Source: Natrinema sp. SYSU A 869 (lineage in GTDB: Archaea > Halobacteriota > Halobacteria > Halobacteriales > Natrialbaceae). Taken from it: a stretch of 64,000 nt of DNA. Positions 1 to 64,000 of the stretch are shown here, piece by piece (within the stretch, counting starts at the first letter, position 1; each line of letters opens with the position of its first letter). The translations under genes were made by a program, and so were the position numbers. The DNA lies in contig NZ_CP082247.1 of the NCBI RefSeq assembly GCF_019879105.1, positions 372,001-436,000 on the forward strand. Reading direction: 5' to 3'. The notes under the pieces were generated by a model that did no database searches, was not told where the DNA came from, and saw only the letters and a list, made by a program, of their open reading frames with translations.

Positions 1-36
1 GAATGTTTATGCGACTATTATTATGATACCAACGTG

Positions 37-219
37 ATGAGGATAAAATTTGCGGTCGACGCGGGCATTTTTGCAGCCCTTAGCGCAGCAGCCGCTTTAT
101 TGATACAACCCACATTCATAGAATCTCAGGTAGCACACGCAACTCTCGACGGTCTTTTCGTCGGAGCAGCCGTCTACATTGGTCTCAAAATTCTCAAACG
201 AACTACGGATCCACAGTAG
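37..219 (+). CDS. Small membrane protein
   Basis: Encodes about 60 residues with two hydrophobic stretches (near residues 10-25 and 38-52), so it is probably a small integral membrane protein. A GTG lies directly before the ATG at 37; ATG is chosen because of an AT-rich promoter-like stretch just upstream. No family is recognised, and the protein ends shortly after the second hydrophobic segment with a basic, polar tail. The gene lies at the very edge of the window, so any operon partner upstream is not visible. Confidence 0.45.
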   Translation: MRIKFAVDAGIFAALSAAAALLIQPTFIESQVAHATLDGLFVGAAVYIGLKILKRTTDPQ

Positions 220-354
220 GTTACCCAGTCAGTTGTCGTTCACTACAATGAGTCCCACCTAGGGGCCAAATGGAGGTGTTCACTCCCTGATCAAACACGC
301 TGCTACCGTGAATCTCACTCGTACTAAGTAGACGTCTCTCAACTAAGGGAGATA

Positions 355-1247
355 ATGGACGAACACTCTGGTCGAACGATTGGCAATACTGAGATCGAAC
401 TGTCGAGTCCCTGGGTGTTCTTTGCTGTCACGTTCGCTATCACGTGGGGTTCTGGGTGCCAGCCATCATCTTCGACCTTGCGTTCGATAACGCTCTTGGA
501 CTCGCATTACTGTTGCTAGGTCTCCTTGGCCCTGGTCTTTCAGGAGTTGTGTTCATGAAACTCCAGTACACGGAGAGTGCGCAGAAGGATTTCTGGGATC
601 GTGTTACCAATCTCCGCCGAATCGGCCTCCAGTGGTATCTTGCCATTTTTCTCTACGCACCGGTACTGTTCGCCATCGCCGCCGGAATCGACATCGCACT
701 CGGTGGAACAGGCTACTTTGTGGCCGATTGGGTATCCCAGCTCACGTCCAATCCCGCTGCTTTCCTCCCGACCCTGCTCTTTTCGACCCTACCGCCAGTT
801 CTCGAAGAACTCGGATGGCGTGGCTATGCACTCGATCAACTGCAACGAACCCGGACAGCGCTAGCCGCCGGATTGATTCTGGGAGTGATCTGGGCCGTCT
901 GGCACCTCCCGCTCTTCCTGATTGAAGGAACAAATCAGCATGACGCCGTCGGCTTCCTGACGACACGATTCTGGCTGTTCATGATCGGCGTCGTGGCGCT
1001 TTCGGTAGCGTTCACCTGGATACACAATGGGACAGGAGGAAGCATTCTTGCCAGCATCCTGCTCCACTCGTGGACAAACTTCACCCTCCAGACCTTCGAG
1101 GGAACTCTCCGAACAGATATCCTGTTCTATCTCGGTACGTTGTGGGGGTTTGTCGTGGTCGTCACCATACTCTATGGAGCAAAAACACTGGCCCGTCACG
1201 ACAACATACCACATCCCGCGCTCAAATCAGAACCAGCAGTAGAATAA
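355..1247 (+). pseudogene. CPBP-family intramembrane metalloprotease, frameshifted
   Basis: A multi-pass membrane protein of the CPBP (CAAX protease and bacteriocin-processing, Abi) family. The EExxxR-type motif reads EELGWRGYAL, followed by the second motif with WAVWHLPLF and the later HNGTGGS and LLHSWTN segments that carry the metal-binding histidines. The natural start is the ATG at 355, giving a soluble N-terminus and then SPWVFFAVTFAITWG. The rest of the protein continues in another frame, as GFWVPAIIF from about 446. Adding one T near 452 would restore a typical ITWGFWVP junction. So this is either a one-base deletion that inactivates the gene or a sequencing error. The downstream part alone is open from a GTG at 444. 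The function of CPBP proteins in haloarchaea is not established; some relatives act in prenyl-protein processing or bacteriocin immunity. Confidence 0.75.
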
Positions 1248-1344
1248 CTCTCGATACTCCGGGCCACCATCGGGAACACCGTGACGGAACGAGCACGAGC
1301 CGTCTGGCAGATCGTTCCTGCTCACGCGAGCATACTCGTCAACT

Positions 1345-1726
1345 TGATACAGAACGATAGCGCATACCCGCGTCTTCAGGCGCGGGTCGAGCGGTAGGCC
1401 TATCCGACCAACTGTCGTAGATGGCCGGAACGGATTTCCATCAAAACTGGTTTAGTGTGGTGCGTCGTAGCATAGAGTGCGACGAATACCGTGAGATGCC
1501 GTTCCTGAACCACAAAGGATGGCGAACCAGCGGTGGTTCACACGGCGATGACATGGTATTCGACGGGGCCTGTTTGACCGGGCCACAGCCCTATACAGGG
1601 GAGGAAACGAGAGTTCTCCCGGTATGCTGCCGGTTCCCCTTGAGTGCGGGCTGGAACCTCGAACGCCACACCCGGCGGAAATCAGATGGGCGGATTCCAC
1701 GCCCTGAAGGGCGTGGAGGTGGTCAA
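1345..1726 (+). mobile_element. IS200/IS605-type MITE, copy 1 (382 bp)
   Basis: Diverged copy of the element also found at 5005-5392 and 7760-8147. The left part has a CCGCGTCTTCAGGCGCGG hairpin. The right end has a CCACGCCCTGAAGGGCGTGG hairpin followed by AGGTGGTCAA, the kind of end seen on haloarchaeal IS1341/IS605 elements. No transposase is encoded. It probably derives from a tnpB element by internal deletion, keeping the ends and possibly the guide-RNA (omegaRNA) region. The open frames inside it are judged non-coding. Confidence 0.75.
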
Positions 1727-1727
1727 T

Positions 1728-1793
1728 AATGCCGTAGCGGTCATCGTTGGAGGACTGGTCTCCCTCGGAATTGCGACCGCTCTCGGTGCATAG
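1728..1793 (+). pseudogene. C-terminal relic of a hydrophobic peptide gene
   Basis: Directly after the right end of the MITE, an open frame reads NAVAVIVGGLVSLGIATALGA and then stops. This looks like the C-terminal membrane helix of a small protein whose front part is gone, which would fit MITE insertion into it. The residues upstream of the element do not obviously continue it. Apart from the zinc-finger promoter region, the following 1794-2067 shows nothing recognisable. Confidence 0.3.
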
Positions 1794-2067
1794 GTGGGTG
1801 GATTGGCGGCAGGCTCGCCGAATGAGACCTACTGAGAAGTTAATCTATTAGCAGACGTATTTCCCGTAGTTTCTGTGTCCGTGAAGTCCGTCTTGGGTAT
1901 ATTCAGTCAGCGGTAAGTAGAGAGGACACAGTTATCGCAGTTGGTATGCTTCTCGCTTAGAGTACGACTGAACCTATCGGCCAATCATAAGGCAATTAAT
2001 CCTGAACCATGTTGTGAGTTATCCAACACCAAGGCTTATGCGATGTACGGCCTTCTGTTTAGGAGAA

Positions 2068-2214
2068 ATGAGTACTCTCAAAGGAATGCCACAAACAGAG
2101 GGTATCTGTGACGAATGCGGAGCCACATGCAGAGTTCGGCTTTGGCCAGATGGCAAACTCCGTGCGGTCGGAAATGGCGGGGAGTGTAAGTGTGGTAGTC
2201 TCTCGTTCCACTAA
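2068..2214 (+). CDS. Small CPxCG-like zinc-finger protein
   Basis: About 48 residues with a CDECGATC block near the start and a CKCG block near the end. Four cysteines in two knuckles suggest one structural zinc site, as in the many tiny zinc-finger proteins of haloarchaea. The start at 2068 is preferred over an upstream in-frame ATG because AGGAGAA, a good Shine-Dalgarno sequence, sits just before it. The role is unknown; such proteins often act in regulation or complex assembly. Confidence 0.6.
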   Translation: MSTLKGMPQTEGICDECGATCRVRLWPDGKLRAVGNGGECKCGSLSFH

Positions 2215-2546
2215 CTTGGCTGGATTCTACTGCCGTCTCATCTAGCATTCTTGAATTAGTATTTCCAGCGTATCTTGGAGCAAGTGAGTACTCAATCCGC
2301 ATCTGTGGTTACCGTGGAAGTCAGCTGATTTCAGGTAGATAAACCGACTGAGCAGTTACCGTGTATACTATCAAATGAGTTACATCAGTCCTCCTCTGGT
2401 CCCGGTAGACTACAACTGCTCTTTCAGTCAGGAGAGCAACTAAATAACCTGGAAAGGTACTGACGCATATAGTATCTGCACTCACTGCCGATCAAAAATT
2501 CGATCTCACTATTGTCACCGGTGCCTTTATCGCCCTGTACTGGATT

Positions 2547-2858
2547 TTGTACGTCGATCCCCTGACCGGTGAATTGCTTGGACTTATGCTCGGAAGTATA
2601 CCGATACTCGGTGGTGTCTACCGCTATGTCGACCCAGACCAGTATATCATCCAGGGGCTGACCGGGCTGGCAGCCGTCGCCCTCGGTGGTGCCGCCCCGG
2701 CCACAATCCTCTACCAGACACCGGCCGGCAACTGGCTGGTCGGCAGCCAACCACTCCCCTTAGCACTCGGCCTCATGCTGGTCGTCGTTATCGCGACACT
2801 CGTCGGCCGCCGATACCTCCATGGGGCAATCACGCCACACGACACCGCTCCCGCCTGA
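2547..2858 (+). CDS. Small multi-pass membrane protein, start uncertain
   Basis: Strongly hydrophobic protein of about 103 residues from a TTG start, with roughly three or four membrane segments and glycine/proline-rich turns. The frame stays open back to about 2448, and the extra residues (DLTIVTGAFIALYWIL) look like another membrane helix. There is no ATG or GTG in that extension, so the true start may be lost, or may be a CTG or TTG. The lipoprotein gene at 2894 follows after 35 nt and could be co-transcribed. No family recognised. Confidence 0.5.
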   Translation: MYVDPLTGELLGLMLGSIPILGGVYRYVDPDQYIIQGLTGLAAVALGGAAPATILYQTPAGNWLVGSQPLPLALGLMLVVVIATLVGRRYLHGAITPHDTAPA

Positions 2859-2893
2859 CCCAGGCCAATCGAACACAGGACCGCACTGAGACT

Positions 2894-3346
2894 ATGCCTG
2901 ACCCCCTTCGTCGACGGACCTTCCTCCGACTCGGTGGTGTCGCTACTCTCTCATCCCTTGCAGGATGTAGCACCATCCAGGCGGAACTGGGACTGCGAAC
3001 ACAGCGGCTCGGACGGGTAATACTCACAAACAGTAGTGACGAATCGGTCGAAGTAGAGGTTGAAGTTATCCGGGAGGGAACGATCGTCCTCGCCTCGACG
3101 TATCAGCTCTCTTCTGGCTCGTCCAAGGAACGGCCACAGATTGAGCTCAACGAATGGAACGACAATCTTGCCGCACAGCGGTGGGAGGTCCGGGCAAAAA
3201 CACCTGCCAGCGAATGGAGGAACGCCGAATTGACGGCCGCAGCAGGTGACCGCGACGATTGCCACCGCGTCCACATCGTCACGGGCAACTGGCCCGAATC
3301 TCCTCTTCTTGTCCTCCCAACAGACTGCAAGCGTACGCTCGAATAG
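2894..3346 (+). CDS. Tat-exported lipoprotein, unknown function
   Basis: The N-terminus carries a twin-arginine motif (RRRTFLRLGG, residues 6-15), a hydrophobic stretch, and a lipobox LAGC ending at Cys 25. The product should be exported folded by the Tat pathway and anchored to the outer face of the membrane through a lipid on that cysteine, as is common in haloarchaea. The mature part is about 125 residues, with a predicted beta-rich segment (VILTNSSDESVEVEVEV) like a small Ig-like or cupredoxin-type fold. No catalytic motif is visible. Confidence 0.75.
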   Translation: MPDPLRRRTFLRLGGVATLSSLAGCSTIQAELGLRTQRLGRVILTNSSDESVEVEVEVIREGTIVLASTYQLSSGSSKERPQIELNEWNDNLAAQRWEVRAKTPASEWRNAELTAAAGDRDDCHRVHIVTGNWPESPLLVLPTDCKRTLE

Positions 3347-3468
3347 GAGACGGTTTCTCAGTAAGTTCGCAGAGACGGTGGCTGCTCAGTACAGGGAGCG
3401 CATCGACCGACGATTCATTGAAGTGCTCAGTGACTAACAGTTTTCTGCTGTCCCGTTAACCGCCAAAT

Positions 3469-4164
3469 ATGGGCACAGACTGCCGAACGGGTGTGTCAGA
3501 AGCGAACGACGCTGCCGCCAGTGACCGTGGCGAAAAGTATGATTTACACCTTGCCCGGAGTCGCACAGTGTGGGATCGCTGGAGCAACCATTATGGGTTG
3601 AGTGAGAGCGATTTCGAACCAATGCGCGAGACGGCCATTGACCATCTTGACCTCCAGCCGGGTGACCGCGTTCTTGATATTGGTTGTGGTCCTGGCGTCA
3701 ATTTCGAGTGCATCCGACACGAAATCGGCGAAGATGGTGAACTTGTCGCCATCGATTACAGTCCAGAGATGGTCGAGAATGCACGACAGCGTGTCACCGA
3801 GCACGGCTGGAACAACATCGATGTAATTCAGGCGGATGCGACGATGGCCGATCTCGGGGAGGACTTCGACGCCGCTATCGCAACGCTGTCGATGAGCGTT
3901 ATGCCCGACATCCATAGAGCAATCAGGAACGTCTATCGGTCGCTTGCGTCCGGTGGAACGTTCATCATCTTCGACCTTCGGACAATCCCGTCAGGACCGG
4001 CTCGAATCCTGAATCCGCTTCTCTGGCGGTTTTTCTACTGGTTCGCCAACTGGAACCCTAACGGGGATACCATCGACTCACTCACGGCCATCTTCGAACA
4101 GGTCAAGATCGTCGAAACATACGCTGCTGGCGCAGCTTACACCGCTCGCGCCAGAAAACAGTAA
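3469..4164 (+). CDS. Class I SAM-dependent methyltransferase
   Basis: A 231-residue cytoplasmic protein with the Rossmann methyltransferase core. Motif I is VLDIGCGPG (residues 68-76), the acidic end of strand 2 is in LVAIDYSPEM, the motif II/III region is VIQADATMADL, and FIIFDLRTIPSG lies in the post-I part. It belongs to the Methyltransf_11/25 type. The C-terminal segment LLWRFFYWFANWNPNG is aromatic and amphipathic and may bind a lipid-like or quinone-like substrate, which is only a guess. The gene stands alone with no pathway neighbours, so the substrate cannot be inferred. Confidence 0.85.
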   Translation: MGTDCRTGVSEANDAAASDRGEKYDLHLARSRTVWDRWSNHYGLSESDFEPMRETAIDHLDLQPGDRVLDIGCGPGVNFECIRHEIGEDGELVAIDYSPEMVENARQRVTEHGWNNIDVIQADATMADLGEDFDAAIATLSMSVMPDIHRAIRNVYRSLASGGTFIIFDLRTIPSGPARILNPLLWRFFYWFANWNPNGDTIDSLTAIFEQVKIVETYAAGAAYTARARKQ

Positions 4165-4448
4165 TCCATGGTCAAGTAAACACACACCGACTAAGAGTGC
4201 GTGAATTTCGACGGACAAAACGGTCAGGTCGCATGTTTACACGGCGAATTGTAATTCTTCTTATCTATGAATTTATACTGCTTCCAACCTCGAGTGTAGG
4301 GAAAGCATGGTACTAAATAGGTGATTTTCTCGGAGAAGACACAGAAGAGGGTGAAGTGAACTTTCACGTCTCACTGGGAATTTCTCTCCTGCTTCACGTG
4401 GAGCGGGTGCTTCCAATTTCCCGGGAGAAAAGAAGATGGTGGAATTCC

Positions 4449-4928
4449 TTACGCGCGACCTTCAGGGGAGTACTGAGAGGTGACGATTTTATTGGAGTAG
4501 GCGGTAGTCTCGCGGCGAATCGGCCGGACTTCTTGCAAGGCATCATCGGCATACCACTCCCTCGCTGCTTGAACGGATGGGAATTCCAAGACGATCGTCA
4601 GGTCATGGCCCCATTCGCCGGCAAGCACGGTCGGATCAAACGAGATCACGAGCGCCTCGCCGTCATGTGCGGCAGTTGTCTCTGCAGCAACAGGGAAATA
4701 CTCGTTCATATATCGGTCCCTGTCGGTTATCCCGTCGACAGCAATCACGTATCCCTTCTGGGATTGGGCAGGCTCGCTTGTGGTCGTTTCGTCAGTCTGC
4801 GTCTCATTCTCGCTGCCACTAGCGGTTGCAGACGGGAGCATTCCGAGTGCGCCCCCTATGACCGCCCCCGCTTTCAACAGTGTTCGGCGCAAGACACGGT
4901 CTGAATTCGGTTCGTTGGTCATTGCCAC
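4449..4928 (-). CDS. Tat-exported DUF1330-like protein
   Basis: A 159-residue protein with a twin-arginine signal (RRTLLKAGAV, residues 14-23) and a Ser/Thr/Glu-rich linker. A dimeric alpha+beta barrel-like domain follows, reading YVIAVDGITDRDRYMNEYF through TIVLEFPSVQAAREWYADD. The latter matches the DUF1330 pattern (EFPSxxAAxxWY.D). DUF1330 domains are usually small cytoplasmic proteins of unknown function, so the added export signal is a haloarchaeal variation. It is probably released or held at the cell surface. The upstream gap 4165-4448 shows AT-rich promoter-like sequence and no gene. Confidence 0.75.
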   Translation of the reverse strand: MAMTNEPNSDRVLRRTLLKAGAVIGGALGMLPSATASGSENETQTDETTTSEPAQSQKGYVIAVDGITDRDRYMNEYFPVAAETTAAHDGEALVISFDPTVLAGEWGHDLTIVLEFPSVQAAREWYADDALQEVRPIRRETTAYSNKIVTSQYSPEGRA

Positions 4929-5004
4929 AGCCTCACACGGCCACCACTCATTCTTCCCACCGTACGTCGGGTTCTGTTCTCCATTTTCACGGCCTCTTGT
5001 CTGA

Positions 5005-5392
5005 TGATACGAATTTCGAGCGCATACCTGCGTCTTCAGGCGCAGGTCGAGCGGTAGGCGCAGCGTGTCACCCGCAGCCGGTGATCGGGACGGATTTCCA
5101 TCGTAATCGTTTTAGTGTGATAGCACGTAACACAGGGTGCTACGAATACCGTGAGAGGCCGTTCCCGAACAGACAAGGGATGGTGAGGAGCGCGGTCTGT
5201 TCCTCACACGGCGATGACATGGTATTCGATGGGGCCTATTTGACCGGGCCACAGCCCTATACAGGGGAGGAAACGAGAGTTCCCCCGGTGTGTCGCCGGT
5301 ACCCCTTGAGTGCGGGTTGGAACCTCGAACGCCGCACTCGGCGGAAATCCGATGGTCGGATTCCACGTCCTTCAGGGCGTGGAGGAGGTCAA
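5005..5392 (+). mobile_element. IS200/IS605-type MITE, copy 2 (388 bp)
   Basis: Almost identical to the copy at 7760-8147: I count about four differences over 388 bp, at identical length. It starts TGATACGAATTTCGA, has a CCTGCGTCTTCAGGCGCAGG hairpin near the left end, and ends with a CCACGTCCTTCAGGGCGTGG-like hairpin followed by AGGAGGTCAA. There is no intact transposase. The near-identity to copy 3 means recent movement, or copying in trans by an IS605-type TnpA elsewhere. Confidence 0.8.
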
Positions 5393-5643
5393 TGCACCCT
5401 CTGTAGTGTGGTCTGTGACGACCGTTGCTTCCTCATGTGGATCGGCACTGGTCAATTCGATATCGCCGTTGACGGCAAGTTCATGAGTGGAGCACTCACT
5501 CTCTCCCACATCGATCCGCCCCATAATGGACTGATGGGTGGCCGCTGGCCATCGGCTGGAAACAGGTGTGGCACTCTGTACCAGGACTATAAGTGACCTG
5601 TCCACCAAGGCTAGGTAATGCACGGGCCGCATCGAAGGCCACT

Positions 5644-6246
5644 ATGACAGAGACCACATCAATCCTGGCGGAGGCCAACCCTCTCGACATTGTGAAAGGA
5701 GCCGATGAGACGGATGGCGAGTTCGTCCGCATTGAGTATACGGCACAGCCATCCCTGGATGTTCCACACGCCGAGACCGCTCTCCCTCATGCTCGGTGGG
5801 CAGCGGATATCCCGGATGAGCACGTGAATCCACAGGTCAAGGAGTCCTTCCAAGTACTTTCGGGTGAACTCCAAGTTGTCGCTGGGGACCAGGTGTATCT
5901 GCTGACCGACGGTGACAAGATTACGATTTCCGGCAAGCATCCTCACCGTCACTGGAATCCAAGCGACAGGCCGGCGCGCATCCGCTACGAGGCACGGCCC
6001 GCCATCCATATGGACGAGGCGCTCGAAACCGCGTTTGTGCTCGCACAGGCCGGCAAAGCGGATGAACACGGAAACCCAGACCTGCTGCCGCTTGCGGTAT
6101 TCCAGAATGCCTATCCTGACCACTTCTACTCGACTGACCTCCCGATCATCGTCCAGAAACTACTGTTCAAAGTTCTCGCACCCATCGGTCGGCTAGCTGG
6201 CTACCGGCCGACGTATTCACGCGAGAATATCGCCGACCTCCGGTAA
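5644..6246 (+). CDS. Cupin-domain protein
   Basis: About 200 residues. The central part (ESFQVLSGELQVVAGDQVYLL, then GDKITISGKHPHRHWNPSD) has the two-motif layout of a small beta-barrel cupin, with histidines in the second motif that could bind a metal. The start at 5644 (ATGACAGAG) is preferred over an in-frame codon upstream because the extension is not protein-like. The C-terminal 70 residues are helical and include LLFKVLAPIGRLAGYRP, typical of haloarchaeal cupins of unknown substrate. It is the first intact gene after the MITE. Confidence 0.75.
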   Translation: MTETTSILAEANPLDIVKGADETDGEFVRIEYTAQPSLDVPHAETALPHARWAADIPDEHVNPQVKESFQVLSGELQVVAGDQVYLLTDGDKITISGKHPHRHWNPSDRPARIRYEARPAIHMDEALETAFVLAQAGKADEHGNPDLLPLAVFQNAYPDHFYSTDLPIIVQKLLFKVLAPIGRLAGYRPTYSRENIADLR

Positions 6247-6247
6247 C

Positions 6248-6538
6248 GCTGCCAGCGTCACCCTTGCCGGCCTTCCCTCCCTGAAAGAATCTCTCGCGGC
6301 AGCGAACAGCCGGCTAGCGTCACAGGTCGATGCTCTTGTTGAAAGTCCGTTCTGCATTGCCTCTCAACTGGTGGCCTGGGACGACCTCTGGTTAGCCACT
6401 CAGAAGGCCATTGTCCTCCCCGGTCCGGCCACTTCTACTGATGCCACGGTTTCTCTGGCGATCCAGGCCGATTTCCACCGCTTGGAACACCTGCTGGCCA
6501 TATCCGTGTCCGTCCTGGAATCACCACTGGAACCGTGA
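6248..6538 (+). pseudogene. Gene relic, C-terminal fragment
   Basis: Directly after the cupin gene a frame without a start codon reads like a genuine protein (SLKESLAAANSRLASQVDAL, then DATVSLAIQADFHRLEHLLA) and ends in ESPLEP-stop. It is probably the remaining tail of a helical protein that has lost its front. No family recognised. Confidence 0.35.
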
Positions 6539-6838
6539 TGCCGACAGGTTCGAGTGGTCGGAGCCCGTTCGATATCTGCATCCCAGACGGCACTATCTAG
6601 GAACTGCCCATCTCCTGTGCGACACAGGATCTTCCCGACCAATTGGGGCTGGTATTTCCGACGACCGCCGGCTCCCTCCCCTGAACTTGTGTGGAGCGTA
6701 CAAGAGACGAGGAGTTCCCTCAGTAGATGGTCCTTCTCCCTGATGGTTGGTAACAATTAACACGCTGCTTGTTGAATTCGTCGGTAGGCGTTCGGGTCCC
6801 ACGTGTGATCGCCTGCGCGCCAGAGGAGGATGCCGACA
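6539..6838. other. Non-coding or degraded stretch
   Basis: No convincing gene on either strand. Short frames here lack good starts and have unnatural composition, so the stretch is probably decayed coding DNA between the fragment at 6248 and the small membrane gene at 6839. Confidence 0.4.
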
Positions 6839-7030
6839 ATGGCCAGACAATCCACGAAGCGGCTTCGGCGAGACCAGATCGACCGGGGAACGTCCAACAC
6901 GGAGAGTCCCCAAGCAACCATCTCCTTGCGAACTATCGGACTTCTCGTTCTGGGAGCCGTCTTCTTCGTCGTTCTCGCAACAGTTCTAGCTACTCTCTGG
7001 GTGAGTTACCGCCCCTACCGGGGATGCTGA
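6839..7030 (+). CDS. Small single-span membrane protein
   Basis: About 63 residues: a basic, polar N-terminal half (MARQSTKRLRRDQIDRG) and one clear membrane helix (IGLLVLGAVFFVVLATVLAT), ending in RPYRGC. An in-frame ATG lies three codons upstream. The basic N-terminus predicts that it stays inside the cell. The function is unknown, and no neighbour suggests one. Confidence 0.45.
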   Translation: MARQSTKRLRRDQIDRGTSNTESPQATISLRTIGLLVLGAVFFVVLATVLATLWVSYRPYRGC

Positions 7031-7127
7031 GAGCTTGCAAGGTGTTCACTGATTTCTGGTACCCCTGGAATTTTTGCTGAACTCCCTCGCTCGCAGCGGT
7101 TTCTGCGACTGTCTTATACAGAATCGG

Positions 7128-7688
7128 GGAGAATACCTGCGGCTTTAGCCGCAGGATGAATCCGACAACCCATGTCACCAACTACGCTCGACGCGCCAGT
7201 TCGAGTTTCCAATCCATACTTTGAAGTGCTAAGAACCGCTATACTGCGGTAAGGTCAGGTCGGAACGGAGCGGATTCCGAACGACCGTCGGAGGCGGCCA
7301 GCCCGCCCACGATAACGAGGCAGTATCCGAAATGCCGACGCGGTGAACGCGAATCCTCGAAGGGTTCGCCTTGTGCCCGTCGGCCTGAGCAAGCCCGACG
7401 ATAACTCCAAGTCTGGCGACGTGTCAGTGACTCCCTGCTGGCAAAACAACAGATGGGGGGCAACGACACCGAGGATAGGAGTAACGGCGGTTTGGCACCG
7501 GCCTCAGAACGCAAGGCGTTCTGATGGGCTGCACGAGAGCTTCGCTCTCGTGAACGCCAGTCAGCCACCGACCACGATGGCTGGGTGAGACGCGGACTCC
7601 CGTGAAGTGGCGGCGTCTGTGGTTGCAGACCTGAAACTCCCACCGCTCGGGATTCCTCCGCGTTCACGCGGAGGAGGATGTCAATGTT
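7128..7688 (+). mobile_element. Degenerate IS200/IS605-type element
   Basis: Bounded on the left by a CCTGCGGCTTTAGCCGCAGG hairpin and on the right by CCTCCGCGTTCACGCGGAGG followed by AGGATGTCAA, a classic right end of haloarchaeal IS1341/IS605 elements. The inside holds no intact tnpA or tnpB, only scrambled sequence and the short hairpin cluster at 7502-7554. The two ends may belong to different elements. Confidence 0.5.
7502..7554. repeat. Short hairpin cluster, two-hairpin form
   Basis: Two perfect stem-loops in a row, CAGAACGC-AAG-GCGTTCTG and CACGAGAGC-TTC-GCTCTCGTG. The outer borders (CCTCAGAACGC on the left, GCTCTCGTGAA on the right) are the same as those of the four-hairpin cluster at 12837-12940, so these look like short and long versions of one modular element. 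Confidence 0.6.
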
Positions 7689-7759
7689 TAGCTGTTGTCT
7701 TCTCGAGTCGGATGATCGAGAGCCTTCCATGTTCGGTATGGGAGCTCCATCTTCTCCTG

Positions 7760-8147
7760 TGATACGAATTTCGAGCGCATACCTGCGTCTTCAGGCGCAG
7801 GTCGAGCGGTAGGCGCAGCGTGTCACCCGCAGCCGGTGATCGGGACGGATTTCCATCGTAATCGTTTTAGTGTGATAGCACGTAACATAGGGTGCTACGA
7901 ATACCATGAGAGGCCGTTCCCGAACAGACAAGGGATGGTGAGGAGCGCGGTCTGTTCCTCACACGGCGATGACATGGTATTCGATGGGGCCTATTTGACC
8001 GGGCCACAGCCCTATACAGGGAAGGAAACGAGAGTTCCCCCGGTGTGTCGCCGGTTCCCCTTGAGTGCGGGTTGGAACCTCGAACGCCGCACTCGGCGGA
8101 AATCCGATGGTCGGATTCCACGTCCTTCAGGGCGTGGAGGAGGTCAA
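7760..8147 (+). mobile_element. IS200/IS605-type MITE, copy 3 (388 bp)
   Basis: Same borders and length as copy 2, with about 99 percent identity by eye. It lies only 70 bp after the degenerate element ending at 7688. As in the other copies, the right 150 bp is rich in potential stems up to the terminal hairpin, and the sequence immediately after AGGAGGTCAA would be the guide position if the element produces an omegaRNA. Confidence 0.8.
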
Positions 8148-8867
8148 ACTCAATGCCGATCATCTCTGCTGTGGCCACCGTCTTTCCCCGTCCTCAACTA
8201 GATCATACTTCAGTGCCATGCGTATTCCCCATCTGCGGTATCTGCTTCGGTTGTCGGTCCCGAGAATGGCCGCCGTAGGGCTCACACGGATAGGAGAGTA
8301 GCCGGCTGGGGGAAGACATCACCTCCATTTTCACGACGCCGCTCCGGCGGACCATGCAGCGGAGAGATCAACCGTGCATGGCCCGCGACAGGTGTTGACA
8401 GAGAAGCCGGGATTGATTTTGCATGGTGAGCATTGGAGCGGCTATGGTTCTCGAACGACCTGCTCCTGTTGGCCTCGATCGCATGGGACGCGATTAGCCG
8501 TAGGACAGGTCATGTATAAGGTATGTAGCGGTATAGATGGCTATTGGCCTGACAAATTCAGGTAGTTGATGGTGGAATGGTCCTATACACCGTGGTGAAT
8601 TCTAGTAGCTTCTTTTGATTTGTGGGCCTCCTTAAATTCTCGTTCCTGTACATCTCGCAGGGGAAGCATGTATCAAGAGATCAAACGGCTGGTTTCGTGA
8701 TCGTTGATCGGAGCACTGTTCATCGGTATATTGTCCCTGCAAAATCCGCCAAGAGGAAGTCGGTCGCTCTAAAATACGTCCACACAACCCGAGACCGATA
8801 CCGGTTCCCTCGTACTCCCTACGGCTATGAAGCCGATCGAAAACTTGTCGAACTTGATCGAGACTAA
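8148..8867. other. Long stretch without a recognisable gene
   Basis: About 720 bp with no convincing frame on either strand. Short open frames have skewed composition and poor starts. The last 100 bp may be a decayed upstream part of the integrase relic that follows (a frame reading RFPRTPYGYEADRKLVELDR). Nothing else is seen. Confidence 0.4.
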
Positions 8868-9205
8868 ATGCGACAGATCCGGACAAGGAACGCTACTTCG
8901 GGATTCCCCTTTAGTCATGAAGGGGGTATCGGCCGGAAGTACCCCCGTGATTCGATGGACAAGTGGGTCTGTTGATAATGGAGGAAGGTGAAACCCGGTT
9001 CCAGAAGAAGTTCACACCGCATACCTTCCGAACCGTGTTCACCACACTGATGCGAAACCAGGGTATGAAGGATCACTTCCTGCAATATATTCGAGGGGAT
9101 GCTGAGCAGGAGACGATGGACATCTCCACCCGTGTCGACCGGGATGAAGCCCGCACAGAATACCTGAAATACATCAAACAGCTAGATCTGATGATTATTT
9201 CCTGA
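8868..9205 (+). pseudogene. Tyrosine integrase relic
   Basis: The last 80 residues (from about 8963) match the C-terminus of haloarchaeal phage-type integrases: FTPHTFRTVFTTLMRNQG carries the HxxR box, and YIRGDAEQETMDISTRVDRD covers the end where the catalytic Tyr is expected. At that place the sequence has Ser (DISTRV) instead of the usual DIYTHV, so the tyrosine nucleophile is lost. Upstream pieces (GGIGRKYPRDSMDKWV) lie in another frame and stops intervene. It marks an old integration event. Confidence 0.65.
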
Positions 9206-9456
9206 CTATCCTCTTCAATTTTCGAGCTTAGAGGTTCTGGGAGGACGGTAGGCAGGAAAATCTGTCTCTGACACGGCTGGTAGACGGGGTATCCCTACAG
9301 CTATGCGGTGTTTTAACAATGTATCTAAAAGGCCTTAAATGAGATATACAGACAGAAGTTTTGATGGCTCCGAATCTCTATTGACACTGTTCTCGTACTA
9401 CAACCGTGCTCCGTGGGGTAGTCGACCCCACCATGCACATTTAGAGGTGAAAGCTC

Positions 9457-9765
9457 ATGACTGTCATCGCCAGATTCGAGGTCATCCCAGTCCATGACGG
9501 AAGTCTGTCCGAAGACATCGCACAGGCTATCGACGCACTGGACGAGTTCGATATCTCATACAAAATGACCGCGACAGACACGGTCATCGAAGCCAACGAC
9601 GTCAATGAGGTATTCGAAGCAATCCAAGCGGCACACAACGCAGTTGAGGCCGATCGAATTATCACATCCGTTGAAGTCGATGACCAGGGAAGTGATCAAC
9701 GCGCCGAGGATCGCGTTAAATCCGTGGCTAGTGTGCTTGGCCGCGACCCAGAGAAGAACATGTAG
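9457..9765 (+). CDS. MTH1187-family thiamine-binding protein
   Basis: A 102-residue protein of the MTH1187/YkoF-type ferredoxin-like fold (formerly DUF77). Recognisable features are VIARFEVIPVHDGSLSEDIAQAI at the N-terminus, the SYKMTATDTVIEA strand, and the helix with VFEAIQAAHNAVEADRI. Members bind thiamine or its precursors as oligomers in the cytoplasm, possibly for salvage or buffering. Length is normal for the family. It stands alone, preceded by about 250 bp with AT-rich promoter sequence. I see no thi-box riboswitch. Confidence 0.85.
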   Translation: MTVIARFEVIPVHDGSLSEDIAQAIDALDEFDISYKMTATDTVIEANDVNEVFEAIQAAHNAVEADRIITSVEVDDQGSDQRAEDRVKSVASVLGRDPEKNM

Positions 9766-9842
9766 CGTGGATCCGGCAGCCCTGAGAGGCCTCGTGCAGT
9801 ACGACGCTGCTTCTTTTCCACCCCCGTCTCAGTTTGATAGGG

Positions 9843-9989
9843 TTATGTCTGTTTTGACGACACACCGCTACCCACCTGTAGTTCGCGGTAGGTCATACAG
9901 TTCGGGCAGCCGTGGACCTCGCCATCGATACCAAATACTCGGATAAAGTCACGCGTGATGAACGCGTCACAGTCACTGCAGTAGGGCAT
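9843..9989 (-). CDS. Small zinc-finger protein (two CxxC knuckles)
   Basis: A 48-residue protein with CSDC near the start and CPNC near residue 28 (spacing about 24), ending in a short polar tail. The phrase AFITRDFIRVFGIDGEVHGCPNC follows the pattern of the many tiny haloarchaeal zinc proteins that read NCGxxVTxxFxRVFG...CPNC. It has a good ATG and a clear stop. It is presumed cytoplasmic, with a regulatory or structural role. Confidence 0.65.
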   Translation of the reverse strand: MPYCSDCDAFITRDFIRVFGIDGEVHGCPNCMTYRELQVGSGVSSKQT

Positions 9990-10088
9990 GTGTTAGTCTT
10001 CCATGCCAATCCTTGTATAACGTGATGAGATCATGAGTTTGAGAGCAGCGTTATACTAACCTTCAGGTCTCAGGGGCCACACCAAGTC

Positions 10089-10502
10089 TCATAGCGGTGA
10101 GCCTGTGGAAGTACTGATGCCGGATGTGATTTGTTGTTGTGTTTGGAGACCTGTATGGAACCGCTGAACAATCTCTGACTGGTGCTCCGGACATGCCATA
10201 GCTACAATTGCTCCCTCTTGGACCGGAACCATGTGATGGGCTAAATTATACGGTGCGAGGTGACAGCTGGGGCAAGAGATACCGCCAGCTGGTCGGTGAT
10301 TCAGTAGATCAGCTGTGTCTTCGGTGGTTAACTCACAGATCGAGGTAAACTGCTTAAGATGGTCGTCACAGCTGATAATGGGGATTGTAAGTTGATCCAG
10401 TAGTAGAAATGAGATGGCCTGTTGACTAGCAGATTGGAGGGCAGACCTGCACTCCTTACATTGGATGACCGGCTCTGGCTGCTGGAAATCTACTGGAGGC
10501 AT
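10089..10502 (-). CDS. Zinc-binding protein, divergent from HTH regulator
   Basis: A 137-residue protein with CKEC (near residue 15), CPSC (near residue 76), a Cys in IISCDDHL, and a histidine-rich block (HLAPYNLAHHM and CPEHQ). The pattern suggests two zinc sites built from Cys and His. It is divergently placed from the HTH_10 regulator at 10637 with a shared upstream region, so the two may be co-regulated or linked in function. It is not a known enzyme family. Confidence 0.6.
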   Translation of the reverse strand: MPPVDFQQPEPVIQCKECRSALQSASQQAISFLLLDQLTIPIISCDDHLKQFTSICELTTEDTADLLNHRPAGGISCPSCHLAPYNLAHHMVPVQEGAIVAMACPEHQSEIVQRFHTGLQTQQQITSGISTSTGSPL

Positions 10503-10636
10503 CTATGGATTTGATAGTTCGCCAAACGGGTAAGCAATGGGTTGCCCTTCAACCCCTCAGGATTTTGTTCTCTGTGAAAACAGGAGCAATAGGACTTCAA
10601 AATACTTTTCTTGCCCCTCGCTGCCACACCACACGT

Positions 10637-11296
10637 ATGGCGGCAAGCCACATTGCTGAGATCACGGTTAAACATCCAGATCTTACGTTAACTCGAACAC
10701 TTAAGGCCGTACCAGATCTGCATATGGAAATTGAGTCTCAACCAGCAACATCCTCTGATTTACCAGGGTTATTCTACTCAGTAAAGACATCCTCGTATCA
10801 AAAATTCGAATCAGAACTGGACTCAGACTCTACAGTTGCTGAATGGGAATGTGTCTCCGAATTTAATGCTCACCGTATCTACCGAGTACGTCTTACTTCC
10901 GAAGTGAAGATTATCACACCGAAAATAACTGAACATGGTTTGCGTGTTCTCGCTGTAACCAATTCTGATGGTGGCTGGCATCTCCGATTACATGCACCTG
11001 ACAGGAGCCGGATCGCACACTTTCAGACGTACTGCCAACAGGAAGATGTAGAGTGCCAGATTCACAAATTGTACAGTGCCGATAACCAAATTGATACTGG
11101 AGAAACAGGTGTTCATCTACAACTTACTGACCGTCAGCATGAAGTCGCTCAAACTGCAACAGATATGGGGTATTTTGATCAAGAGGGGGCCAGCTCTGAA
11201 GAGGTAGCCAAGGTACTCGATATTACGCCATCAACCCTGTCCTCGCATCTTAGAAAAGTCAAAATGAAGATGTTCAAACAACACTTTGGCTCATAA
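10637..11296 (+). CDS. HTH_10 (bacterio-opsin activator type) regulator
   Basis: About 219 residues from the ATG at 10637 (MAASHIAEITVKHPDL). The longer upstream frame is rejected because the extension is unlike the family and crosses the promoter region of the divergent gene. The C-terminal 55 residues (LTDRQHEVAQTATDMGYFD to SSHLRKVKMKMFKQHFG) form the HTH_10 DNA-binding domain. The N-terminal part is the small beta-rich sensor-like domain usual in this family. Relatives regulate stress, redox or bacterio-opsin genes. The target is not known; the adjacent divergent zinc protein is one candidate. Confidence 0.85.
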   Translation: MAASHIAEITVKHPDLTLTRTLKAVPDLHMEIESQPATSSDLPGLFYSVKTSSYQKFESELDSDSTVAEWECVSEFNAHRIYRVRLTSEVKIITPKITEHGLRVLAVTNSDGGWHLRLHAPDRSRIAHFQTYCQQEDVECQIHKLYSADNQIDTGETGVHLQLTDRQHEVAQTATDMGYFDQEGASSEEVAKVLDITPSTLSSHLRKVKMKMFKQHFGS

Positions 11297-11412
11297 CAAG
11301 CAGGTATGACTTCTCGGCTTCCACAACGTGTATCTCTTTTCACTCCCCATTTGAATGACCGCGTATTGCTGCGGTAGGCTTGAGAGTACCTGTAGCGAAA
11401 TATCTCTTGTTA

Positions 11413-11685
11413 ATGTCTCAAGTCACGCATCACCAAGAGCAGTCTACACCGAATCTGGGTGCGGAGATCGTTGAAGTGATTGCTGACCGAGAAGGAACGA
11501 ATCCTACCCAACTATCGCCGCCTCTGCATTCTGTGATTGACCCTGACGCGTTGAATTCACTCTTTCAATCGATAGTCTCGGAAGATTCCCACCGTGAGGG
11601 GAGTGTTTGTTTCACTTACTATGGCTATGAGGTACAGGTTGACAGTGATGGTAACATTATCGCCGAATTGCTTGACAGAGAATAA
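11413..11685 (+). CDS. HalOD1 output-domain protein
   Basis: A 90-residue protein from ATG 11413. The pattern VIDPDALNSLFQSI, then GSVCFTYYGYEVQVDSDGNIIAE is the haloarchaeal output domain 1 (HalOD1), in which a short helix is followed by a three-strand sheet. Such stand-alone HalOD1 proteins are abundant in haloarchaea and are thought to act as output modules of signalling pathways, but their biochemistry is unknown. The preceding gene is a regulator on the same strand, 116 nt away. Confidence 0.8.
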   Translation: MSQVTHHQEQSTPNLGAEIVEVIADREGTNPTQLSPPLHSVIDPDALNSLFQSIVSEDSHREGSVCFTYYGYEVQVDSDGNIIAELLDRE

Positions 11686-11737
11686 TACGATGGTAAAACA
11701 GGGAGATCCTATTCTCTAACTCAGTCTCAGACGGATA

Positions 11738-12323
11738 TCACTCAAACAAGCCTAAATCCGTGAGTCTGGCCTCAGTGGCGTTAGTTGCCTCGGTCACATC
11801 ATCAGTGGTTTTCGCACCAGTGATAACGGCTTTCCCACTTCCAAAAAGCAAGGCGACGACTGATGGTTCATCAAGACGGTATACCAGTCCAGGGATCAAG
11901 ACGGTATACCAGTCCAGGGAACTGCTCTGGCTCATACTCGATATTCTTGAGTCCAAGACCGATGGCGATCGCATTCAGGTTGAGACTGTGACCGAAGTCA
12001 ACACTTGCAACAATATTCTGCACCTCGATTAGAGGAGATTCAGCAACATCAATTCCGAGATCTCGCAAAGTATCGAAGACGATACTCAATGAGCCGCGTG
12101 ATGCCTCTTCGCTGTTTGCTCCAGTACAGACAATCTTCCCTGACCGAAAAATAAGGGCAGCAGCTTTCGGATCCTGTGTCCGATATACAACCCCCGGGAA
12201 GTTCTCAGGGTTATAGTCGGCCTCATCAAGATCGTGTGCTAACTGGTCGAGATTTAGTTCTTGATCGATACCTGTGGATGTGACAACGTTTTAGATCTCA
12301 ATAGTCTCTGCGGACTCAACCAT
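11738..12323 (-). pseudogene. tbp: TATA-binding protein (TBP) pseudogene
   Basis: Both direct repeats of an archaeal TBP are recognisable: NPENFPGVVYRTQDPKAAAL with IFRSGKIVCTGA in the first, and NIEYEPEQFPGLVYRLD with ALLFGSGKAVITGAK in the second, ending LTDLGLFE. Two lesions break it. A TAA stop (12293-12291) follows the first ten codons (MVESAETIEI), probably from a CAA or GAA codon. A 25-bp tandem duplication at 11870-11919 in the second repeat shifts the frame. Removing one unit joins GLVYRLD to EPSVVALLFGS exactly. The rest is well conserved, so the loss is recent. A functional TBP must be supplied elsewhere in the genome; haloarchaea often have several. Confidence 0.9.
11870..11919. 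repeat. 25-bp perfect tandem duplication in tbp
   Basis: Two perfect adjacent copies of a 25-bp unit beginning ATCAAGACGG (11870-11894 and 11895-11919). Because 25 is not a multiple of three, the duplication shifts the TBP reading frame. It could revert by slippage. Confidence 0.9.
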
Positions 12324-12371
12324 GTTGCAGAGGTATCTCTAGCGAACCAGTATCAAACTAGCACTCTCTAA

Positions 12372-13168
12372 TTATGGGAACTGTTTAGTTCTGCACTCCT
12401 CGACTGGCACGTTTCCGTCGAGAGCGTGATGCGGTCTTTGGTGGTTGTAGTAATGCACGAACTGTTCAAGCCACTCGCGGACGCTTGCCCGACTGCCCAC
12501 CCACGAATTCTGGAAGCGGTCGATGCGCATTTTGAGAGTGTGAAACCACTTTTCGATGAGGTTTCTGTTGATATAGTTGACCTGACCGCTCAGTCCGACT
12601 CGAGAGAGGGCAGTCCGATAGCCAAATTGATCGACGAGAAACTCAGCCTCGGAGAGATCGTGTTTCTCGCGTAGTTTCTGCAGAAACGCAGCCGCTGGAT
12701 CAGTGCCATGTCGATGAAACAATGCAATGTCAAGAATCAACTTTGTCTCGATGTCTATTGCAGCATATAGCCAAGACCACTCGCCGTTGATCTTGACAAC
12801 GGTTTCGTCGATAGCGACCCGCGACGGCGATGCCGTCCTCAGAACGCTTTGCGTTCTGCTGTCGAGGCGAATCTTCGATTCGCCGACCATTGGAGCGCTT
12901 TGCGCTCCAAGAGGCCGCACGAGAGCTTTGCTCTCGTGAACGTCGGCGGGTCGCGTCCGCTGTCAGCCAGCCGAGGAACCCAGTTCCAGACCGCTCCGTG
13001 AGAGCGTTCAACGCCTAATTCCGCGAGAATCGTTGTTGTCTCCCGAAGCGAACAACCGGTCTGGTGGAGGCGGACGGCGAACGCCCTGACGGGCGTCGCC
13101 GTCCGCTCGTTCTCCCAAGATTCTTTTAAATCCGCCTCGTAGCTCTCGCTGAGCAGGTCTGCGAGCAT
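12372..13168 (-). pseudogene. IS6-type DDE transposase, split by a hairpin cluster
   Basis: The N-terminal part (LADLLSESYEADLKESWENE to WNWVPRLADSGRDPP) carries the helix-turn-helix region. The catalytic part starts at SRVAIDETVVKINGEWSWLY (first D), continues through FLVDQFGYRTAL (second D), and ends with RNLIEKWFHTLKMRIDRF (E). The two halves are in different frames because about 107 bp of hairpins sit between DPPT and ASPSRVAIDE. Removing that insert restores a continuous DPPTASPSRVAIDE. The stop lies just outside the left terminal repeat. The transposase should be inactive as it stands. Confidence 0.85.
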
Positions 13169-13227
13169 CTTGGTCGATTAACTCAACGACCCGCTCGTTT
13201 CTCAAACTGGCTCAACTAGACAGTGCC
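12377..13227 (-). mobile_element. IS6-type haloarchaeal insertion sequence (851 bp)
   Basis: Terminal inverted repeats are GGAACTGTTTAGTT at the left (12377-12390) and AACTAGACAGTGCC at the right (13214-13227), which is the complement of GGCACTGTCTAGTT. It encodes one DDE transposase on the minus strand. Without the ~107-bp hairpin insertion the element would be about 740 bp, the usual IS6-type size. No matching 8-bp target duplication is visible (flanks TAATTATG and AGGGGAAT). The same terminal repeats bound the MITE at 27306-27536. Confidence 0.8.
12837..12940. repeat. Four-hairpin cluster inserted in transposase gene
   Basis: Four perfect stem-loops with 3-nt loops follow each other: CAGAACGC-TTT-GCGTTCTG, GGCGAATC-TTC-GATTCGCC, TTGGAGCGC-TTT-GCGCTCCAA and CACGAGAGC-TTT-GCTCTCGTG. 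The flanks both read CGT (12834-12836 and 12941-12943), which suggests a 3-bp target duplication. The outer borders are shared with the shorter cluster at 7502-7554. It encodes no protein. Confidence 0.75.
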
Positions 13228-13345
13228 AGGGGAATGTGTCTCCGGAATCACGCAGAACACAACTGCCAGCACAACGCTTTACATATAATTCTCCTGTTCA
13301 ACAAACTGGGTTAATAAGTACTGACGAAAGAGTATAGCCTACCAG

Positions 13346-14221
13346 ATGGGCCACGTCTACTACCACCATCCCGGTGACAAGCAATTCTCTCTTGACTTCG
13401 TACATCCGGACCCTGTTGAAATCGTCTCGCAGATCGTCGGTTACGATGACGACGTCGCAGTGAAGGTCCAGGCATACGATATCGACGAAGAATTCTACGT
13501 CGTCTATACGTCCCGCGTCGGCGGTGGGCCAGTTCGTGAGATTGATTTCAACCTGAATGAATCACTCGCGAAGATGAGCGAGGATAACAGCACCATCGTC
13601 GTTCGGCTGCTTGAGATCTACCGCGCCCTCATCGCTCAGAACGAGGAGGAAGAAGGTGTTCCTGTCGAGGCGTACAAGAAGATCGATGTCGACGCGCTGT
13701 CGGACGTGCTCGATCGGACGTCGTGGGAGGGATCAGCAACAGCCGTTGCAGGTCGGCTTGCCTCGAACCTGATTCTGAAACACGCACTTCCGAACGCCAA
13801 CCACCGGACGGCTGTCGCACTGATCCAGTTCTACCTCCGGCGTCTGAATCCGAACTTCTCCATGCCGGAAACGTCTATAGAAGTCGATCCAGAGACGTAC
13901 GACTGGCGAGAGTGGGTTAATGAGTACATCAACGAATCGAAACGGCTGTTGACCGTTCGACGGAAGAACGTCCTCTTCAAGCACTTGTACCGCTTCGGCG
14001 CGAGAACACTTGAGCGGAAACACGCAGTCGAAATCGACTTGACCGCATACGAGCTGGATATGTACCCGAGTGAGGCGAAGATCGTCTATGCGGAGCAGCA
14101 CGAAGAGCTATGGATCGAGTTCGTCGAGGAGGCCGTCGAACGCGCAGGGTATCCAGACCTGAAGGAAACGCCAGGGCTATCGAAAGCAGAGTTCGCTGAA
14201 AAGATTCGGAACCTCGACTAA
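13346..14221 (+). CDS. Fic/Doc-like protein with altered active-site motif
   Basis: A 291-residue protein. Residues 146-154 read HALPNANHR, followed by TAVALIQFYL, which fits the Fic/Doc signature HxFx(D/E)(G/A)Nx(R) and most resembles Doc (HxFxDANKRTA). Fic enzymes transfer AMP, and Doc transfers phosphate to EF-Tu. Here the metal-binding acid is replaced by Asn150, so activity may be changed or lost. The N-terminal ~100 residues are beta-rich and not recognised. A TATA-like ACATATAATT lies about 65 bp upstream. A small gene at 14231 ends 9 nt after it on the opposite strand and could be a partner. It could be a toxin-type protein; that is inference from the motif. Confidence 0.65.
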   Translation: MGHVYYHHPGDKQFSLDFVHPDPVEIVSQIVGYDDDVAVKVQAYDIDEEFYVVYTSRVGGGPVREIDFNLNESLAKMSEDNSTIVVRLLEIYRALIAQNEEEEGVPVEAYKKIDVDALSDVLDRTSWEGSATAVAGRLASNLILKHALPNANHRTAVALIQFYLRRLNPNFSMPETSIEVDPETYDWREWVNEYINESKRLLTVRRKNVLFKHLYRFGARTLERKHAVEIDLTAYELDMYPSEAKIVYAEQHEELWIEFVEEAVERAGYPDLKETPGLSKAEFAEKIRNLD

Positions 14222-14230
14222 GGAGTGTCG

Positions 14231-14335
14231 TTAGTCTTGGAGTGTGGCGACTGTTCGGCCCGTTTCTTCGGCCTCTTGGCTGCGCGACATATTGTACGTC
14301 GCGAGCGCTTCGTCAACCGCCTCATCAAGACTCAT
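14231..14335 (-). CDS. Tiny protein convergent with the Fic/Doc-like gene
   Basis: A 34-residue frame (MSLDEAVDEALATYNMSRSQ, then EAEETGRTVATLQD), acidic and helical. Its composition is right for haloarchaea and the stop lies 9 bp from the end of the Fic/Doc-like gene. It might be a small antitoxin-like partner or the stub of a longer gene. There is no family match, and the evidence is only frame quality and position. The stretch from here to 14547 shows no other convincing gene. Confidence 0.35.
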   Translation of the reverse strand: MSLDEAVDEALATYNMSRSQEAEETGRTVATLQD

Positions 14336-14547
14336 TGGTCAACCTAATCTTGACTCTTCTATCGTATAAACGCTTGCATGGCTCCAGACCAAGCATCAAA
14401 CAGCCACAGTTCACCTCTATCAGTGCTGAGTGCGCAGATGTTCTTCTCTACTCTGAAGAATCCGTCGCCGTCGAACAATTTGTTCCCGAACAAAGTCCAA
14501 CCATGTTCGAAGACGTTGTGTAGGGGATATCTGGATTTGCGGTAAGA

Positions 14548-15041
14548 CTACTCGACAACGCTGGCTTCCGAACGCTGTTCTTGACCAATCAGTGCGGCTA
14601 AGTCCGCTTTCGTGAGTGGGTCGATGTTAACGCGATCCCCTTCGGCGGTATAGAAGATCCCTGCAGTCACGTCTCGGCCGGGAACCATTCAGCCAACACA
14701 TGATAGTACACGCTGAGTTGCTTCCGATACTCATCCTCAGCGTGTCGTCCGAGGTCAGTCTTGAAGTCGATGATCTCGACGGTATCGGAACGAATGTGAA
14801 CGAGGTCGACGATTCCTGAGATGGTGACCTGTTCGCCATCGACAGTGAGCGGGAGATAGGCGTCTTCCTCGACTCGGAGTTCTCCATCGAGGGAGTCCAG
14901 GAACGACTTGATGTGACGCTCGTCGTCGTTCGAGGGTTCGACGTCCCCCTCCAGTACGTACCGCTCAGCGAATTCGTGGGTCTGCGTTCCGAACGCGGTC
15001 CCTCTTCCGTCGTCGACGTCCTCGAACACATCGTCGCGCAT
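14548..15041 (-). pseudogene. UvrD/RecB-type helicase C-terminal nuclease relic
   Basis: The frame reads GTAFGTQTHEFAERYVLEG, then GELRVEEDAYLPLTVDGEQV, GIVDLVHIRSDTVEIIDFKTD and YRKQLSVYYHVLAEWFPAE. This is the PD-(D/E)XK nuclease tail of AddA/RecB-like helicases: the acidic residue in GIVDLV and the DFKTD motif are the expected catalytic parts. The last 40 residues (VTAGIFYTAEGDRVNIDPLT, then ADLAALIG) continue in another frame from about 14670, so there is a frameshift. The helicase body is missing. It is probably the leftover of an integrated plasmid or a truncated repair gene. Confidence 0.7.
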
Positions 15042-15123
15042 GAGCGTGTGCGGCGAGTGTCTTGCCCAGCGCCCCGTGGAATTGCCAGCTCGCCCGCTCG
15101 AAAGCTTCGCCAGTTGAGCCGTC

Positions 15124-15303
15124 TCAGTGCGGGAATGCTGAGTGGCCGCTCACCTTGACGGTCCACTCGCGTGGCTCTTCGAACGGATTCTCGAGTTCGA
15201 CGATCTCGATCTCTTCTGAGGATGTGGCGTCGTAGCGACCGAGCTTCATAAATCGGCGACCGTCCTCGTGGTCGAACAGCGTGATCGCGTCGGCGGTCGT
15301 CAT
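15124..15303 (-). CDS. Short hypothetical protein
   Basis: A 59-residue frame with haloarchaeal composition (MTTADAITLFDHEDGRRFMK, then FEEPREWTVKVSGHSAFPH). It lies upstream of the nuclease relic on the same strand and may itself be the trimmed end of a longer gene. No family recognised. Confidence 0.3.
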   Translation of the reverse strand: MTTADAITLFDHEDGRRFMKLGRYDATSSEEIEIVELENPFEEPREWTVKVSGHSAFPH

Positions 15304-15540
15304 GCTGATCGAGCCTCGGAGACCGGTCGGTAGTTGTGACTCTGTCCGCCTCTGCTATCGAAGGGGTGTATGCAGTTTCGCATCGTTCAGCGACGATTTG
15401 CGACCGTCTATCAATACAGTCACACGATTTGACTATAAATGTATGAGCCTCCAAAGCGCATAGAGATAGCTACACAGCAGAGAATTCGGAGGATTTGAAG
15501 AATCCACGTTCTTCCTTCGGACGAGATTTGAGGTAGCCAC

Positions 15541-15562
15541 ACCCCACGTTTCCGCTCTATAG
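15541..15562 (+). repeat. Origin recognition box-like repeat 1
   Basis: ACCCCACGTTTCCGCTCTAT plus AG. One of seven copies of this motif around the orc1/cdc6 gene; this one and the next lie downstream of the gene. The GTTTCC/GGAAAC core next to a run of C/G resembles haloarchaeal origin recognition boxes. Confidence 0.7.
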
Positions 15563-15598
15563 CGAGAGCCAGATAGTAACAGAGAGACGAACAGGGAC

Positions 15599-15620
15599 AC
15601 CCCACGTTTCCGCTCTATAG
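15599..15620 (+). repeat. Origin recognition box-like repeat 2
   Basis: Same 22-bp motif and same orientation as at 15541, 58 bp further on. The pair could form a second, smaller binding cluster or an autoregulatory site on the 3' side of orc1. Confidence 0.7.
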
Positions 15621-15659
15621 TGTGAAACTGAGAGTGAGGGGAAGCTTGATGGTAGAGAA

Positions 15660-16865
15660 TCAGTCATTCGGTTCGACTAACTTGCAGGCTTCAAGGGTTT
15701 TCTCAGGATCATCTACGAGTGTTATTATGGTTCGGCTGCCCTTGGCCTTCCCCGCAGCTTTGGTATTCCGAGTTATGATTTCAAGGAACTCTGCCTCTTC
15801 TAAGAGATCCCGGACTCGGCGTTCCGAGAGTGGGCTTGCTTCTTCGATGGAACATTTCCTCTGGTAGAGATTGTAGGCCTCTGTCGTGGTGATCGGGTTC
15901 TTCTCAGTGTCACGATCCGCTGCTAGTGCTGCAACAGATTGAATCACGAGTGTTGAGTGATGGGGCAGAGTAGAGATAACCTCAAGAATTTCGTCGCGTT
16001 CGGCGCGTTCGAAGGCCTCATCGATGAACTCATCTTTGACGGTTTCAGATTGGTTTTCGTTAGCTATCTCGCCAGCATATCTGAAAATATCCATTGCTTT
16101 TCTTGCGTCACCGTATTCTCGAGCGGAGAGAGCTGCAACTCTCGCAGTGATCCCCTCCTCTAACACACCATCATAGAACGCATCTTTGCGCGCTTCTAAG
16201 ATTTTCTTCAGTTCATTCGCTGTATACGGCGGGAAAACGTGTCGGCGTTCACCAAGACTTGAAACCGTTCTCTCGTTGAGTTTGTCAGTGAACCGTGGTT
16301 TGTTGCTGATGCCGATCACACCGAGCGACGAATCAGTTAGCTTGTTGGCCTCACCCGCTCGAGAGAGTGTCATTAGAAGATCATCATAGGCGTGGTGTTT
16401 GTCGATCTCGTCGAGGATGATCAGCGAGATATCGTGGATTGCATCCATTGCTTTCCATGCCCGTTGGTAGAACTGACCAGTAGATAATCCAGTATCTGGA
16501 ATATGGACGTCGGAGAGGTCGGGATCGTTCAACTGCTTTGCAATACGAATGACTGCGTCGGTTTCGCTCGAACTCTGAGAACAATCGACGTATGCGATTC
16601 CAACTGAGTACCCGTTCTCCCCAGCTTTTTCCTTGAGTTTTTGTGTTATGAACTTCACAGAGAGGGATTTCCCAGTTCCCGGTTTCCCATAAACGAGGCA
16701 ATTAGATGGCTTTGACCCGTTCGTTGCTGGATACAAGGACTGAGCGAGAGATTCAAGTTCTTCATCCCGACCAATGATGCGATCTTCATCGACAACATAG
16801 TCGATCTGCACCATATCCTTGTCTTTAAAGACCGACGAGATCCCCCCGAAGAAGTCCTTTGGCAT
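15660..16865 (-). CDS. orc1: Orc1/Cdc6-family replication initiator
   Basis: A 401-residue AAA+ ATPase. Walker A is VYGKPGTGKSLSVKF (about residues 58-72), Walker B is SLIILDEIDKH, sensor 1 is in LGVIGISNKPRF, and sensor 2 is in REYGDARKAMDIFRYAGEIA. A winged-helix domain follows (STLVIQSVAALAADRD to LLEEAEFLEIITRN). Such proteins bind origin recognition boxes and start replication of their own replicon. Origin-like repeats lie on both sides (15541-15620 and 16911-17453), so this is very likely a self-contained replication module of a plasmid-type replicon. The length is normal for plasmid-type Orc proteins. The ATG at 16865 is followed upstream by the repeat at 16911, which could allow autoregulation. 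Confidence 0.95.
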   Translation of the reverse strand: MPKDFFGGISSVFKDKDMVQIDYVVDEDRIIGRDEELESLAQSLYPATNGSKPSNCLVYGKPGTGKSLSVKFITQKLKEKAGENGYSVGIAYVDCSQSSSETDAVIRIAKQLNDPDLSDVHIPDTGLSTGQFYQRAWKAMDAIHDISLIILDEIDKHHAYDDLLMTLSRAGEANKLTDSSLGVIGISNKPRFTDKLNERTVSSLGERRHVFPPYTANELKKILEARKDAFYDGVLEEGITARVAALSAREYGDARKAMDIFRYAGEIANENQSETVKDEFIDEAFERAERDEILEVISTLPHHSTLVIQSVAALAADRDTEKNPITTTEAYNLYQRKCSIEEASPLSERRVRDLLEEAEFLEIITRNTKAAGKAKGSRTIITLVDDPEKTLEACKLVEPND

Positions 16866-16910
16866 ACCTTGTTCATTGGGTGTGGGTGAGATAAAGGTTC
16901 GGAAGGGAGG

Positions 16911-16928
16911 CCACCTTTCCGCTCTATA
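16911..16928 (+). repeat. Origin box-like repeat 3 (degenerate)
   Basis: CCACCTTTCCGCTCTATA, a weaker copy that lies 46 bp upstream of the orc1 start and so could overlap its promoter. Confidence 0.55.
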
Positions 16929-16964
16929 GAATTAAAAACCATACTTTGAGGGGATATAGAGGGG

Positions 16965-16987
16965 TTATAGAGCGGAAACGAGGGGTG
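16965..16987 (-). repeat. Origin box-like repeat 4
   Basis: Contains TATAGAGCGGAAACGAGGGG, the reverse orientation of the box. A weaker TGTTTCCACTCTA sequence follows at about 17001. Confidence 0.65.
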
Positions 16988-17066
16988 ATTTGCTGGACCG
17001 TGTTTCCACTCTAACGAGAGTGCGAATTGGTCGATCGGATCAGACGGATACTCTAGAGACACACCC

Positions 17067-17088
17067 ACCCCACGTTTCCGCTCTATAG
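17067..17088 (+). repeat. Origin box-like repeat 5
   Basis: A perfect copy of the 22-bp motif (core GTTTCCGCTCTATAG), at the left border of the AT-rich stretch. Confidence 0.7.
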
Positions 17089-17363
17089 AGGTAGTATACT
17101 CCCTCAAACACTCTTTGAGATCGGTTTTACCTTCAAACAGGTTCTACTGCGGATTGCTATGGCGGAATTCTCCACACCGTATTATATCTATCTATAAAGG
17201 CAAATTCTACTACTAGGGAACTATACCCAAAGTGCTACGAGAGGCTGTGTATCACAATATCAGAGATATGTGAGACCCCTGTAAGTTCCTTATAGGTAAG
17301 TTCTTTATTAGCAGTCCAATGACTAGAATCGTCAAATGCGGATCTCTAAGGTTTCTCGATGGC

Positions 17364-17385
17364 CTATAGAGCGGAAACATGGGGT
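17364..17385 (-). repeat. Origin box-like repeat 6
   Basis: CTATAGAGCGGAAACATGGG, one mismatch from the consensus, in inverted orientation at the right border of the AT-rich stretch. Confidence 0.7.
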
Positions 17386-17430
17386 GTGTCTGTTCGATCT
17401 ATTCACGAAACTACACGCTCGAAGGTGGAT

Positions 17431-17453
17431 CTATAGAGCGGAAACGTGGGGTG
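17431..17453 (-). repeat. Origin box-like repeat 7
   Basis: A perfect inverted copy (CTATAGAGCGGAAACGTGGG), 67 bp after repeat 6. Confidence 0.7.
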
Positions 17454-17513
17454 TCCCCGTTGTCGGTTTCAGATGGCTTGAGGTGTCTTGGCCGGAGCCG
17501 GCCTCCCCGGACA

Positions 17514-17777
17514 TCACTGATCAGTCTCCGGCCCGACTCTCCGGCTGTATTCGACGATCGTGCGTTTTTGGACTGTCCTGAACGGGTGGACTTTGAGGAT
17601 AACCGAGTGGTGACGGCGTCGGTCAACTCTCTCGACAGTGGCCGTTTCGTCGGTTCGAAGCGTTACTTCTTCGCCCGCTTCGGGAAAGGAGATCGCCTCT
17701 GCGATCCCATTCACTGGTTCGAGATGTGATTTCTCGTCGGAGTCCATCTCGCTCGAGAACTGCCCCTGATCAGACAT
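17514..17777 (-). CDS. Small hypothetical protein of the plasmid module
   Basis: An 87-residue acidic protein (MSDQGQFSSEMDSDEKSHLE, then GIAEAISFPEAGEEVTLRTD), with a short beta-rich middle and a basic C-terminus (VQKRTIVEYSRR). The start lies 6 nt after the stop of the gene above it on the same strand, so the two were probably one transcript. No family recognised. Confidence 0.5.
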   Translation of the reverse strand: MSDQGQFSSEMDSDEKSHLEPVNGIAEAISFPEAGEEVTLRTDETATVERVDRRRHHSVILKVHPFRTVQKRTIVEYSRRVGPETDQ

Positions 17778-17783
17778 CGGCGG

Positions 17784-18296
17784 TCACCTGCTTGTTTTGA
17801 GACCATGACTCGAGTCAAGCGTCGTCGAACCGATCTGCAGCGCCTTTCGGTTGCGATCAACTGAGCCGACAGGACAACTCTCGTTAGCACATTGTACTAA
17901 CCGCTCAGACACCTGGTTCAGTTCCACAGTGCACGAGTGCCAAATCTGGGACGACTGTTTACCAGATACACGCTCGAGTCGGATCCCCGCATCTTCCGCT
18001 GCGTCGATAAGACGGCGGTTGAACGTCGGAATTAACCACTCTCCGAGTTGCGGCCCTTTACTGTAACTCGCAACATCCGTGAACGACTGTCGGCCGCACC
18101 GATCGGATTCCTCGAGTGCGATCACTGGCTGAGGATAGTAGTGTCAGTAGTCGACCACCTCGTCTACGGCCGCATTGACGAGTTGATCTGACTCTTTCCC
18201 GAGTTCGCGAATGAGCCTGAGACACTGGACAAACTGGGGTGTCGTGCGAGTGCTGAAATGGCCGTGAAGACACTGGACACGATGGGGTGTGAACAC
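17784..18296 (-). pseudogene. Hypothetical gene with an in-frame TGA
   Basis: Two open stretches in one frame are separated by a single TGA at 18146-18144. The upstream part reads TTPQFVQCLRLIRELGKESD to AAVDEVVDY; after the TGA it continues HYYPQPVIALEESDRCGRQS to STTLDSSHGLKTSR. The downstream part has a GTG at 18125 and may still be made as a 113-residue protein. Both halves have natural haloarchaeal composition, so one gene of about 170 residues was probably present. The front overlaps, in another frame, the tail of the truncated ArdC-like gene, pointing to a rearrangement near 18300. Confidence 0.45.
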
Positions 18297-18475
18297 TGGA
18301 CATCGAGCCACTCCTGGAACTGCTCACTCGAGACTGCGTCGTCAACCTCGTCGACGAGGTCGTCGACCCAGGCTTCCATCGTACGTTGCATCTCCTTGCG
18401 TCTGGTGTCCGAGTCGTCGAAGGACACCTGCGAACAGTCACTTAGAATCATCGTTCTTGACGACGGACGCTCCAT
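18164..18475 (-). pseudogene. Truncated ArdC/ImmA-type protein, N-terminal part
   Basis: The start resembles the N-terminus of ArdC-like proteins common on haloarchaeal plasmids (VSFDDSDTRRKEMQRTMEAW, then SSEQFQEWLDVQ). In complete proteins a single-strand-DNA-binding N-domain is followed by a zinc metallopeptidase domain with an HExxH-type motif. Here the homology ends near 18306 and the frame runs into unrelated sequence. Near the break GTCCAGTGT occurs three times (at about 18220, 18268 and 18300), possible recombination points. The metallopeptidase part is absent. The start at 18475 follows the same leader hairpin as the tfb gene at 20380. Confidence 0.55.
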
Positions 18476-18483
18476 TCTGGAAC

Positions 18484-18503
18484 GCCCCTCACCCCCTTCG
18501 GGG
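18484..18503 (-). promoter_or_regulatory. Leader hairpin upstream of the ArdC-like gene
   Basis: On the minus strand it reads CCCCGAAGGGGGTGAGGGGC, a stem with a small loop followed by a G-rich tail, placed a few nt before the start. Closely similar to the element before tfb at 20409-20431, so it is probably a shared 5' untranslated or operator element. Confidence 0.5.
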
Positions 18504-18687
18504 AAGAAAAACACACTCGAGGGAGCGCTCGAGCGACTCCATTACAGTGGATAGTAGCACAGTTTCTTTATTCAGAAGGTCGCACGAAAACCACGTTACG
18601 TATAGAGCAACCACCTAACGGTTGGTTCAGTAGTGGAACTGCCAGACTAATAGGATTCCAATAGAAGCTGTCGGCCAAGTCTGACGG

Positions 18688-19257
18688 TCAGTTATTGAGT
18701 TTTGGGTACTCTAACTGGAGTTCTCCATTGAGCGTGTAGTCACTTTCGAGGACATCACTACTTGTGAGTTCGATTGTCGTGTGAATAGTGAGTTTGGTGG
18801 CGGTTTCTGCTACCGGCTTGACGAGAAGGTTGAGGATACTGATAGTCTCATCTGCAAGGTCATCCAAATCAAATATCTCTATGACTGTTCCGAGAGCACG
18901 GTCAGGCGTGTAGAGCGCCACTGAGGGTGGTGGCGAACTATCTCCTTCTACTGGCGAGGCGAGAGCGACCTTTGGGGATGATTCCGTCGCTACTTCGGGC
19001 ATCCACACTCTGAGTTTGATGGACTTCACAGCCGTCCCCTCGCGGTGCCAGATCTCGATTGGTACATCGATTACCCCAGAGTCAACATGGCCAGTTACCC
19101 CAAATTTCCCGACTTCCCCATTGGTGTTTGTAAAGACGAGCGTCTTTCGCCCGCTTGAGTCCCCATTAACGGTCGGAGAGTATTTGTTCACTTCGTATTG
19201 TGCTACACCCCGCCGTTGCGACGACTCCAGTACTACATGCTGCCGCGAGATACTCAC
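18688..19257 (-). CDS. Hypothetical beta-rich protein
   Basis: A 189-residue protein without signal peptide or membrane helix. Most of it is predicted beta strand (VDVPIEIW-like and ATKLTIHTTIEL segments) with several Pro/Ser turns, ending ELQLEYPKLNN. No motif or family recognised. It lies between the truncated ArdC-like gene and tfb on the same strand, with about 200 bp of AT-rich sequence upstream (19258-19456), so it probably has its own promoter. Confidence 0.6.
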   Translation of the reverse strand: MSISRQHVVLESSQRRGVAQYEVNKYSPTVNGDSSGRKTLVFTNTNGEVGKFGVTGHVDSGVIDVPIEIWHREGTAVKSIKLRVWMPEVATESSPKVALASPVEGDSSPPPSVALYTPDRALGTVIEIFDLDDLADETISILNLLVKPVAETATKLTIHTTIELTSSDVLESDYTLNGELQLEYPKLNN

Positions 19258-19456
19258 GTCTATTCACATTATTGACAGTCCTACGGTTGGTGAACTATTT
19301 TTTGGTATTTAATGACCTTTCTTAACAATTCACAATTGATATGTATGAACACATAGTTACCAAATTACCAAATTCTTTCTCAGCCGGATTTCTGAATAAA
19401 GAAACCGCGCTACCAACTACTGGTTGCAAGCGTCCTATCTAAGTTGTCTATCAGGC

Positions 19457-20380
19457 CTAGGTATCGATCTCGAGTAAGTCGTCTCGCCGACTGCGGAGCG
19501 TGTTTGGCGATGTTCCTGCGATATCGGCGATCCGCTGCTGGGAAAGACACAAACCGACTCGCTGGGCCGCGAGATAGAGACAGCCCGCTGCGACGCCACT
19601 CGGCCGGTAGCCGATCGTCAATCCGCGTTCGCGTGCCTCCTGTGCGAGCTCGAGCGCTCGTCGACGAACCTGGGCTGGTACCTCAAGTTCTGTCGCAAGC
19701 CTCGGAATGCGATCTGCTGCTGAAATCGGCTGTGTCGGTAACTCGAGTTCGACGTTCATCGCGTTGTAGGCGATGGTGAGTCTCTCCTGGTCATAGCGTG
19801 CACTGGCTGCGACTTCTGCCCGTGATCGTCCGAGTCCGTTACACCGAGAGGTTGCGTAGACGCTGGCTGCGGCCACCGCCTCAAGCGAGCGACCCCGACA
19901 GAGTTGTTCGGATTGGGCACGTCGGAAGAGCGCACATGCTTGGTCACGGATACTGTCTGCCAGACCTAGACTAGCTACAATCCGCCGCACTTCACTGAGT
20001 CCATAGGCGAGGTTCCGGTCTGCTTTCGATTGCCACTGTGCACGGGACTGTTCGCGACGCAGTCGATTCAGTTGTCGTCGCTTTGTGCTCGAGAGGGTAT
20101 TTCCGTTTCCATCCGTCTTGTATCCAATCTCGGTGGAGAGGCCTTGATCGTGGCGTGTCGGTGTCAGTGGTGCACCGGTCCGCTTCTGGGTTTCTCCGTC
20201 GTCATTTCGGCCCCAGTCTGGCCCTCGGTCTAATTGGTTGTTCTCGAGGATGAGTCCACAATCCTCGCAGATCATTTGGCGGTCGGTCTGTCGAATATTG
20301 CCATCACAGTCCGGACAGTCGGTTGCAGTCGTCTGGACGTCTTCGTCGAACGCAGTCGTGTAGATATCTCTCGTTGCCAT
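19457..20380 (-). CDS. tfb: Transcription initiation factor TFB
   Basis: About 307 residues. An N-terminal zinc ribbon (CPDCDGNIRQTD, then MICEDCG; C-x2-C-x15-C-x2-C) is followed by the B-reader region and two cyclin-like repeats (first: LAYGLSEVRRIVASLGL to SVYATSRCNGLGRSRAEVAA; second: IPRLATELEVPAQVRRRALE to CLYLAAQRVGLCLSQQRIAD). TFB recruits RNA polymerase to the TBP-TATA complex. Haloarchaea carry several TFBs that sort promoters, and plasmid copies are usual. The start at 20380 (MATRDIYTT) is preferred to an ATG seven codons upstream. The upstream region has TATA-like TTTTTAAA and the leader hairpin. Confidence 0.92.
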   Translation of the reverse strand: MATRDIYTTAFDEDVQTTATDCPDCDGNIRQTDRQMICEDCGLILENNQLDRGPDWGRNDDGETQKRTGAPLTPTRHDQGLSTEIGYKTDGNGNTLSSTKRRQLNRLRREQSRAQWQSKADRNLAYGLSEVRRIVASLGLADSIRDQACALFRRAQSEQLCRGRSLEAVAAASVYATSRCNGLGRSRAEVAASARYDQERLTIAYNAMNVELELPTQPISAADRIPRLATELEVPAQVRRRALELAQEARERGLTIGYRPSGVAAGCLYLAAQRVGLCLSQQRIADIAGTSPNTLRSRRDDLLEIDT

Positions 20381-20408
20381 TGCTGACTCCGAAGGGGACA
20401 ACAGAACA

Positions 20409-20431
20409 GCCCCTTCACCCCTTTTGGGGCG
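20409..20431 (-). promoter_or_regulatory. Leader hairpin upstream of tfb
   Basis: Minus strand CGCCCCAAAAGGGGTGAAGG followed by GGC, directly after the TATA-like TTTTTAAA and before the start codon. The CCCC-loop-GGGGTGA-GGGGC layout is shared with 18484-18503. Confidence 0.5.
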
Positions 20432-20563
20432 ATAAAATACAGTTTAAAAACCGTCTTCCGAGCGTCTGCATCGAGTCTACTACCTTTGAGTCTGCGTGAT
20501 CGATACCGAAGGGTGTGACCTCACTGATCGTCGTCCGTGTTCCATTCCGGCGGTAGCTCTGAT

Positions 20564-21193
20564 CTACGTAAACTCCTCGCTAAGATGTGCATCGAGTTCA
20601 TCATCGAGCGTGGCTAGTTCTCCTGAGATGCCGTCATCGACATCGTCAGCTTCCACAGTCACGTTGACTCCCTCATCGAGAGACAGTTGCTCATCGATCA
20701 CCGCTCGTTCCTCTTCCCAGTCGGAAACGCTCTTGATCGCATATTTTTGGCGTCGCCGCCACTCCCCGTCTTGTTTTTGCCAGAGGTAGACCATTCCCTC
20801 GTTAGTCTCGTACGATCCTTTCTCGACGATATTGACGATGGCTTTCCACCAGTTGTCGTTCTGGAAGAGGGTTTCGCCGACGCCAACAGTGTAGTAGTCA
20901 CTCACCGGAAACGCCATCGTTACGTCCGACGGCGGGTCGCTCCGAATATACTGGTCGATTATCTCGCGGTCTGTCGCCCAAGCTTCCGCGGTTTTCACGA
21001 CATACTTGTTCTTCCGCGTCCAGCTATCGTCGTCCCGATGCCAGAGATATACTGCAGTCTCGTTGGCGTCCGAATTAGTGTCAAACTGATAGGTGACGAC
21101 TGCTTTCCACCATTCGTCAGTCCGATACAGACTGGTTGCCTCGAGCACCTGAAGCGAGTCGTGGACGGGAACGTCTGTGTTCGTATTACTCAT
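20564..21193 (-). CDS. Two-repeat WWK protein of the DndD-like operon
   Basis: A 209-residue protein made of two related units of about 65 residues. Unit 1 has LYRTDEWWKAVVTYQF, VYLWHRDDDSWTRKNKYVVK and EAWATDREIIDQYI. Unit 2 has LFQNDNWWKAIVNIV, VYLWQKQDGEWRRRQKYAIK and SDWEEERAVIDEQL. The repeated WWKA-x-V and YLW-x6-W-R-K-KY patterns suggest a beta-sheet domain with exposed aromatics, possibly binding nucleic acid or a partner. The last 40 residues are acidic. It follows the gene at 21260 on the same strand after 66 nt, as last gene of the operon. No family recognised. Confidence 0.65.
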   Translation of the reverse strand: MSNTNTDVPVHDSLQVLEATSLYRTDEWWKAVVTYQFDTNSDANETAVYLWHRDDDSWTRKNKYVVKTAEAWATDREIIDQYIRSDPPSDVTMAFPVSDYYTVGVGETLFQNDNWWKAIVNIVEKGSYETNEGMVYLWQKQDGEWRRRQKYAIKSVSDWEEERAVIDEQLSLDEGVNVTVEADDVDDGISGELATLDDELDAHLSEEFT

Positions 21194-21259
21194 ATGGCAC
21201 CGTCAGGACGAGGGCGATGAGCCGTCATGTGAGTGTGGTCGTTCCATCCTGCCCATTAC

Positions 21260-21742
21260 TTATCGTCCCATCATTTCGTCGTCGAAGCTCTCGACGATCG
21301 CGCCCAGTTCTCCCTCGATAACGTCATCATCTTCTTCTTCTTTCCGAGACTCGATGTAGTTCACAATGGCGTCGGTCGGGTCACCCGCGTTCTGACCGAA
21401 TTTCTCCTCGGCGAATTCGAGCCCACCGGCAGCGTACTGTGCGATAACGCGTTTATGCTCCTCTTTGTCGACGAGAGCCTCCGGTTTACCGGTGTCTTGA
21501 AACGCGAGACAGGCCGCGACCGTGTGAAAGAGGTCCCGCGAGTGGACGTTCTGGAGGCCTGCCTCGCCATCCGTCTCAGCATCCGAATCGCCCTTGAAGT
21601 CCTCTCGTCTCACTTCGCCTTCCCGGTAGCCGACAACGGCAAGGAACAGCAGTACCTCGTAGTAGTAGTCGAAGACTTCGTATTCGTCGACAAGCTGGTT
21701 GTACAGTTCACCCTGTTCGTACTCGATGAGTAGTTTTCCCAT
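21260..21742 (-). CDS. Dnd system-associated-like protein
   Basis: About 160 residues. The pattern LYNQLVDEYEVFDYYYEVLL FLAVVGYREG at the front and HKRVIAQYAAGGLEF near the end resembles small proteins annotated as Dnd system-associated protein 4 (Fxxxx..LxxAAxxGY.., EEYANGG), which accompany phosphorothioation loci. The ATG at 21742 lies 2 nt after the DndD-like stop, implying translational coupling. The C-terminus is strongly acidic. It probably acts with the SMC-like ATPase. The assignment is from memory of the pattern and needs a profile search. Confidence 0.55.
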   Translation of the reverse strand: MGKLLIEYEQGELYNQLVDEYEVFDYYYEVLLFLAVVGYREGEVRREDFKGDSDAETDGEAGLQNVHSRDLFHTVAACLAFQDTGKPEALVDKEEHKRVIAQYAAGGLEFAEEKFGQNAGDPTDAIVNYIESRKEEEDDDVIEGELGAIVESFDDEMMGR

Positions 21743-21744
21743 GA

Positions 21745-23775
21745 TCAATTACCTGCCGTTGCGGTCTGTTCGGCCTTGATTTGCGTCTGCGGGGAACGAT
21801 CTTCTCCATCACCCTCGTCGAAGTCAAGCCAGTACTGTTTCCCGGCAATGTCTCTCATCTCCTCTTCGACAGGTCCCTCCCACTGAGAGTCGGTTGCGAA
21901 GACCATAACCTGGGTCGCCAGTTCTGGAAGGATTCGGCTTACTTCGCGTCGGTGGTCCTTGTCGAGCGCACCGAACGGCGAGTCCATAACGAGCGGATAG
22001 ATGCCGCCGGTGAAATACTCCGTATTGGAATCATCCTCGTAGCGCCGCCTAGCGATTTTGACGAGGCTCCCGACGAATGCGAGGCTGGCGATCTGCCGCT
22101 CGCCGGTTGACTTATCGACTTCGACGCGATCGTTGCGGACGGACTGCCAAATTTTGAGTTCGAAGTCGTCCGTAATTTCCGCCTCGAGATCCTTACTCGC
22201 TATCGCACCGAAGGTCTGATTCACCTCCTGATTCGACCAACTCCGAACTCGGTCCTTGAGCGTCTCGAATGTGCTGGTAAGCTCTGTCTGGACCTGTTCG
22301 GCCGCTTGCTGGCGTCGCTGTGCGAGACGTGTCTCTTCGCGCTCGTCGCGCTGGTCGGAGATATCGTCTTCCAACTGCTCGATTTCCTCCTCGCGGGTCG
22401 AAATTTTTTCATCAATTCCGCCCTTGTCAGCGATCAGCTGATCTTTCTCTTCTTCTTTTCGCTCGCGCTCGGTCTCAAGATCACTGATCGACTCCCCATC
22501 GGGAGTGGTCCCCTCAAGGTCCTGGAGTTCCGTGCTGATCTCGTCGATTAACTCGACTAATTCGTCGATTTCCTCGTGTTTTCCCTGTCGTCGTTCGATT
22601 AGCGCATCGACCTCGTCGAAGAAGGCAGCGTGTCCGTCAGAAAACTGTCGGAGATGACCGACGATACGCATAGCACCCTGTTCGACTCCGTCCGATGCGA
22701 CCTCGCCGCGGAGCGAGGACACTTGACTGTATGGCGCCGTCTCCGGCTCCAGATCGCGACCACAGATACACTGTTCAGCCTCGAGCAGCGAGTCGAGGAA
22801 GTCGTCGCTCAGTTCCGACGGGATGACCCCATCTTCTCTGAGTTGGTCAATCTCGTCGGCCGTGTCCCGTATCAACGGCATCGCGAGCGGGATGAATCCG
22901 TGTTCCGTAACGGTATCCTTTATCTGACTGTTGATCTCCTCGACATCTGCTTCGAGTTTTTCCTTCTGCTCGCGGTACTCGCTCCGTTTCTCCTGAAGTT
23001 GAGCGCTCTCGTCGAGCCGCGAGAGCTTCTGCTTGATGTCGGAGATTTCTGTTCGAATGCGATCGATCGCACGATCTTTGTCCTCTTTCTTCCGTTCGAG
23101 CTGTTCAATGTCCGATTTAATTGATTGCTTCTCGTCGATCAGCTCTCGGAGTTCCTCACTAGCACTCTCTTGGACCTGCGACTCGAACCGACCGGCGACC
23201 GTCTCTAGGTGTCGCGTCGCCCGTTCAAGGATGGTCAGTCCCATAATGTTCTGAATCGCCTCCTGAATTCGGTCTTGATTATCGATGCCGGCCAACTCGT
23301 CGATGTCCTCTCCGTCGAAGAAGAACAGCTCGCTTAGCCGTTCCGGAATAATCTGACTGAGGACGTTCCCCGGATTATTCAGTTTCGTCGGTCCGCTGCC
23401 GTCATCGTATCCGACAGCGAGGGTCACGTCTTCTAGCGTCCCATCGAAATCCGTCGACGACTGCTTCTCGTAGACGGCCGTCCGAGTCGCCGTGTATTCT
23501 GCCCCATCATGGGTGAACTCTAACGTGACCGAGACGGTCACCTCGTCGCCTGCATTTGCGCCGGCCATCGCACCCTCGCTCGCTAACCGGTCGGGCCGCG
23601 TATCGAAGTCGACGTCCTCGTACAGGAGCCAGGTGAACGCGTTCAGCAGAGTGGTCTTACCGGATCCGTTCGATCCGTGGATCACAGTCACATTGTTCGT
23701 CTCGCCGCGCGCGAATTCAATCACTTCGTCGCGGAATTGTCTGAAGTTCTGGAGTGAGAGTTGGCGAAGTTTCAT
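21745..23775 (-). CDS. DndD-like SMC/Rad50-type ATPase
   Basis: A 676-residue ABC-type ATPase with Walker A HGSNGSGKTT (from residue 33), a long coiled coil (about 200-520) interrupted by an apex with a single CIC knuckle (EQCICGRDL) like a reduced zinc hook, then the signature region (STGERQIASLAFVG) and Walker B (YPLVMDSPFGALD). The order and the phrase SELFFFDGEDIDELA are typical of DndD, the ATPase of DNA phosphorothioation systems, which is thought to alter DNA structure for the DndC sulfur-transfer step. No DndC or DndA-like gene is seen nearby. The start codon shares one base with the stop of the tiny gene before it. Confidence 0.85.
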   Translation of the reverse strand: MKLRQLSLQNFRQFRDEVIEFARGETNNVTVIHGSNGSGKTTLLNAFTWLLYEDVDFDTRPDRLASEGAMAGANAGDEVTVSVTLEFTHDGAEYTATRTAVYEKQSSTDFDGTLEDVTLAVGYDDGSGPTKLNNPGNVLSQIIPERLSELFFFDGEDIDELAGIDNQDRIQEAIQNIMGLTILERATRHLETVAGRFESQVQESASEELRELIDEKQSIKSDIEQLERKKEDKDRAIDRIRTEISDIKQKLSRLDESAQLQEKRSEYREQKEKLEADVEEINSQIKDTVTEHGFIPLAMPLIRDTADEIDQLREDGVIPSELSDDFLDSLLEAEQCICGRDLEPETAPYSQVSSLRGEVASDGVEQGAMRIVGHLRQFSDGHAAFFDEVDALIERRQGKHEEIDELVELIDEISTELQDLEGTTPDGESISDLETERERKEEEKDQLIADKGGIDEKISTREEEIEQLEDDISDQRDEREETRLAQRRQQAAEQVQTELTSTFETLKDRVRSWSNQEVNQTFGAIASKDLEAEITDDFELKIWQSVRNDRVEVDKSTGERQIASLAFVGSLVKIARRRYEDDSNTEYFTGGIYPLVMDSPFGALDKDHRREVSRILPELATQVMVFATDSQWEGPVEEEMRDIAGKQYWLDFDEGDGEDRSPQTQIKAEQTATAGN

Positions 23776-23930
23776 CAGTTAATTTCTTCTTCGATAATCG
23801 TCTCGATGTCGTCGTTGATGCCCATTGGATTGTCGAGGTTGAGTTTCTCCTTCTCGGCAGCCAGTACCCGTTCACGGATTCGCTTTCGCGTTCCGTCTGG
23901 GATAGATATTTCGTCTCCGCTGTCAGTCAT
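23775..23930 (-). CDS. Tiny protein coupled to the DndD-like gene
   Basis: A 51-residue protein (MTDSGDEISIPDGTRKRIRE, then RVLAAEKEKLNLDNPMGIND, ending IETIIEEEIN). A short beta-like start followed by helices gives a faint ribbon-helix-helix look, so it may bind DNA or replace the small DndE partner. Its TGA stop and the DndD-like ATG share one base, so the two are translated together. The function is inferred only from position. Confidence 0.6.
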   Translation of the reverse strand: MTDSGDEISIPDGTRKRIRERVLAAEKEKLNLDNPMGINDDIETIIEEEIN

Positions 23931-24024
23931 CACTCCTACCAGAGTCTGACATCACTTATATCTTATAACGAACGAACGCCTTGCTGTCGGGTGATGAAAT
24001 AGTCTCCGTGAATGACGACTGACT

Positions 24025-25434
24025 CTATGCCCCAAGGAGGTCGTACTGGCGTTTGAGCCGCTGTAGTGATCCGTCGGTTGTCAGAACCCCGTCGATGTCG
24101 GCATCGGGGTGATTGCGAGCGGCGTCCGCGAACGTCGAGACGCGCTCGAGTTCGCTCTCGAGCAATCGACGCTCTGCCTCGTATTCGTTACCCGAGAGAA
24201 ACGCTGGCCGGCCGTTGACACTCGGTACGGTGATAAAATCGTGAATGACAGCGAACTCCTTGCCCGGATGTGTGCGGAGAATCCGGCCACGGCGCTGGAC
24301 GTACTGACGCGGATTACTCGTACTCGCTAAAATGTACGCGCTTCTCGTTGCTGGCACGTCGACACCTTCGTCGAGACAACGAATCGAGGTGAGGACGTCG
24401 ATTTCACCGGCATCAAATCGCTCGAGTAGCCGCTCCCGTTCGGGCTGTGATTCTCGTGCTGTGAATCGCTCGACGGTGAGACCAGGCATTGTCCGAAGTC
24501 GGTCGGTTGTCGCGTCGACGTGTCGTTCGCCGGTACCCGATTCGACACCGGTTGAGCCATCGCTACAGTAGACGAGTGTGTGGCTCACCCCCGACTCCTG
24601 CTCGAGTAGGTCGACGAGGATATCGAGTTTTCGCCGCGCCGTCCCGATCAATCGCGCACGTTTAAACAATGTTTGTTGGAGCGCTGGATTGTCTTCGAGC
24701 GCAACGTCGTCGGAGCTGGACGCCGATAGGCGGCCGACCTTCGCCGTCAGTCGTCGGTATTCTTCAATCTCCTCTGCAGTGAGTTCGACGATGTGCGGAA
24801 CGTAGTAGTATTCACATAACGCGGCGGCGTCGATTGCCTGCGAAAGTCCATACTCGAACACCGTCTCGCCGAAATACTGTCTGAGGGCGAGTGTCCCCGA
24901 TTCATCGTACCACCGTTCTGGTGTTGCCGACAGCCCTAGTCGAAAGTTGAACGCTTGAGAGAGTCCCTTGCGCATTTGTTCGGCGCCAAGGTGGTGGACT
25001 TCGTCGCCGATGATCATCATCGGTCCAGTAGCTCGCTGAAGCGTTCGTTGTGCCGGATCCATCGAGAGCGTTCGGTGCGTGGTAACGACGACACACAGCG
25101 ACCGGGAGCCGTGATTGAACTCGAGGAGCTCGCGCTCGAGACGGGGCTGCCAGTCTGCACGCGACTGGTAGGCCAGTACTGGACTGACGCCGAATGCCTC
25201 CAGCTCTTCTGTCCACTGATCGACGAGGTGCTGGTATGGGACCGCGATGACCAGAAAGAGTCCCTTATCCAGCGAATTAACGACCTGGGTGGCCGAGAGA
25301 AGCGCGGTAATCGTTTTTCCGGTCCCGGTTGCCATGTTGAGGATTCCCTGGCCGTCAGCATCGACCCACCGCTGGATGGCTGTCCGCTGATACGCTCGCG
25401 GTTCGACCCAGTCCGGTGGCTCGAGTGCTGTCAT
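24025..25434 (-). CDS. SF2 helicase, Dnd-type restriction enzyme candidate
   Basis: A 469-residue DEAD/DEAH-type helicase with a Q-like front (EPRAYQRTAIQRWVD), Walker A NMATGTGKTITALLS, motif Ia VIAVPYQHLVDQW, motif II IIGDEVHHLG (DEVH), motif III LSATP, and motif VI YVQRRGRILRTHPGK. It resembles proteins annotated as DNA phosphorothioation system restriction enzyme, with similar length and the phrase APYxHLVDQW. It is the first gene of a minus-strand operon; the tiny gene and the DndD-like gene follow after 94 nt. No separate nuclease domain is visible, so cleavage would need another subunit or a cryptic site. Confidence 0.75.
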   Translation of the reverse strand: MTALEPPDWVEPRAYQRTAIQRWVDADGQGILNMATGTGKTITALLSATQVVNSLDKGLFLVIAVPYQHLVDQWTEELEAFGVSPVLAYQSRADWQPRLERELLEFNHGSRSLCVVVTTHRTLSMDPAQRTLQRATGPMMIIGDEVHHLGAEQMRKGLSQAFNFRLGLSATPERWYDESGTLALRQYFGETVFEYGLSQAIDAAALCEYYYVPHIVELTAEEIEEYRRLTAKVGRLSASSSDDVALEDNPALQQTLFKRARLIGTARRKLDILVDLLEQESGVSHTLVYCSDGSTGVESGTGERHVDATTDRLRTMPGLTVERFTARESQPERERLLERFDAGEIDVLTSIRCLDEGVDVPATRSAYILASTSNPRQYVQRRGRILRTHPGKEFAVIHDFITVPSVNGRPAFLSGNEYEAERRLLESELERVSTFADAARNHPDADIDGVLTTDGSLQRLKRQYDLLGA

Positions 25435-25850
25435 CGTTGCTCTCGAGTACCTGTGGAATTCTTTTGGTTCATGCTATCCCGTGTTTCAACTCCGCTGCTG
25501 TCTCTTCCTTCGACCTGTCTGACGGTACGGTATCAGCCACGTGGACCCGTTCATTGATACTAACGAGATGTTTCGCCCGGTAATACTTACCCTTCTCGTC
25601 GGAAGGTCACGCACGACGAAATTACGAGAAGATGCGATAAACGGAATCGTCATCAGGGCGCTTCCGATTGGAGATTGTTTAAATGGTCTATCAGACTAAG
25701 GAAAAATTTTCTCATATAACAAGACGGGGCTGCTGTCGCTAAACCCCTATCTCACTGTGCATATATCAATTGAACACACAATATGCAACGATCAAAATTT
25801 AATTGTATCGGTGGATAACCAGGTATACACTATTAGTTGGTCAACTCAAA
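25435..25850. other. Divergent intergenic region
   Basis: About 415 bp between the helicase (minus) and the LAGLIDADG-like gene (plus). The right half is very AT-rich (for example AAGGAAAAATTTTCTCATAT) and should hold the promoter of the plus-strand gene. No gene, repeat or RNA motif is recognised. Confidence 0.5.
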
Positions 25851-26804
25851 ATGACAGAGAAAATTTTAAAGGAAATTGATGGCATCATCAATGAGGAACT
25901 TCCTGAAGACCCGTCCGAAGTTACGGAGGAACTCAACGCTGGACAAAAACAGGAACTATTACAAATTTTACAGCATTCGGCTGATGAGCTTGGCAAATCA
26001 CCGACTATTAGCGAATATAACTCACTGGGTCTGAAAACCTCCGCCTCTACAATCCGTCGTGCGTTTGGGACATGGAATGAAGCAAAGAGAGAAGCTGGTC
26101 TCGAAACGTGGCAACGAGGAACTGTGGTTTCCATTGACGAGAGCTATTTCCAGCAAATTGATTCTGTAGAAAAATCTTACTGGCTTGGCGCTCTTTTTGC
26201 CCGATCTTCTTTGCAGAAAAATGGCCAGACAGACAATAAAGCTCTCAATGTGGGACGAGCAGAGTCAAAAGATTACTTCGTGAGAGAGTTCGCTACTGCT
26301 ATAGAGAGTGAATATCAGATCAATAAGCATTCGAAAGAGGACGCACCGAATCAACAGGACACAGTGCAACTCCACATCTCTAATCCCAATTTTGTGGAAA
26401 ATCTCATTTCCGCTGGTTACCCTCTCTCGGACGACGATATTGCTGGTTTTCCCTCTTTCAAGAAATCGGAATACCGTTCTGCGTTCGTCCGTGGCTATCT
26501 CGAGTCAGCAGGATACTTCTCGACACAGGGATGGAATATATCTATAGACAGCATAGAACGAGCCGAAACATTACAAGAATGGTTCAAGGAAGCCGGGGCT
26601 AAACGTCCAACTCTTTCGAAAAAGGGCACTGATGCAGCGAAAGTTAGAGTTGCAAATGTGTTCGATATTAGGTCAATTTTCGATATGTATTGGCCTGACC
26701 AGATGGAGACGGAGCCAAGTTGGAAACCCTACCCGGAAAAAGTGATGAGCCATTTGAAGACCGAGTATCCGTACCCAGAGAACGTCCCGTACCTCCCCGA
26801 GTAG
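25851..26804 (+). CDS. Homing-endonuclease-like protein (LAGLIDADG-type)
   Basis: About 317 residues. The N-terminal part has a repeat of the kind found beside homing endonucleases (ADELGKSPTISEYNSLG, STIRRAFGTWNEAKREAGLE). Two weak LAGLIDADG-like helices follow (YWLGALFARSSLQ and FVRGYLESAGYFS), where the catalytic acids are not well kept: the first has Arg-Ser where Asp-Gly is usual, the second Ser-Ala. It is therefore probably a DNA-binding protein rather than an active nuclease, perhaps a regulator. The base composition is more AT-rich than its neighbours, a sign of transfer. The start at 25851 is preferred to an upstream in-frame codon. Confidence 0.6.
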   Translation: MTEKILKEIDGIINEELPEDPSEVTEELNAGQKQELLQILQHSADELGKSPTISEYNSLGLKTSASTIRRAFGTWNEAKREAGLETWQRGTVVSIDESYFQQIDSVEKSYWLGALFARSSLQKNGQTDNKALNVGRAESKDYFVREFATAIESEYQINKHSKEDAPNQQDTVQLHISNPNFVENLISAGYPLSDDDIAGFPSFKKSEYRSAFVRGYLESAGYFSTQGWNISIDSIERAETLQEWFKEAGAKRPTLSKKGTDAAKVRVANVFDIRSIFDMYWPDQMETEPSWKPYPEKVMSHLKTEYPYPENVPYLPE

Positions 26805-26935
26805 CGATATTCCAATACCAGCGGTGAGTAAGGACCACTACAAGCACCTATCTATACTACGCTAGTCTGCTGATATCGACGTGGAAACCAAGTAACCCCG
26901 AAAAACTATGTAGATTGTCCGGTAATTCGTGTCAA

Positions 26936-27774
26936 ATGAGCATTGAAACGGACTATCCTGTTACACTACTACTTGAGGGCCCACTGTTTAGGGACGAACT
27001 CGAAACGCAGCCACAACACTTCATGTGCGACCATGAAATCGAGAGCCTGCGACTCATCCCTTCAAAGTCAGCTGCGACAGGGGGTCATACGATCTATTTT
27101 AGTCCAGAACACCGCCATTGGGCTCGTGAGACTCGCGACTCGCTACCGGGTCCTGTTTGAGAGTTAACTCTAGCGGGGCATGTCCGGCAATATCAGTTGC
27201 TCCAACAGGAGTTCACACCTTCCGATCTCGAATTCTTATCGGATATTCTCCTGCAGCCACCGACGAAGTATAGTCCGACCGTCTACGATATGTTATGGCT
27301 CGTTGGGCACTGTCTAGATAAGAGAAACCGCAATACGGGAAGGTAATGAAGTGACGGCATCGGCTGTAAAACTGCCATATTGGATCTGACAGAGACGGAC
27401 TCTGTTCCACGAGCAGCGACAATTCGGCTGCTTCAGCAAATTTCTCATAAGCAGTGACAATCTCAGATCTCACCCGTAATGCTGTAGCAGCTCTGAAACC
27501 CTTCTATACGTCGGAATTGAGTAACTAGACAGTGCCGCTCGTTGCAACGTATGATGAGTATCTCGCTCTTGTTGGCGCGATGATCAACCGAGAGACGTTC
27601 ATCCCGCAAGAACTCCCTCAATCAACGGTTAAAACGACTGTCTAGGAGTCGGTCCACCTCTCTGAGAGGAGCCGAAACGAACTCTGGGAGGCAGTCCGTG
27701 ACGTTCTCATCGCGATGGACGACACTCATGGACGCGCAAGCGGTCATATCTGGTCCTCAAGTCGGTTTGAGTAG
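26936..27774 (+). pseudogene. Gene split by a MITE and two nonsense codons
   Basis: Starting at ATG 26936 the frame reads MSIETDYPVTLLLEGPLFRD to ARETRDSLPGPV, then TGA (27158-27160). It continues in the same frame ELTLAGHVRQYQLLQQEFTP to YDMLWLV up to the MITE at 27306. After removing the MITE and one 8-bp target copy, the frame goes on as ATYDEYLALVGAMINRETFI, has a TAG at 27643-27645, and ends HIWSSSRFE-stop. The restored protein is about 200 residues and helical, with no recognised family. The intact frame across the MITE confirms the reconstruction. Confidence 0.75.
27306..27536. mobile_element. IS6-type MITE (231 bp) with perfect 8-bp target duplication
   Basis: Terminal repeats are GGCACTGTCTAG (27306-27317) and AACTAGACAGTGCC (27523-27536), the same as the IS at 12377-13227. 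Both flanks read GCTCGTTG (27298-27305 and 27537-27544), the 8-bp duplication typical of IS6-type transposition. It encodes no transposase. It was probably mobilised in trans by the related IS. Confidence 0.9.
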
Positions 27775-27979
27775 TAGAGTCAATTGCTGGTCAGTGGACT
27801 CCAAGCCCAGTGATTCTTCGCCCGAAATACGTCAAACATCAAAAATGATTGGGTTACTGACATAAGCAGCGATCCCAGCTCCTATCGCCTAATGAAAACT
27901 CGAAATCAACAAATGATGATCTAGCCACTGCTATACTCACTCATTTCAACTGTGCTACGGTTCCACTCTGTTCGCAGTG

Positions 27980-28600
27980 ATGACGGCCGAAATTTGGTTG
28001 ATCGATGAATTAATATCCTCTATTCGATGTTGGTTGGGTATGGAAGACAACGATGCAGAACTTGACAAACTCATCGACGAGATAGACGAGACGATAGCAG
28101 GGAATAGTTCGAGCTCAGAAGATGCCACCGCACAGACAGAATATGACGAAAACTGGATTGAGACAGGGGATATTGTTGGGGAGTCAGACACGGTACGAGC
28201 CGAGTTACTCGCATACGATGGGACATTCGATGTTTCAGAGGTTGGGGGGAACATGAATTCGAAACGACGAACCGTCGTTTATCTAGCAATCGAGAACAAG
28301 ACCGACGAACAACTGCGAATCTACGATGATGAGTTCGCGCTAATTGGCCAAGACGACTTCGTATACGAGTACGCTGAGAGCCCTAGACGAGAACTCCCAT
28401 CGGGAATTCTCCCACCCCACTACAAGTTTAGTAACGGATGGACGGATATTCCGTCGGGCAGTAAAGTTAGATATTTGATCCTCTCGGAACCGCTTCCCGA
28501 CGAAACGGAGATTCGGTCCATCAACTACGACAACAATCACGAATTTACACTTTCGATTCCCGCGGATGCACCCCGTGTTATCGGCGATCCGCCAATGTAA
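27980..28600 (+). CDS. Hypothetical acidic protein, DUF4352-like
   Basis: About 206 residues: a short helical N-terminus, a Ser/Asp-rich linker, and a beta-sandwich-like domain with VVYLAIENKTDEQLRIYDDE and DIPSGSKVRYLIL. The phrase 'xxIENKTDExLxIxxxxFxL' followed by 'IPxGxxxxxxxxF' resembles DUF4352/immunoglobulin-like domains of lipoproteins, but no export signal is seen. An alternative start is ATG 28040. A TATA-like GCTATACTCA lies about 45 bp upstream. No functional neighbour. Confidence 0.6.
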   Translation: MTAEIWLIDELISSIRCWLGMEDNDAELDKLIDEIDETIAGNSSSSEDATAQTEYDENWIETGDIVGESDTVRAELLAYDGTFDVSEVGGNMNSKRRTVVYLAIENKTDEQLRIYDDEFALIGQDDFVYEYAESPRRELPSGILPPHYKFSNGWTDIPSGSKVRYLILSEPLPDETEIRSINYDNNHEFTLSIPADAPRVIGDPPM

Positions 28601-28616
28601 CTGAGCGAAACTTCAA

Positions 28617-28626
28617 TTTATATATC
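28617..28626 (+). promoter_or_regulatory. TATA box candidate of the Dpd-type locus
   Basis: TTTATATATC, the clearest TATA-like site ahead of the first helicase gene. It would give a leader of about 190 nt before ATG 28836. A second candidate (CTATAATG) lies near 28701. The short open frame at 28640-28855 in between is not convincing as a gene. Confidence 0.4.
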
Positions 28627-28835
28627 ATCGACTTACTGGTTGAGTGCGATGATTGCATTGACGCAGTTCGATTACAGTGGCGGTGCGTCACTCGCACGCG
28701 CTATAATGTTGTCACTCTCCTGGGGGTTGTCACTGTCTCAATCAGTGGCACAAACCTATATGTGGTATCACTGGCAACAACAGCGCAACAACCTGTGTGG
28801 GAAATCATCACGCCGCACGTTCATTTTTAGAGGCT

Positions 28836-30923
28836 ATGGCGAACGATCACACTAGTCCATTCGAGAAACAGATGGACAGCGGAGCAGCGTTCAAGTCGGA
28901 TTTGCTCAGTGGGCTTGACAAATCGGAGTGGCCGGGCCGTATTGACTACGTTGCAGGCCGTCTCACCACTGGCGAGTACGCCATTGGACTGGGATCGTCG
29001 AGCACGAAATATCTGACCGATGGTTACGATCTAGAACAGGCGGCCCGGGACTACTACCTCAGGGGAATTGCAGCTCTGACTGGCGATAGGGCACGACAGT
29101 CGGCGTTGCCCGACGATTTCCGGTTAGGGAACCTCCTCGTCGAGTTTGTCGGTCTTCGAGACGGTCTCAAAGACGTTGATCGCCGAGATGTGCCACCTGG
29201 CGAAATCCTTTCACGGATCATTACACGTACCATCCAGCGACAGGCCACCGAACAGAACGCAGAACTCGCTCAGCAGTTGCGCGCAGATACGGAGACACCC
29301 CGTGAACTGGTAGCCGAACTTACAACAGTTCCAGAACTCGCGCGGATGGTCGAATGGGCACTCCCTAAACCAGAGGATCCAGCGACACTCACGACGAAAC
29401 TCGCGTCGCTGGATCTAACGACCGAACTCTGGGATCACCAACTCGAGAGTCTTGCCCTCTGGTTGCACCATGATATGAACGCGTACGTCGACATGGCGAC
29501 GGCAACAGGGAAGACGGTGCTCGGTCTGGCCGCTGTTGCGCACGCCGTTGACTCGGGCTCACTCCATCCAGCCGACCAGAAGCGGCTGGACGACATTTTC
29601 AATGGTGACCTTCCCGAACCCTACCGTGATCGTCCGAACGATGTACTCATCGTCACCACCGACGACCTGCTCAGCGTGCAGTGGGCGCGACTGTTTCAGG
29701 ACCACTGTCACACGCCGCCGGCGTTTACGACTGTTGATGAAACTGGAATCCAGCTCCCGTGGGGGCAGATCGATATTCGGTCGGCGAGCAGTCTGGCCGA
29801 CGTTGACCCGAGCGATTACCGATTAGCAATCTTCGACGAGGTGCACAACTACTCGGGTCGATCCGGCTGGGGCGACCACCTGCTCAAGTTCGTGGAGTCG
29901 CCGTGCCCGATTCTCGCACTGACCGGGAGCGTCACCGACCAGCTGGAGTCACTGGTCTCACAATCCGACCGACCGTTCCCGCTCGTCTACCGGTACACGC
30001 ATGAACTCGCACTCGCCGACGGTGTTATTCCCGACTTCGAGTGGACGCTTTCGTTTACCGATATCACCGACTCCGACGCGCTCACCCAGTTCCGAGAGAC
30101 GGCGGAGCGTTTCGATCAAGTGGCAGACTACGACGCAGGTAGCTACCGGCTCGAACCGGACGCACTCGCCGATATCGCGCCCGAACTCACGGAAGACGAG
30201 GTGTCGACGATGGCCGGCGAATACGTCTCTGGATCAGCACTTGCCAAGGGACTGCGAGAATCCAACGACGATGGCACCGCACCGACGGACTCGCTCGAGT
30301 TGTTGGCGGGCGGCATAAGCAACCGGACCATCCACCGGCTTAACCTCAGGGCCGACCTCAAACCCGTTATCGAGACTGCCGAAGAAGCACTTGCAGAGGA
30401 ACGCCCAGTACTCGTACTCACGCGGTCGTACGGCGAAGCCAAGGAAATCTGGGAAGCACTGTACGATCGGGACGATGACCGCTACGTCCAGAGACTCAAA
30501 GCTGGCGGGTCTGCGACAGACCATGATGACACTATTCGTGCATTTGACGAGGTCGACACAGACGAGAAGGTTCTCATTGGTCCTGGCAAGCGCATCGGAC
30601 AGGGCAACGACATCCAGTCCGTTGAAGTTGGAATCAACATTGCACGTCCCGGTAGCGGCGTCAACGCGTCGCTTGTCCAGCGTCTGGGGCGGCTCCTCCG
30701 AGACGCTGGTGGGAAAGACACCGTTGAGTTCTACCACGTGGTTGGCGTTCCGCCGGCCGATGCAACTATCGAGCCCGATGGCGAGTCGTTCGTCCGGACC
30801 GTCGCGGAGTTCTTTGGACAGGTACTCGAGCCCGACACTGACGGTATTCTCAAACCGCCATCGATTGGTATCGAGGACGGTATCGAGTCGGATGTCGTCG
30901 CGCTCGAACAGCAGGGGGAGTGA
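28836..30923 (+). CDS. SF2 helicase of the Dpd-type locus
   Basis: About 695 residues. A helical N-terminal domain (about 1-190) includes RLTTGEYAIGLGSSSTKYLT. The ATPase then has Walker A MATATGKTVLGLAA (from residue 220), DEVH box AIFDEVHNYSG (about residue 331), motif III in LALTGSV, and motif VI NASLVQRLGRLLRDAGGKD (about 610). It is the first gene of the plus-strand locus, and its stop overlaps the GTG of the next gene by 4 nt. It may play the part of the bacterial DpdE or DpdF helicases, but the order and length differ, so I give no symbol. The start at ATG 28836 is preferred to an upstream in-frame codon. Confidence 0.8.
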   Translation: MANDHTSPFEKQMDSGAAFKSDLLSGLDKSEWPGRIDYVAGRLTTGEYAIGLGSSSTKYLTDGYDLEQAARDYYLRGIAALTGDRARQSALPDDFRLGNLLVEFVGLRDGLKDVDRRDVPPGEILSRIITRTIQRQATEQNAELAQQLRADTETPRELVAELTTVPELARMVEWALPKPEDPATLTTKLASLDLTTELWDHQLESLALWLHHDMNAYVDMATATGKTVLGLAAVAHAVDSGSLHPADQKRLDDIFNGDLPEPYRDRPNDVLIVTTDDLLSVQWARLFQDHCHTPPAFTTVDETGIQLPWGQIDIRSASSLADVDPSDYRLAIFDEVHNYSGRSGWGDHLLKFVESPCPILALTGSVTDQLESLVSQSDRPFPLVYRYTHELALADGVIPDFEWTLSFTDITDSDALTQFRETAERFDQVADYDAGSYRLEPDALADIAPELTEDEVSTMAGEYVSGSALAKGLRESNDDGTAPTDSLELLAGGISNRTIHRLNLRADLKPVIETAEEALAEERPVLVLTRSYGEAKEIWEALYDRDDDRYVQRLKAGGSATDHDDTIRAFDEVDTDEKVLIGPGKRIGQGNDIQSVEVGINIARPGSGVNASLVQRLGRLLRDAGGKDTVEFYHVVGVPPADATIEPDGESFVRTVAEFFGQVLEPDTDGILKPPSIGIEDGIESDVVALEQQGE

Positions 30924-32056
30924 GTATCTATGGTGATAACCAGTCCACCGTCATTGAATCAGCTTACGCGGCCGCGATCGACGAGCAAAGTGAGGGTGAC
31001 AGTCCTGCTGTTGCCACGGACTGGTTCTCCGCAGCCTTCGGCGACGAGGCACAGCCCTCTGTCCGGAACGAAGCGAATACCGGGCGAGTTGGTCGGACCA
31101 GCGACGATGGAACCGATGCACCCGTTTCTACGCAGGATCCGAATTCCGAAGTCGACGGCTTCACAAGTGGCGATGGAAACTGTTCGGATGAAGCTGGGGG
31201 GTCAACTGACGTGGGCAAAACCGTCGAGGATGGAGATGCTGTCGACGAAAGCGGTGCGGATGGCCAAATCGAAGCGAAAGCGGATGTCGATGACGGTGTA
31301 TCGCCGATCGCCGAGTACTATGACGCGTTCCGCAGCCTCGGCATTATCCACAAGGCTCTACTCGAGTCTGCTGAATCGGATATCCCGGATTCGGATCCTC
31401 TGAGCCGCTGGATCGTGGATGTTCGGTCGATCATTACCGAAACGGGCTACGGCGATCAAGAGATCGGCTACGGGAAGCAGCAAGTAGATCGAAGCGAGAT
31501 TTCGATTCATAACTATCGGGAGAAGTACGGGACGGGCGACCGCGTGACTGACTTCAATTTCGTCTCCGTCCACCACACTTCTAGTGCGGTTACGGTGCTT
31601 CTCAATGACTCGCTTTCGGAGCTCTCGTCGTGGGTCATACCCGTCGCACCCGAAAGCGAGGTTCCGCTGCCGGTACTCGTCGAATCCGAGGCGGAACTCG
31701 AACGAGCTCGGGCACTTCTCGATGAATTCCCGACTGAACCACCCGTCCTCGTGGACGAAGCATCTGATACGAACGGCGATGAGGTATCGGGTGAGTTGGC
31801 GACAGCGGATCAGGTCGGAACGGCGATAGAAGATGACTCCGGGTCGACCTCTCCACAATCAGAATCAGAAGAGTCCTCCTCAACGCCGGTTGAAGATGTC
31901 CGTGGTGTGTCTGATTCAGTCGCGGAGGCATTGCGCAACGCAGGCTATGAACGTCTGGTTGATCTTCAGACTGCTACGGATGAGGAGCTCGAAGCGGTAG
32001 AGGACGTCTCAGCGCAACGCGTCCAGCTTATCAGAGCAACGGTCGGGAGCCGATAG
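30920..32056 (+). CDS. Acidic protein with C-terminal helix-hairpin-helix
   Basis: A 378-residue protein. Residues 40-125 are low-complexity acidic. A folded middle domain (about 125-265) includes IAEYYDAFRSLGIIHKALLE. After a second acidic linker, a C-terminal HhH domain (VRGVSDSVAEALRNAGYERL, then DLQTATDEELEAVEDVS) could bind DNA without sequence preference. The GTG start lies inside the stop of the helicase (GTGA overlap), so the two are translationally coupled and probably form a complex. No counterpart is known to me among the bacterial Dpd proteins. Confidence 0.7.
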   Translation: MSIYGDNQSTVIESAYAAAIDEQSEGDSPAVATDWFSAAFGDEAQPSVRNEANTGRVGRTSDDGTDAPVSTQDPNSEVDGFTSGDGNCSDEAGGSTDVGKTVEDGDAVDESGADGQIEAKADVDDGVSPIAEYYDAFRSLGIIHKALLESAESDIPDSDPLSRWIVDVRSIITETGYGDQEIGYGKQQVDRSEISIHNYREKYGTGDRVTDFNFVSVHHTSSAVTVLLNDSLSELSSWVIPVAPESEVPLPVLVESEAELERARALLDEFPTEPPVLVDEASDTNGDEVSGELATADQVGTAIEDDSGSTSPQSESEESSSTPVEDVRGVSDSVAEALRNAGYERLVDLQTATDEELEAVEDVSAQRVQLIRATVGSR

Positions 32057-32160
32057 GCAATCGGGACTGGTGATTACTGAGAAATATGATACAAATCTTG
32101 GAGGGATTGTTCGAGAGACGAAGAACCTATCAAGGACTGTCGAGTACCGAGGTGTGATTA

Positions 32161-34164
32161 ATGGCAGATTTTCGGGTAACGTCGGTCGGTGACGACGGGT
32201 ACGGCCGTTTGGGCGAACTCGACATCCCACATGGGCCGGTCGAGACGCCAGTGCTCTTCCCGGTAATCAATCTCATTGGTGGAACCACGACTGAATCGGG
32301 CGGTGTCTGGAGACGGATGCGAGACAATCTCATCTCGCGTGATCATCTTCAGGGGATCATGTTTCAGGCGATGAGTTTCACGGACTACGGGGTCTCTCCG
32401 GGGAATCTAAACGAATTCTGGCGAGCCGAGACGTTCCACGAACGATTCGACAACCTCGATGCCCCCGTATTCATCGACTCCGGCGGATTCAAACTGATGA
32501 ATTCTAACACCTTCGGTAAGGCTCCAACCGAAGGCGGCGCCGAGAACGACTGGGGACTGTATACGAATCCTGCGAGCATCCTCGGACTACAACTGGATTT
32601 CGGCAGCGACATTATCGCCACGCTCGATTATCCGATTCCGCCGAAGCTCAACGAAGAGGAGAAATTCGAGCGGATGGAACGCAGTATTGAAAGCGCCGTG
32701 GACTGCCTACGGATCGTCGAAGATCCGTCGCTGCTAACGGATGGCCAGAACGACAACAAGCGAGCCAGACAGCACCTCGAGCGGCGGAAGGCCGAAGGGG
32801 ACGAGCCCGGCGTCTTCATCGCACTCCACGGCCACGACTACGAGACGATAAACTGGTACGTCGGGAACTTCCTTGAGCAGGTTGACGACGCCGGCCTCGA
32901 GCACGCGTTCGAGGGGTTCGCGATCGGGTCACTCGTGCCCTTACGGAGCAGTATCGACGTTCTGGTCGATATCGTTCAGGGGGCGAAAGATGCCATCCCA
33001 ACATCGCGCGCAGACGAGGTGGGGGTTCACGTCTTCGGTGTCGGGGGAAAACAGGTATCGCTGCTCGCGCTTCTCGGCGTCGACTCCTTCGACTGTTCCA
33101 GTCACATGCAGACTGCCCAGTATCGAAAGTACCTTCTCCCCGACAAGTGGGAAACCATCGAACTCGATGATTTAGAGTCTCATCTCGGCGATGACGGCGA
33201 GTTCCCCTGCGAAATGAGCAACTGTACGCTCTGTGGTCCCGACAGTGAGGTCGAGAGCTACGAGGAGATGATGCAAATCCTCAACAGTGATATGTCCTAT
33301 GACGAGCGAGAGCGCCGGAAGGACAACGATCAATACATCAAAAGTGACTACTACGGCCATCTCGCGCGACACAATTTCGAAGTCTACAACGAGGAGCTCT
33401 CGCGAGTCCGCGACCAGATCAGGCAGGGAACACTTCTGGATTACGTCATCGAGTTCGCCAGACAGGCCGACGATATCAAGAAGGGGCTCAAGCAGGCCCA
33501 GCTTCGTAACCAGGGACTCCAACGCGATATCGAGGAGCGTGGAGCGTACGACTTGATTGCAGGGATCGATATCACGAGCGATCAGTCGAAACTTTCCAAG
33601 TTCGGTGCTGGCGTCGACGAGACGACAGAGAACCGTACGATTTCGCTACAGCACACTCCCAACGACTTCGATGTGCTTGCGCGAGACTACGAACCTCCAG
33701 CTGACAGAAACGTTCTCCTCGTCGTTCCATGTAGTCAACAGAAACCGTACTCGGAGTCACGAACGCATTCTGTGTTAATGGACAAAATTGGTGACCGCCG
33801 CGACGACATCCACAAGGTCACTCTCTCGGGAATGTACGGCCCGGTCCCAGAGGAATGTGAATCTGAACAGCCAGTTCTCGAGTACGAGTACGTTCTTGCC
33901 AAGGAGGATCACGCACAAATCGAACTCGTGACCGATCGTCTCGTCGCATATCTCGAGCGGCACAGCGATCAGTTCGACCATGTTGTCGGCTACGTGACGA
34001 GCAAGACCTACCGGCAAGTCATCGAGGACGCCTTCGATCAGTACGGCCGTGGGACCGTCCTTCCCCGCGATCCGAAGGCAATGCAACTCACTGAATTCTT
34101 CCGCTCAAGTAACACGCAAGAACTTGTCGAGTATCTAGATCGGGAGGCGGCAGATTTCGTATAG
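32161..34164 (+). CDS. dpdA: DpdA-like DNA transglycosylase fused to an ArcS-type domain
   Basis: A 667-residue protein. Residues 1-350 form a tRNA-guanine-transglycosylase barrel: FIDSGGFKL carries the catalytic Asp106, GVDSFDCSSHM carries the second Asp (311), and C350-x4-C355-x2-C358 with a later His (about 404) can bind the structural zinc. DpdA enzymes swap guanine for preQ0 in DNA. The C-terminal 150 residues contain PCSQQKPYSESRTH (523-536), an exact match to the ArcS signature PCx3KPYx2Sx2H. ArcS turns preQ0 in tRNA into archaeosine, with the Lys of KPY as the reactive residue. So this one protein may insert preQ0 and convert it. It sits between the helicase/HhH pair and the restriction genes. 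No PUA (tRNA-binding) domain is seen, which argues against a tRNA enzyme. Confidence 0.85.
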   Translation: MADFRVTSVGDDGYGRLGELDIPHGPVETPVLFPVINLIGGTTTESGGVWRRMRDNLISRDHLQGIMFQAMSFTDYGVSPGNLNEFWRAETFHERFDNLDAPVFIDSGGFKLMNSNTFGKAPTEGGAENDWGLYTNPASILGLQLDFGSDIIATLDYPIPPKLNEEEKFERMERSIESAVDCLRIVEDPSLLTDGQNDNKRARQHLERRKAEGDEPGVFIALHGHDYETINWYVGNFLEQVDDAGLEHAFEGFAIGSLVPLRSSIDVLVDIVQGAKDAIPTSRADEVGVHVFGVGGKQVSLLALLGVDSFDCSSHMQTAQYRKYLLPDKWETIELDDLESHLGDDGEFPCEMSNCTLCGPDSEVESYEEMMQILNSDMSYDERERRKDNDQYIKSDYYGHLARHNFEVYNEELSRVRDQIRQGTLLDYVIEFARQADDIKKGLKQAQLRNQGLQRDIEERGAYDLIAGIDITSDQSKLSKFGAGVDETTENRTISLQHTPNDFDVLARDYEPPADRNVLLVVPCSQQKPYSESRTHSVLMDKIGDRRDDIHKVTLSGMYGPVPEECESEQPVLEYEYVLAKEDHAQIELVTDRLVAYLERHSDQFDHVVGYVTSKTYRQVIEDAFDQYGRGTVLPRDPKAMQLTEFFRSSNTQELVEYLDREAADFV

Positions 34165-34267
34165 GTCCGCTTGACAGTCAAGGCCGGTGTGCTAGTCGGT
34201 TGCATATTTAAATAGTTGTGGCACACCAGAATACTGACTGTCACATACCAGACGGTGCGACCACACG

Positions 34268-34762
34268 ATGAGTATCGATGAATTCCCAACCGGCGGTGGC
34301 TCGATAAGTTCCCCGAGCGAGAGCGGCTCGTTACAACTGGAGCGCACCGTCGTCGTGTTGACGGTTTGCCTGCAACGGCGCGATTTCGGTATACACTCGT
34401 GTGCCATGTTCAGATCGACACCGCCGAGAAATTTCAAAGCGGTGAGCGGGACATGAGGGCCGGTAATCAGGGGCATGGAAATGCTCTCGCTGACTTCCTG
34501 CTTGACCTCAATCGGTTCAACGTCGGCGCCAGCAGTATAGACAGTAGGTGGTCATCGTTGCGTCGAAGGCCCTGTTTGAGTTGGGCCAACTGACACCGGC
34601 GAAAACGCCAAACAGAAATTCTGGAAACTGCTCTACCACGAACCTAATTGCGACGAGACACCGGCTGCGACCGCAACGCTCGATGGGATGGATGTCTCGA
34701 CACTCGATAGTCGGTTGGTCGACCTTTCGATACATACTGGCGTCGCTAGCCGGGAGAATTAA
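34268..34762 (+). pseudogene. Decayed gene between dpdA and the large helicase
   Basis: Protein-like pieces follow in three frames: MSIDEFPTGGGSISSPSESG, then VQIDTAEKFQSGERDMRAGN to NALADFLLDLN, then VIVASKALFELGQLTP, then NAKQKFWKLLYHEPNCDETP to SIHTGVASREN-stop. Together they suggest a gene of about 165 residues with at least two or three frameshifts. No family recognised. Its place in the locus suggests a former Dpd-type partner. Confidence 0.6.
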
Positions 34763-34802
34763 CTATCCGCAATTGTGATACATCAGTAATCAATTCAACA
34801 CG

Positions 34803-37800
34803 ATGAACGCACCAAGAGACAGGCTCGATACCGCCGTTGACAGAGCCGCAGAAGTGACGTGGTGGAACCGCCAGATGACGAAACTGACGGATGTCGATGG
34901 CGTCGATAATGCTCAGCAGTTCGTCGAAGACGATATTATCGAACGTAAGGGCCCGTACGTGGAGTTTGTCGACGCTCCGGAATTTCACGACCAGACTGCA
35001 GCCGACTTCCTCTCGGGACTCGATTATCACGATCACATCATCGACGCTATTACTGCCGAACTGTTCGGTGGTGACTCATCAGGTTCGCTCTACCAGCACC
35101 AGGCCGAGACAATATCGGCTATCGAATCAAATAACGAAGATAACATTCTGTCTGTTCCGACGGCGACAGGAAAGACCGAGGCGTTCTTTCTACCGATCCT
35201 CGACCACTGCCTCTCGACGGACGAACAGGGATTGAAGTCGATCGTTCTCTATCCCATGAAGACGCTGGGCGTCGACCAGCTCAATAGGTTCGTCTCGTAT
35301 CTCGACGAGATCAACCGACGACGTGATCCCGATGATCGGATCACTATCGGCATCTGGGACTCGGATACGCCCTCCCGTGTGGGCACACGGGACCACGAAA
35401 TCGAAGTCGGGTCGTACGTCCGTGGACTGGAGTGCCCTCGTGAGGAGGGCGAGAAACTCAAGATCCTCGGCGAGATGAGCGTCGGGACGAATAATCACCA
35501 GTATCCCTGGCTCCGAGTGACACGCGAAAGTATCCGACGCGGCGTCGATATCTTGCTGACCGGGCCGGAAGCGCTCGACTACATGTTCGTTAGCGACAAC
35601 GAGGAGACGCGGTCGATTCTCGGCGATCAACCGGGAGATGTACCGCTCAAACACGTCGTCTTCGACGAGGCCCACGTCTGGAGCGGCATCCAGGGTGCGG
35701 CTATCTCGCTGCTCTCTCGCCGACTCAAATCCTACTATGTGGAGCGTGATCCCCAGATCACGATGGTCTCGGCGACGGTCGATAACCCCACGGAACTGGC
35801 TTCCGACCTGACCGGCTCCGACGAAGAGACGATTAATACGGTCGAATTCAGTGCACGCGACTTCGACGCACGAGGAACAGCTGACTTCGGCCGTCTCCAG
35901 CCGTGTGAGGTCGACGAACTCATCTCGGCGCTGGCACTCGTTCACGTCCTCGATGTCGACGAATCGATGCTTGCATCGGAGTTCGACCTCGAGAACGCCC
36001 TCGCGACACTCCGTGCGGTAGGGTTGGTAACAGGAACAGACCCGGTCAGGCTCACAGACACGGCCGGTGACTGGGTAACGAGACCGATTGATCACGCTAT
36101 CGAACGTACTGTCGATAATGACGATGAGACCTACCCCGACGCTGCGACGGTCGTCACTACCGAACGCGGACGCGACCGGATCGTCGATTCGGTGGTAGCT
36201 GCCAGCGGGACTCAGTCGGGCTGGTTCGAGTTTGTCATGGCATCGGTCCCGGAAGTTGCACAGTTCGCGGCGTGGTTCGACACGGATACGACCGGTGTGG
36301 TCGGTTTCAAGCACTACGATGATCTCGTCGATCAGTTGGCCGATGCCGGCCTCGATGACCCGGCGGGGATCCTTCAGGCAGTTATGGCCTTCGGACGGCT
36401 CGCTGGTGTCGTGACGGAAAAATATCACTCCTTCCTGAAGCCGCCACACAAGGTGTTCTGGTGTCGGGACTGCGAGCGTGTCGCACGCGATAGTCGGTGT
36501 CCCGACTGCAGGGCGGACCTGCCGGAGATGCAGTTCTGTCGTCGTTGTCACCAGCCGTATGTCGAAATTCCGTCCACCGATCCGTCGGGGGGTGGTGAAG
36601 CGTCTGGAAGTGACTCGTTGGGCGATTCATCATTCGTCCCCGTCGGCGCTGACGCAGTCGATACGACCGCGGCCGGCGGCCAGTGTCCAGGCTGTGACGG
36701 CTCACCACAGCTCACTGATGTCGGTGTACCGACCGCGTCACTGCTGTCGTACATGCTGACCGAGTTGTGTCGCGTCTCGCCATCGAAGAAGACGCTCGTA
36801 TTCTCCGATTCCCGAAGTACTGCGGAGTCCGTCGGTGATCGTATCATCGACACGGAATACGGGCTGATGGCCGAAACGCTCTACATCGACGAACTCATCG
36901 ACCGGGGCGGTCGTGCCGATAACTACGAACTCTTTCGGGCAGTGTCCGACCGCCTCCGCGAGGAGTACTGGGATCCGCTCATTCAGAACGACGTCAATGA
37001 AGACGGCACGGCCTACAACTTCCTGCGGACACTGCTCGACGACATTGAGGCCCACGCGATGCTGTCCAACTGTGATCACCTGCTGGACAGCGCGCTCGTG
37101 ACCGCTGCACCGATTTACGATGCCGACAGTCTCGAGGAACTCCTCGTGGGCCACGCACTGTACTCGCTGTTCGCTGGCTCGTCGAATCCGTCGTTCTCCA
37201 AGCAGCGAATGCGGTTCGATGGATTGACTCGCGGGAAGATTCTCGACCGCCTTGACTCGCGGACTGGGTATGACCGATCGCTAATCGATCACCACCTCGA
37301 TTCAGTCCTGCAGACGTTGCTTGACGTCGGCGTCGTCAGTGAAGTTACGTGGGACGAGGTCAGAGAGACGATTCAGTCCTCCACACAGGGTGAAGCTGCC
37401 AAAGATGAGGTCTTCGACTTCATCGAGGCTGCTAGGGAGACGGCGATCGAACACGAACTGATAGCGGACCCGGAAAGCGGCGTCTTCACACGGATCCCGC
37501 AGCGCGACGATAGCGATCTCGTCCTACTGCCGCGAGCGGCTTTCTGTGCCGAGTGTTATCGTTCATATCCAGTGATGGCCGACGGCGATGCACTATCGAC
37601 GTGTCCCCATTGCGAGGCGTCGCTGAAGACCTATCGGCGGTTCAGCGAGACCGACGACGGCTTCGTTGCCAATCCGGGATACGCGGACGCTGCGAGTGAG
37701 TGGGAGTACGCTATCGATCACTGGTCTCACGATGTGACGCGACCGATACGTAACGGTGCTATTCCGGAGTACGTCTCTGTCGGGATCCACAAGGGCAACA

Positions 37801-39590
37801 TTCCGCACTCCCTTCGAGGCGCGATCGAGGAAGGGTTCCGGAAGGACGACCCCGACGTCAACATCGTCAGTGCCACGCCGACGATGGAGCTGGGTGTCGA
37901 CATCGGTACGTTAGACACCGTTGCACAGGTCGGCATCCCACCGACGTTGACAAACTACGTCCAGCGCAGCGGTCGTACTGGTCGTACCCGTGGGAGCTCC
38001 TCGCTCGTCGTCACCGCCATCCGCGGGAACCATCCGGTCGACAGCCACTACTATGGCAACCTCGAGACGTTCCTCGGGGAATTTGAGCCGGTTCGCGTCC
38101 CGGACCCGTACGACTTCGACGAACTTCTGGCAGGCCACGTCGTGACCGAGACGTTCGCTTACCTCGCTCGGAATCCCCACGAGAGCAACGTCTTCGAGAA
38201 GATGTACACTATCGATGAAAACAAGGAGAACCTGGTCAACTTCATCAATTCCGTAACAAATCAGCTTGATATCCTTCGGGAGTTCATGCTCGAAGAGCGC
38301 CGGGAGGCCGTCGTAGCTCACGTGGAATCGGTCTTCGGCGACCGCGGTGTCGAGGCCTTCGAGCAGGTATTCGAGGATGACGGGCCGCTGTCGCTGGACA
38401 ACCGTATGGAGAAGACATTTTCGAAGCTGACGGGCATGTCCGGTGAGGGCGAGACCAACAAGTCGCTGACGGAGCAGAACGGTCGCCTTGACCAGTGGCT
38501 TCAGCGACTGGGATATCTCGCCAACTACCGGTCGTTCGGCCAGCAGTTCCCCGTCAAGTTCACCGGAGCCAACGATGGCATCCAGTTCGAGAGTGAGGGC
38601 CGGCTCTACGACATGTTCCCGGGAGAGGAGAACGACCTCGGTTCGGTGATGACGCTACACGGCACGGACTACATCGTCGACGATGTCCACGGGACGTCGA
38701 CACCGCTGACGACCGTCGCTATCTGCGATAACGACGACTGCGAACGACCGTTCCAGAGCTATCGGCCCGCCGTCGAGACGTGTCCGCACTGCGGTTCGGA
38801 GGTAGTTGAGACACCGATACACGGCGTCAGCTCCGTCGAGTGTAAGGCCGCTCGCGGCGGCCAGAAGGGGTACACGACTCGCGGGCTCCAGTCGACGTTC
38901 ATCGAAGAGCCGACCGCCGACACGGCGGTCAAGATGACTGACGACCGGACGATCTTCGACATGGACGCTCGGCTCACGTACGGCCAACTGGAGGTGACTG
39001 ACTTCGTCTACGCCTTCGAACGGTGGCACACCAGAGGCAGTGAGAAGGACGTCTTGCGGTCCGAAGCGGTCATCGAGCGCGACGAGGCCGGCGGCTCGTC
39101 CGGAGGCTCATGGCAGGATCGGATGGAGGACGTCGAGGAGGAACTCTACCGGCCGGTCGGCCAGCAGTACTTCACGCAAGGGCTCGCGATCCGTTTCGAC
39201 GAAACCGAGGTCCGAGCGCGCTACGAAGAGGCGGTTCACGAGTCCGTTTCGTGGCCCCAGGCGCTGGTCAGTCTCGAGCAGGCCCTCGAAAAGGCAATCG
39301 CAATCGTCGCCGAGTGTGACCGTGACGACTTCCGCGTGAAGGCCAGTACAACGGGCGAGGATGTCGTCGTATACATCGTCGACTCGCGACAGGGCGGCAA
39401 CGGCATCACGTGGCAGGTCATGGACCGGCTGACAGCCGTCGAGCGTCGCGTCCGAGAAGTCGCTGACTGCGACCGCTGTCGCAATTACTGCGACGAGTGT
39501 CTCCTCCTCGCACGAACACCGGCGTACTATCTCGACAACGACCTGCTCGACCGCCGGACGCTCGCCGCTGTCGTTGGAGGCACACCGTGA
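34803..39590 (+). CDS. Giant DEAD/DEAH helicase with DUF1998-like C-terminus
   Basis: A 1595-residue protein. Walker A is PTATGKTEAFFLP (about residue 119), Ia VLYPMKTLGVDQLNRF, motif II VVFDEAHVWSG (DEAH, about 287), III in TMVSATV, and the C-half has PTMELGVDIGTL and YVQRSGRTGRTRG (about 1052). Cysteine knuckles lie at CRDCERVARDSRCPDC and CRRCHQ (about 553-583) and at CERPF/CPHCG (about 1310). The end (YIVDSRQGGNGITWQVM, then CDRCRNYCDECLL) is the DUF1998-type zinc tail also found in DISARM DrmA/DrmB and MrfA-like helicases. In this locus it probably translocates on DNA during restriction. Its stop overlaps the next GTG by 4 nt. A long antisense frame across its front is a shadow. Confidence 0.85.
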   Translation: MNAPRDRLDTAVDRAAEVTWWNRQMTKLTDVDGVDNAQQFVEDDIIERKGPYVEFVDAPEFHDQTAADFLSGLDYHDHIIDAITAELFGGDSSGSLYQHQAETISAIESNNEDNILSVPTATGKTEAFFLPILDHCLSTDEQGLKSIVLYPMKTLGVDQLNRFVSYLDEINRRRDPDDRITIGIWDSDTPSRVGTRDHEIEVGSYVRGLECPREEGEKLKILGEMSVGTNNHQYPWLRVTRESIRRGVDILLTGPEALDYMFVSDNEETRSILGDQPGDVPLKHVVFDEAHVWSGIQGAAISLLSRRLKSYYVERDPQITMVSATVDNPTELASDLTGSDEETINTVEFSARDFDARGTADFGRLQPCEVDELISALALVHVLDVDESMLASEFDLENALATLRAVGLVTGTDPVRLTDTAGDWVTRPIDHAIERTVDNDDETYPDAATVVTTERGRDRIVDSVVAASGTQSGWFEFVMASVPEVAQFAAWFDTDTTGVVGFKHYDDLVDQLADAGLDDPAGILQAVMAFGRLAGVVTEKYHSFLKPPHKVFWCRDCERVARDSRCPDCRADLPEMQFCRRCHQPYVEIPSTDPSGGGEASGSDSLGDSSFVPVGADAVDTTAAGGQCPGCDGSPQLTDVGVPTASLLSYMLTELCRVSPSKKTLVFSDSRSTAESVGDRIIDTEYGLMAETLYIDELIDRGGRADNYELFRAVSDRLREEYWDPLIQNDVNEDGTAYNFLRTLLDDIEAHAMLSNCDHLLDSALVTAAPIYDADSLEELLVGHALYSLFAGSSNPSFSKQRMRFDGLTRGKILDRLDSRTGYDRSLIDHHLDSVLQTLLDVGVVSEVTWDEVRETIQSSTQGEAAKDEVFDFIEAARETAIEHELIADPESGVFTRIPQRDDSDLVLLPRAAFCAECYRSYPVMADGDALSTCPHCEASLKTYRRFSETDDGFVANPGYADAASEWEYAIDHWSHDVTRPIRNGAIPEYVSVGIHKGNIPHSLRGAIEEGFRKDDPDVNIVSATPTMELGVDIGTLDTVAQVGIPPTLTNYVQRSGRTGRTRGSSSLVVTAIRGNHPVDSHYYGNLETFLGEFEPVRVPDPYDFDELLAGHVVTETFAYLARNPHESNVFEKMYTIDENKENLVNFINSVTNQLDILREFMLEERREAVVAHVESVFGDRGVEAFEQVFEDDGPLSLDNRMEKTFSKLTGMSGEGETNKSLTEQNGRLDQWLQRLGYLANYRSFGQQFPVKFTGANDGIQFESEGRLYDMFPGEENDLGSVMTLHGTDYIVDDVHGTSTPLTTVAICDNDDCERPFQSYRPAVETCPHCGSEVVETPIHGVSSVECKAARGGQKGYTTRGLQSTFIEEPTADTAVKMTDDRTIFDMDARLTYGQLEVTDFVYAFERWHTRGSEKDVLRSEAVIERDEAGGSSGGSWQDRMEDVEEELYRPVGQQYFTQGLAIRFDETEVRARYEEAVHESVSWPQALVSLEQALEKAIAIVAECDRDDFRVKASTTGEDVVVYIVDSRQGGNGITWQVMDRLTAVERRVREVADCDRCRNYCDECLLLARTPAYYLDNDLLDRRTLAAVVGGTP

Positions 39591-40504
39591 TCAGAGACCA
39601 ACTGCTCGATGGGGTTCGGGATGCGGATATCGTTTATATGTACGATCCAAGGGAGAACTCGCGATGGGGGTTGCTCCGGGGGTTGCCCGCCCTCCATTAC
39701 CTGGGAATTGACGACTTCACCTATCCCACATCGTGGTGTCAGTTTGGCCGCGGAAGCCGGCACTTCGAACTCGAGTACGACTACCACGTCGTCAGCAATG
39801 GCCTCGATATTCCGGACGAAACCCCTGACTTCGGTGTCGTCACCAACGAGTACTACGAGGAGGAGACTCCCTATACGATCAAGTTCCTCATCAACCGGTA
39901 CACGGCGGGCGGGTCCAAACTGTTCGTCTTGACTGACGATAGGCTGTTCGAGCCACAGGGCGCTCGACGGCCGCTTTATCAGGAGCCGTTCGTCGACATG
40001 CTTGGGACCTATACCTCGGTGTACGAGGTATTCGAATCGGCGTATCGGGAAGCCGATTGGGAGCTCCCGCTTTCGGACACGAAGAACCTCTTCGTCCAGG
40101 ACAACGCGAACCTATATCGTCTCGTTTCGGGCGAATCACTCTCCGGGACGACCGAGTTGTTCGAGGTACTGCCGGAGGCACCATATCTCCCACTGTACGA
40201 CGCATTGTCGAGCGTCTTCTCCCGACCGAACGAGTATGGAGCAGTCCCGCTGGACGCCGAGAGCGGCTTACCCGAACTGGTTCGCTGGCTTCGACGACGA
40301 ATCGAGTGGGACCGCGACACCGCTCGCAAGATAGCGACCGCGCTGAATGAGGCGGTCGTCGCCGATGGGAGCACGTTCGACCGTGCGGCTGCTCGTCGGG
40401 ACCCAACGGTCCGCGACGCGAAACTCGCTGCGAACGACCTCGAGCCGACAGCATCGCCAATCGACCGACGATACGCAGACTGGCTAACGAGATACGATCT
40501 ATAA
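39587..40504 (+). CDS. Unknown protein of the Dpd-type operon
   Basis: A 305-residue protein starting at a GTG (MIRDQLLDGVRDADIVYMYD) that overlaps the helicase stop. It is a mixed alpha/beta protein without membrane segments. Visible blocks are RENSRWGLLRGLPALHYLGI, TSWCQFGRGSRHFELEYDYH, PYTIKFLINRYTAGGSKLFV and LYQEPFVDMLGTY. No nuclease or ATPase motif is recognised. Locked between the DUF1998 helicase and the DpdG-like gene (2-nt gap), it is probably a required subunit specific to this archaeal version. Confidence 0.7.
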   Translation: MIRDQLLDGVRDADIVYMYDPRENSRWGLLRGLPALHYLGIDDFTYPTSWCQFGRGSRHFELEYDYHVVSNGLDIPDETPDFGVVTNEYYEEETPYTIKFLINRYTAGGSKLFVLTDDRLFEPQGARRPLYQEPFVDMLGTYTSVYEVFESAYREADWELPLSDTKNLFVQDNANLYRLVSGESLSGTTELFEVLPEAPYLPLYDALSSVFSRPNEYGAVPLDAESGLPELVRWLRRRIEWDRDTARKIATALNEAVVADGSTFDRAAARRDPTVRDAKLAANDLEPTASPIDRRYADWLTRYDL

Positions 40505-40506
40505 TC

Positions 40507-41340
40507 ATGAGCGAAGGATACATCCTCAACGCACTGCAGACTCCGGCCTTGTTACGGCCGGTGTACGAATCAGTACAGGACGGGAACGTCACACAAACAG
40601 AGATCGGGGACGATACTGGACTTGACGACGACGCAGTCAAACAGGCCACCGACGGACTTCGATACGTCCGTTTGCTCGGCCGCGAAGACGGTGAGTATTA
40701 TGTCGTCGAGCCGCCGTGGGCTATCGAAGACCCACAGCTCGCGTTTCGCATGGCTATCCTCCATTCTCTCGCGGGAGAGTGTACGCCCGGCGACTGGGGA
40801 ACGCAAGCGGTCGTGCTGTTGAACTACCAGTACCTTCTCCAATACGACGTACAGTACTTCGAGGCCAACGACGAGGTACTCTACGACGCGATCAACACGT
40901 GGCATCGGGACGAGAAGAACTACGTCCCGATGTCCTCGCAGGGGGAGATCGACCTCAACGAGAACAAGTTCGTCAACTGGGCTCGCATCGTAGACTACCT
41001 CGGACTCGTCCACAAGGCTCGCGGTCGAGAACACACAGTCTATCCTGACTCCGAGATTATCGCAACATCAGTGTCACTCGCTGTGGAGGAAACCGGAACT
41101 GACGGGCATATCGGCATCACCGAGTACCTCGGATGGCTGCGCGAGAACCTCCTACCCGTCGAACTGACGAGCGGCGGCGAGGTTCCTGCACCGCTGGCGC
41201 GGGTCCTCTACAATCTGGTGCGTGACGGCCGACTCCGGATCGTCGAGTATGGCGACGCAGAAGCGGTCTCACTCGCCCGGACGCCCAAACGCAATGGGAT
41301 CGCCACTGAGGCGAATACACTCGAGGTGGTGGCAGAATGA
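40507..41340 (+). CDS. dpdG: DpdG-like protein
   Basis: A 277-residue protein with an N-terminal winged-helix-like segment (ILNALQTPALLRPVYESVQD, then TQTEIGDDTGLDDDAVKQAT) and later DNKFVNW-type helical repeats (NENKFVNWARIVDYLGLVHK). Position before the DpdH-type ATPase, length near 280-300 and the two-part helical layout fit DpdG of 7-deazaguanine restriction clusters. Its role is unknown, probably an adaptor between DNA and the ATPase. The stop overlaps the ATG of the next gene by 4 nt. The symbol rests on gene order and ought to be confirmed by profile search. Confidence 0.6.
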   Translation: MSEGYILNALQTPALLRPVYESVQDGNVTQTEIGDDTGLDDDAVKQATDGLRYVRLLGREDGEYYVVEPPWAIEDPQLAFRMAILHSLAGECTPGDWGTQAVVLLNYQYLLQYDVQYFEANDEVLYDAINTWHRDEKNYVPMSSQGEIDLNENKFVNWARIVDYLGLVHKARGREHTVYPDSEIIATSVSLAVEETGTDGHIGITEYLGWLRENLLPVELTSGGEVPAPLARVLYNLVRDGRLRIVEYGDAEAVSLARTPKRNGIATEANTLEVVAE

Positions 41341-44246
41341 GCGATGCCGCGCAGTCGCCGGTGTCCTCAGCAGAGGCCGCCTGTCCTCACCTCCATGAGG
41401 TCGACAACCGGACGCTCCACCAGTTGTTCAGCAAGGTCGCTGCCGTTCGCTCGGAGAATCGCGACCTATTCGATTTCACCCACCGACGTATCGACGTCTT
41501 CCGGCGGACGGCGGGACGGTCAGAGGTGGTCTCGGAGGACGAGGTCTACGATGAGTTCGACGAAGACCGGCTGAAGAACTTCGCTGTCGTCATCGAAGGC
41601 GAGGTCGGGACCGGAAAGTCGGAACTCTGTGCCGCTCTCGCTCACCAGCTTCGCGATGACGGACGGCCACTACTCCACGTGGACAAGGAAGACGACCTGA
41701 TGTCGCTTCTGAGCGATCGGATCCCGGAATTTTACCGCGAACAGTTTGGTGAAGAGATGGATGGTGCGGCGGATTTTCAGCAGCTCCGCGACGATATCGA
41801 GTCGATTCCTCAGGTCGTCGCGAACAGCGCCGTTTCGAACACGATTCTCAACCTCAACCAGCGCGGCTACAATGTCACCGCTACCGAAGACCAGCAGGAC
41901 GAGGTCCGCGACTTCATCCGCGACAAACTCCAGTTGTTCGTCGAGAGCGGTCAGTATGCTACTGAGGTGACATTCGTCACCGAACAGGAGTACCGACAAA
42001 ACGACTTCCTGCAGATCTTCACAGCCACGGCCGTCGAGGAAGCAGTCGAGATTTTTAACGAGGAGATGTGGCGCGTCGTCCGCGACCGCTACGAGACGGC
42101 GTCGCTCTCGGAGGTCCTCAAACGGGTCGGTGCGGCGTTCACTGATACGCGACCGGTCATCGTGTTCGAGGACTTCTCAGTCACTTCCATGGAAGCGGCG
42201 AAACTGGCTCGATTCATCGAGAGCGACTCGACAGAGAACACGTGGGACTTCATCATCGCCGGAACGCGTGACTCGACCGGGCCACTTCACAGCCGGACGG
42301 CCGAGGACCGCTACGAGTTCTACCAGACCAACGAGGCGGATTCACAGAACGTCCTCTTTCTCGACGAGGAGAGCGCTGTCGACTTCGTCCGGCCGTACCT
42401 CGGTTACTTCAAGTCCTTCGACGGCAGCGTGAACTACGATCGCGACCACGAAGCAGGGACGTTCGAGTTACAAGCGGCACCATCCGAATCAAGGTGTGCC
42501 GACTGCGGGCTCTGTGACGAACAGTTCCGGGACTTGTTCCCCTTCAACGAACACTTCCTCAGGCGTATCTTCGTGGGACTCGACGAGGACCGTCGATCGC
42601 CGCGGGAGTACATCATGACAATCTTCGATGTGCTCAGTGACTACTACGAGGGGAAGATCGACGCTCCGTCGGACGCAAAAGCGCTGAAACCGCTGGTAAA
42701 TCGGGTTTCCGTTGCCGACGCTGTCTACGAGGATGCCGAAGCCTTCTCGCATCTCGCGCGATGGTACGGGCACCTGAACGATATCGACGACACAGTCGAG
42801 GTTGACAGGCGATTTGCGGAGGCGTTTGGCCTCGTCGAACCCGATGACGATACTGGTGACCTTCCCGGGCCGATTGAGGCGACCGACGACACCGTCATCG
42901 TGCCGTCGTCGGATATCGATATTATCACAGACCCGCCGGGCGGGGGCGATGATGACGACGATGGCGATGACGACGAGGCGGGCCCGCCACAGACGGACCC
43001 AGTCGATGACGAATTTGCCGACAAGGCGCCGCTTCTGGAGTCGTGGTTGAACGTTCCCGACAAGTTCGCTCAGACAACTGTCTACCTAAAGCGTGGCCTT
43101 GAGGATGCAATTAAGCGACTTACGGACGGCTACGTGCTATATCAGGGTACCGACCTTGAGTACAACCTCAGCAGCCAGAAGCGACCGTTCGTCTTCTCGA
43201 TAACCGAGGAGACACCAGGAGAGGATCAGATCGTAATCGATCCGGCGGAGTTCCGGCTCTCCGATCTGCGGAGCGTCCTTCGGTTCGGAATCGAACGCGA
43301 CATGACGCCCCGAAGCGCCGACTATGAGGCGTTACTTCAGGAATGTGGTACTCAACTGACCGGCTACGCTCAGGCTTGGCGAGCCAAAGTCCGACGGACG
43401 TACCTCCAAGACAGCGGTGTCCTCTACGAGAAACAGGCACAGGGTCGATACGATTTCGCCGACTTCCTCCTCGGCGCGTATTGCTACGTAGTGTTACTCG
43501 ATTCGCCTTGGCAGCGACTTACAGCGGAGGCGCTCGCCGATCGGTTCGACGATGGTGAGTATACGATCGACGATGACATTAGTTCGTGGTTGCAAACGGA
43601 ACTAGAACACGAGAGCTACGAGGCGCTCAGTAATCTCGTCGATGCAGGATCGCATCTCGAGACGATGGTCGGTGAACTGTTCGGGGTCAGCGGCTCGGAT
43701 CTGGATCGTCTCAAAGTACGTCGCTGGTTCAAGCGCAATTCACCCCGAGACATACTCGCGTCACTAGCGCGGACATATATTGATAACATCGATACCCGGG
43801 TTCGGTTCGCTGATGGGACGACCGTACAGACCCTCGCGAACACGGCGTATGATACCCGAAGCGCACTTGAGGAAATCGATAATCGATATCAGCACGAGGT
43901 CGTTGAAGACGTCGCATCGAACCTCGATGGGCTTTCGATTGATACTGTAGAACAGACTGTATCGAAACTCGATACATACGACGTGAGCCCGGACGTGATG
44001 GAACCACTCAAGCAGTTCCTCCGTCTGAGCCAATCGACCATCGATGACGCTGCGGCTGCAGCGGCGATTGCCACAGACCTCCGGCTGCGGACGTCCTTTG
44101 AGGCCCTTCAGGCAACGCTGGCGAGTATCAAGCTTGCTAACTCGACGGTCTACCAGCGGTACAGCAGTATCCAGTTGCAAACAAGAGACAGCCCGGGACA
44201 GATCGGGGAGGAATTCACGGAGGTGGCTGAACACTATGTCGAGTGA
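41337..44246 (+). CDS. dpdH: DpdH-like ATPase
   Basis: A 969-residue protein. The P-loop is VIEGEVGTGKSELCAAL (about residues 83-99) and the Walker B-like acid is in RPVIVFEDFSV (about 272). A cysteine pair region reads SRCADCGLCDEQF. A very acidic Asp/Gly linker lies near 535-555, and the C-terminal 400 residues are helical. Size, single P-loop and place between the DpdG-like and coiled-coil genes fit DpdH, an ATPase required for restriction of unmodified DNA in bacterial dpd clusters. It is part of the overlapping operon: ATGA with the gene before, 11 nt with the gene after. Confidence 0.7.
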   Translation: MSDAAQSPVSSAEAACPHLHEVDNRTLHQLFSKVAAVRSENRDLFDFTHRRIDVFRRTAGRSEVVSEDEVYDEFDEDRLKNFAVVIEGEVGTGKSELCAALAHQLRDDGRPLLHVDKEDDLMSLLSDRIPEFYREQFGEEMDGAADFQQLRDDIESIPQVVANSAVSNTILNLNQRGYNVTATEDQQDEVRDFIRDKLQLFVESGQYATEVTFVTEQEYRQNDFLQIFTATAVEEAVEIFNEEMWRVVRDRYETASLSEVLKRVGAAFTDTRPVIVFEDFSVTSMEAAKLARFIESDSTENTWDFIIAGTRDSTGPLHSRTAEDRYEFYQTNEADSQNVLFLDEESAVDFVRPYLGYFKSFDGSVNYDRDHEAGTFELQAAPSESRCADCGLCDEQFRDLFPFNEHFLRRIFVGLDEDRRSPREYIMTIFDVLSDYYEGKIDAPSDAKALKPLVNRVSVADAVYEDAEAFSHLARWYGHLNDIDDTVEVDRRFAEAFGLVEPDDDTGDLPGPIEATDDTVIVPSSDIDIITDPPGGGDDDDDGDDDEAGPPQTDPVDDEFADKAPLLESWLNVPDKFAQTTVYLKRGLEDAIKRLTDGYVLYQGTDLEYNLSSQKRPFVFSITEETPGEDQIVIDPAEFRLSDLRSVLRFGIERDMTPRSADYEALLQECGTQLTGYAQAWRAKVRRTYLQDSGVLYEKQAQGRYDFADFLLGAYCYVVLLDSPWQRLTAEALADRFDDGEYTIDDDISSWLQTELEHESYEALSNLVDAGSHLETMVGELFGVSGSDLDRLKVRRWFKRNSPRDILASLARTYIDNIDTRVRFADGTTVQTLANTAYDTRSALEEIDNRYQHEVVEDVASNLDGLSIDTVEQTVSKLDTYDVSPDVMEPLKQFLRLSQSTIDDAAAAAAIATDLRLRTSFEALQATLASIKLANSTVYQRYSSIQLQTRDSPGQIGEEFTEVAEHYVE

Positions 44247-44940
44247 CCGATCAGGCGAAGATGAAAGCGAAGAAACGTTCGAGGATCAACTCGAGTCGAT
44301 GTACGAGCGGTACCGGCGGCAGCACCTCGAAGACGAACTCGAGGCGCTAGCGATGACGATGGAGGAGACGCTGTTGCAACAGGCGATCGCCGAGACGTTC
44401 TTCGAAGAATCGATCGAGATTGAGAGCGATGTCAAGGCCGCAGTTGAAGCGACCGTCGAGAAGCTCGAAGCCGGCAAGTACGATACGGTTGAAGCGGAGC
44501 TCGACGAGCTCTCGAAGCAGGTCGACCGTGCAGAAACTCGCATCACGAACAGGATCCAGCAGCTCAGGATCGATCGACAGGACACGGCCACTGCGATGCG
44601 TCGACTGAACGAACGTGTCCAGCGCATCGACGGGTCGCAACTGCAGGCGCTCGAGACGTTACTGGACGACTGGAACTGGAAAGAGGAGGTCTTCGTCGAA
44701 TCAAATGAGACGTATGCAGACCGGCGGAAGACGGCCGCCCAATACGGTGAGGACATGCGAGTCGTCTTCGAGACGCTTAAGGAGCAACTGTTCGGCGTCT
44801 ACGAGGATACTGAACTCCGACCGCTGGTCGACGACCTCCTTGATGATGACCGACTCCGGTTGGGTGATCTCACGCTGGCAGAACGTCGACAGCTCGCTGA
44901 CTCCGACCTGGCCAATTACATCGAGTTGAAACTCTCGTAA
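44236..44940 (+). CDS. dpdI: DpdI-like coiled-coil protein
   Basis: A 234-residue acidic protein. Most of the first 130 residues form a coiled coil (EDQLESMYERYRRQHLEDEL and VEKLEAGKYDTVEAELDELS), followed by a smaller helical C-domain ending DLANYIELKLS. It starts 11 nt inside the DpdH-like gene. Position and length fit DpdI of bacterial clusters, whose role is unknown; here it probably bridges the ATPase and the next helicase. Symbol by gene order only. Confidence 0.5.
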   Translation: MSSDRSGEDESEETFEDQLESMYERYRRQHLEDELEALAMTMEETLLQQAIAETFFEESIEIESDVKAAVEATVEKLEAGKYDTVEAELDELSKQVDRAETRITNRIQQLRIDRQDTATAMRRLNERVQRIDGSQLQALETLLDDWNWKEEVFVESNETYADRRKTAAQYGEDMRVVFETLKEQLFGVYEDTELRPLVDDLLDDDRLRLGDLTLAERRQLADSDLANYIELKLS

Positions 44941-45120
44941 TTCGATAATATATTTGAAAATTGACAATCACTGACTATTCTGAAGTCTCTGGATCATATA
45001 TTCATTTATGGCACGCAGACGGCAAGCTGTGAGAGGTGTTATCAATAAATGAACCATTTGTCAGCAGGAAAAGGTTAAGGCACATCGGGCGACAGCATCT
45101 GACAGTCACTCCATATCAGA
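44941..45120 (+). promoter_or_regulatory. Internal spacer with promoter-like sequence
   Basis: The only sizeable gap (180 nt) inside the second half of the locus. It is AT-rich with TATA-like sites (AATATATTTG at about 44946, ATCATATATTC at about 44994), so dpdJ-dpdK may have their own promoter. Confidence 0.4.
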
Positions 45121-48100
45121 ATGCAATATATTGACCGCAATACAGACACAAAACGTCTTCACAGCGACGTCAGCCCGCTCATCAGAGCGATGTTGGAAAA
45201 CCGGCAGGTCAGGTACGAGGACCAGGAGGAACCGCCGTTCGTAACAGATGCGATCAAATACGAACGCGAACGGCAAGCGCGGCGGCAGACCAGTCCATAC
45301 ACGGGCGATGATCGGTTCGTCGAGTCGATTATCGACGTGTTCGGGTTCAACCCGCTGGACTTTCAGGTGAACAGCTGGCAGACCGTCGACAGACTTGACC
45401 GACAACGGCGCGCAGACGGCGAGAGCAAGGCGGCCGTCTTCTCAGCACCGACTGGATTCGGAAAAACAGAAGCCTTCCTCGGTCCGCTATATCAACTGCT
45501 CCGTGAGGATCGACAGGATTCAGTCGCGATTGTCTACCCGCGGAAAGCACTTCTTCAAGACCAGCTCGGACGAATTCTCGAGCACATCCACTCGATCAAG
45601 GCGGACCACGGCGACCAGCTATCTGTCGGCTGCTACGTGGGGAATATGCCGTGGAAGCGTTCTGAAATCGGGTCCAAGAGTTTCTTCGATACAAAGGGGA
45701 GTGGACGACCACGCTTTACGCTCTGTAACTGCTGGTGTGGCGAGGAAGAGGAATCACACTCTTTCGAGTACCACGGGACTAACAAGTCGTATGTCGTCCG
45801 GTGTGAGAACGATCCGTCACACGAGTTCACTGATCGCGAACTGATCCTCTCGCGCAGCGACATGGTGTTCGACGACCCGCCGGACATCGTCCTGACGACG
45901 CTCGAATCGCTCGAGAACTTCGCGCACAAGCCTCACTACTCACTGGTTGATCAGTTCGACACCATCGTTCTGGACGAAGTTCATCTCAACACCGGCCTGC
46001 GCGGTGCACACGCGTCGAAGGTCATCCAGAACGTCGACGATATTTCCGACGATCCGCTGCTGTGGCTCGGCTCAAGCGCGACAATTGACGACCCCAAGCG
46101 GTTCGGCTCACAGCTATTTGGGCTCTCCCAATCCGCGGTCGAGACCACGAGCCCGCCTCAATCGGACTTCGATGATGATCACGACGACCACGAGCATTAC
46201 TACTTCATGCTCGCACCTGAGGACGGACCGGGTGTCTCCTCGATGGCTATCCAGCAATCGATGCTGTTGGGACACACGATGCTTGAGGACAAGAAGGGGC
46301 GGCGGAGCAAACAGCTCTCGTTCATCGACAGTATCTCTCAGATCAACCAGCAACGGGTCCAATTGGAGGATGCCGACCGCGAGAACGAGCTGTGGCAGTT
46401 CCACCGCGATCCCGACGGCGAAAACTGGGACACCGTCGCGGCGGAGATGGACCAACAGTTTATCGACGAGCCGCTCGATTTCATGCCGGTCTACTCCGAA
46501 CAGGGCTTCGACAGCGAGACGGCCGCGAACAGCGATACCTTGCTCTCGACGAATTTTCTCGAAGTAGGGATCGACGTCGGTGAAATCAAGATAATCACGC
46601 AACACCGGACACCGTGGAATCTCTCGTCGTTCCTACAGCGTGCCGGCCGGGCTGCACGAAAGCCAGGGATGGAGTCACATATCGCGGTCTACCTGTCAAA
46701 CCTAACTGGCGATGCTAACATGTTCTATCGGGCAGACCGGTTCCTCGGTTCCGATATTCGGACACCGCTAAACACGGATAATCCGGTCGTCGAGTGGATG
46801 CACGATCGGTTCAACCGGTACTACGAGCAGGTATCCGAGTTGGATGATGAACGCTTCCGGTCGAAACTCGACGAACACGCGACCTTCCTGAAACGATATC
46901 TCAAGGACGACCTCAAGTTCGATCGGTATTTCGAGATGCTCATCGACCCGAAGTCCTTCTTCGATACGGAGCTGGGCCTCGACGTACCCGCTGACCGGAT
47001 GCTCTCGGAACAGGTTGTCGATGACGTTCAACAACAGATCAGCGCATATCTCGACGAACAACACGACGATGTCTCCGATATCGAGGAGTACTTCGGAATG
47101 GAAGACGGGGAAATCGTCCGAGGTGCGGATGCGATTGATAGTTATATTCTCGAAGTTCAGGACCAGACACTGCGGGTCATAAACACGTTCACAGGACAGG
47201 TGACGGGCTTTGAGAGAACGCTCGAAACACACGATGCGAGTGGCTACGATAATCTCGTCGTAGAATTGAACCAGCAGTTAGCAGAAGCAAAGAACCGAGC
47301 ACAAATTCTTCCGTCAGGTGATGTTCACGAAACGGTCGCTCACTTCTCGTCACTACTCGCTGATCTATTCGGATTGACTGGGAAGTTGATGCAGTTACGT
47401 AATAGCGCCAACGACGCCGCAGAGAGGCCGATTCCACAAGTAAATCAGGACCGGCTGTCCGACCTGAACAACGCTGTCAATCAGCTCGAAACCCTCAGTG
47501 AGGACGACCGAATCCAAGAATACTACAAACTCGAAAAACAGATACACTACCTCCAGTCGGCCCTCGATGAGTTCGACTCGTATCTCGGCGGCAAGAACCC
47601 GCATAAGTCACTGTACAGGATCAAGGACCTCTTGCGCGGTGCGTACTATTTCGATCTGTACCTTCGGACCGATGGGCGCCAGCTCGCTGACGACGTTTGG
47701 TTCGTTCCACCGAATTACTTTGGGAGCGCCGGCCAGTTCGTCAAGGTATTCCGCGAAAGCGACGACCGAGAGCGACCCGAGGAATCCATCGACCAGGTCG
47801 TGAGCACGCTCGCTCCATATCGATCGGAGTATCAGTCCGAATCGGGTATGATGCAGGCGTTTCTCCCCAAAACGACCGTCACGGACGATGGCGTCGTGAT
47901 GGATTACACGAAACACGTAACGGGAGAAGAACGAGATGGTGTCCTCGTGCCGGACACGCTCCAATTGTCCGAGATCAAGGATCTGTCTGGAGATAGCGCT
48001 ATGGAAATTGTCCAGTACTGTCCCGAGTGCTTCCAGATCTTACCGGGAGATATCGACAGGTGTCTCCGACACGATCATCGCAAGTACGGAAAGATCCATT

Positions 48101-49212
48101 CCGAGCCACACGTCGATACCTCCGTTACCGATCGAACTCCGATCGAAACGACCGGGAATCTCATGCTTGCCGATCTCGAGGCGACGGTTTCGCTTGAAAG
48201 CGTGACCCTCGAGATAACGCCTGCCAAGTACTACGGTGACGAAATCGGTGTTGCGTACGACTCGGACAGTGATCGATTCACGCAGGAAATCGAAAGTCCC
48301 GAAGCCCCGCTTGGGTTTACCACACGGACGCGAGGATTGGTATACGACATGACGTCGTTCATCGACGGCCTCGAGGAGAAGGTTGGAAACTACGTGCAAC
48401 GGTACAAAGACCTCGAGGACGACGGAGACTTCGAACATCTAGCTTACCACACGGCGGCACACTTCTTCCTGCAGTTGGTAACTGACATCAGCAGCGTCAA
48501 CAACCAGCGTGTCTTCTACGGCTTCGATCGTGACGCCGGCGAAGTTTACGTCTTCGAACGAACGGAGGGCGGTCAGGGTATCGTCGATCTCGTGTACGAC
48601 GAACTCCGAACCGACCCAGGAAGTGTGCTCGAGTCGATGAATCGACTCCTGTACAACGAACAAGTCATCGGCGAGCGGCTGTGGGCTCAGAGCACCTTCA
48701 TCGACGCGCTCCCCACTGAAGAGACGAGCGTAGCGACCGTCCGGCCGATTATCGAGGATTCTCTGGGAACTCCCTTCGACTCGGTCATCGACCGGGTTAC
48801 CGAAGAAATCATCTCGACGATCGACCGTGCCCGCCAGTTCGCTGGCGACGAGGGTATCACGGTGACCGATGCCTACGAACTCAAACACATCGTCGCAGAC
48901 GCACAGGTTGCTGGCGAAGACGGATTCCCCAGCGACGCTGTCACCGAACACGACGCGACGGTCTCCGACGTTGATCGGGTCGAGACCGCATTTTACTCAC
49001 CGGACATCGACGGCTGTGTCGAGAACCTCCACATCACGGAGTGTATCGCCGCTGGCGATCAGAGCGAGACGCTCAGCTACGTTGTCCTCGAGGCACTTCG
49101 GAATTATCTGACTGGGACCGTCCCAGCTGAGGAGGCCGCCGAAGAAATGTTCGACCGCGAACTACCCCCAGGAGGTGAGATCGATGGTACGAGCATTTTC
49201 CTTGACTTCTGA
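45121..49212 (+). CDS. dpdJ: DpdJ-like helicase
   Basis: A 1363-residue SF2 helicase. Walker A is FSAPTGFGKTEAFLG (about residues 106-120), Ia IVYPRKALLQDQLGR, motif II TIVLDEVHLNTG (DEVH, about 283), III WLGSSATI, and the C-half has LSTNFLEVGIDVGEI and LSSFLQRAGRAARKP (about 505). Cysteines at CNCWCG (about 201) and CPECFQILPGDIDRC (about 965) could bind zinc. The last third has the layout of a DUF1998-like tail (VYVFERTEGGQGIVDLV). It is followed by a PLD-type nuclease with which it overlaps by 29 nt, the dpdJ-dpdK arrangement. The likely role is a translocase that delivers non-modified DNA to the nuclease. Confidence 0.75.
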   Translation: MQYIDRNTDTKRLHSDVSPLIRAMLENRQVRYEDQEEPPFVTDAIKYERERQARRQTSPYTGDDRFVESIIDVFGFNPLDFQVNSWQTVDRLDRQRRADGESKAAVFSAPTGFGKTEAFLGPLYQLLREDRQDSVAIVYPRKALLQDQLGRILEHIHSIKADHGDQLSVGCYVGNMPWKRSEIGSKSFFDTKGSGRPRFTLCNCWCGEEEESHSFEYHGTNKSYVVRCENDPSHEFTDRELILSRSDMVFDDPPDIVLTTLESLENFAHKPHYSLVDQFDTIVLDEVHLNTGLRGAHASKVIQNVDDISDDPLLWLGSSATIDDPKRFGSQLFGLSQSAVETTSPPQSDFDDDHDDHEHYYFMLAPEDGPGVSSMAIQQSMLLGHTMLEDKKGRRSKQLSFIDSISQINQQRVQLEDADRENELWQFHRDPDGENWDTVAAEMDQQFIDEPLDFMPVYSEQGFDSETAANSDTLLSTNFLEVGIDVGEIKIITQHRTPWNLSSFLQRAGRAARKPGMESHIAVYLSNLTGDANMFYRADRFLGSDIRTPLNTDNPVVEWMHDRFNRYYEQVSELDDERFRSKLDEHATFLKRYLKDDLKFDRYFEMLIDPKSFFDTELGLDVPADRMLSEQVVDDVQQQISAYLDEQHDDVSDIEEYFGMEDGEIVRGADAIDSYILEVQDQTLRVINTFTGQVTGFERTLETHDASGYDNLVVELNQQLAEAKNRAQILPSGDVHETVAHFSSLLADLFGLTGKLMQLRNSANDAAERPIPQVNQDRLSDLNNAVNQLETLSEDDRIQEYYKLEKQIHYLQSALDEFDSYLGGKNPHKSLYRIKDLLRGAYYFDLYLRTDGRQLADDVWFVPPNYFGSAGQFVKVFRESDDRERPEESIDQVVSTLAPYRSEYQSESGMMQAFLPKTTVTDDGVVMDYTKHVTGEERDGVLVPDTLQLSEIKDLSGDSAMEIVQYCPECFQILPGDIDRCLRHDHRKYGKIHSEPHVDTSVTDRTPIETTGNLMLADLEATVSLESVTLEITPAKYYGDEIGVAYDSDSDRFTQEIESPEAPLGFTTRTRGLVYDMTSFIDGLEEKVGNYVQRYKDLEDDGDFEHLAYHTAAHFFLQLVTDISSVNNQRVFYGFDRDAGEVYVFERTEGGQGIVDLVYDELRTDPGSVLESMNRLLYNEQVIGERLWAQSTFIDALPTEETSVATVRPIIEDSLGTPFDSVIDRVTEEIISTIDRARQFAGDEGITVTDAYELKHIVADAQVAGEDGFPSDAVTEHDATVSDVDRVETAFYSPDIDGCVENLHITECIAAGDQSETLSYVVLEALRNYLTGTVPAEEAAEEMFDRELPPGGEIDGTSIFLDF
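49171..49178 (+). promoter_or_regulatory. Strong ribosome binding site for dpdK
   Basis: GGAGGTGA, a full Shine-Dalgarno sequence inside the end of dpdJ, 5 nt before ATG 49184. It decides the dpdK start over the upstream in-frame codon at 49175. Confidence 0.75.
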
Positions 49213-49642
49213 GAGCCTGCGATACTTCATCGGCTACACGCTGTTGCACGCCCGTCGAGCAGTCATCGTCTCGCCGTGGTTGAGTGACGTGGAACTGCGG
49301 TTCCCGGTGAACGAACACCTCGACGACCGCCGGATGGGGATGCTCGATGCCATTGATGAACTCCCCAATACGGATGTGACGCTGATCATTCGCGAGGGCG
49401 AGGATCACAATGATTTCATCCGCAATCGGCTTCCTCAGGGCGTGTCGTTGCTCGAGATCGATGATCTCCACGCGAAGGTCGTCGTTTGTGACGAATTTGC
49501 CTACCTCGGGTCGGCCAACATCACCAGAGGCGGACTTGCCCTTAACCGAGAAGTCTGCGAGATAATCGAAAACGAGTACGAGGACGCCATCACCTACGTC
49601 AGCGAGGAATTGGATATCACCCTCCCGCGCGACCAGCCCTGA
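49184..49642 (+). CDS. dpdK: DpdK-like phospholipase D-family nuclease
   Basis: A 152-residue protein with one HKD motif, H96-A-K98-x4-D103, followed by YLGSANITRGG (G109, S110, N112). Single-HKD proteins of this size work as dimers and can cleave DNA, as in Nuc or DrmC. In dpd clusters DpdK is the PLD-type member, proposed to cut DNA lacking the 7-deazaguanine base. It overlaps dpdJ and has its own strong ribosome binding site. It is the last gene of the plus-strand operon. Confidence 0.85.
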   Translation: MVRAFSLTSESLRYFIGYTLLHARRAVIVSPWLSDVELRFPVNEHLDDRRMGMLDAIDELPNTDVTLIIREGEDHNDFIRNRLPQGVSLLEIDDLHAKVVVCDEFAYLGSANITRGGLALNREVCEIIENEYEDAITYVSEELDITLPRDQP

Positions 49643-50141
49643 CCGCGTTCTGCCGGTCACGCCTGCCGTCGCGCCGTTCCCCCGTGAGGACCCAACGGTA
49701 ACGGACCGTCGAGGCGATCAACAGAACACATCACAAGTCGGCAACCTCGAGGGCTGGAAAGCGACTCCCGCTCCTCAAGGGACTTCCTCTGTCGACCTGC
49801 GTAGCGACCGGACACACTTCGGCGTGGGCCAGGATATTGCCATCCCGACCACGACTACCGTTTCTTTCCCCACACCACCTTGCCCTACCGTTTCACCAAC
49901 CAATTATCGATCACCACAGCCGTCGCCGCCTCGAGCGCTCGGTCAGATGCCGCCCCGCACCAGACGTTTTCGCTTCTCTTTTTCTTCTTCGGAGCTGTCG
50001 TTGTGGGAGTCGGCCAGAAGCCGTTCGCCGTTGACATCGTGGATGATTTTCGTCATTCTTGCTCACCGGGTACGCCCTTGCCGCAAGGGCACTGACCCGA
50101 GTGACTCCATCACAGTTAAATTGATAACGAGAATTGGGCTG
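49643..50141. other. Gap after the Dpd-type operon
   Basis: About 500 bp between convergent operons. Short frames on the plus strand are proline/serine-rich and unlike real proteins. A CCCTTGCCGCAAGGG hairpin near 50071-50086 could end transcription. No gene is seen. Confidence 0.4.
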
Positions 50142-50825
50142 CTACTCGCTTGGTTTGGTTGACGCTGGATCAACGAGGACATCTTCCGGTCGCGTAATCT
50201 GCAGAATCCACTCGGGCCCCTGCTCGTCCGCAAGCACGTCGTTGATGCGGTCTGCATGCTGAAAGAGGTCATCATCGTCGAGCGTCACCAAAACGCCTGA
50301 GCCGCCGTCAGCGGCCCAAGATCCCGCATCAGTTACGACATTGGTGTCAGCGTCGTGATCGAGCACGTCGTTGATCGCAAATCGGAGCCCAAGTGGCGGC
50401 ATGGGATCGATCACAGTACCTTCCAGCGCCGATTCTAAGTGTTCGACACGGTGCTTCACCGCTCTGACGAACTGGCGGAGACGACGAAGGATCTCCCGCC
50501 GATCATCGAGTCCGGCGAGTTGTCCTTGCAGGTTACGAACGTGTCTCGTGTCATTACCACCAAAGTAGGTCCGCCTGTCATTGGAATCGTACTCCTCGAT
50601 TTTCTGTTCCGTTTCCAGAAGAAAGTCGACCATATCTTCGTAGATATCACGGCGGCGGGCGACGACATTTCTCAGTTCCTCGAGAACAGTCTCACTGACG
50701 ATGAGGGTGACTGATGTTGACGTCACGAGAGCCGTTGCATGGTCGGGCTCCCACTCTCGCTGGACGAAGTTCAGCAGGATACACGTGTCGGCGAAGACTT
50801 CTGTCGTTGATGCTTTGCCTGCCAT
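50142..50825 (-). CDS. PIN-domain nuclease
   Basis: A 227-residue protein. The front VFADTCILLNFVQ carries the first PIN acid (Asp13), SETVLEELRNV carries the second acidic site, and NVVTDAGSWAADGGSGVLVT with LDDDDLF gives the C-terminal acids of the fold. PIN proteins cleave RNA (toxins) or DNA flaps. It starts 4 nt after the stop of the SocA-like gene on the same strand, so the two form a bicistronic pair next to the Dpd-type operon. It could be a toxin-antitoxin-like unit or an accessory nuclease. Confidence 0.7.
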   Translation of the reverse strand: MAGKASTTEVFADTCILLNFVQREWEPDHATALVTSTSVTLIVSETVLEELRNVVARRRDIYEDMVDFLLETEQKIEEYDSNDRRTYFGGNDTRHVRNLQGQLAGLDDRREILRRLRQFVRAVKHRVEHLESALEGTVIDPMPPLGLRFAINDVLDHDADTNVVTDAGSWAADGGSGVLVTLDDDDLFQHADRINDVLADEQGPEWILQITRPEDVLVDPASTKPSE

Positions 50826-50828
50826 TAA

Positions 50829-51950
50829 TCACTCCAAGTATTGGTCTGCGAGAGAAGCAATGGTCTCAGTTACGTCGTCGTTCGAGACTGTGTAGTCAGT
50901 ATAGTCGGGTCGAAGACCAGCAGCAGCCAGTTCGCGCTCAAATTGGTCGGCTGCGCGATCGAGTTCGGCTTCGAAGTCGGCAAGTCGATCTTGGTGGCGA
51001 GCACGCAGCGAGTCCGCTGAGGGACCGGTAGCGGTCTCCTGCGAAATGACGAGACAGGGATACCGCCAGACGTAGTAGTAGAAAAACTCCTGCATCGAGC
51101 GGATGACTGCCAGATGCTCCTGCTCGAGCGATGCTGATTCGCGGTCAGTGAGCATCATCAGCCCGTCTTCGATGAGATCGGTGCCGCGGACGAAGCCGTC
51201 GAATGTCGCCGATAGCGAGTCTGACGATCGGATCGTACAGTGGAGGTCGGAGATATCAAGACTAGTAGACTTCGCGATATCGTCGATAGACTGGGCTGTC
51301 TGCTCATCGTCAAGGTGAGCGGCGACAATCGTTTCAACCTCGCGCAGTCGGGTTCGGAGATGTGTACTCTGTACGTAGAAATCTCGATACGCGGGTGGTG
51401 CGTGATCGAGATAGAAGTTCTGGAGGAACCGCATCGTATTCTGGTACCACACGTCCGGGATCGTCGAGGTATAAAAGTCGATAATTTCACCTCGCCTATC
51501 GCCGAATTCCTCCGAAGACGGCGTTGGGTCTGGGTCCGGTTCCGAGTCTGTTTTATCGGAGAACAATACTGGATCTATGGGCTCTACGCCCGAGTGATGG
51601 GACGGCTGTATCCCGGAGTCATCGATGGATTCGACGATTTCATCGAGCGTCCCGACTGATTGGTCGGCTGGCGCAGCGTCGTCCGTCGGCTCGTCTGGAC
51701 TCGGAAGCTCGTCGAACGCCGACTCGAGTCCTGACGGCGTGACGGGGTCACTAGGGACAACTGCACCAGCGAGGTACCAGCTGTATGTGAGCGGGAGGTT
51801 GAACTCGTCGACTGCGAGGTAGAGTAACTTCTGGAGTTTCGTCTTGGTCGCGTACTTAGGATCGATGTCCTCGAGGCGATCCATCGCCGTTGCGATGCAC
51901 TCGAGCAGTTCGTCGACGAGCGCGTGTTCCTCCGTTGAAAGCTGTGCCAT
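50829..51950 (-). CDS. SocA/DUF4065-like partner of the PIN nuclease
   Basis: A 373-residue protein. Near the N-terminus ATKTKLQKLLYLAVDEFNLP, then LTYSWYLAGAVV, resembles the Panacea (SocA, DUF4065) antitoxin domain (KLQKLLYxAxxxxL...Y.W..GPv). A Pro/Ser/Asp-rich linker (about 75-150) and a long helical C-domain follow. Panacea domains neutralise many unrelated toxins and are sometimes fused or paired with effectors. Directly upstream of the PIN gene with a 3-nt gap, it could be an antitoxin or sensor. The match is to a short segment, so confidence is moderate. Confidence 0.55.
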   Translation of the reverse strand: MAQLSTEEHALVDELLECIATAMDRLEDIDPKYATKTKLQKLLYLAVDEFNLPLTYSWYLAGAVVPSDPVTPSGLESAFDELPSPDEPTDDAAPADQSVGTLDEIVESIDDSGIQPSHHSGVEPIDPVLFSDKTDSEPDPDPTPSSEEFGDRRGEIIDFYTSTIPDVWYQNTMRFLQNFYLDHAPPAYRDFYVQSTHLRTRLREVETIVAAHLDDEQTAQSIDDIAKSTSLDISDLHCTIRSSDSLSATFDGFVRGTDLIEDGLMMLTDRESASLEQEHLAVIRSMQEFFYYYVWRYPCLVISQETATGPSADSLRARHQDRLADFEAELDRAADQFERELAAAGLRPDYTDYTVSNDDVTETIASLADQYLE

Positions 51951-52141
51951 TAATCCAGTCTCCGAAACAGGCGTTGTTCCAACAAGCGCGACTGCACGTT
52001 AAATATCTTGATAGTGGTGTCGCCGAACAACAAGCCATTGCGGAGAACCACCAGGACGGCTCAGTAGTTGGCAGATCGTAGTGAACGGTTATTCCAAAAC
52101 GTATTGATATGATTCAAGTATGTCCGCTCGGACGCCCGTCT

Positions 52142-52798
52142 ATGTGCCCACCGATCAACGTCGCGTTCTGGACGACGTTTTACGAGACATATGAAGACCC
52201 CGACCGGACGTACCACAACGCTATCGCCGCCACAGATGACATTGTCGAGCGCGCAGCGCGGCTCTGGGACTGGAAGGACCTCGGCCGCGGGGTTGACTTC
52301 GAGTCGGTTCGTCCCATCCTCGAAACGACAGCCGTTGACTCGTCTCTCAAGCGCGAGCCGGCTGCAGCCGTGGATTCCTTCGGTCGAACCCTCGTCGAAT
52401 CCGGTGCGCTCGCGAACGCAACGGTCGTCACGCCGGCGTTCATCCTTCATCTCGCGGATAGTGATCCCAACGAATACTCGGTCCGCTTTCCAATTTTCGA
52501 CGCACGTGTCTGGACTGCATTCGTCTTCCTCTCTGGACGGCGGTCGGGGTCGGACACCCTCCCTGTAGGTGCGACAACCTCCGCGAGAAAGTACGGCGAG
52601 TTCGTTAATTTCTTCGATCGGACGCTTCCTGACGATACGGCGGGCCGAACCTACGAGCGGGCGCTCTTCAGATTCGGGTCGTACATCAGTAACGTCCCGG
52701 AAACGGAGATTAGCGAAATCCGCACGCATCTGAATGGCCTCGAGGCAGCGGTCGACCAGTATGCGGACTCGACCGCTAACTATCTCATCGAAATGTGA
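52142..52798 (+). CDS. Hypothetical protein next to the PIN pair
   Basis: About 218 residues from ATG 52142 (MCPPINVAFWTTFYETYEDP); an earlier in-frame ATG at 52109 is possible. It is a helical protein with RYPxxD-like block FPIFDARVWTAFVFLSGRR, a pattern seen in some DNA-glycosylase-like and phage-related helical proteins, but no HhH is visible. It is divergently oriented to the PIN pair, about 190 nt away. The role is unknown; the location at the edge of the defence locus makes a defence link possible. Confidence 0.55.
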   Translation: MCPPINVAFWTTFYETYEDPDRTYHNAIAATDDIVERAARLWDWKDLGRGVDFESVRPILETTAVDSSLKREPAAAVDSFGRTLVESGALANATVVTPAFILHLADSDPNEYSVRFPIFDARVWTAFVFLSGRRSGSDTLPVGATTSARKYGEFVNFFDRTLPDDTAGRTYERALFRFGSYISNVPETEISEIRTHLNGLEAAVDQYADSTANYLIEM

Positions 52799-53185
52799 CG
52801 AAGAGATTTCTCTCTGGCTGGTGTCTACTCGCAATTACAGCCAGTCGAAGTTGATTGTGATTAATGGGTGACCAGATATCGAATTGGACTGGGATGGCTC
52901 TGGCGTTCGATTAACAATTTAAGTACCCCCGGCTGTCTCCACGGGTACCGAACGAGATTTGGCCGGACGAACGGACAAACTACCGGAACGTATAATATCC
53001 CAACGTGACATAGTACAATTACTTGCGCCCCGGCGTTCGCCCGCCGGAACGGATTGTTGGCACCGTCGATTCAACCAAACCGTGCTCGCGCGGCCGCTCT
53101 CCGGCTCTCAGCCGGCAGCGGTGAGTCTATAGTTTCGCCTACCAGCGACGGCCAGCGGCTGCGTAGCGTTCACTTTTCCCAACAC
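52799..53185. other. Intergenic region upstream of the second tfb
   Basis: About 390 bp without a convincing gene. It contains AT-rich promoter-like GAACGTATAATATCCCAACG near 52995 and GC-rich stems (CGGCTCTCAGCCG). The tfb transcript probably starts here. Confidence 0.4.
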
Positions 53186-54121
53186 ATGTCCTCTCGCCAA
53201 CAGTCCACAGCAGAGCGTGTCGAATCCGAAACCACGTCAACTGACGAGCCGTCAATCTGCGACGCCGACAAGGTTTCCGCCGATGAGTTCGATACAACTT
53301 CAACCTGCGTTGAATGCGGCGAGCAGTCCTTCACACAGAGCAAAGCGGGCGAGTGGTACTGTGACTCTTGTGGGGCTGTTCACACGGGAACCGAACTCGA
53401 GCGCAGCGAACCTGGATGGACGCCCCGAGACCAGCGTCGGACCGGCCCTGCCACGTCGATCACGCGCGTTAGTGTCGGGACCAAAATCGGACACGACGGT
53501 AATGCAGAAGCCTCGTTTTGGGCACAGTACAACACCCGCCTGAGTCACGAGAACCAGACGCTCCGTCACGGGCTCCGCGAGCTCCGCGCGCTGGCGAATG
53601 CGCTCGAGGCTACTGAAACCCTCACCGAACAGTCAGCCTACCGCTTCCGCCGCGCGGCTGAAAAGGGACTACTCGTTGGTCACTCGCTCGAAGCGATGGC
53701 GGCTGCTTGCATTCATGTGACTGCGCGTGAACACCACGTTCCGTTTCCACTTCAGCAGATTGCAGATGTCTCACCGGTCGACCTCGATGATATCAAAACC
53801 ACGGTCAGCAAACTCCTGCGGGAGTTTGACCTCCAGGTCGCGCCACCCCTTCCGACAGCGTTCCTCGAGCGCTTCGCCTCCGAGGTGGATCTCTCGAATG
53901 AGATTCGACGACGTGCCCTTCAGCTCGCTGACGCCATGATTGAGGACGGGGAACACGTGGGACAGAGTCCGACCGGGTTCGCGGCAGCAATACTATACGG
54001 TGCAGCAAAGGATTGCGAGGTCGATATCACGCAGAAGGAACTCGCGTCTATCGCGTTCGTTAGTGTCGTGACGCTGTCGCGTCAATGGCAGACGGTTCAG
54101 ACGTATCTCGATAATGCATAG
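53186..54121 (+). CDS. tfb: Transcription initiation factor TFB
   Basis: About 311 residues from ATG 53186 (MSSRQQSTAERVES); the longer upstream frame is not protein-like. The zinc ribbon is CVECGEQSFTQSKAGEWYCD plus SCG, followed by the linker region with GWTPRDQRRTGPATSITR. Cyclin-like repeat 1 has YRFRRAAEKGLLVGHSLEAM AAACIHVTAR and repeat 2 has LADAMIEDGEHVGQSPTGFA AAILYGAAK. It differs clearly from the TFB at 19457, so the two are not recent copies and may serve different promoters. It sits just outside the integrase relic, possibly as cargo of the integrated element. Confidence 0.92.
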   Translation: MSSRQQSTAERVESETTSTDEPSICDADKVSADEFDTTSTCVECGEQSFTQSKAGEWYCDSCGAVHTGTELERSEPGWTPRDQRRTGPATSITRVSVGTKIGHDGNAEASFWAQYNTRLSHENQTLRHGLRELRALANALEATETLTEQSAYRFRRAAEKGLLVGHSLEAMAAACIHVTAREHHVPFPLQQIADVSPVDLDDIKTTVSKLLREFDLQVAPPLPTAFLERFASEVDLSNEIRRRALQLADAMIEDGEHVGQSPTGFAAAILYGAAKDCEVDITQKELASIAFVSVVTLSRQWQTVQTYLDNA

Positions 54122-54194
54122 ATATAGAGGCTAACAACCCTCGATGATGCAATAGTTAGAGGTTTTACCTCGAGTTCGTCTTACGTTTTTCTCT

Positions 54195-54740
54195 CGAATT
54201 TGGGGCAGGGATTTAGTTCAGGTAGTTAGTCTCGAGGTCGTCCCAGTTCTCTCAGTCGTACACCAGAGGCGGATTGGTGTCAACTGAGACGAGCGCGGTC
54301 GCCTAGGTCCGTCGGAGATCAGAAACCCGGGGTGATCTCATCTAGCGTCTCCCGTCTCGTCGCGCAACTGGTCGGCCGCCGATCGAACCCACCGGCGAAG
54401 TGATTCGAGTACTTATGATCTCGACGCGCGACGAGCTGGTCGGCGCATCACGCACGTCGTCGACAGTCCGGATGGTCGTCGCGAAATCTCGCGGGACCGG
54501 CGTCTCACGGAACCTGTCACCTTTCCCGTACTATACTTGAAGCATGGTCCCGGCGTCGGTATCGACGACGTCCTCGGGAGCCACGTCGAGAATCTCGTGT
54601 GAGCAAAGCCTATATCGCGCGCCGAGTACGAACGTGATTTGCTGCTGAGTTCCGTCGGCAGTCTCGAGCAACTGTTTGACTTCGTTCTGGCTGAGCCAGA
54701 CCTTCATATCGTCGCGGTTCTCGTGCTGTTTCAGATTTAT
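54195..54740 (-). pseudogene. Decayed copy of the tyrosine integrase
   Basis: The minus strand reads NLKQHENRDDMKVWLSQNEV, then HEILDVAPEDVVDTDAGTML and ETPVPRDFATTIRTVDD. This is closely related to the integrase at 62044-62631 (NLQQHKQRDDMKVWLSQTEV, HEVLNVAPDDVVDTDAGTML). The start codon is ATA instead of ATG (54740). Trp codons have become stops (LQV-stop-YGKG where the intact gene has LRVWHGKG; RRT-stop-AT where it has RRTWAT), and there is at least one frameshift. It marks the left end of an older integrated element, oriented opposite to the intact copy. Confidence 0.85.
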
Positions 54741-54854
54741 AGTGTCTGGGTTGCCTGCATCCCGGACAAGAACGGGGAGAAATCTAGTTCTTTCGGTAGT
54801 GCTTGAGGGGAAGATCGGGGTGAATCTGTCCGAGACTACCTGACGTTCCGGACG

Positions 54855-55094
54855 ATGCAGGATCTCAAGCTCGAGTGACTGGATGACAAGGAATCATCGG
54901 ACAACTGGATCCGACAATCTAACCACGAACAGCAACTCGAGAAGGCGCGGAAAGAAGCTGATCGGAAACGGCGAGACGAGTTGCTGGCATCGATCTATAG
55001 AGAGAGTGAATTGTCCGCGAACGACATCGCTCGCTGCTCTGCCGTCGAAATCTCTGACGGACGTATCCGACAAATCGCCAATGATGAGAGCTAA
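54855..55094 (+). pseudogene. HTH-like small gene with in-frame TGA
   Basis: From ATG 54855 the frame gives MQDLKLE, a TGA at 54876, then LDDKESSDNWIRQSNHEQQL to NDIARCSAVEISDGRIRQIA NDES. The C-terminal part looks like a helix-turn-helix (ELSANDIARCSAVEISDGRI RQIA). It may be the regulator next to the integrase in a provirus-like module, disabled by one nonsense codon, or it may use an undetected start downstream. Confidence 0.45.
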
Positions 55095-55313
55095 CGATAC
55101 GATACCCAAAATCGCAAGGCTGCAAAGGGGCACTAAGCTGTTAATAGCTCCGGCGGCACTATACATACTGTTATACGCACAAACCCAGCTGACGGACAGG
55201 ATTAGTGAAGTCGGAAGCAAGGGATCCGGGGGCGATCGTGGTCTGGAGTTGTGGAGATCGTCGTCGAGTTCGTCCTGGACGTCGCGACCAATGGATCACG
55301 ATGGAGGTCAACT

Positions 55314-55592
55314 ATGAGACGGCAGCTCGTCCAGGAGTTGATCGTCGAGAACCGGTGCGCGTGTGACGACTGTTCGGTCGACAACTTCGTCCGGTTGCGA
55401 GCGCTCGGCTTTTGCGCTGCTCCGGCGGTCGCACTGCTGGTTGCTCTCCACGTGATCGGTGTGCCGGCCCCGGTGTTTGTGGTCGCTCCCTTCGTCGTGG
55501 TGCTCGGGACTGTCGAGTGGATCGGCCCCGCGATCGAGGAGGCCGTGCCGTCAGAGTGCGGGGCTGATGAGAGGGACCAACAGCACCGATGA
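55314..55592 (+). CDS. Small membrane protein of the provirus-like module
   Basis: About 92 residues: a polar N-terminus with a CACDDC pair, then two membrane helices (LGFCAAPAVALLVALHVIGV and PVFVVAPFVVVLGTVEWI). GGAGGT lies 6 nt before ATG 55314, which decides this start over the longer frame. The stop overlaps the next ATG by 4 nt. Virus-type small membrane protein, function unknown. Confidence 0.6.
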   Translation: MRRQLVQELIVENRCACDDCSVDNFVRLRALGFCAAPAVALLVALHVIGVPAPVFVVAPFVVVLGTVEWIGPAIEEAVPSECGADERDQQHR

Positions 55593-55770
55593 GCGGGGAG
55601 GGATTCACTGCGTTGCTGACTGTCATCGTCTTCCTTATCGCTGTCCAGCAGGGATCGTCTCAGATCTACCTTGCCTCGGCGATCGCGTTCGGCACGTTCG
55701 TGATCGAGGCCCTGGGATCCTCAAGATCCTCGAGGACCTCGAGGAAGAGACGGGTGGGGTGGACGCATGA
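55589..55770 (+). pseudogene. Small membrane protein, frameshifted near the end
   Basis: Starts MSGEGFTALLTVIVFLIAVQ with one or two membrane helices (QIYLASAIAFGTFVIEAL). The expected tail GILKILEDLEEETGGVDA-stop lies in another frame, so one base seems to be missing near 55718 (GGGATCC). Its stop would overlap the ATG of the next gene (GCATGA), the same coupling as between its neighbours. Translation in the present frame runs on into unrelated residues. Confidence 0.55.
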
Positions 55771-56033
55771 GCCTTCTCGAGAAGTTCCACGAGGAATACG
55801 AATCCGACGGAGATCTCGTGTTGTTCCGCTGCACGGAGTGTGGCCGCACATCGATGAGTCTTGGATCGATACATGCGCACTGCGAGAAGCATCGCGGATA
55901 CACCCGGTTCAACATCCAGCTGCCGTTCACGAAAACCTCGATGGCAGACTTCGACGCCCTGATGGAGTATACCGAGATCCTGTGTGTCGAGCAGGCTCGT
56001 GAAATCAGCCTGAACGAGGTCGAAGGCTTGTGA
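55767..56033 (+). CDS. Zinc-finger protein of the provirus-like module
   Basis: An 88-residue protein with CTECG near residue 22 and IHAHCEKHRGYTR some 18 residues later, a CxxC...HxxxxxH-like zinc finger. The rest is helical (MADFDALMEYTEILCVEQAR). Its start overlaps the frame of the gene before. Such small zinc-finger proteins are common in haloarchaeal proviruses near the integrase. Confidence 0.6.
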   Translation: MSLLEKFHEEYESDGDLVLFRCTECGRTSMSLGSIHAHCEKHRGYTRFNIQLPFTKTSMADFDALMEYTEILCVEQAREISLNEVEGL

Positions 56034-56038
56034 GTTGA

Positions 56039-56161
56039 TTCGATGAGGCTGCGTTCTACGGACTCGGTGGCGGGGTATCCGCCGCGATCATCCATGCATT
56101 CCCAATCGATCCGGCGATAGTCGCCGCGCTCTATTTCCCCCAATGGCCGTCGAGATCGTGA
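56039..56161 (+). pseudogene. Relic of a small membrane protein
   Basis: The frame reads FDEAAFYGLGGGVSAAIIHA, then FPIDPAIVAALYFPQWPSRS-stop, a glycine-rich membrane helix pattern, but a TGA directly precedes it and there is no start codon. It probably belonged to the module at 55314-56033. Confidence 0.35.
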
Positions 56162-56172
56162 AGGAACCTCTT

Positions 56173-56198
56173 GTCCGAGAATCTCCCTAAAGTTGGAT
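56173..56198. repeat. 26-bp palindrome, copy A
   Basis: GTCCGA-N14-TTGGAT, followed by GGCGATTTTGTTCAATACAG and AAGCAGTTA, sequence shared with copies C and D. It lies about 150 bp upstream of the response regulator. Confidence 0.6.
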
Positions 56199-56349
56199 GG
56201 CGATTTTGTTCAATACAGGTGAAGCAGTTAGTGATTCGGCTATCAATCTGTCAGATCATCATGCCAAAGTAATTGGCGATCAATTTTAACAGGGAAAGGG
56301 TGTAACACTCAGACAGTTTCAATTATGATACAGAGAATTATTGATTTGT

Positions 56350-56781
56350 GTGGTTAGAGATAATACTATTCCTGATGTTTTACTTGTAGAGGATAACCCC
56401 GGGGATGTTCGATTAACTCGGGAGGCCTTTCGGAAGACCGAATTTGACGTGAGGATGCATATTGCCACAGATGGAATTAAGGCAATTGATTTCTTGAGGG
56501 ACGATGGATCACCGTGTCCTGATTTTGTGTTGTTGGATTTAAATCTGCCACGCAAAGACGGACTTGACGTGTTAGAGGAGATTAAGGGAGATCCTGAAAT
56601 GGAGCAGCTTCCGGTGCTTGTGTTGAGCAGTTCGACGGCCAGAGAGGATATTATCTCGAGTTATGAAAAACACGCGAACGCGTACTTGTCAAAGCCAGAC
56701 AGTCATGAATCGTTTGTCGAGTTAGTTCAGGCTGTTGAGAGTTTTTGGTTTGATAGGGTTCGGTTGCCGCCCTGCTCTTAA
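56350..56781 (+). CDS. Single-domain response regulator
   Basis: About 143 residues of CheY/Rcp1-type receiver fold. The acidic pocket is VLLVEDNPGD, the phosphoacceptor Asp is in FVLLDLNLPRKDG, the conserved Ser/Thr is in VLVLSSSTA, and the Lys is in NAYLSKPDS. All key residues are present. There is no output domain, so it should relay phosphate or act by protein contact, as in the Rcp1-like regulators that pair with light or redox sensor kinases. No kinase is nearby. The start is taken at GTG 56350 since no ATG is in frame. It is flanked by repeat copies A and B as a stand-alone cargo gene. Confidence 0.8.
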   Translation: MVRDNTIPDVLLVEDNPGDVRLTREAFRKTEFDVRMHIATDGIKAIDFLRDDGSPCPDFVLLDLNLPRKDGLDVLEEIKGDPEMEQLPVLVLSSSTAREDIISSYEKHANAYLSKPDSHESFVELVQAVESFWFDRVRLPPCS

Positions 56782-56794
56782 GTGGTTTAGGGCA

Positions 56795-56902
56795 AGACAG
56801 GCACTTGACAGAACCACAATGGCAAATTCTACACGTACTTAACGCCACTTTTGAAGATAGGCTTGGTGAAATCATCGTCCGAGAGTTTTCCCAATGTCGG
56901 AC
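56795..56902. repeat. Dispersed repeat block with palindrome copy B
   Basis: ACGTACTTAACGCCACTTTT, then AGGCTTGGTGAAATCATC, then the palindrome GTCCGA-N14-TCGGAC at 56877-56902. The same block occurs at 60429-60497. Confidence 0.65.
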
Positions 56903-56983
56903 TCTCCTGTCTTCTACGACAGACTCAAGAATCAAGTCCAATGGAGGAAATGACATTTGAATGACTGGTTAGTAGTAAGGACG

Positions 56984-57172
56984 ATGTCTGATCGACTGAT
57001 CGTCGAGTTTGCTGCCAAGAACAAATACCAGTCGCTGACTTGCTACGAAGTCACTGAGGGTGAACATGGAATTCACCTTGAGGACAGCTTTGGCGACCAA
57101 CTGGGATACGTTCCATACGAACAACTCGAGTTCGTTGGTCTGAATCCCGAAGCATCAGATAAGGAGGAGTAA
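56984..57172 (+). CDS. Small hypothetical protein
   Basis: About 62 residues (MSDRLIVEFAAKNKYQSLTC, then HLEDSFGDQLGYVPYEQLEF), beta-rich. The start at 56984 is preferred to an upstream ATG at 56957 on composition. No family recognised. First of two genes between palindromes B and C. Confidence 0.45.
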   Translation: MSDRLIVEFAAKNKYQSLTCYEVTEGEHGIHLEDSFGDQLGYVPYEQLEFVGLNPEASDKEE

Positions 57173-57229
57173 CGGCAAACGCGATTCTGTTATAGCCGGT
57201 TGTGTAATTAGTCATGGGAGGGAAGTTTA

Positions 57230-57637
57230 ATGAAACATTGGATCTATACCATATACAAGATGCTTCGGGGGATCATCGCGTTTGTCGCATCGCTGTTCGA
57301 TGAAGCCGTGAAAATCGCAAAATGGCCATTTAACCCAACCAACAGTGCGGGGCAGTACGTTACTCCTTCAAACCGCCAGTTCCTGACAAAGGAGGTGAAT
57401 CTCGTGGTGACTATTGGATACCGTTTGGGTCAGGCAGGGGTGAATTTCAGCAAGGCGCTTGTTTTCGATGTGTTGGCTCCGTTAATTGATGCCATAATTG
57501 GGATTGCGAGCGACCTCTACCACTCAAACCCGAATTATACTCGAATGGCGCTTCGCGGAGGGTTCTCTGCTGTTCAAGCAATCTTTGCAGTAGGGGTTGC
57601 TGGTCTAATGTTACTCGTTGAACTGTTCCGCAAGTGA
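57230..57637 (+). CDS. Hypothetical membrane-associated protein
   Basis: A 135-residue, mostly hydrophobic and amphipathic helical protein (WIYTIYKMLRGIIAFVASLF at the front, SAVQAIFAVGVAGLMLLVEL near the end). The middle (FLTKEVNLVVTIGYRLGQAG) is less hydrophobic. It may be a membrane-active cargo protein such as an effector, immunity or viral protein; nothing specific is recognised. A good GGGAGG lies just upstream. Confidence 0.55.
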   Translation: MKHWIYTIYKMLRGIIAFVASLFDEAVKIAKWPFNPTNSAGQYVTPSNRQFLTKEVNLVVTIGYRLGQAGVNFSKALVFDVLAPLIDAIIGIASDLYHSNPNYTRMALRGGFSAVQAIFAVGVAGLMLLVELFRK

Positions 57638-57684
57638 GGAGGAGAGTGGTCTGCCCATTGATTGTAACTTAGCGTCGGTCCTGT

Positions 57685-57710
57685 GTCCGATTCTTTCTCT
57701 GAAGTCGGAC
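57685..57710. repeat. 26-bp palindrome, copy C
   Basis: GTCCGA-N14-TCGGAC with perfect half sites. It is followed by TTCAATATAGGGTAAGCAGT and later CTGCTGAATATAGAG (57786), matching the right end of the element at 59177-59380. Confidence 0.65.
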
Positions 57711-57932
57711 GGTGACTTCTTTCAATATAGGGTAAGCAGTTACCAAAGGGGCTATCGATCTACCCGAAATATGCCAAAAGCCGCCTGCTGAATATAGAGC
57801 ATGAGTTCAGCCGACGGCTTCGTTTGTTTTATAGATAAAGTTACTGAATATACATATAATAGGTCTGCGAATACAGTCAAATTGAAATACAATCTGCAAA
57901 GTTGAAATAGGTCGTGAACCATTACGCACCAT

Positions 57933-58988
57933 ATGTACCGAAGAGAATATCTTGCTGCTGGAGCAGCGTCTGCCTTCACAATCGGAATTGCTGGGTGTTT
58001 TCAGTCTACTGATAGTGATACGTCCTTTAATGAAGACGAGGCGACGGAAGCCTACTACGAAGCAATCGCCGCTGACGACTGGGACGCCCTCTCCGAAGCT
58101 GTCCATGATGACTCTGATCTCATGAACGCGTTCGACATGGCCGGGAGCAGCGGCGATGATTGGGGCATTGCTATCCGCGGTGGCGGCCAAGAGTTGATCC
58201 AGGATTTCGATGAATTAGATGTCGTAGCCGTGGAGGCTGAAGTCGTGTCTGAGTTCGACGATGTGAGGGATGTCAAAGCAACGGTGACGTGGGAGAACTA
58301 CGGTCAGGAAACGGAAATGACTGAAGAACTTGAATTCCGGCGTGACGGTAGTGATTGGGCTATCTGGGATGCCAATCCTGACCTTATTCTCGACGTCTAC
58401 GAGGAACTCGGGCCGTGTCCTGCGTCATACGAGCAGCCGCATAGCTACGTTGCCCGGCAAGCTGAGCACGCTGCTGACCGCACGTACGGCCATCTCAGAA
58501 CCGCGTACATCATCTCGTTCTTCACTGAAGATGGCAAGTACGTCCACGAACCTGAGGACATCGATAGGATCGTCGTCCAGTTCCCTGAAGAAATACAATG
58601 GGGGAACTATCACAAGACGATCGTCGAGTACCAAGACGCGGTTGATACAGTCGAGCGGAACAAGAGCGAGATTGAGGATACTCGAAATGTTGTTCATCAG
58701 TGCAGCACGCCCGATGACGAATTCGTCTTATCGATTCTGGATGACATACAGGAGAAGGCAGAGTACTACTTGGAGGCGACGAAGGCGTTCATCTCTGCGC
58801 TTGAAACATTGGCTGAGTACGACGGTGATGCAGAGTTCGATCAATATGAACACACCACGACGCTGCCCGGGCCAGAATCGGCGCAGAACGATCTCCTAGA
58901 GGGGTTAGAGAATTTGGTTGCTGCACGGAAGGTAGATGGTGTGCCGAGTGATTTAGAGGCACAGTTAGAAGTGGCCGCCCGCGACTAA
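57933..58988 (+). CDS. Lipoprotein, unknown function
   Basis: A 351-residue protein with a short signal (MYRREYLAAGAASAFTIGIA) and lipobox IAGC (Cys 22), so it should be anchored outside the cell. The first half has an NTF2-like look (EDEATEAYYEAIAADDWDAL to DVKATVTWENYGQETEMTEE LEF), as found in secreted stability or ligand-binding domains. The second half is helical and may form a bundle (ILDDIQEKAEYYLEATKAFI). It stands alone between palindromes C and D. Confidence 0.7.
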   Translation: MYRREYLAAGAASAFTIGIAGCFQSTDSDTSFNEDEATEAYYEAIAADDWDALSEAVHDDSDLMNAFDMAGSSGDDWGIAIRGGGQELIQDFDELDVVAVEAEVVSEFDDVRDVKATVTWENYGQETEMTEELEFRRDGSDWAIWDANPDLILDVYEELGPCPASYEQPHSYVARQAEHAADRTYGHLRTAYIISFFTEDGKYVHEPEDIDRIVVQFPEEIQWGNYHKTIVEYQDAVDTVERNKSEIEDTRNVVHQCSTPDDEFVLSILDDIQEKAEYYLEATKAFISALETLAEYDGDAEFDQYEHTTTLPGPESAQNDLLEGLENLVAARKVDGVPSDLEAQLEVAARD

Positions 58989-59176
58989 CGAGTCACCTAC
59001 TGGAGTCTGTCCCTCGTCTCAGCTGGGAAATCTCAGATACCTACCGCGGTCAACAGGCTCCAGGTATTGGAAGGTCAGTTAACACGGAATAAGCGAAATG
59101 GTCTGCTGAATCCATCTTCTGTATCGACCGATCACTCCTTTTCGCAGATCGGCCCTCAGTCTGTGCCACATTCGCG

Positions 59177-59380
59177 CTCTGTATTCAGCACGACTCTGCC
59201 AACATCACCGATAGCTGAGAGAAGTACCAGCATTAGATTTGCGTGTATACTTACCGCTTGGGTCGTGTCCGAGAAGTTTCCTAAAGTTGGACAGCGCTTC
59301 ATTCAGTACAGGTATACAGTTATCGGCGCGAGATTCCGCCTCTCCAAAATGCTGTCAAGATCGGCCCGCTGAATACAGAG
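59177..59380. mobile_element. MITE-like element with palindrome copy D (204 bp)
   Basis: Bounded by perfect 13-bp inverted repeats, CTCTGTATTCAGC (59177-59189) and GCTGAATACAGAG (59368-59380). The palindrome GTCCGA-N14-TTGGAC sits in the middle (59267-59292). Partial copies of its left part (60363 on), middle and right part (57784 on) occur at the other cargo-gene borders. No coding sequence is present. Confidence 0.65.
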
Positions 59381-59431
59381 GACGTAGTCAGAAAACATTT
59401 ATATCTTTTCCTTATATACAATTCCAATAAG

Positions 59432-60327
59432 ATGGTCAAGGGTTCTGAGGGAAAATACACAAGACCTTAGAGTCCCAGATCCGGCGATACGGTCTGATCA
59501 AACAGAGGAGAATCGATGAAGACCAGGTCGATACAGATCTCTCGATGGAGGAGTTGCTTGAGATCACCGATGGGATTCTCGAAGAAGAAGATATCCCAGA
59601 GGAAGGGGAAGAACGCTATTCCTACTTTAGCAGTGTTCTACGGGTGATGATGGAAGAGGGCTTTGAGACAGGGATGGCTTCTCTATCTGGTCTGCTGGAA
59701 ATGTCTCTAGCTAGTCTAGGTGGTGAAATTTTGGAACATGAGGACATAGAACGGTATGAAGCGGTGGTCGATATGATTAATAGGTTTTCTGATGAGCAAC
59801 TGGAGTTGGCGTTCGAGTATGTCTTAGAGTTCAGAGAAATGGATCAGGGTATTGCTGCCACTCAGAACCACGTGCAGTTGTCGGAGATGGCGGATCCTGT
59901 TTCGGAAATCCAGGTGGATGATTCTGAGTCTGCACAGAAGGCCGTGGATCTCTATTCGAAATGTATGGACGTGTGCGACAACGCCTCGACCCTGTTGTTG
60001 GCTTTGAAGCGTATCGATGAGGGTGAGAACCTGTTCGATGTGGATTTGACCGGGATGGGGTACGCGGCGAAGTTAAACGAACTCTCCGATTCAAAGTGTG
60101 AGACCTTGGTTGAGGGTATCGACAAGGATCTACGGAACGCCATCTCTCACGGCGATTTAGTCATAGAACCTTACGAGGAAGAGGTCTATGACGCCAGCAC
60201 TGGGAAACGGTACTCGTTTGAGGGGTTAGAGGATAAAACCAAGACCTGTATATCTGTTTCCAACTTCATGGGGTCGATCGTTTTGATCGTAACCACGAAA
60301 TGGGTCTATTCTAATGACATGAATTGA
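59432..60327 (+). pseudogene. HEPN-like protein, frameshifted near the start
   Basis: The intact start would be ATG 59432 (MVKGSEGK) continuing as HKTLESQIRRYGLIKQRRID in another frame; one A is missing from the run near 59451. From ATG 59545 a 260-residue frame stays open. It is all-helical, and near the end GIDKDLRNAISHGDL carries an R-N-x3-H motif (RNAISH), the HEPN ribonuclease signature. HEPN proteins act as RNases in abortive-infection and toxin systems. TATA-like TTTATATC and TTATATAC lie 20-35 bp upstream. The frameshift may disable it, or may be a sequencing error; a shorter protein could still be made. Confidence 0.65.
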
Positions 60328-60362
60328 ATGTTCTTTTGTTAAACTTGTGCGAGATTCGCGTT

Positions 60363-60497
60363 GTGTATTCAGCACGACTCCGCCACTATCACCGATGGCT
60401 GATAGAAGTTCCAACGTTAGATTCGCATACGTACTTAACGCCACTTTCGAAACCAGACTTGGTGAAATCATCGTCCGAGAACCCCGCCTTTAAGGAC
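60363..60497. repeat. Dispersed repeat block with palindrome copy E
   Basis: It begins GTGTATTCAGCACGACTCCG, like the left end of the element at 59177, continues with ACGTACTTAACGCCACTTTC as in block B, and ends with GTCCGA (60473) facing a degenerate AAGGAC. Confidence 0.6.
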
Positions 60498-60627
60498 ATC
60501 TCAAACCGATATATGGGTCTGCTTCTAACCGAATTACTCAGTCATTCATGCCTTATTAAGCCAAAGTTGGAATTCGGGGGCACTAAAATACGATGAACAC
60601 AGAGGAAACCAGCTCTGAAAAAGACGG

Positions 60628-61861
60628 TCAAAAGAATCCACCGAGTAGACTGGCAAATTCACCGACTTTCAGCGCGAGAACCGCGGTTAGGAGGCCAACT
60701 ACAGAAATGATCATACGACTATGACGCTCTGACTGAGTAGAGCTTAACATTGCTGCGAATCCTCCAAAAGCAAATAGAAGCCCTCCGTAAGAAGCAATAA
60801 GGAGCTGACCTGCTTCTTGAGGGTCAGCAACTTTGATCGCTATTTGACCTGTTATCACGATGACTGCGATAATTGCTGAGAAAAACCCAAGAAACTCTAA
60901 AACATTCGCTGAAATCCTGATGAATAGTGTCTATTTCGGAATTCAATTCTTTGATTCTTTTCTTTGCTTCCTCGACTTGTGTTTCAGATTTGGTAACAGA
61001 ACTAGAGATTTCGTCAGTCCTGTCTTCTAGCCTGCTCTGTTGTTGGCGTATTTCGATATGAGTCTCTATTCTTCCAAACTTTGCGCTTAAATTCGTATAA
61101 TTTGTTCGGGAGCGAGAGAGTTCACTAATAGCATGTGAGATAGATGCTTTTGCTGCATCGTGTTCTCCGTTCAGAGATTCTATTTGTGCTTTCACAGAAA
61201 GATACTCTGCTGAATAATCACCTGATTCCACTGCTCGGTTAATTTCTCTCTTTCCTATCTCCAGCAGCTCTTGATCATCTTTTGGTATGTCAGTATTCGA
61301 CCCTACGTATTGGGCCTCCTTCTCGATCAGTATCATAATGACTTCTGCGAGAATTTTATGCAGATCTGGATAGTCTGGATTATCTCGAGAATTATCAAAC
61401 GCTTCATCAAGTGCTTTGCTCAGAGTCTCTGGATTGGTTGAATTTACTAGTGAGAAGGACTTTAATTTCCCATAATAAGGATGTCCTTGGAACTCCTGTT
61501 CATACCGGTTAACCAACTTCCTCATTCCCTCATAGTCATCTAATTCCTGATGAAGTCTGCAGAGAATGTAGAATATGTAGAACCGATAGTCATCATCCAG
61601 GAAATCTGTATTATTATTCAGATCAACTGCTAATTTATGAGGTAGAGAATATGTTGGAGTTGGTCCTATTCGACTCTCCTCGCTAATTGTCATGTCCTCA
61701 GCAATCCGATCTAGATAATATATAAACTCGGTAGATTCCTTCGCATATCCATAATCAGATAATAGTTTATAAATTCTGTTAAGTATATGGTCTATATTAA
61801 TCGGGTTCCCATTTCCATTAGCAAAATATGGGGCGGTGTCAATGTATCCAATTTCATCCAT
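60628..61861 (-). pseudogene. TPR/coiled-coil protein with C-terminal membrane domain, frameshifted
   Basis: The first 320 residues are helical repeats (TPR-like, for example YFYIFYILCRLHQELDDYEG-type and EYLSVKAQIESLNGEHDAAK), followed by a coiled coil (QVEEAKKRIKELNSEIDTIH). In the present frame it then degrades. In the next frame it continues RISANVLEFLGFFSAIIAVI, then GQLLIASYGGLLFAFGGFAA and MIISVVGLLTAVLALKVGEF, three membrane helices. One base change near 60925 would join them. Repeat-sensor plus membrane-effector design is typical of many anti-phage proteins that depolarise membranes. The base composition is much more AT-rich than the surroundings, so it was probably acquired by transfer. 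Confidence 0.65.
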
Positions 61862-61932
61862 ATCTACAGAGTGATTTCAAATCGCCATAAAATATGTGAC
61901 ATCGTATTAAACTGTACTTGCTGTGGTGCTGT

Positions 61933-61958
61933 GTCCGGGAACTCTTCTAAAGTCGGAC
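61933..61958. repeat. 26-bp palindrome, copy F
   Basis: GTCCGG-N14-TCGGAC, 86 bp upstream of the integrase start. It is the last copy of the series and the one nearest the recombinase. Confidence 0.65.
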
Positions 61959-62043
61959 GAAATCCACCCTAATCCCACCGTCTGAACCACCGAAACAACT
62001 ACCATCTCCCCTCGAAACTGACCGGATAGCGCGCATCCCGGAC

Positions 62044-62631
62044 ATGAACCTACAACAGCACAAGCAGCGAGACGATATGAAGGTCTGGCTCAGCCAGACC
62101 GAGGTCGATCAGTTCCTCGAGGCCGCCGACGATACGCAGCAGCGAATCGCGTTTGCACTCGGTGCCCGCTGCGGGCTCCGTTCACACGAGGTTCTCAACG
62201 TCGCTCCTGACGATGTCGTCGACACCGATGCCGGCACGATGCTCCGAGTCTGGCACGGGAAAGGCGACAAGTTCCGCGAGACGCCGGTCCCGCGAGATCT
62301 CGCAACGACCATCGACACGATCGACGACTATCGCGACGCGGACGCGAGTTCGCCGCTTGTCGAGATCACAAGCACACGCTCGCTGCGCCGCTGGGTTCGA
62401 TCGACAGCTGACGAGTTGTACGAAGAGACCGGCGACGCTGGCTGGGATCACCTCGGGTTCCACGATCTCCGTCGGACCTGGGCGACCGCACTCGCCTCGG
62501 CGGATGTCGATCCGCTCTTGGTGTGTGACTGGGGTGGGTGGAACGACCTCGAGACGTTCCTCAAGCACTACCGCGGGACGTTCTCACCAGAAGCTCAGCA
62601 ACGAGAACGTAGGAAAGTGAACTGGCTATGA
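62044..62631 (+). CDS. Tyrosine recombinase/integrase
   Basis: A 195-residue integrase consisting mostly of the catalytic domain. The first Arg is in GARCGLRSHEVLNV, the HxxR box is HDLRRTWATA, the third-position residue is in CDWGGWNDLE, and the nucleophilic Tyr is in FLKHYRGTF. All catalytic positions are present. This short type is found in haloarchaeal pleolipovirus-like proviruses and integrative plasmids. An internal ATG at 62077 (MKVWLSQ) is an alternative start. The stop overlaps the ATG of the next gene (CTATGA). A decayed copy lies at 54195-54740 in the opposite orientation. Confidence 0.88.
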   Translation: MNLQQHKQRDDMKVWLSQTEVDQFLEAADDTQQRIAFALGARCGLRSHEVLNVAPDDVVDTDAGTMLRVWHGKGDKFRETPVPRDLATTIDTIDDYRDADASSPLVEITSTRSLRRWVRSTADELYEETGDAGWDHLGFHDLRRTWATALASADVDPLLVCDWGGWNDLETFLKHYRGTFSPEAQQRERRKVNWL

Positions 62632-62920
62632 CTGATACAGAGCGAAAAAAGACTTGCACTGGATCGAGGCGATCGACGGGCTCGTCACGGTCGTGATCTT
62701 CGTGACTGCGTTAGTCGCTGGCCTAGTCGGAGTGTTTCTCGGCGAGTGGCTGGCGTTGGTCTTGATCCCGATAGGATGACTCTTCGCGGCTTTTGACCCT
62801 CATGTCGGGAGGTGGAAACATGTCTGGGTGTATGACACGGAGATCGATCAGGACGAACTGCTGTTTCGAGAGGTCTGGTCAGAATACACGGCCGACAATC
62901 TCGGAAAGGCACGAATATGA
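62628..62920 (+). pseudogene. Membrane protein after the integrase, broken
   Basis: Starts MTDTERKK, then the protein continues in the next frame as DLHWIEAIDGLVTVVIFVTA with two membrane helices (a one-base change in the A-run near 62651). It has a TGA at 62778-62780 where Trp is likely, and ends EYTADNLGKARI-stop. The stop overlaps the ATG of the next gene (ATGA). The pattern of coupled small genes after the integrase is that of a provirus, with this member inactivated. Confidence 0.6.
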
Positions 62921-63072
62921 ATATTCCAGAAGAGTTCGACCGGTCGGAGTGGGATAGTGTTGGCTACATCCCTCCCGATCGCCGCTCGAGCAATGAGGTC
63001 TACAACTGGTCGCAGTTCTACGACTTCTGGAAGTGGCTGAAACAGGAGGGACTATTCGATGACGGGGAATAA
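62917..63072 (+). CDS. Small protein of the integrase module
   Basis: A 51-residue protein (MNIPEEFDRSEWDSVGYIPP, then NWSQFYDFWKWLKQEGLFDD), rich in aromatics, with a likely helical C-terminus. It overlaps the gene before by 4 nt. No family recognised. Confidence 0.5.
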   Translation: MNIPEEFDRSEWDSVGYIPPDRRSSNEVYNWSQFYDFWKWLKQEGLFDDGE

Positions 63073-63089
63073 CGCAAGACCAGAGGCAC

Positions 63090-63212
63090 CTATTTCACAC
63101 CGACCACGCGATCGCAGTTCCTGCAACAAATCACGAGTACGTCGCCGTCTCGAGTATAGTGCTGTTCGTCTTTTGGGTCGAAGTCTTGTTCGCAGTATGG
63201 ACAAATCCCCAT
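63090..63212 (-). CDS. Tiny zinc-finger protein
   Basis: A 40-residue protein with CPYC near the start and CRNC near the end (MGICPYCEQDFDPKDEQHYT, then VLVICCRNCDRVVGVK): two CxxC knuckles for one zinc. Convergent with the gene at 62917. Typical of haloarchaeal mobile elements. Confidence 0.6.
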   Translation of the reverse strand: MGICPYCEQDFDPKDEQHYTRDGDVLVICCRNCDRVVGVK

Positions 63213-63417
63213 ACGGAATACACAACATAATAGCACAAATAGGACTCCCCCAGTCAAATAGCCCGGACTACTTGAACAGAGCTGACAATAAGGACTTTTT
63301 CGAACAGATGATTGAGAATCCTGGTTACCGTACATCTCTATCGATGTGACGCACTCGACAGGGAGTTCCAACCGACAATAGATTCAGTATGTTATAATAA
63401 TTATATCTCCATAAGAA

Positions 63418-64000
63418 ATGGCCCAGTGTGATGAATCGAACTGTAGGGGAGACGAGGACTTCTCGCACACGTGCTCATACTGCGGTGGACGCTACTGTTC
63501 TGATCATCGGATGCCGGAGGCACACAGCTGTCCAGCGCTCGCGACGGCATCAACTCAAGGTCTGGACTTCCGTGGCGGGACGATCAGCGACCTTGAGGAA
63601 AGGAGAGAGGCATCGACAAGTGAGAAAAAGCAGTGCACAGAGTGTTCAAACTTTGTTCCACCTGACAAGGATCTCTGTCTGTCGTGTCGTCGTGATCCGA
63701 TTGATGATACAAGTCCTGACGTTTCGATCAAGACGGGCGACCCCGAGCCAGAGCAGTCGACCGAATCCAGTACAGGCCCAGGGTTCTTGACATCGATCAA
63801 ATTCCGCCTCGAGATGGTCGGGATCCGTGTCCGCGGTTGGATGCGGTCGGTCGTCCAGTTCGGATCGATCGGCATGTTCCTACTCGGCATATACGCGATC
63901 GTGAAAGCGTACGCAACGGTTTCGTTTGGGCCGCTGACGTTCCTCGAATTCGAGGTGCCCGCCGCATTCGGTTCGTCCAGGATGACGCTGCTGGTCGGTG
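63418..64000 (+). CDS. AN1-like zinc-finger membrane protein, cut by window end
   Basis: The frame is open from ATG 63418 to the end of the window, at least 194 residues. The front CDESNCRGDEDFSHTCSYCG and GRYCSDHRMPEAHSC has the Cys/His spacing of an AN1-type zinc finger. A second knuckle pair CTECSNFVPPDKDLCLSC follows near residue 73. After a linker, a membrane helix region (SVVQFGSIGMFLLGIYAIVK) begins. Such proteins are frequent in haloarchaeal proviruses near small integrases. TTATAATAATTATATC directly upstream is a promoter candidate. The 3' end is not visible. Confidence 0.7.
   Translation, partial: MAQCDESNCRGDEDFSHTCSYCGGRYCSDHRMPEAHSCPALATASTQGLDFRGGTISDLEERREASTSEKKQCTECSNFVPPDKDLCLSCRRDPIDDTSPDVSIKTGDPEPEQSTESSTGPGFLTSIKFRLEMVGIRVRGWMRSVVQFGSIGMFLLGIYAIVKAYATVSFGPLTFLEFEVPAAFGSSRMTLLVG

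Follow-up and report, generated by a model that had tools for sequence, protein, structure and literature searches.

The operon at positions 20564-25434 (minus strand) of the window, the 64,000-nucleotide stretch of the Natrinema sp. SYSU A 869 genome analyzed here, encodes PbeABCD, a recognised system; its PbeA lacks the nuclease part, and a fifth gene is present. The explanation that we favor, with about even chances of being correct, is that a haloarchaeal subclade of PbeABCD lost the PbeA nuclease and was recruited into a Dpd-like cluster that would mark DNA with 7-deazaguanine. Somewhat less probable is the fuller reading, that PbeABCD was rewired to read the 7-deazaguanine made by an archaeal machinery with two transglycosylases, and that a PUR-alpha-like single-strand binder took over the nuclease step, giving a hybrid Pbe-Dpd immunity.

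Identification of a PbeABCD operon

The initial annotation had proposed a single Dnd-related operon, and this is borne out by five genes on the same strand, encoding a helicase, a tiny protein, an ATPase, a 162-aa protein and a WWK protein:

24025..25434, minus strand: PbeA, short form (469 aa), SF2 (ResIII-type) helicase with motifs I, II, III and VI intact, without the N-terminal HKD/PLD nuclease domain
23775..23930, minus strand: PbeB-like small protein (51 aa), with positional homologues in relatives
21745..23775, minus strand: PbeC, CxC ABC-ATPase (676 aa), with Walker A GSNGSGKT, signature STGERQ, Walker B LVMDSPF and zinc-hook CIC at residue 336
21260..21748, minus strand: PbeD, DndE-like protein (162 aa), by TIGR04062 match and predicted fold
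20564..21193, minus strand: two-repeat WWK protein (209 aa), accessory gene, predicted PUR-alpha-like single-stranded nucleic-acid binder (AlphaFold model)

The stop of the tiny protein gene overlaps the start of the ATPase gene, the ORF of the 162-aa protein has a 4-nt overlap with the ATPase stop, and the WWK gene lies 66 nt further downstream. In a comparison with G138, the closest relative found, 48-53% of the codons of PbeA, PbeC, PbeD and WWK differed at position 3 and 11-21% at position 2; this conservation of the frames by codon position indicates genes rather than chance ORFs. A megablast search with the operon against plasmids gave no match. An HNH-repeat ORF (25803-26804) was considered as an operon member and dropped, as it is divergent and recurs with its u571 neighbor at other sites; both are also present in G350, where no PbeA was found.

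The ATPase had been described as DndD-like, but it scores 767 bits against PADLOC PbeC vs. 188 bits against DndD, and its match to TIGR03185 (DndD; 184 bits) is below the model cut-off of 245.85. It carries the CxC hook, which is present in all 19 PbeC proteins examined and in neither of two DndD proteins. A DndD identity is thus ruled out, and the ATPase is PbeC (CxC ABC-ATPase), a sister of DndD; the profiles place it outside DndD, the outcome that the initial annotation had itself named as contrary to its proposal.

The helicase covers the helicase half of PADLOC PbeA (247-668 of 672, 538 bits) and reaches 546 bits against TIGR04095 (cut-off 600). The HKD/PLD nuclease domain is absent from the PbeA of the window, as the alignment begins at model position 247 and in-frame stops lie upstream. 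Fusion of this domain to PbeA appears usual in CxC ABC-ATPase systems, though not universal, in the accessible text of the source (PMC10853773). PbeA was found in 19 clade genomes and is short in 18 of them; the short form is the clade norm and a stable form rather than the decay of one strain, and we therefore reject a strain-specific truncation.

The 51-aa ORF sits between pbeA and pbeC, as PbeB should, and has homologues in relatives; profile searches with it gave no family match. The 162-aa protein matches TIGR04062 (dnd_assoc_4) with 41 bits (cut-off 74), and its predicted fold aligns with archaeal DndE (7x4e; 110 residues aligned with Z 7.6 and rmsd 3.6, against Z 2.4 for the chain ranked next), a match that is moderate because Z is under 8 and Foldseek alone, run with the PbeD model, found nothing significant. 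The features of Pbe membership found here are thus a CxC PbeC, a DndE-cognate PbeD, an SF2-helicase PbeA and a small PbeB.

Predicted fold of the fifth protein

The predicted structure of the WWK protein (AlphaFold, built from seven sequences; mean pLDDT 75.6) has the strand/helix order EEEEH-EEEEH, corresponding to two PUR repeats of beta4-alpha each. It resembles PURA (8cht, Z 10.2) and fly Pur-alpha with DNA (5fgp, Z 10.1), with the next unrelated chain at Z 6.3; a PDB sequence search gave no match. From the model, the protein is predicted to be a PUR-alpha-like single-stranded nucleic-acid binder. A WWK protein of two-repeat length was found in nine genomes, each with a transglycosylase cluster, six times beside Pbe and three times without Pbe (G278, G194, G098).

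A transglycosylase cluster in the window

The neighborhood of the operon contains the following genes:

28797..30923, plus strand: Hel708, a second, PbeA-like helicase (by profile), fused to the HhH region of the next gene in G002, G268 and G178
30920..32056, plus strand: HhH-domain protein, Hel708 partner
32161..34164, plus strand: TGT667, transglycosylase-like, carrying DUF5591, an ArcS-like domain, at the C terminus; columns of the catalytic Asp and the zinc site conserved
34803..39590, plus strand: conserved cluster protein, a large helicase (DEAD-box, MZB domain)
39497..40504, plus strand: conserved cluster protein, no family match
40507..41340, plus strand: conserved cluster protein, no family match
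41337..44246, plus strand: STAND-type NTPase-like protein (nSTAND3 24.6 bits, below the cut-off of 27.2)
44044..44940, plus strand: conserved cluster protein
45121..49212, plus strand: DpdJ-like helicase (PADLOC DpdJ 176 bits; NCBIfam DpdJ 170 bits, cut-off 800)
49175..49642, plus strand: stand-alone HKD/PLD nuclease-like protein, DpdK/DrmC-like (HAKVVVCDEFA)
50142..50825, minus strand: PIN-domain-like cluster protein (19.6 bits, below cut-off)
50829..51950, minus strand: conserved cluster protein, no family match

The DSGG and FD aspartates are conserved in both transglycosylase families, TGT667 and TGT415, as are the CxC...H zinc columns. TGT415 (413-415 aa) is without the extra C-terminal region of the housekeeping enzyme, and the housekeeping TgtA and ArcS copies are located apart, on contig C3. 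The NCBIfam DpdA model gives the TGT415 of locus L045 28 of 200 bits, far below cut-off. Among the family matches of the cluster proteins scanned, which represent part of the cluster's genes, neither DpdB nor DpdC was named; DpdB is described as dispensable in some clusters in the accessible text of PMC12839542. In the genome of the window, queC is present on the main chromosome only, and the DUF6884 gene looks frame-broken. Like the low DpdA score and the lack of a named DpdB or DpdC, these two points weigh against the recruitment reading.

The HKD protein (49175-49642) was considered as a dedicated stand-in for the PbeA nuclease. This idea was not kept: the protein lies beside Pbe in only five of nine subclade loci (G000, G138, G327, G002, G178) and is also found in transglycosylase clusters without Pbe.

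Linkage of Pbe and transglycosylase genes in haloarchaea

TGT667 is present in eight of the nine genomes with a PbeC at least 59% identical to that of the window, compared to 31 of 382 others (Fisher one-sided p 4e-8, which is too small because the subclade genomes share ancestry; the 59% threshold is post hoc). At the genus level this is 7/7 genera (p 9e-5), with one genus represented via a different genome. Among the nine haloarchaea whose PbeC is closest, eight carry two PUA-less (DpdA-like) transglycosylase genes, with TGT667 or TGT415 located 4-38 kb from pbeC.

Genes for preQ0 synthesis are interleaved with pbe genes in several of the subclade genomes. In G153 and G133 the order is PbeCD-GmrSD-QueDEC-PbeA-DUF6884-TGT415-HATP518-TGT667 within ~17 kb, and the G153 locus additionally holds PbeB and a Vut_1 transporter. 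The pbe operon of G138 adjoins QueD-QueE-FolE-QueC, and G002 has a compact 16-kb locus. Near Pbe in G002, G133 and G153 we did not find the unit of five genes, with a helicase, that occupies 34803-44940 in the window. A contig scan with PbeC returned three loci only. We found no published description of a Pbe-transglycosylase pairing.

By itself such linkage is weak, because defense genes gather on islands and plasmids. It is conceivable, though clearly less probable than recruitment to the marking cluster, that PbeABCD is autonomous, needing no mark or another mark, and merely shares a defense island with the transglycosylase genes. The window lies on an 891-kb replicon with an Orc1/Cdc6 origin nearby, and 31 of the 39 genomes with TGT667 manage without this PbeC subclade (15 TGT667 loci without Pbe were read), so that Pbe is an optional add-on to the marking cluster. 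When all PbeC genomes are counted, the association with TGT667 is not significant (10/62 vs. 29/329, p 0.07). Eleven of the 20 clade genomes lack TGT667 and show no TGT match near Pbe; a D12 adenine methyltransferase, the sole methyltransferase query used, lies within ~15 kb in five of these, among them G338, which sits with DndC. Counted by TGT667, D12 is near PbeC in 5 of 12 clade genomes without it and in none of the 8 with it. Against an autonomous Pbe stand the interleaved gene order of G133 and G153, the compact G002 locus, and the WWK gene, which bridges Pbe and transglycosylase clusters. Moreover, TGT667 and TGT415 were absent from all 18 loci with a nuclease-bearing PbeA (673-737 aa; 15-20 kb fetched). 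The phylogenetic tree, which omits G133, the duplicates of G014 and several near-identical rows, has open forks, and it places G338, whose PbeA is long, within rows that have a short PbeA (support 94/94).

A possible mechanism

In the recruitment model, a presumed antiviral function of the locus would depend on a base mark in the host DNA that sets it apart from foreign DNA. We infer that TGT667 and TGT415 may act together with the HATPase and DUF6884 proteins to replace guanine by preQ0, or by a preQ0 derivative, in the host DNA; FolE/QueD/QueE/QueC would supply the new base. PbeC-PbeD (ABC-ATPase and DndE-like protein) would look for this mark on DNA; where it is missing, PbeA would translocate and open the DNA, and the PUR-like protein could hold the opened single strand. 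Replication of foreign DNA would then stall, or a nearby nuclease would cut (the HKD protein in the window; GmrSD in other genomes).

We consider it improbable that the transglycosylases instead have tRNA, rRNA or protein as their substrate, in the manner of Cap9/Cap10-like systems, with Pbe responding to that rather than to DNA marks. The TGT profile does match Cap10 weakly (9ntn, 35 bits, E 8.5e-8), but the match to the base-exchanging TGT 1iq8 is far stronger (E 8.9e-62), and the linkage to DpdJ- and DpdK-like proteins also speaks against this alternative.

Absence of phosphorothioation genes

No DndC had been seen in the window, and a search with TIGR03183 likewise gave 0 matches (E<=1e-3) in the whole genome (5.67 Mb, 3 contigs, 99% complete). 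The DndA profile (TIGR03235, whole genome) retrieved generic cysteine desulfurases only, far below cut-off (best 165 of 480 bits). Two PAPS_reduct proteins are encoded on the main chromosome; both fail the DndC profile and neither is near Pbe. One of them presumably resembles a tRNA-thiolation enzyme. The earlier suggestion that sulfur genes reside elsewhere in the genome is therefore rejected as far as a hidden DndC is concerned. Of the 20 genomes in this PbeC clade, 2 contain DndC; among all 62 genomes with PbeC, 18 do.

A solitary Pbe without DndC is already known (320 of 553 PbeAC pairs are solitary; Xiong et al., 2019, PMC6459918, as far as its accessible text shows); what is new here is the 7-deazaguanine gene context. 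The alternative offered by the initial annotation, a separate defense system without phosphorothioation, survives in part: the locus is probably a defense system free of phosphorothioation, but to leave out modification altogether is incomplete, as this is a recognised PbeABCD whose neighborhood suggests a 7-deazaguanine mark in place of the sulfur one.

An inactive relic is one of two options that Xiong et al. offered for solitary pbe, and Pbe activity required phosphorothioation in their published work (PMC6459918, accessible text). With DndC missing from the genome, PbeABCD could have become inactive after losing DndCDEA and the nuclease domain, a scenario to which we assign little probability: the ATPase and helicase motifs are all intact, the codon-position pattern is that of purifying selection, and the short PbeA is shared across the clade. 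That one of the two PAPS_reduct proteins stands in for DndC as an unusual sulfur donor, with phosphorothioation kept, is very unlikely given their profile scores and locations, the FtsZ-like ORF adjoining one of their genes, and the finding of no DndD beside Pbe.

Comparison with known systems

The self mark of solitary PbeAC, over half of the known pairs, is an open question posed by Xiong et al. (PMC6459918, accessible text), and the locus provides a concrete, testable candidate for one Pbe subclade, a 7-deazaguanine base. If correct, the PbeC-PbeD reader would be indifferent to mark chemistry (backbone sulfur, methyl, deazaguanine), and an archaeal host system would place 7-deazaguanine in its own DNA, coupled to restriction. 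A naturally nuclease-less PbeA would also be useful in the dispute on whether Pbe acts by DNA cleavage or by blocking replication alone.

The comparisons below refer to the accessible text of each source. With DndCDEA-PbeABCD of Haloterrigena (Natrinema) jeotgali A29 (Xiong et al., 2019, PMC6459918) the operon shares the haloarchaeal host, the A-B-C-D order, and the helicase, small protein, ABC-ATPase and ~150-aa last protein. It differs in having neither DndCDEA nor the N-terminal PLD domain of PbeA, and in its extra PUR-like gene and transglycosylase-cluster setting. The systems centered on CxC ABC-ATPase and DndE (Nucleic Acids Res. 2024, PMC10853773) have the CxC zinc hook, DndE-like partner, SF2 helicase and small protein in common with it; they are known from genomes that lack phosphorothioation genes and also alongside cytosine methylases. 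The vast majority of them have HKD-helicase fusions, whereas the PbeA of the window is unfused; TGT, deaza, QueC and Dpd are not mentioned in the accessible part of that paper. Bacterial Dpd (dpdA-K; PMC12839542, PMC12707154) shares transglycosylase genes, preQ0 genes, a DpdJ-like helicase and a DpdK-like PLD protein. In contrast, the type of cluster seen here has DpdA matches far under cut-off, two transglycosylase genes, HATPase and DUF6884 proteins, a STAND-like NTPase and the Pbe module. BREX-Related Capture (BRC; PMC12839542) is a defense system likewise proposed to use a recruited TGT for its self mark, but it is built on a PglZ, HerA/FtsK and BrxC-like core, whereas that of the window is PbeC-DndE.

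Identity of the operon genes

The five minus-strand genes that the initial annotation had joined in one operon are present at window positions 20564-25434, where neighbours overlap or stand a short gap apart, and in comparison with the closest relative their codon positions differ as expected under purifying selection. The ATPase, there taken for DndD-like, is instead PbeC: it scores 767 bits with the PADLOC PbeC profile versus 188 bits with that of DndD, and its 184 bits against the curated DndD model lie below the cut-off of 245.85, placing it outside DndD. It carries a CxC zinc hook (CIC, residue 336), as do 19/19 PbeC sequences inspected versus 0/2 DndD sequences. The 162-aa protein (PbeD) matches dnd_assoc_4 under the cut-off. 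Its predicted structure (mean pLDDT 85.4) gave no significant match with Foldseek alone; compared with archaeal DndE (7x4e) it reached Z 7.6 (rmsd 3.6, 110 residues), the next chain scoring Z 2.4. Just upstream of pbeA (window 25803-26900) lie an HNH-repeat (homing-endonuclease-associated repeat) ORF and fragments of a 571-aa protein; this pair also adjoins pbeC in genome G350, where no pbeA was found.

The fifth, WWK protein yielded an AlphaFold model of two beta4-alpha repeats (mean pLDDT 75.6, seven sequences), which Foldseek matched to repeats I-II of PUR-alpha (E 1.3e-3). By VIA, five PUR chains scored Z 9.7-10.2, including human PURA (10.2) and fly Pur-alpha with DNA (10.1), and the next unrelated chain 6.3.

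Sulfur genes and the nuclease domain of PbeA

That DndC is missing, as first noted for the window, holds for the whole genome (3 contigs, 99.13% complete): TIGR03183 had no match at E<=1e-3, neither of two PAPS-reductase-family proteins on contig C3 matches DndC, and the DndA model retrieved only sub-cut-off desulfurases. PbeC (E<=1e-30) occurs in 62 of the 391 genomes of the class sample. Because only 18 of these 62 also carry DndC, and only 2 (G234, on another contig, and G338) of the window's own 20-genome clade (>650 bits in the PbeC search), solitary Pbe is common, in line with Xiong et al. (2019; PMC6459918), passages of which report 320 of 553 PbeAC without dndCD within 10 kb, record base-modifying genes near 155 of those 320, and suggest other modifications as partners of Pbe.

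The window helicase aligns with the 672-position PbeA model only from 247 to 668, and its upstream frame is closed by stops; judged by sequence, this PbeA is the nuclease-less form. PbeA was found in 19 of the 20 clade genomes, 18 times short (about 470-550 residues, helicase motifs intact) and once long (G338, 717 residues, beside DndC); in the next PbeC clade it measures 673-737 residues in 18/18 loci fetched. In the PbeC tree the branch between these two groups is 2.38 changes per column long (support 100/100), with G338 among the short-PbeA rows (94/94); if that fork holds, the nuclease domain would therefore have been lost more than once, or regained.

A transglycosylase cluster beside the operon

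A plus-strand gene run lies to the right of the operon, and further genes follow just past the window (G000:C1, this genome and contig).

Genes of the neighbouring cluster
Right of operon, +: PbeA-like helicase and HhH partner
Right of operon, +: TGT667, transglycosylase-like protein with DUF5591 domain
Right of operon, +: 1595-aa helicase
Right of operon, +: four conserved proteins, one a STAND-like NTPase
Right of operon, +: DpdJ-like helicase
Right of operon, +: 155-aa HKD (PLD-type nuclease domain) protein resembling DpdK and DrmC
Just past window, before the next pair: DUF6884 relative
G000:C1:439027-441824, just past window: TGT415 (transglycosylase-like) and HATPase protein (HATP518)

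TGT667, TGT415 and the genome's own TgtA are mutually alignable over the catalytic domain, and the aspartates of DSG and FD, like the zinc-site CxC and His, are invariant in 17/17 sequences. We take these columns to be the catalytic ones of TGT structures. The best solved relative by profile is archaeosine tRNA-guanine transglycosylase (1iq8); Cap10 (9ntn) matches the transglycosylase profile weakly, as does TGT415 the DpdA profile (28 bits). Housekeeping TgtA and ArcS sit separately on contig C3.

The same cluster genes surround pbe, at 60-80% identity, in genomes G138 and G327, and part of the set does so in G178, G002, G268, G133 and G153. In G138, QueD, QueE, FolE and QueC separate pbeA from the helicase. 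G153 and G133 show PbeCD, GmrSD, QueDEC, PbeA, DUF6884, TGT415, HATP518 and TGT667 in one row of about 17 kb; G153 additionally yielded PbeB and a transporter of the Vut_1 family, to which queuosine-precursor transporters belong. About 16 kb of G002 hold HATP518-TGT415-DUF6884, the fused helicase and HhH gene, PbeABCD-WWK and the pair of DpdJ-like and HKD genes, with TGT667 about 186 kb away.

The window genome's DUF6884 gene (L108 2652-3128; G000:C1 about 438551-439027) appears frame-broken near its start, unlike its relatives. Two TFB transcription-factor genes (window 19457-20401 and 53054-54121) flank the cluster, next to which other genomes have TFB relatives as well; they are perhaps dedicated regulators. 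Window 15539-17461, with an Orc1/Cdc6 gene (15660-16865) and several ORB-like repeat copies in both orientations, is a likely replication origin of an 891-kb secondary replicon.

Linkage between Pbe and the transglycosylases

TGT667 (E<=1e-40) occurs in 39/391 genomes and TGT415 (E<=1e-30) in 44/391. TGT667 is present in 8 of the 9 genomes whose PbeC shares at least 59% identity with that of the window, versus 31 of 382 others (p 4e-8), in 8/20 of the whole clade (p 2e-4) and, not significantly, in 10/62 PbeC genomes overall (p 0.07); the 59% line was chosen after the data were seen and the genomes are related, and the p values are guides only. In each of those 8 genomes the distance from pbeC to TGT667 or TGT415 is 4-38 kb. 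In the ninth, G234, the cluster helicases and a transglycosylase located 7 kb away are diverged. In the two remaining genomes that have PbeC and TGT667 (G254, G165), these genes sit on separate contigs or 1.6 Mb from each other. Nuclease-bearing Pbe loci gave no TGT667 or TGT415 match (0/18; 15-20 kb read per locus). A D12 methyltransferase lies within about 15 kb in 5 of 12 clade genomes without TGT667 (G148, G079, G337, G125, G330) and in 0/8 with it, in the stretches read.

Fifteen TGT667 loci read are free of Pbe, and the putative marking cluster therefore does not need it; 10 of them hold the five-gene helicase/STAND unit. This unit (window 34803-44940, 1595-aa helicase to 298-aa protein) is a candidate for a separate defence module. 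A Haladaptatus sp. YSMS36 plasmid (NZ_CP119784.1, stretch L184) bears a cluster version with three TGT genes and an annotated PLD protein.

WWK matches occur in 13/391 genomes. All nine whose match covers both repeats (G000, G138, G327, G178, G268, G002, G278, G194, G098) have, within the stretch read, a transglycosylase cluster; Pbe stands alongside in six and is absent from three, and WWK therefore ties operon to cluster independently of pbeC. The other four matches are short or weak: that of G235 is beside Pbe, and those of G342, G279 and G133 (contig C11) have no cluster genes save repeat-protein matches. A Natronosalvus rutilus plasmid (NZ_CP100356.1; L167, L185) carries a second transglycosylase cluster, a diverged one: it holds two TGT genes and a BREX-type ATP-binding protein, and its WWK gene lies within the helicase operon of the opposite strand.

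Proposed mechanism and comparison with known systems

We infer an antiviral action of the operon. The transglycosylases would set a 7-deazaguanine-type self mark from preQ0, presumably on DNA; PbeC-PbeD would read it, the PbeA helicase would act on unmarked DNA, and the PUR-like WWK protein may hold the opened strand. Xiong et al. (PMC6459918) reported that viral replication was blocked by their Pbe with no cleavage to be seen, whereas the 2024 Dnd survey (PMC10853773) argues that the HKD domain cuts; a helicase-only PbeA fits blocked replication as well as a separate nuclease doing the cutting.

PbeABCD, its solitary form and its pairing with methylases are already in print. A search of open-licence papers found none joining Pbe with 7-deazaguanine, and TGT, deaza, queuine, QueC, archaeosine and Dpd are all absent from the text of the 2024 survey (PMC10853773). 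Part of PMC6884629 remarks that the preQ1 of halovirus HVTV-1 might be due to a host DpdA, and a haloarchaeal host DpdA has therefore already been mentioned in print. TGT recruitment has likewise been proposed for another defence system, BRC, in a portion of PMC12839542.

What the first reader, a model, noticed from the sequence alone, without database searches (positions are those of the whole stretch)
32161..34164. One protein carries both the TGT active site and the ArcS amidinotransferase signature inside a Dpd-type restriction locus
Seen: FIDSGGF (Asp106) and SFD (Asp311) of the transglycosylase barrel, cysteines 350/355/358, and PCSQQKPYSESRTH at 523-536. Known: tRNA archaeosine needs a TGT to insert preQ0 and ArcS, with signature PCx3KPYx2Sx2H, to convert it. 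In bacterial dpd clusters DpdA inserts preQ0 in DNA and a separate DpdC makes the final base. Inference: this enzyme may insert preQ0 into DNA and then convert it to archaeosine (dG+) by itself, which would make it a self-contained DNA-archaeosine synthase.
Basis: partly seen in the sequence, partly recalled or inferred. Interest (0 to 1): 0.92.

Follow-up and report, generated by a model that had tools for sequence, protein, structure and literature searches.

The report
Two-site DNA base-swapping enzyme in haloarchaea
A salt-loving archaeon carries a protein with two intact active sites that should swap a normal guanine in DNA for an unusual base and then finish that base, but relatives in about 40 genomes show that it nearly always comes with a fixed set of partner genes in a self-marking antivirus island of a kind recently predicted and never tested.

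Summary
ORF 32161-34164 (667 aa, "FUS") joins a tRNA-guanine-transglycosylase (TGT) barrel that keeps both catalytic aspartates and its zinc ligands to an ArcS-type DUF5591 domain with the full signature. Both sites are invariant or nearly so in 38 FUS proteins down to 40% identity. The ArcS fold is confirmed (Z 15.4 to AF0587). Unlike true ArcS, FUS has no C2/PUA tRNA-binding domains, and its TGT part is not ArcS-derived: its sister is a second TGT.

"Self-contained" is not supported. In 391 haloarchaeal genomes, 38 of 39 FUS carriers also carry a lone TGT, a GHKL ATPase and a DpdC-like DUF6884 protein. In the window's genome these lie 33 kb downstream, outside the window, and the DUF6884 gene is frameshifted. 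Five genomes replace FUS by a viral-type DpdA plus a second DUF6884. About a third of loci carry preQ0 genes (queD/queE/queC, sometimes folE). Two YprA/DpdJ-like helicases, a DpdH-like ATPase and a DpdK-like PLD nuclease follow. This fits BRIGADE Type I, a predicted, untested haloarchaeal class (PMC12458937).

Best reading: FUS is one of two "TGT plus finishing domain" units of a DNA-marking module. The product, dG+ or a preQ0-lysine adduct, is unproven. New variant of a known kind.

The parts
32161..34164 (+). FUS: TGT domain (about residues 1-440, catalytic D106/D311, Zn C350/C355/C358/H404) plus ArcS-type DUF5591 domain (about 508-632, PCSQQKPYSESRTH at 523-536); no C2 or PUA domain
34803..39590 (+). 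YprA-like helicase 1 (DruE/ARMADA-like, 1595 aa, with C-terminal MZB zinc domain); recurrent at relatives' loci
39497..40504 (+). conserved gene of the restriction module, no family match
40507..41340 (+). conserved gene of the restriction module, no family match
41337..44246 (+). STAND/AAA ATPase, DpdH-like (a family member hits DpdH, E 1.2e-6); in 30 of 391 genomes, 27 of them with FUS
44044..44940 (+). conserved gene of the restriction module, coiled-coil-like weak matches only
45121..49212 (+). YprA-like helicase 2, Dpd branch (DpdJ E 2.2e-52)
49175..49642 (+). PLD-family nuclease overlapping the end of the DpdJ-like gene; a family member's best hit is DpdK (E 7.3e-15)
28797..30923 (+). 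helicase related to PbeA/dnd restriction helicases; its cluster recurs in 17 loci; membership in the system uncertain
30920..32056 (+). helix-hairpin-helix protein overlapping the helicase gene; recurs with it; membership uncertain

Best explanation
FUS is a two-active-site subunit of the DNA-marking module of a Dpd-like (BRIGADE Type I) self/non-self system of haloarchaea. Host-made preQ0 is exchanged for guanine in DNA by TGT domains. Each locus carries two 'TGT plus finishing domain' units: the lone TGT with the small DUF6884 (DpdC-type) protein, and FUS, in which an intact TGT is fused to an ArcS-type domain. The adjacent GHKL ATPase probably gives the ATP-driven DNA handling that DpdB gives in bacteria. 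The ArcS-type domain then adds an amine donor to the nitrile of preQ0 in DNA, giving a lysine adduct, or archaeosine (dG+) if the host RaSEA or ammonia/glutamine chemistry completes it. The two YprA-like helicases, the DpdH-like ATPase and the PLD nuclease attack DNA without the mark. Shown: the genes, complete active sites, gene linkage and exchangeability of parts. Inferred: DNA as substrate, the division of labour, the product base, the restriction.
For: Both active sites invariant across 38 FUS. FUS and the lone TGT share ancestry and are separate from TgtA and ArcS (tree supports 100/96 and 99/90). Co-occurrence of FUS (39 genomes) and lone TGT (43 genomes) in 38 (Fisher p 4e-46); GHKL in exactly the same 43 genomes, DUF6884 at all 43 loci; 31 of 38 pairs within 3.4 kb, 37 within 34 kb. 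Replacement of FUS in five genomes by a DpdA related to that of virus HRTV-29 plus a second DUF6884; HRTV-29 itself has DUF6884 next to DpdA. queD/queE/queC and sometimes folE beside the module at about 13-14 of 43 loci, in five or six of 13 tested genomes as an extra QueC copy. DpdJ, DpdH-like, DpdK-like genes; DpdH-like ATPase in 30 genomes, 27 with FUS (p 4e-29). Separate single-copy tRNA TgtA, ArcS and RaSEA in the host; FUS lacks the C2 and PUA domains of the host ArcS.
Against: No biochemistry and no DNA nucleoside data. The donor and product of the ArcS-type domain cannot be told from sequence, and no RaSEA was seen at the locus. The lone TGT matches DpdA only weakly (32 bits against a cut-off of 200) and FUS not at all. 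In this genome the DUF6884 gene is split between two frames, so the system may be impaired here. FUS occurs once without the partners (G237) and they occur five times without FUS.
Confidence: 0.72

Rival explanations
1. One reading: FUS alone inserts preQ0 in DNA and converts it to dG+, a self-contained DNA-archaeosine synthase.
For: Both active sites are complete and under constraint; one FUS genome (G237) lacks the lone TGT and GHKL.
Against: 38 of 39 FUS genomes keep the lone TGT, the GHKL ATPase and DUF6884; the lone TGT is itself catalytically intact; ArcS of Thermococcus needs RaSEA (PMC11298593), which was not seen at the locus.
Confidence: 0.1
2. The TGT domain of FUS only holds DNA or pairs with the lone TGT (like the eukaryotic QTRT1/QTRT2 heterodimer); the lone TGT inserts preQ0 and FUS only finishes it.
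For: Constant pairing of two sister TGTs; ArcS in tRNA is the finishing partner of a separate TGT.
Against: Unlike ArcS, whose DSGG/QG motifs have decayed, FUS keeps D106, D156 and D311 in 38 of 38, which a purely structural partner would not need.
Confidence: 0.3
3. FUS modifies tRNA or another RNA, not DNA.
For: TGT and ArcS homologues act on tRNA; Thermococcus ArcS accepts even preQ0 nucleoside (PMC11298593).
Against: Patchy presence (39 of 391 genomes), linkage to DpdJ/DpdH/DpdK-like genes, a complete separate tRNA pathway in the host, loss of the C2 and PUA tRNA-binding domains.
Confidence: 0.05
4. In this particular strain the marking module is decaying: the DUF6884 gene is frameshifted and the module is split over 33 kb.
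For: Two overlapping frames at C1:438549-438656 and 438644-438988.
Against: FUS, the lone TGT and the GHKL gene are intact; one frameshift in a run of A may be an assembly error; three relatives of the same family show the same 25-34 kb split with an intact DUF6884 gene.
Confidence: 0.15

Closest known systems
BRIGADE Type I (Bell et al. 2025 preprint, PMC12458937)
   Same: Only in halophilic archaea; two YprA-like helicases, one of the Dpd branch; PLD nuclease; a predicted 7-deazaguanine gene cluster.
   Different: The held text names no TGT pair, no TGT-ArcS fusion, no DUF6884 or GHKL core; its supplementary figure and tables could not be read, so these genes may be listed there. No experiment on BRIGADE is reported in the text read.
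Bacterial Dpd islands (dpdA-K)
   Same: A TGT for DNA, a DUF6884 protein (the Pfam family given for dpdC in PMC11888242), DpdJ-like helicase, DpdH-like ATPase, DpdK-like PLD nuclease, preQ0 genes nearby.
   Different: No DpdB seen at the locus, with a GHKL ATPase instead; two TGTs from an archaeal branch, not the DpdA equivalog; an ArcS-type domain in place of, or beside, DpdC.
Archaeal tRNA pair TgtA + ArcS (with RaSEA)
   Same: Domain order TGT-DUF5591 as in ArcS; ArcS signature and fold; TGT plus finishing enzyme logic.
   Different: FUS has a complete TGT active site and no C2 or PUA domain; its TGT domain branches with the lone TGT of the locus, not with ArcS.
Phage/virus 7-deazaguanine DNA pathways (phage 9g, Vibrio phage nt-1, HRTV-29, HVTV-1)
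   Same: DpdA plus an amidotransferase or DUF6884-type finishing enzyme to mark DNA; nt-1 uses an ArcS homologue (PMC6884629).
   Different: Viral anti-restriction use with separate proteins; here a cellular island with a restriction module and one fused protein.

Membership tests
BRIGADE Type I | Two YprA-like helicases, one ARMADA-like and one of the Dpd branch | tested here: met
   34803-39590: DruE 8.6e-45, MZB domain; 45121-49212: DpdJ 2.2e-52. Profile hits only; no helicase tree was built.
BRIGADE Type I | PLD (or PD-(D/E)xK) nuclease in the neighbourhood | tested here: met
   49175-49642 PLDc_2; family member's best hit DpdK 7.3e-15
BRIGADE Type I | 7-deazaguanine derivative gene cluster, halophilic archaea only | tested here: met
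   FUS, lone TGT, DUF6884 and, in relatives, folE/queD/queE/queC; no FUS outside the window's own order in a 345-genome phylum sample
Bacterial Dpd / DpdA equivalog | TGT above the DpdA curated cut-off (NF041059, 200 bits) | tested here: not met
   lone TGT 32.4 bits; FUS no hit
Bacterial Dpd | DpdB (DndB-like ATPase) | tested here: inconclusive
   no DpdB hit among the locus proteins scanned; not every neighbour was scanned
Bacterial Dpd | DpdC-type finishing protein (DUF6884) | tested here: met
   DUF6884 E 4e-15, DpdC (PADLOC) 2.9e-7 in relatives; at all 43 loci, frameshifted in the window's genome
ArcS (archaeosine synthase alpha) | PCx3KPYx2Sx2H signature and DUF5591 fold | tested here: met
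ArcS (archaeosine synthase alpha) | equivalog score (NF040592 cut-off 440), decayed TGT site, C2 and PUA domains | tested here: not met
   113.8 bits; TGT site complete; no C2/PUA in FUS, both present in host ArcS
TgtA (tRNA-G15 transglycosylase) | equivalog score (TIGR00432 cut-off 350) and QG motif | tested here: not met
   103.8 bits; HG instead of QG at residue 223
TGT superfamily (active enzyme) | two catalytic Asp, zinc ligands, TIM-barrel fold | tested here: met
DNA 7-deazaguanine modification system | 7-deazaguanine base in DNA | not testable with these tools
   needs LC-MS/MS of DNA nucleosides

The most novel reading that the evidence does not exclude
A cellular system that writes archaeosine, or a new lysine-carrying preQ0 base, into its own DNA with two paired 'TGT plus finishing domain' units, one of them a single polypeptide carrying both complete active sites, driven by a GHKL ATPase in the place of DpdB. 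It would extend archaeosine chemistry from tRNA to host DNA in archaea.
Probability: 0.4. Interest if true: 0.82.

Novelty: new variant of a known kind. Interest (0 to 1): 0.63.

Why it matters
The class (BRIGADE) has been predicted from helicase trees and not tested. This work gives it a defined four-gene marking core (DUF6884, lone TGT, GHKL ATPase, TGT-ArcS fusion), shows that the fusion keeps two complete active sites, and shows that viral-type parts can replace it. That turns a vague 'base hypermodification' label into a concrete test: which 7-deazaguanine sits in haloarchaeal DNA, and which of two transglycosylases puts it there. An archaeosine-type base in the DNA of a cell, rather than of a virus, would be a notable find.

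Tried and rejected
Relatives in viral contigs: none found, so not an obvious virus gene. Q-to-H at residue 223 as a hallmark of DNA-acting TGTs: rejected, because plasmid TGTs of cyanobacteria, one annotated DpdA, keep Q, although phage 9g DpdA shows HAGEP there (by eye). FUS as an ArcS with a revived TGT domain: rejected by the tree, with the caution that ArcS branches are long. The preQ0 operon as decisive proof: weakened, because in about half of 13 tested genomes the locus QueC is the only full copy and must also serve tRNA. Naming 39497-40504 and 40507-41340: no family match. Viral-type DpdA (310 aa) in Pfam: no match, identified only by tblastn to HRTV-29. Structure search with the whole FUS model covers only the TGT domain, so the C-terminal domain was folded and searched alone. 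The supplements of the BRIGADE preprint could not be read.

Full report
What is there. The ORF at 32161-34164 (+) encodes 667 residues. Pfam places a TGT domain at 13-338 (E 3.7e-28) and DUF5591, the ArcS core, at 508-632 (E 6.2e-20). NCBIfam scores it far below the equivalog cut-offs of both TgtA (103.8 of 350 bits) and ArcS (113.8 of 440).

Are both active sites real? An alignment of 15 relatives from named haloarchaea (45-71% identical) and a wider set of 38 distinct FUS proteins (median identity 51%, minimum 40%) keep D106, S107, G108, G109, D156, D311, H404, C524, K528, P529, Y530 and S533 without exception; H536 is Q in two and the zinc cysteines vary in one or two. In ordinary ArcS, which has the same domain order, the DSGG and QG motifs of the TGT part have decayed, while C2 and PUA domains are present; FUS has neither of those two domains. 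AlphaFold models support both halves: the TGT part matches archaeal TGT 1iq8/1j2b with Z 33.1, and the C-terminal part folded alone (pLDDT 82.5) matches AF0587/2q07 with Z 15.4, the next and unrelated row being 8.5; by sequence profile 2q07 is also the only significant solved match (1.8e-10).

It does not travel alone. Next to nearly every relative sits a second, 413-residue TGT, followed by a 516-residue GHKL ATPase and preceded by a small protein of the DUF6884 family, the Pfam family given for DpdC in PMC11888242. In 391 genomes of the class, FUS is in 39, the lone TGT in 43, the GHKL ATPase in exactly the same 43; 38 genomes have all three (Fisher p 4e-46). A six-frame profile search finds DUF6884 upstream of the lone TGT at all 43 loci. 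FUS lies within 3.4 kb of the lone TGT in 31 of 38 genomes and within 34 kb in 37. In the window's own genome the trio lies at C1:438549-441824, about 33 kb downstream of FUS and 2.5 kb beyond the end of the window; its DUF6884 gene is broken into two overlapping frames.

Interchangeable parts. Five genomes with the lone TGT and GHKL have no FUS. At its place they carry a 310-residue protein related to the DpdA of Halorubrum virus HRTV-29 (26.8% identity, E 1e-12) plus a second DUF6884 protein. HRTV-29 itself carries a DUF6884 gene beside its DpdA. On a Haloferax plasmid a 964-residue protein with a weak TGT match and a DUF6884 domain sits beside a 344-residue lone TGT, and on a Picosynechococcus plasmid an annotated DpdA fused to DUF6884 lies near a 307-residue lone TGT. 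The recurring plan is one lone TGT plus one TGT joined to a finishing domain. This is why I read FUS as one of two 'TGT plus finishing domain' units; it is an inference from anatomy.

Origin. A tree of TGT domains puts FUS and the lone TGT as sister clades (100/96), the Haloferax/Natronococcus lone TGTs next (99/90), and TgtA and ArcS apart. The ArcS branches are long, so the statement that FUS is not derived from ArcS is well supported but not final.

Substrate and supply. At about 13-14 of the 43 loci the neighbours include queD, queE, queC and sometimes folE; in 13 genomes tested the locus copy of QueC is an extra copy in five or six and the only full copy in the rest. The window's genome has one full QueC elsewhere, and its own tRNA enzymes TgtA, ArcS and RaSEA (model TIGR01210; that this model is RaSEA is from my own knowledge) on the main contig. 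Thermococcus ArcS works only in complex with RaSEA and makes preQ0-lysine, which RaSEA turns into G+, while ArcS of M. jannaschii is reported to use ammonia, asparagine or glutamine (PMC11298593). No RaSEA was seen at the locus. The final base may therefore be a lysine adduct, dG+, or with the DUF6884 protein dADG. I cannot tell from sequence.

Restriction side. Downstream of FUS lie a DruE/ARMADA-like YprA helicase with an MZB domain (34803-39590), two unnamed conserved genes, a STAND ATPase whose family hits DpdH (E 1.2e-6 in a relative), a coiled-coil-like gene, a DpdJ helicase (45121-49212, E 2.2e-52) and a PLD nuclease (49175-49642) whose family hits DpdK (E 7.3e-15 in a relative). The DpdH-like ATPase occurs in 30 of 391 genomes, 27 of them with FUS (p 4e-29). 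No such ATPase was found in the five genomes without FUS.

What is known. Bell et al. (PMC12458937, 2025 preprint) define BRIGADE: two YprA-like helicases (ARMADA-like plus Dpd-branch in Type I), a PLD nuclease and a predicted 7-deazaguanine cluster, only in halophilic archaea. The window's locus meets these criteria at the level of profile hits. The text read does not mention TGT pairs, an ArcS fusion, DUF6884 or a GHKL ATPase; its supplements could not be read. Separately, PMC12839542 describes TGTs in BREX-related systems and suggests a STAND ATPase may stand in for DpdB; I suggest the GHKL ATPase may do so here. FUS was not found in a 345-genome sample of the phylum outside the window's own order nor in viral contigs.

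Verdict. Observation confirmed. Interpretation half right: a DNA-directed, two-site enzyme in a Dpd-like island is the best reading, but as part of a fixed four-gene core, not a self-contained synthase, and with the product base open.

Noticed in passing
L007:8549-8988 (G000 C1:438549-438988; beyond the window end): DUF6884 gene upstream of the lone TGT is split between two overlapping frames within a run of A: either decay or an assembly error.
   Followed up: partly
window 21745-25434 (-): DndD-like ATPase (E 3.6e-54) and DNA phosphorothioation restriction helicase (TIGR04095, E 1e-163) side by side: a partial Dnd-type system in the same island; the same pair lies next to the marking core in L041 and L043.
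   Followed up: partly
L080:12018-18562 (Haloferax alexandrinus pBNX82-4) and L081:7606-10348: A second, different haloarchaeal paired-TGT system: 964-aa protein with weak TGT match plus DUF6884, lone TGT of 344 aa, an unnamed 298-300 aa gene, BREX-type ATPase and QueD.
   Followed up: partly
L118:706-6714 (Picosynechococcus plasmid): Annotated DpdA is a DUF6884-TGT fusion and sits near a lone 307-aa TGT: the fused-plus-lone TGT plan exists in bacteria too.
   Followed up: partly
L079:20001-38518 (Haladaptatus sp. YSMS36 plasmid): Two different FUS genes in one locus, with the lone TGT, GHKL, DUF6884, PLD and DpdJ-type helicase.
   Followed up: partly
L052, L053, L055-L057: Genomes without FUS carry a viral-type DpdA, two DUF6884 genes and a GmrSD-like modification-dependent nuclease (829 aa) right after the GHKL gene.
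   Followed up: partly
L119:2020-3145 (virus HRTV-29): The gene annotated 'peroxide stress protein YaaA' beside DpdA is a DUF6884 protein and probably its finishing partner.
   Followed up: partly
window 50142-51950 (-): A two-gene pair (227 aa, looks PIN-like by eye, and 373 aa) recurs next to the DpdJ-like gene in L039 and L049; possibly an accessory module.
   Followed up: no
window 53054-54121 and 19457-20401: Two TFIIB genes in the island; transcription factor B genes recur near the marking core in about eight loci.
   Followed up: no
window 33673-34161 (C-terminal domain model): After ArcS, many structural matches are uracil-DNA glycosylases (Z about 7); this is within the range of chance similarity.
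   Followed up: no
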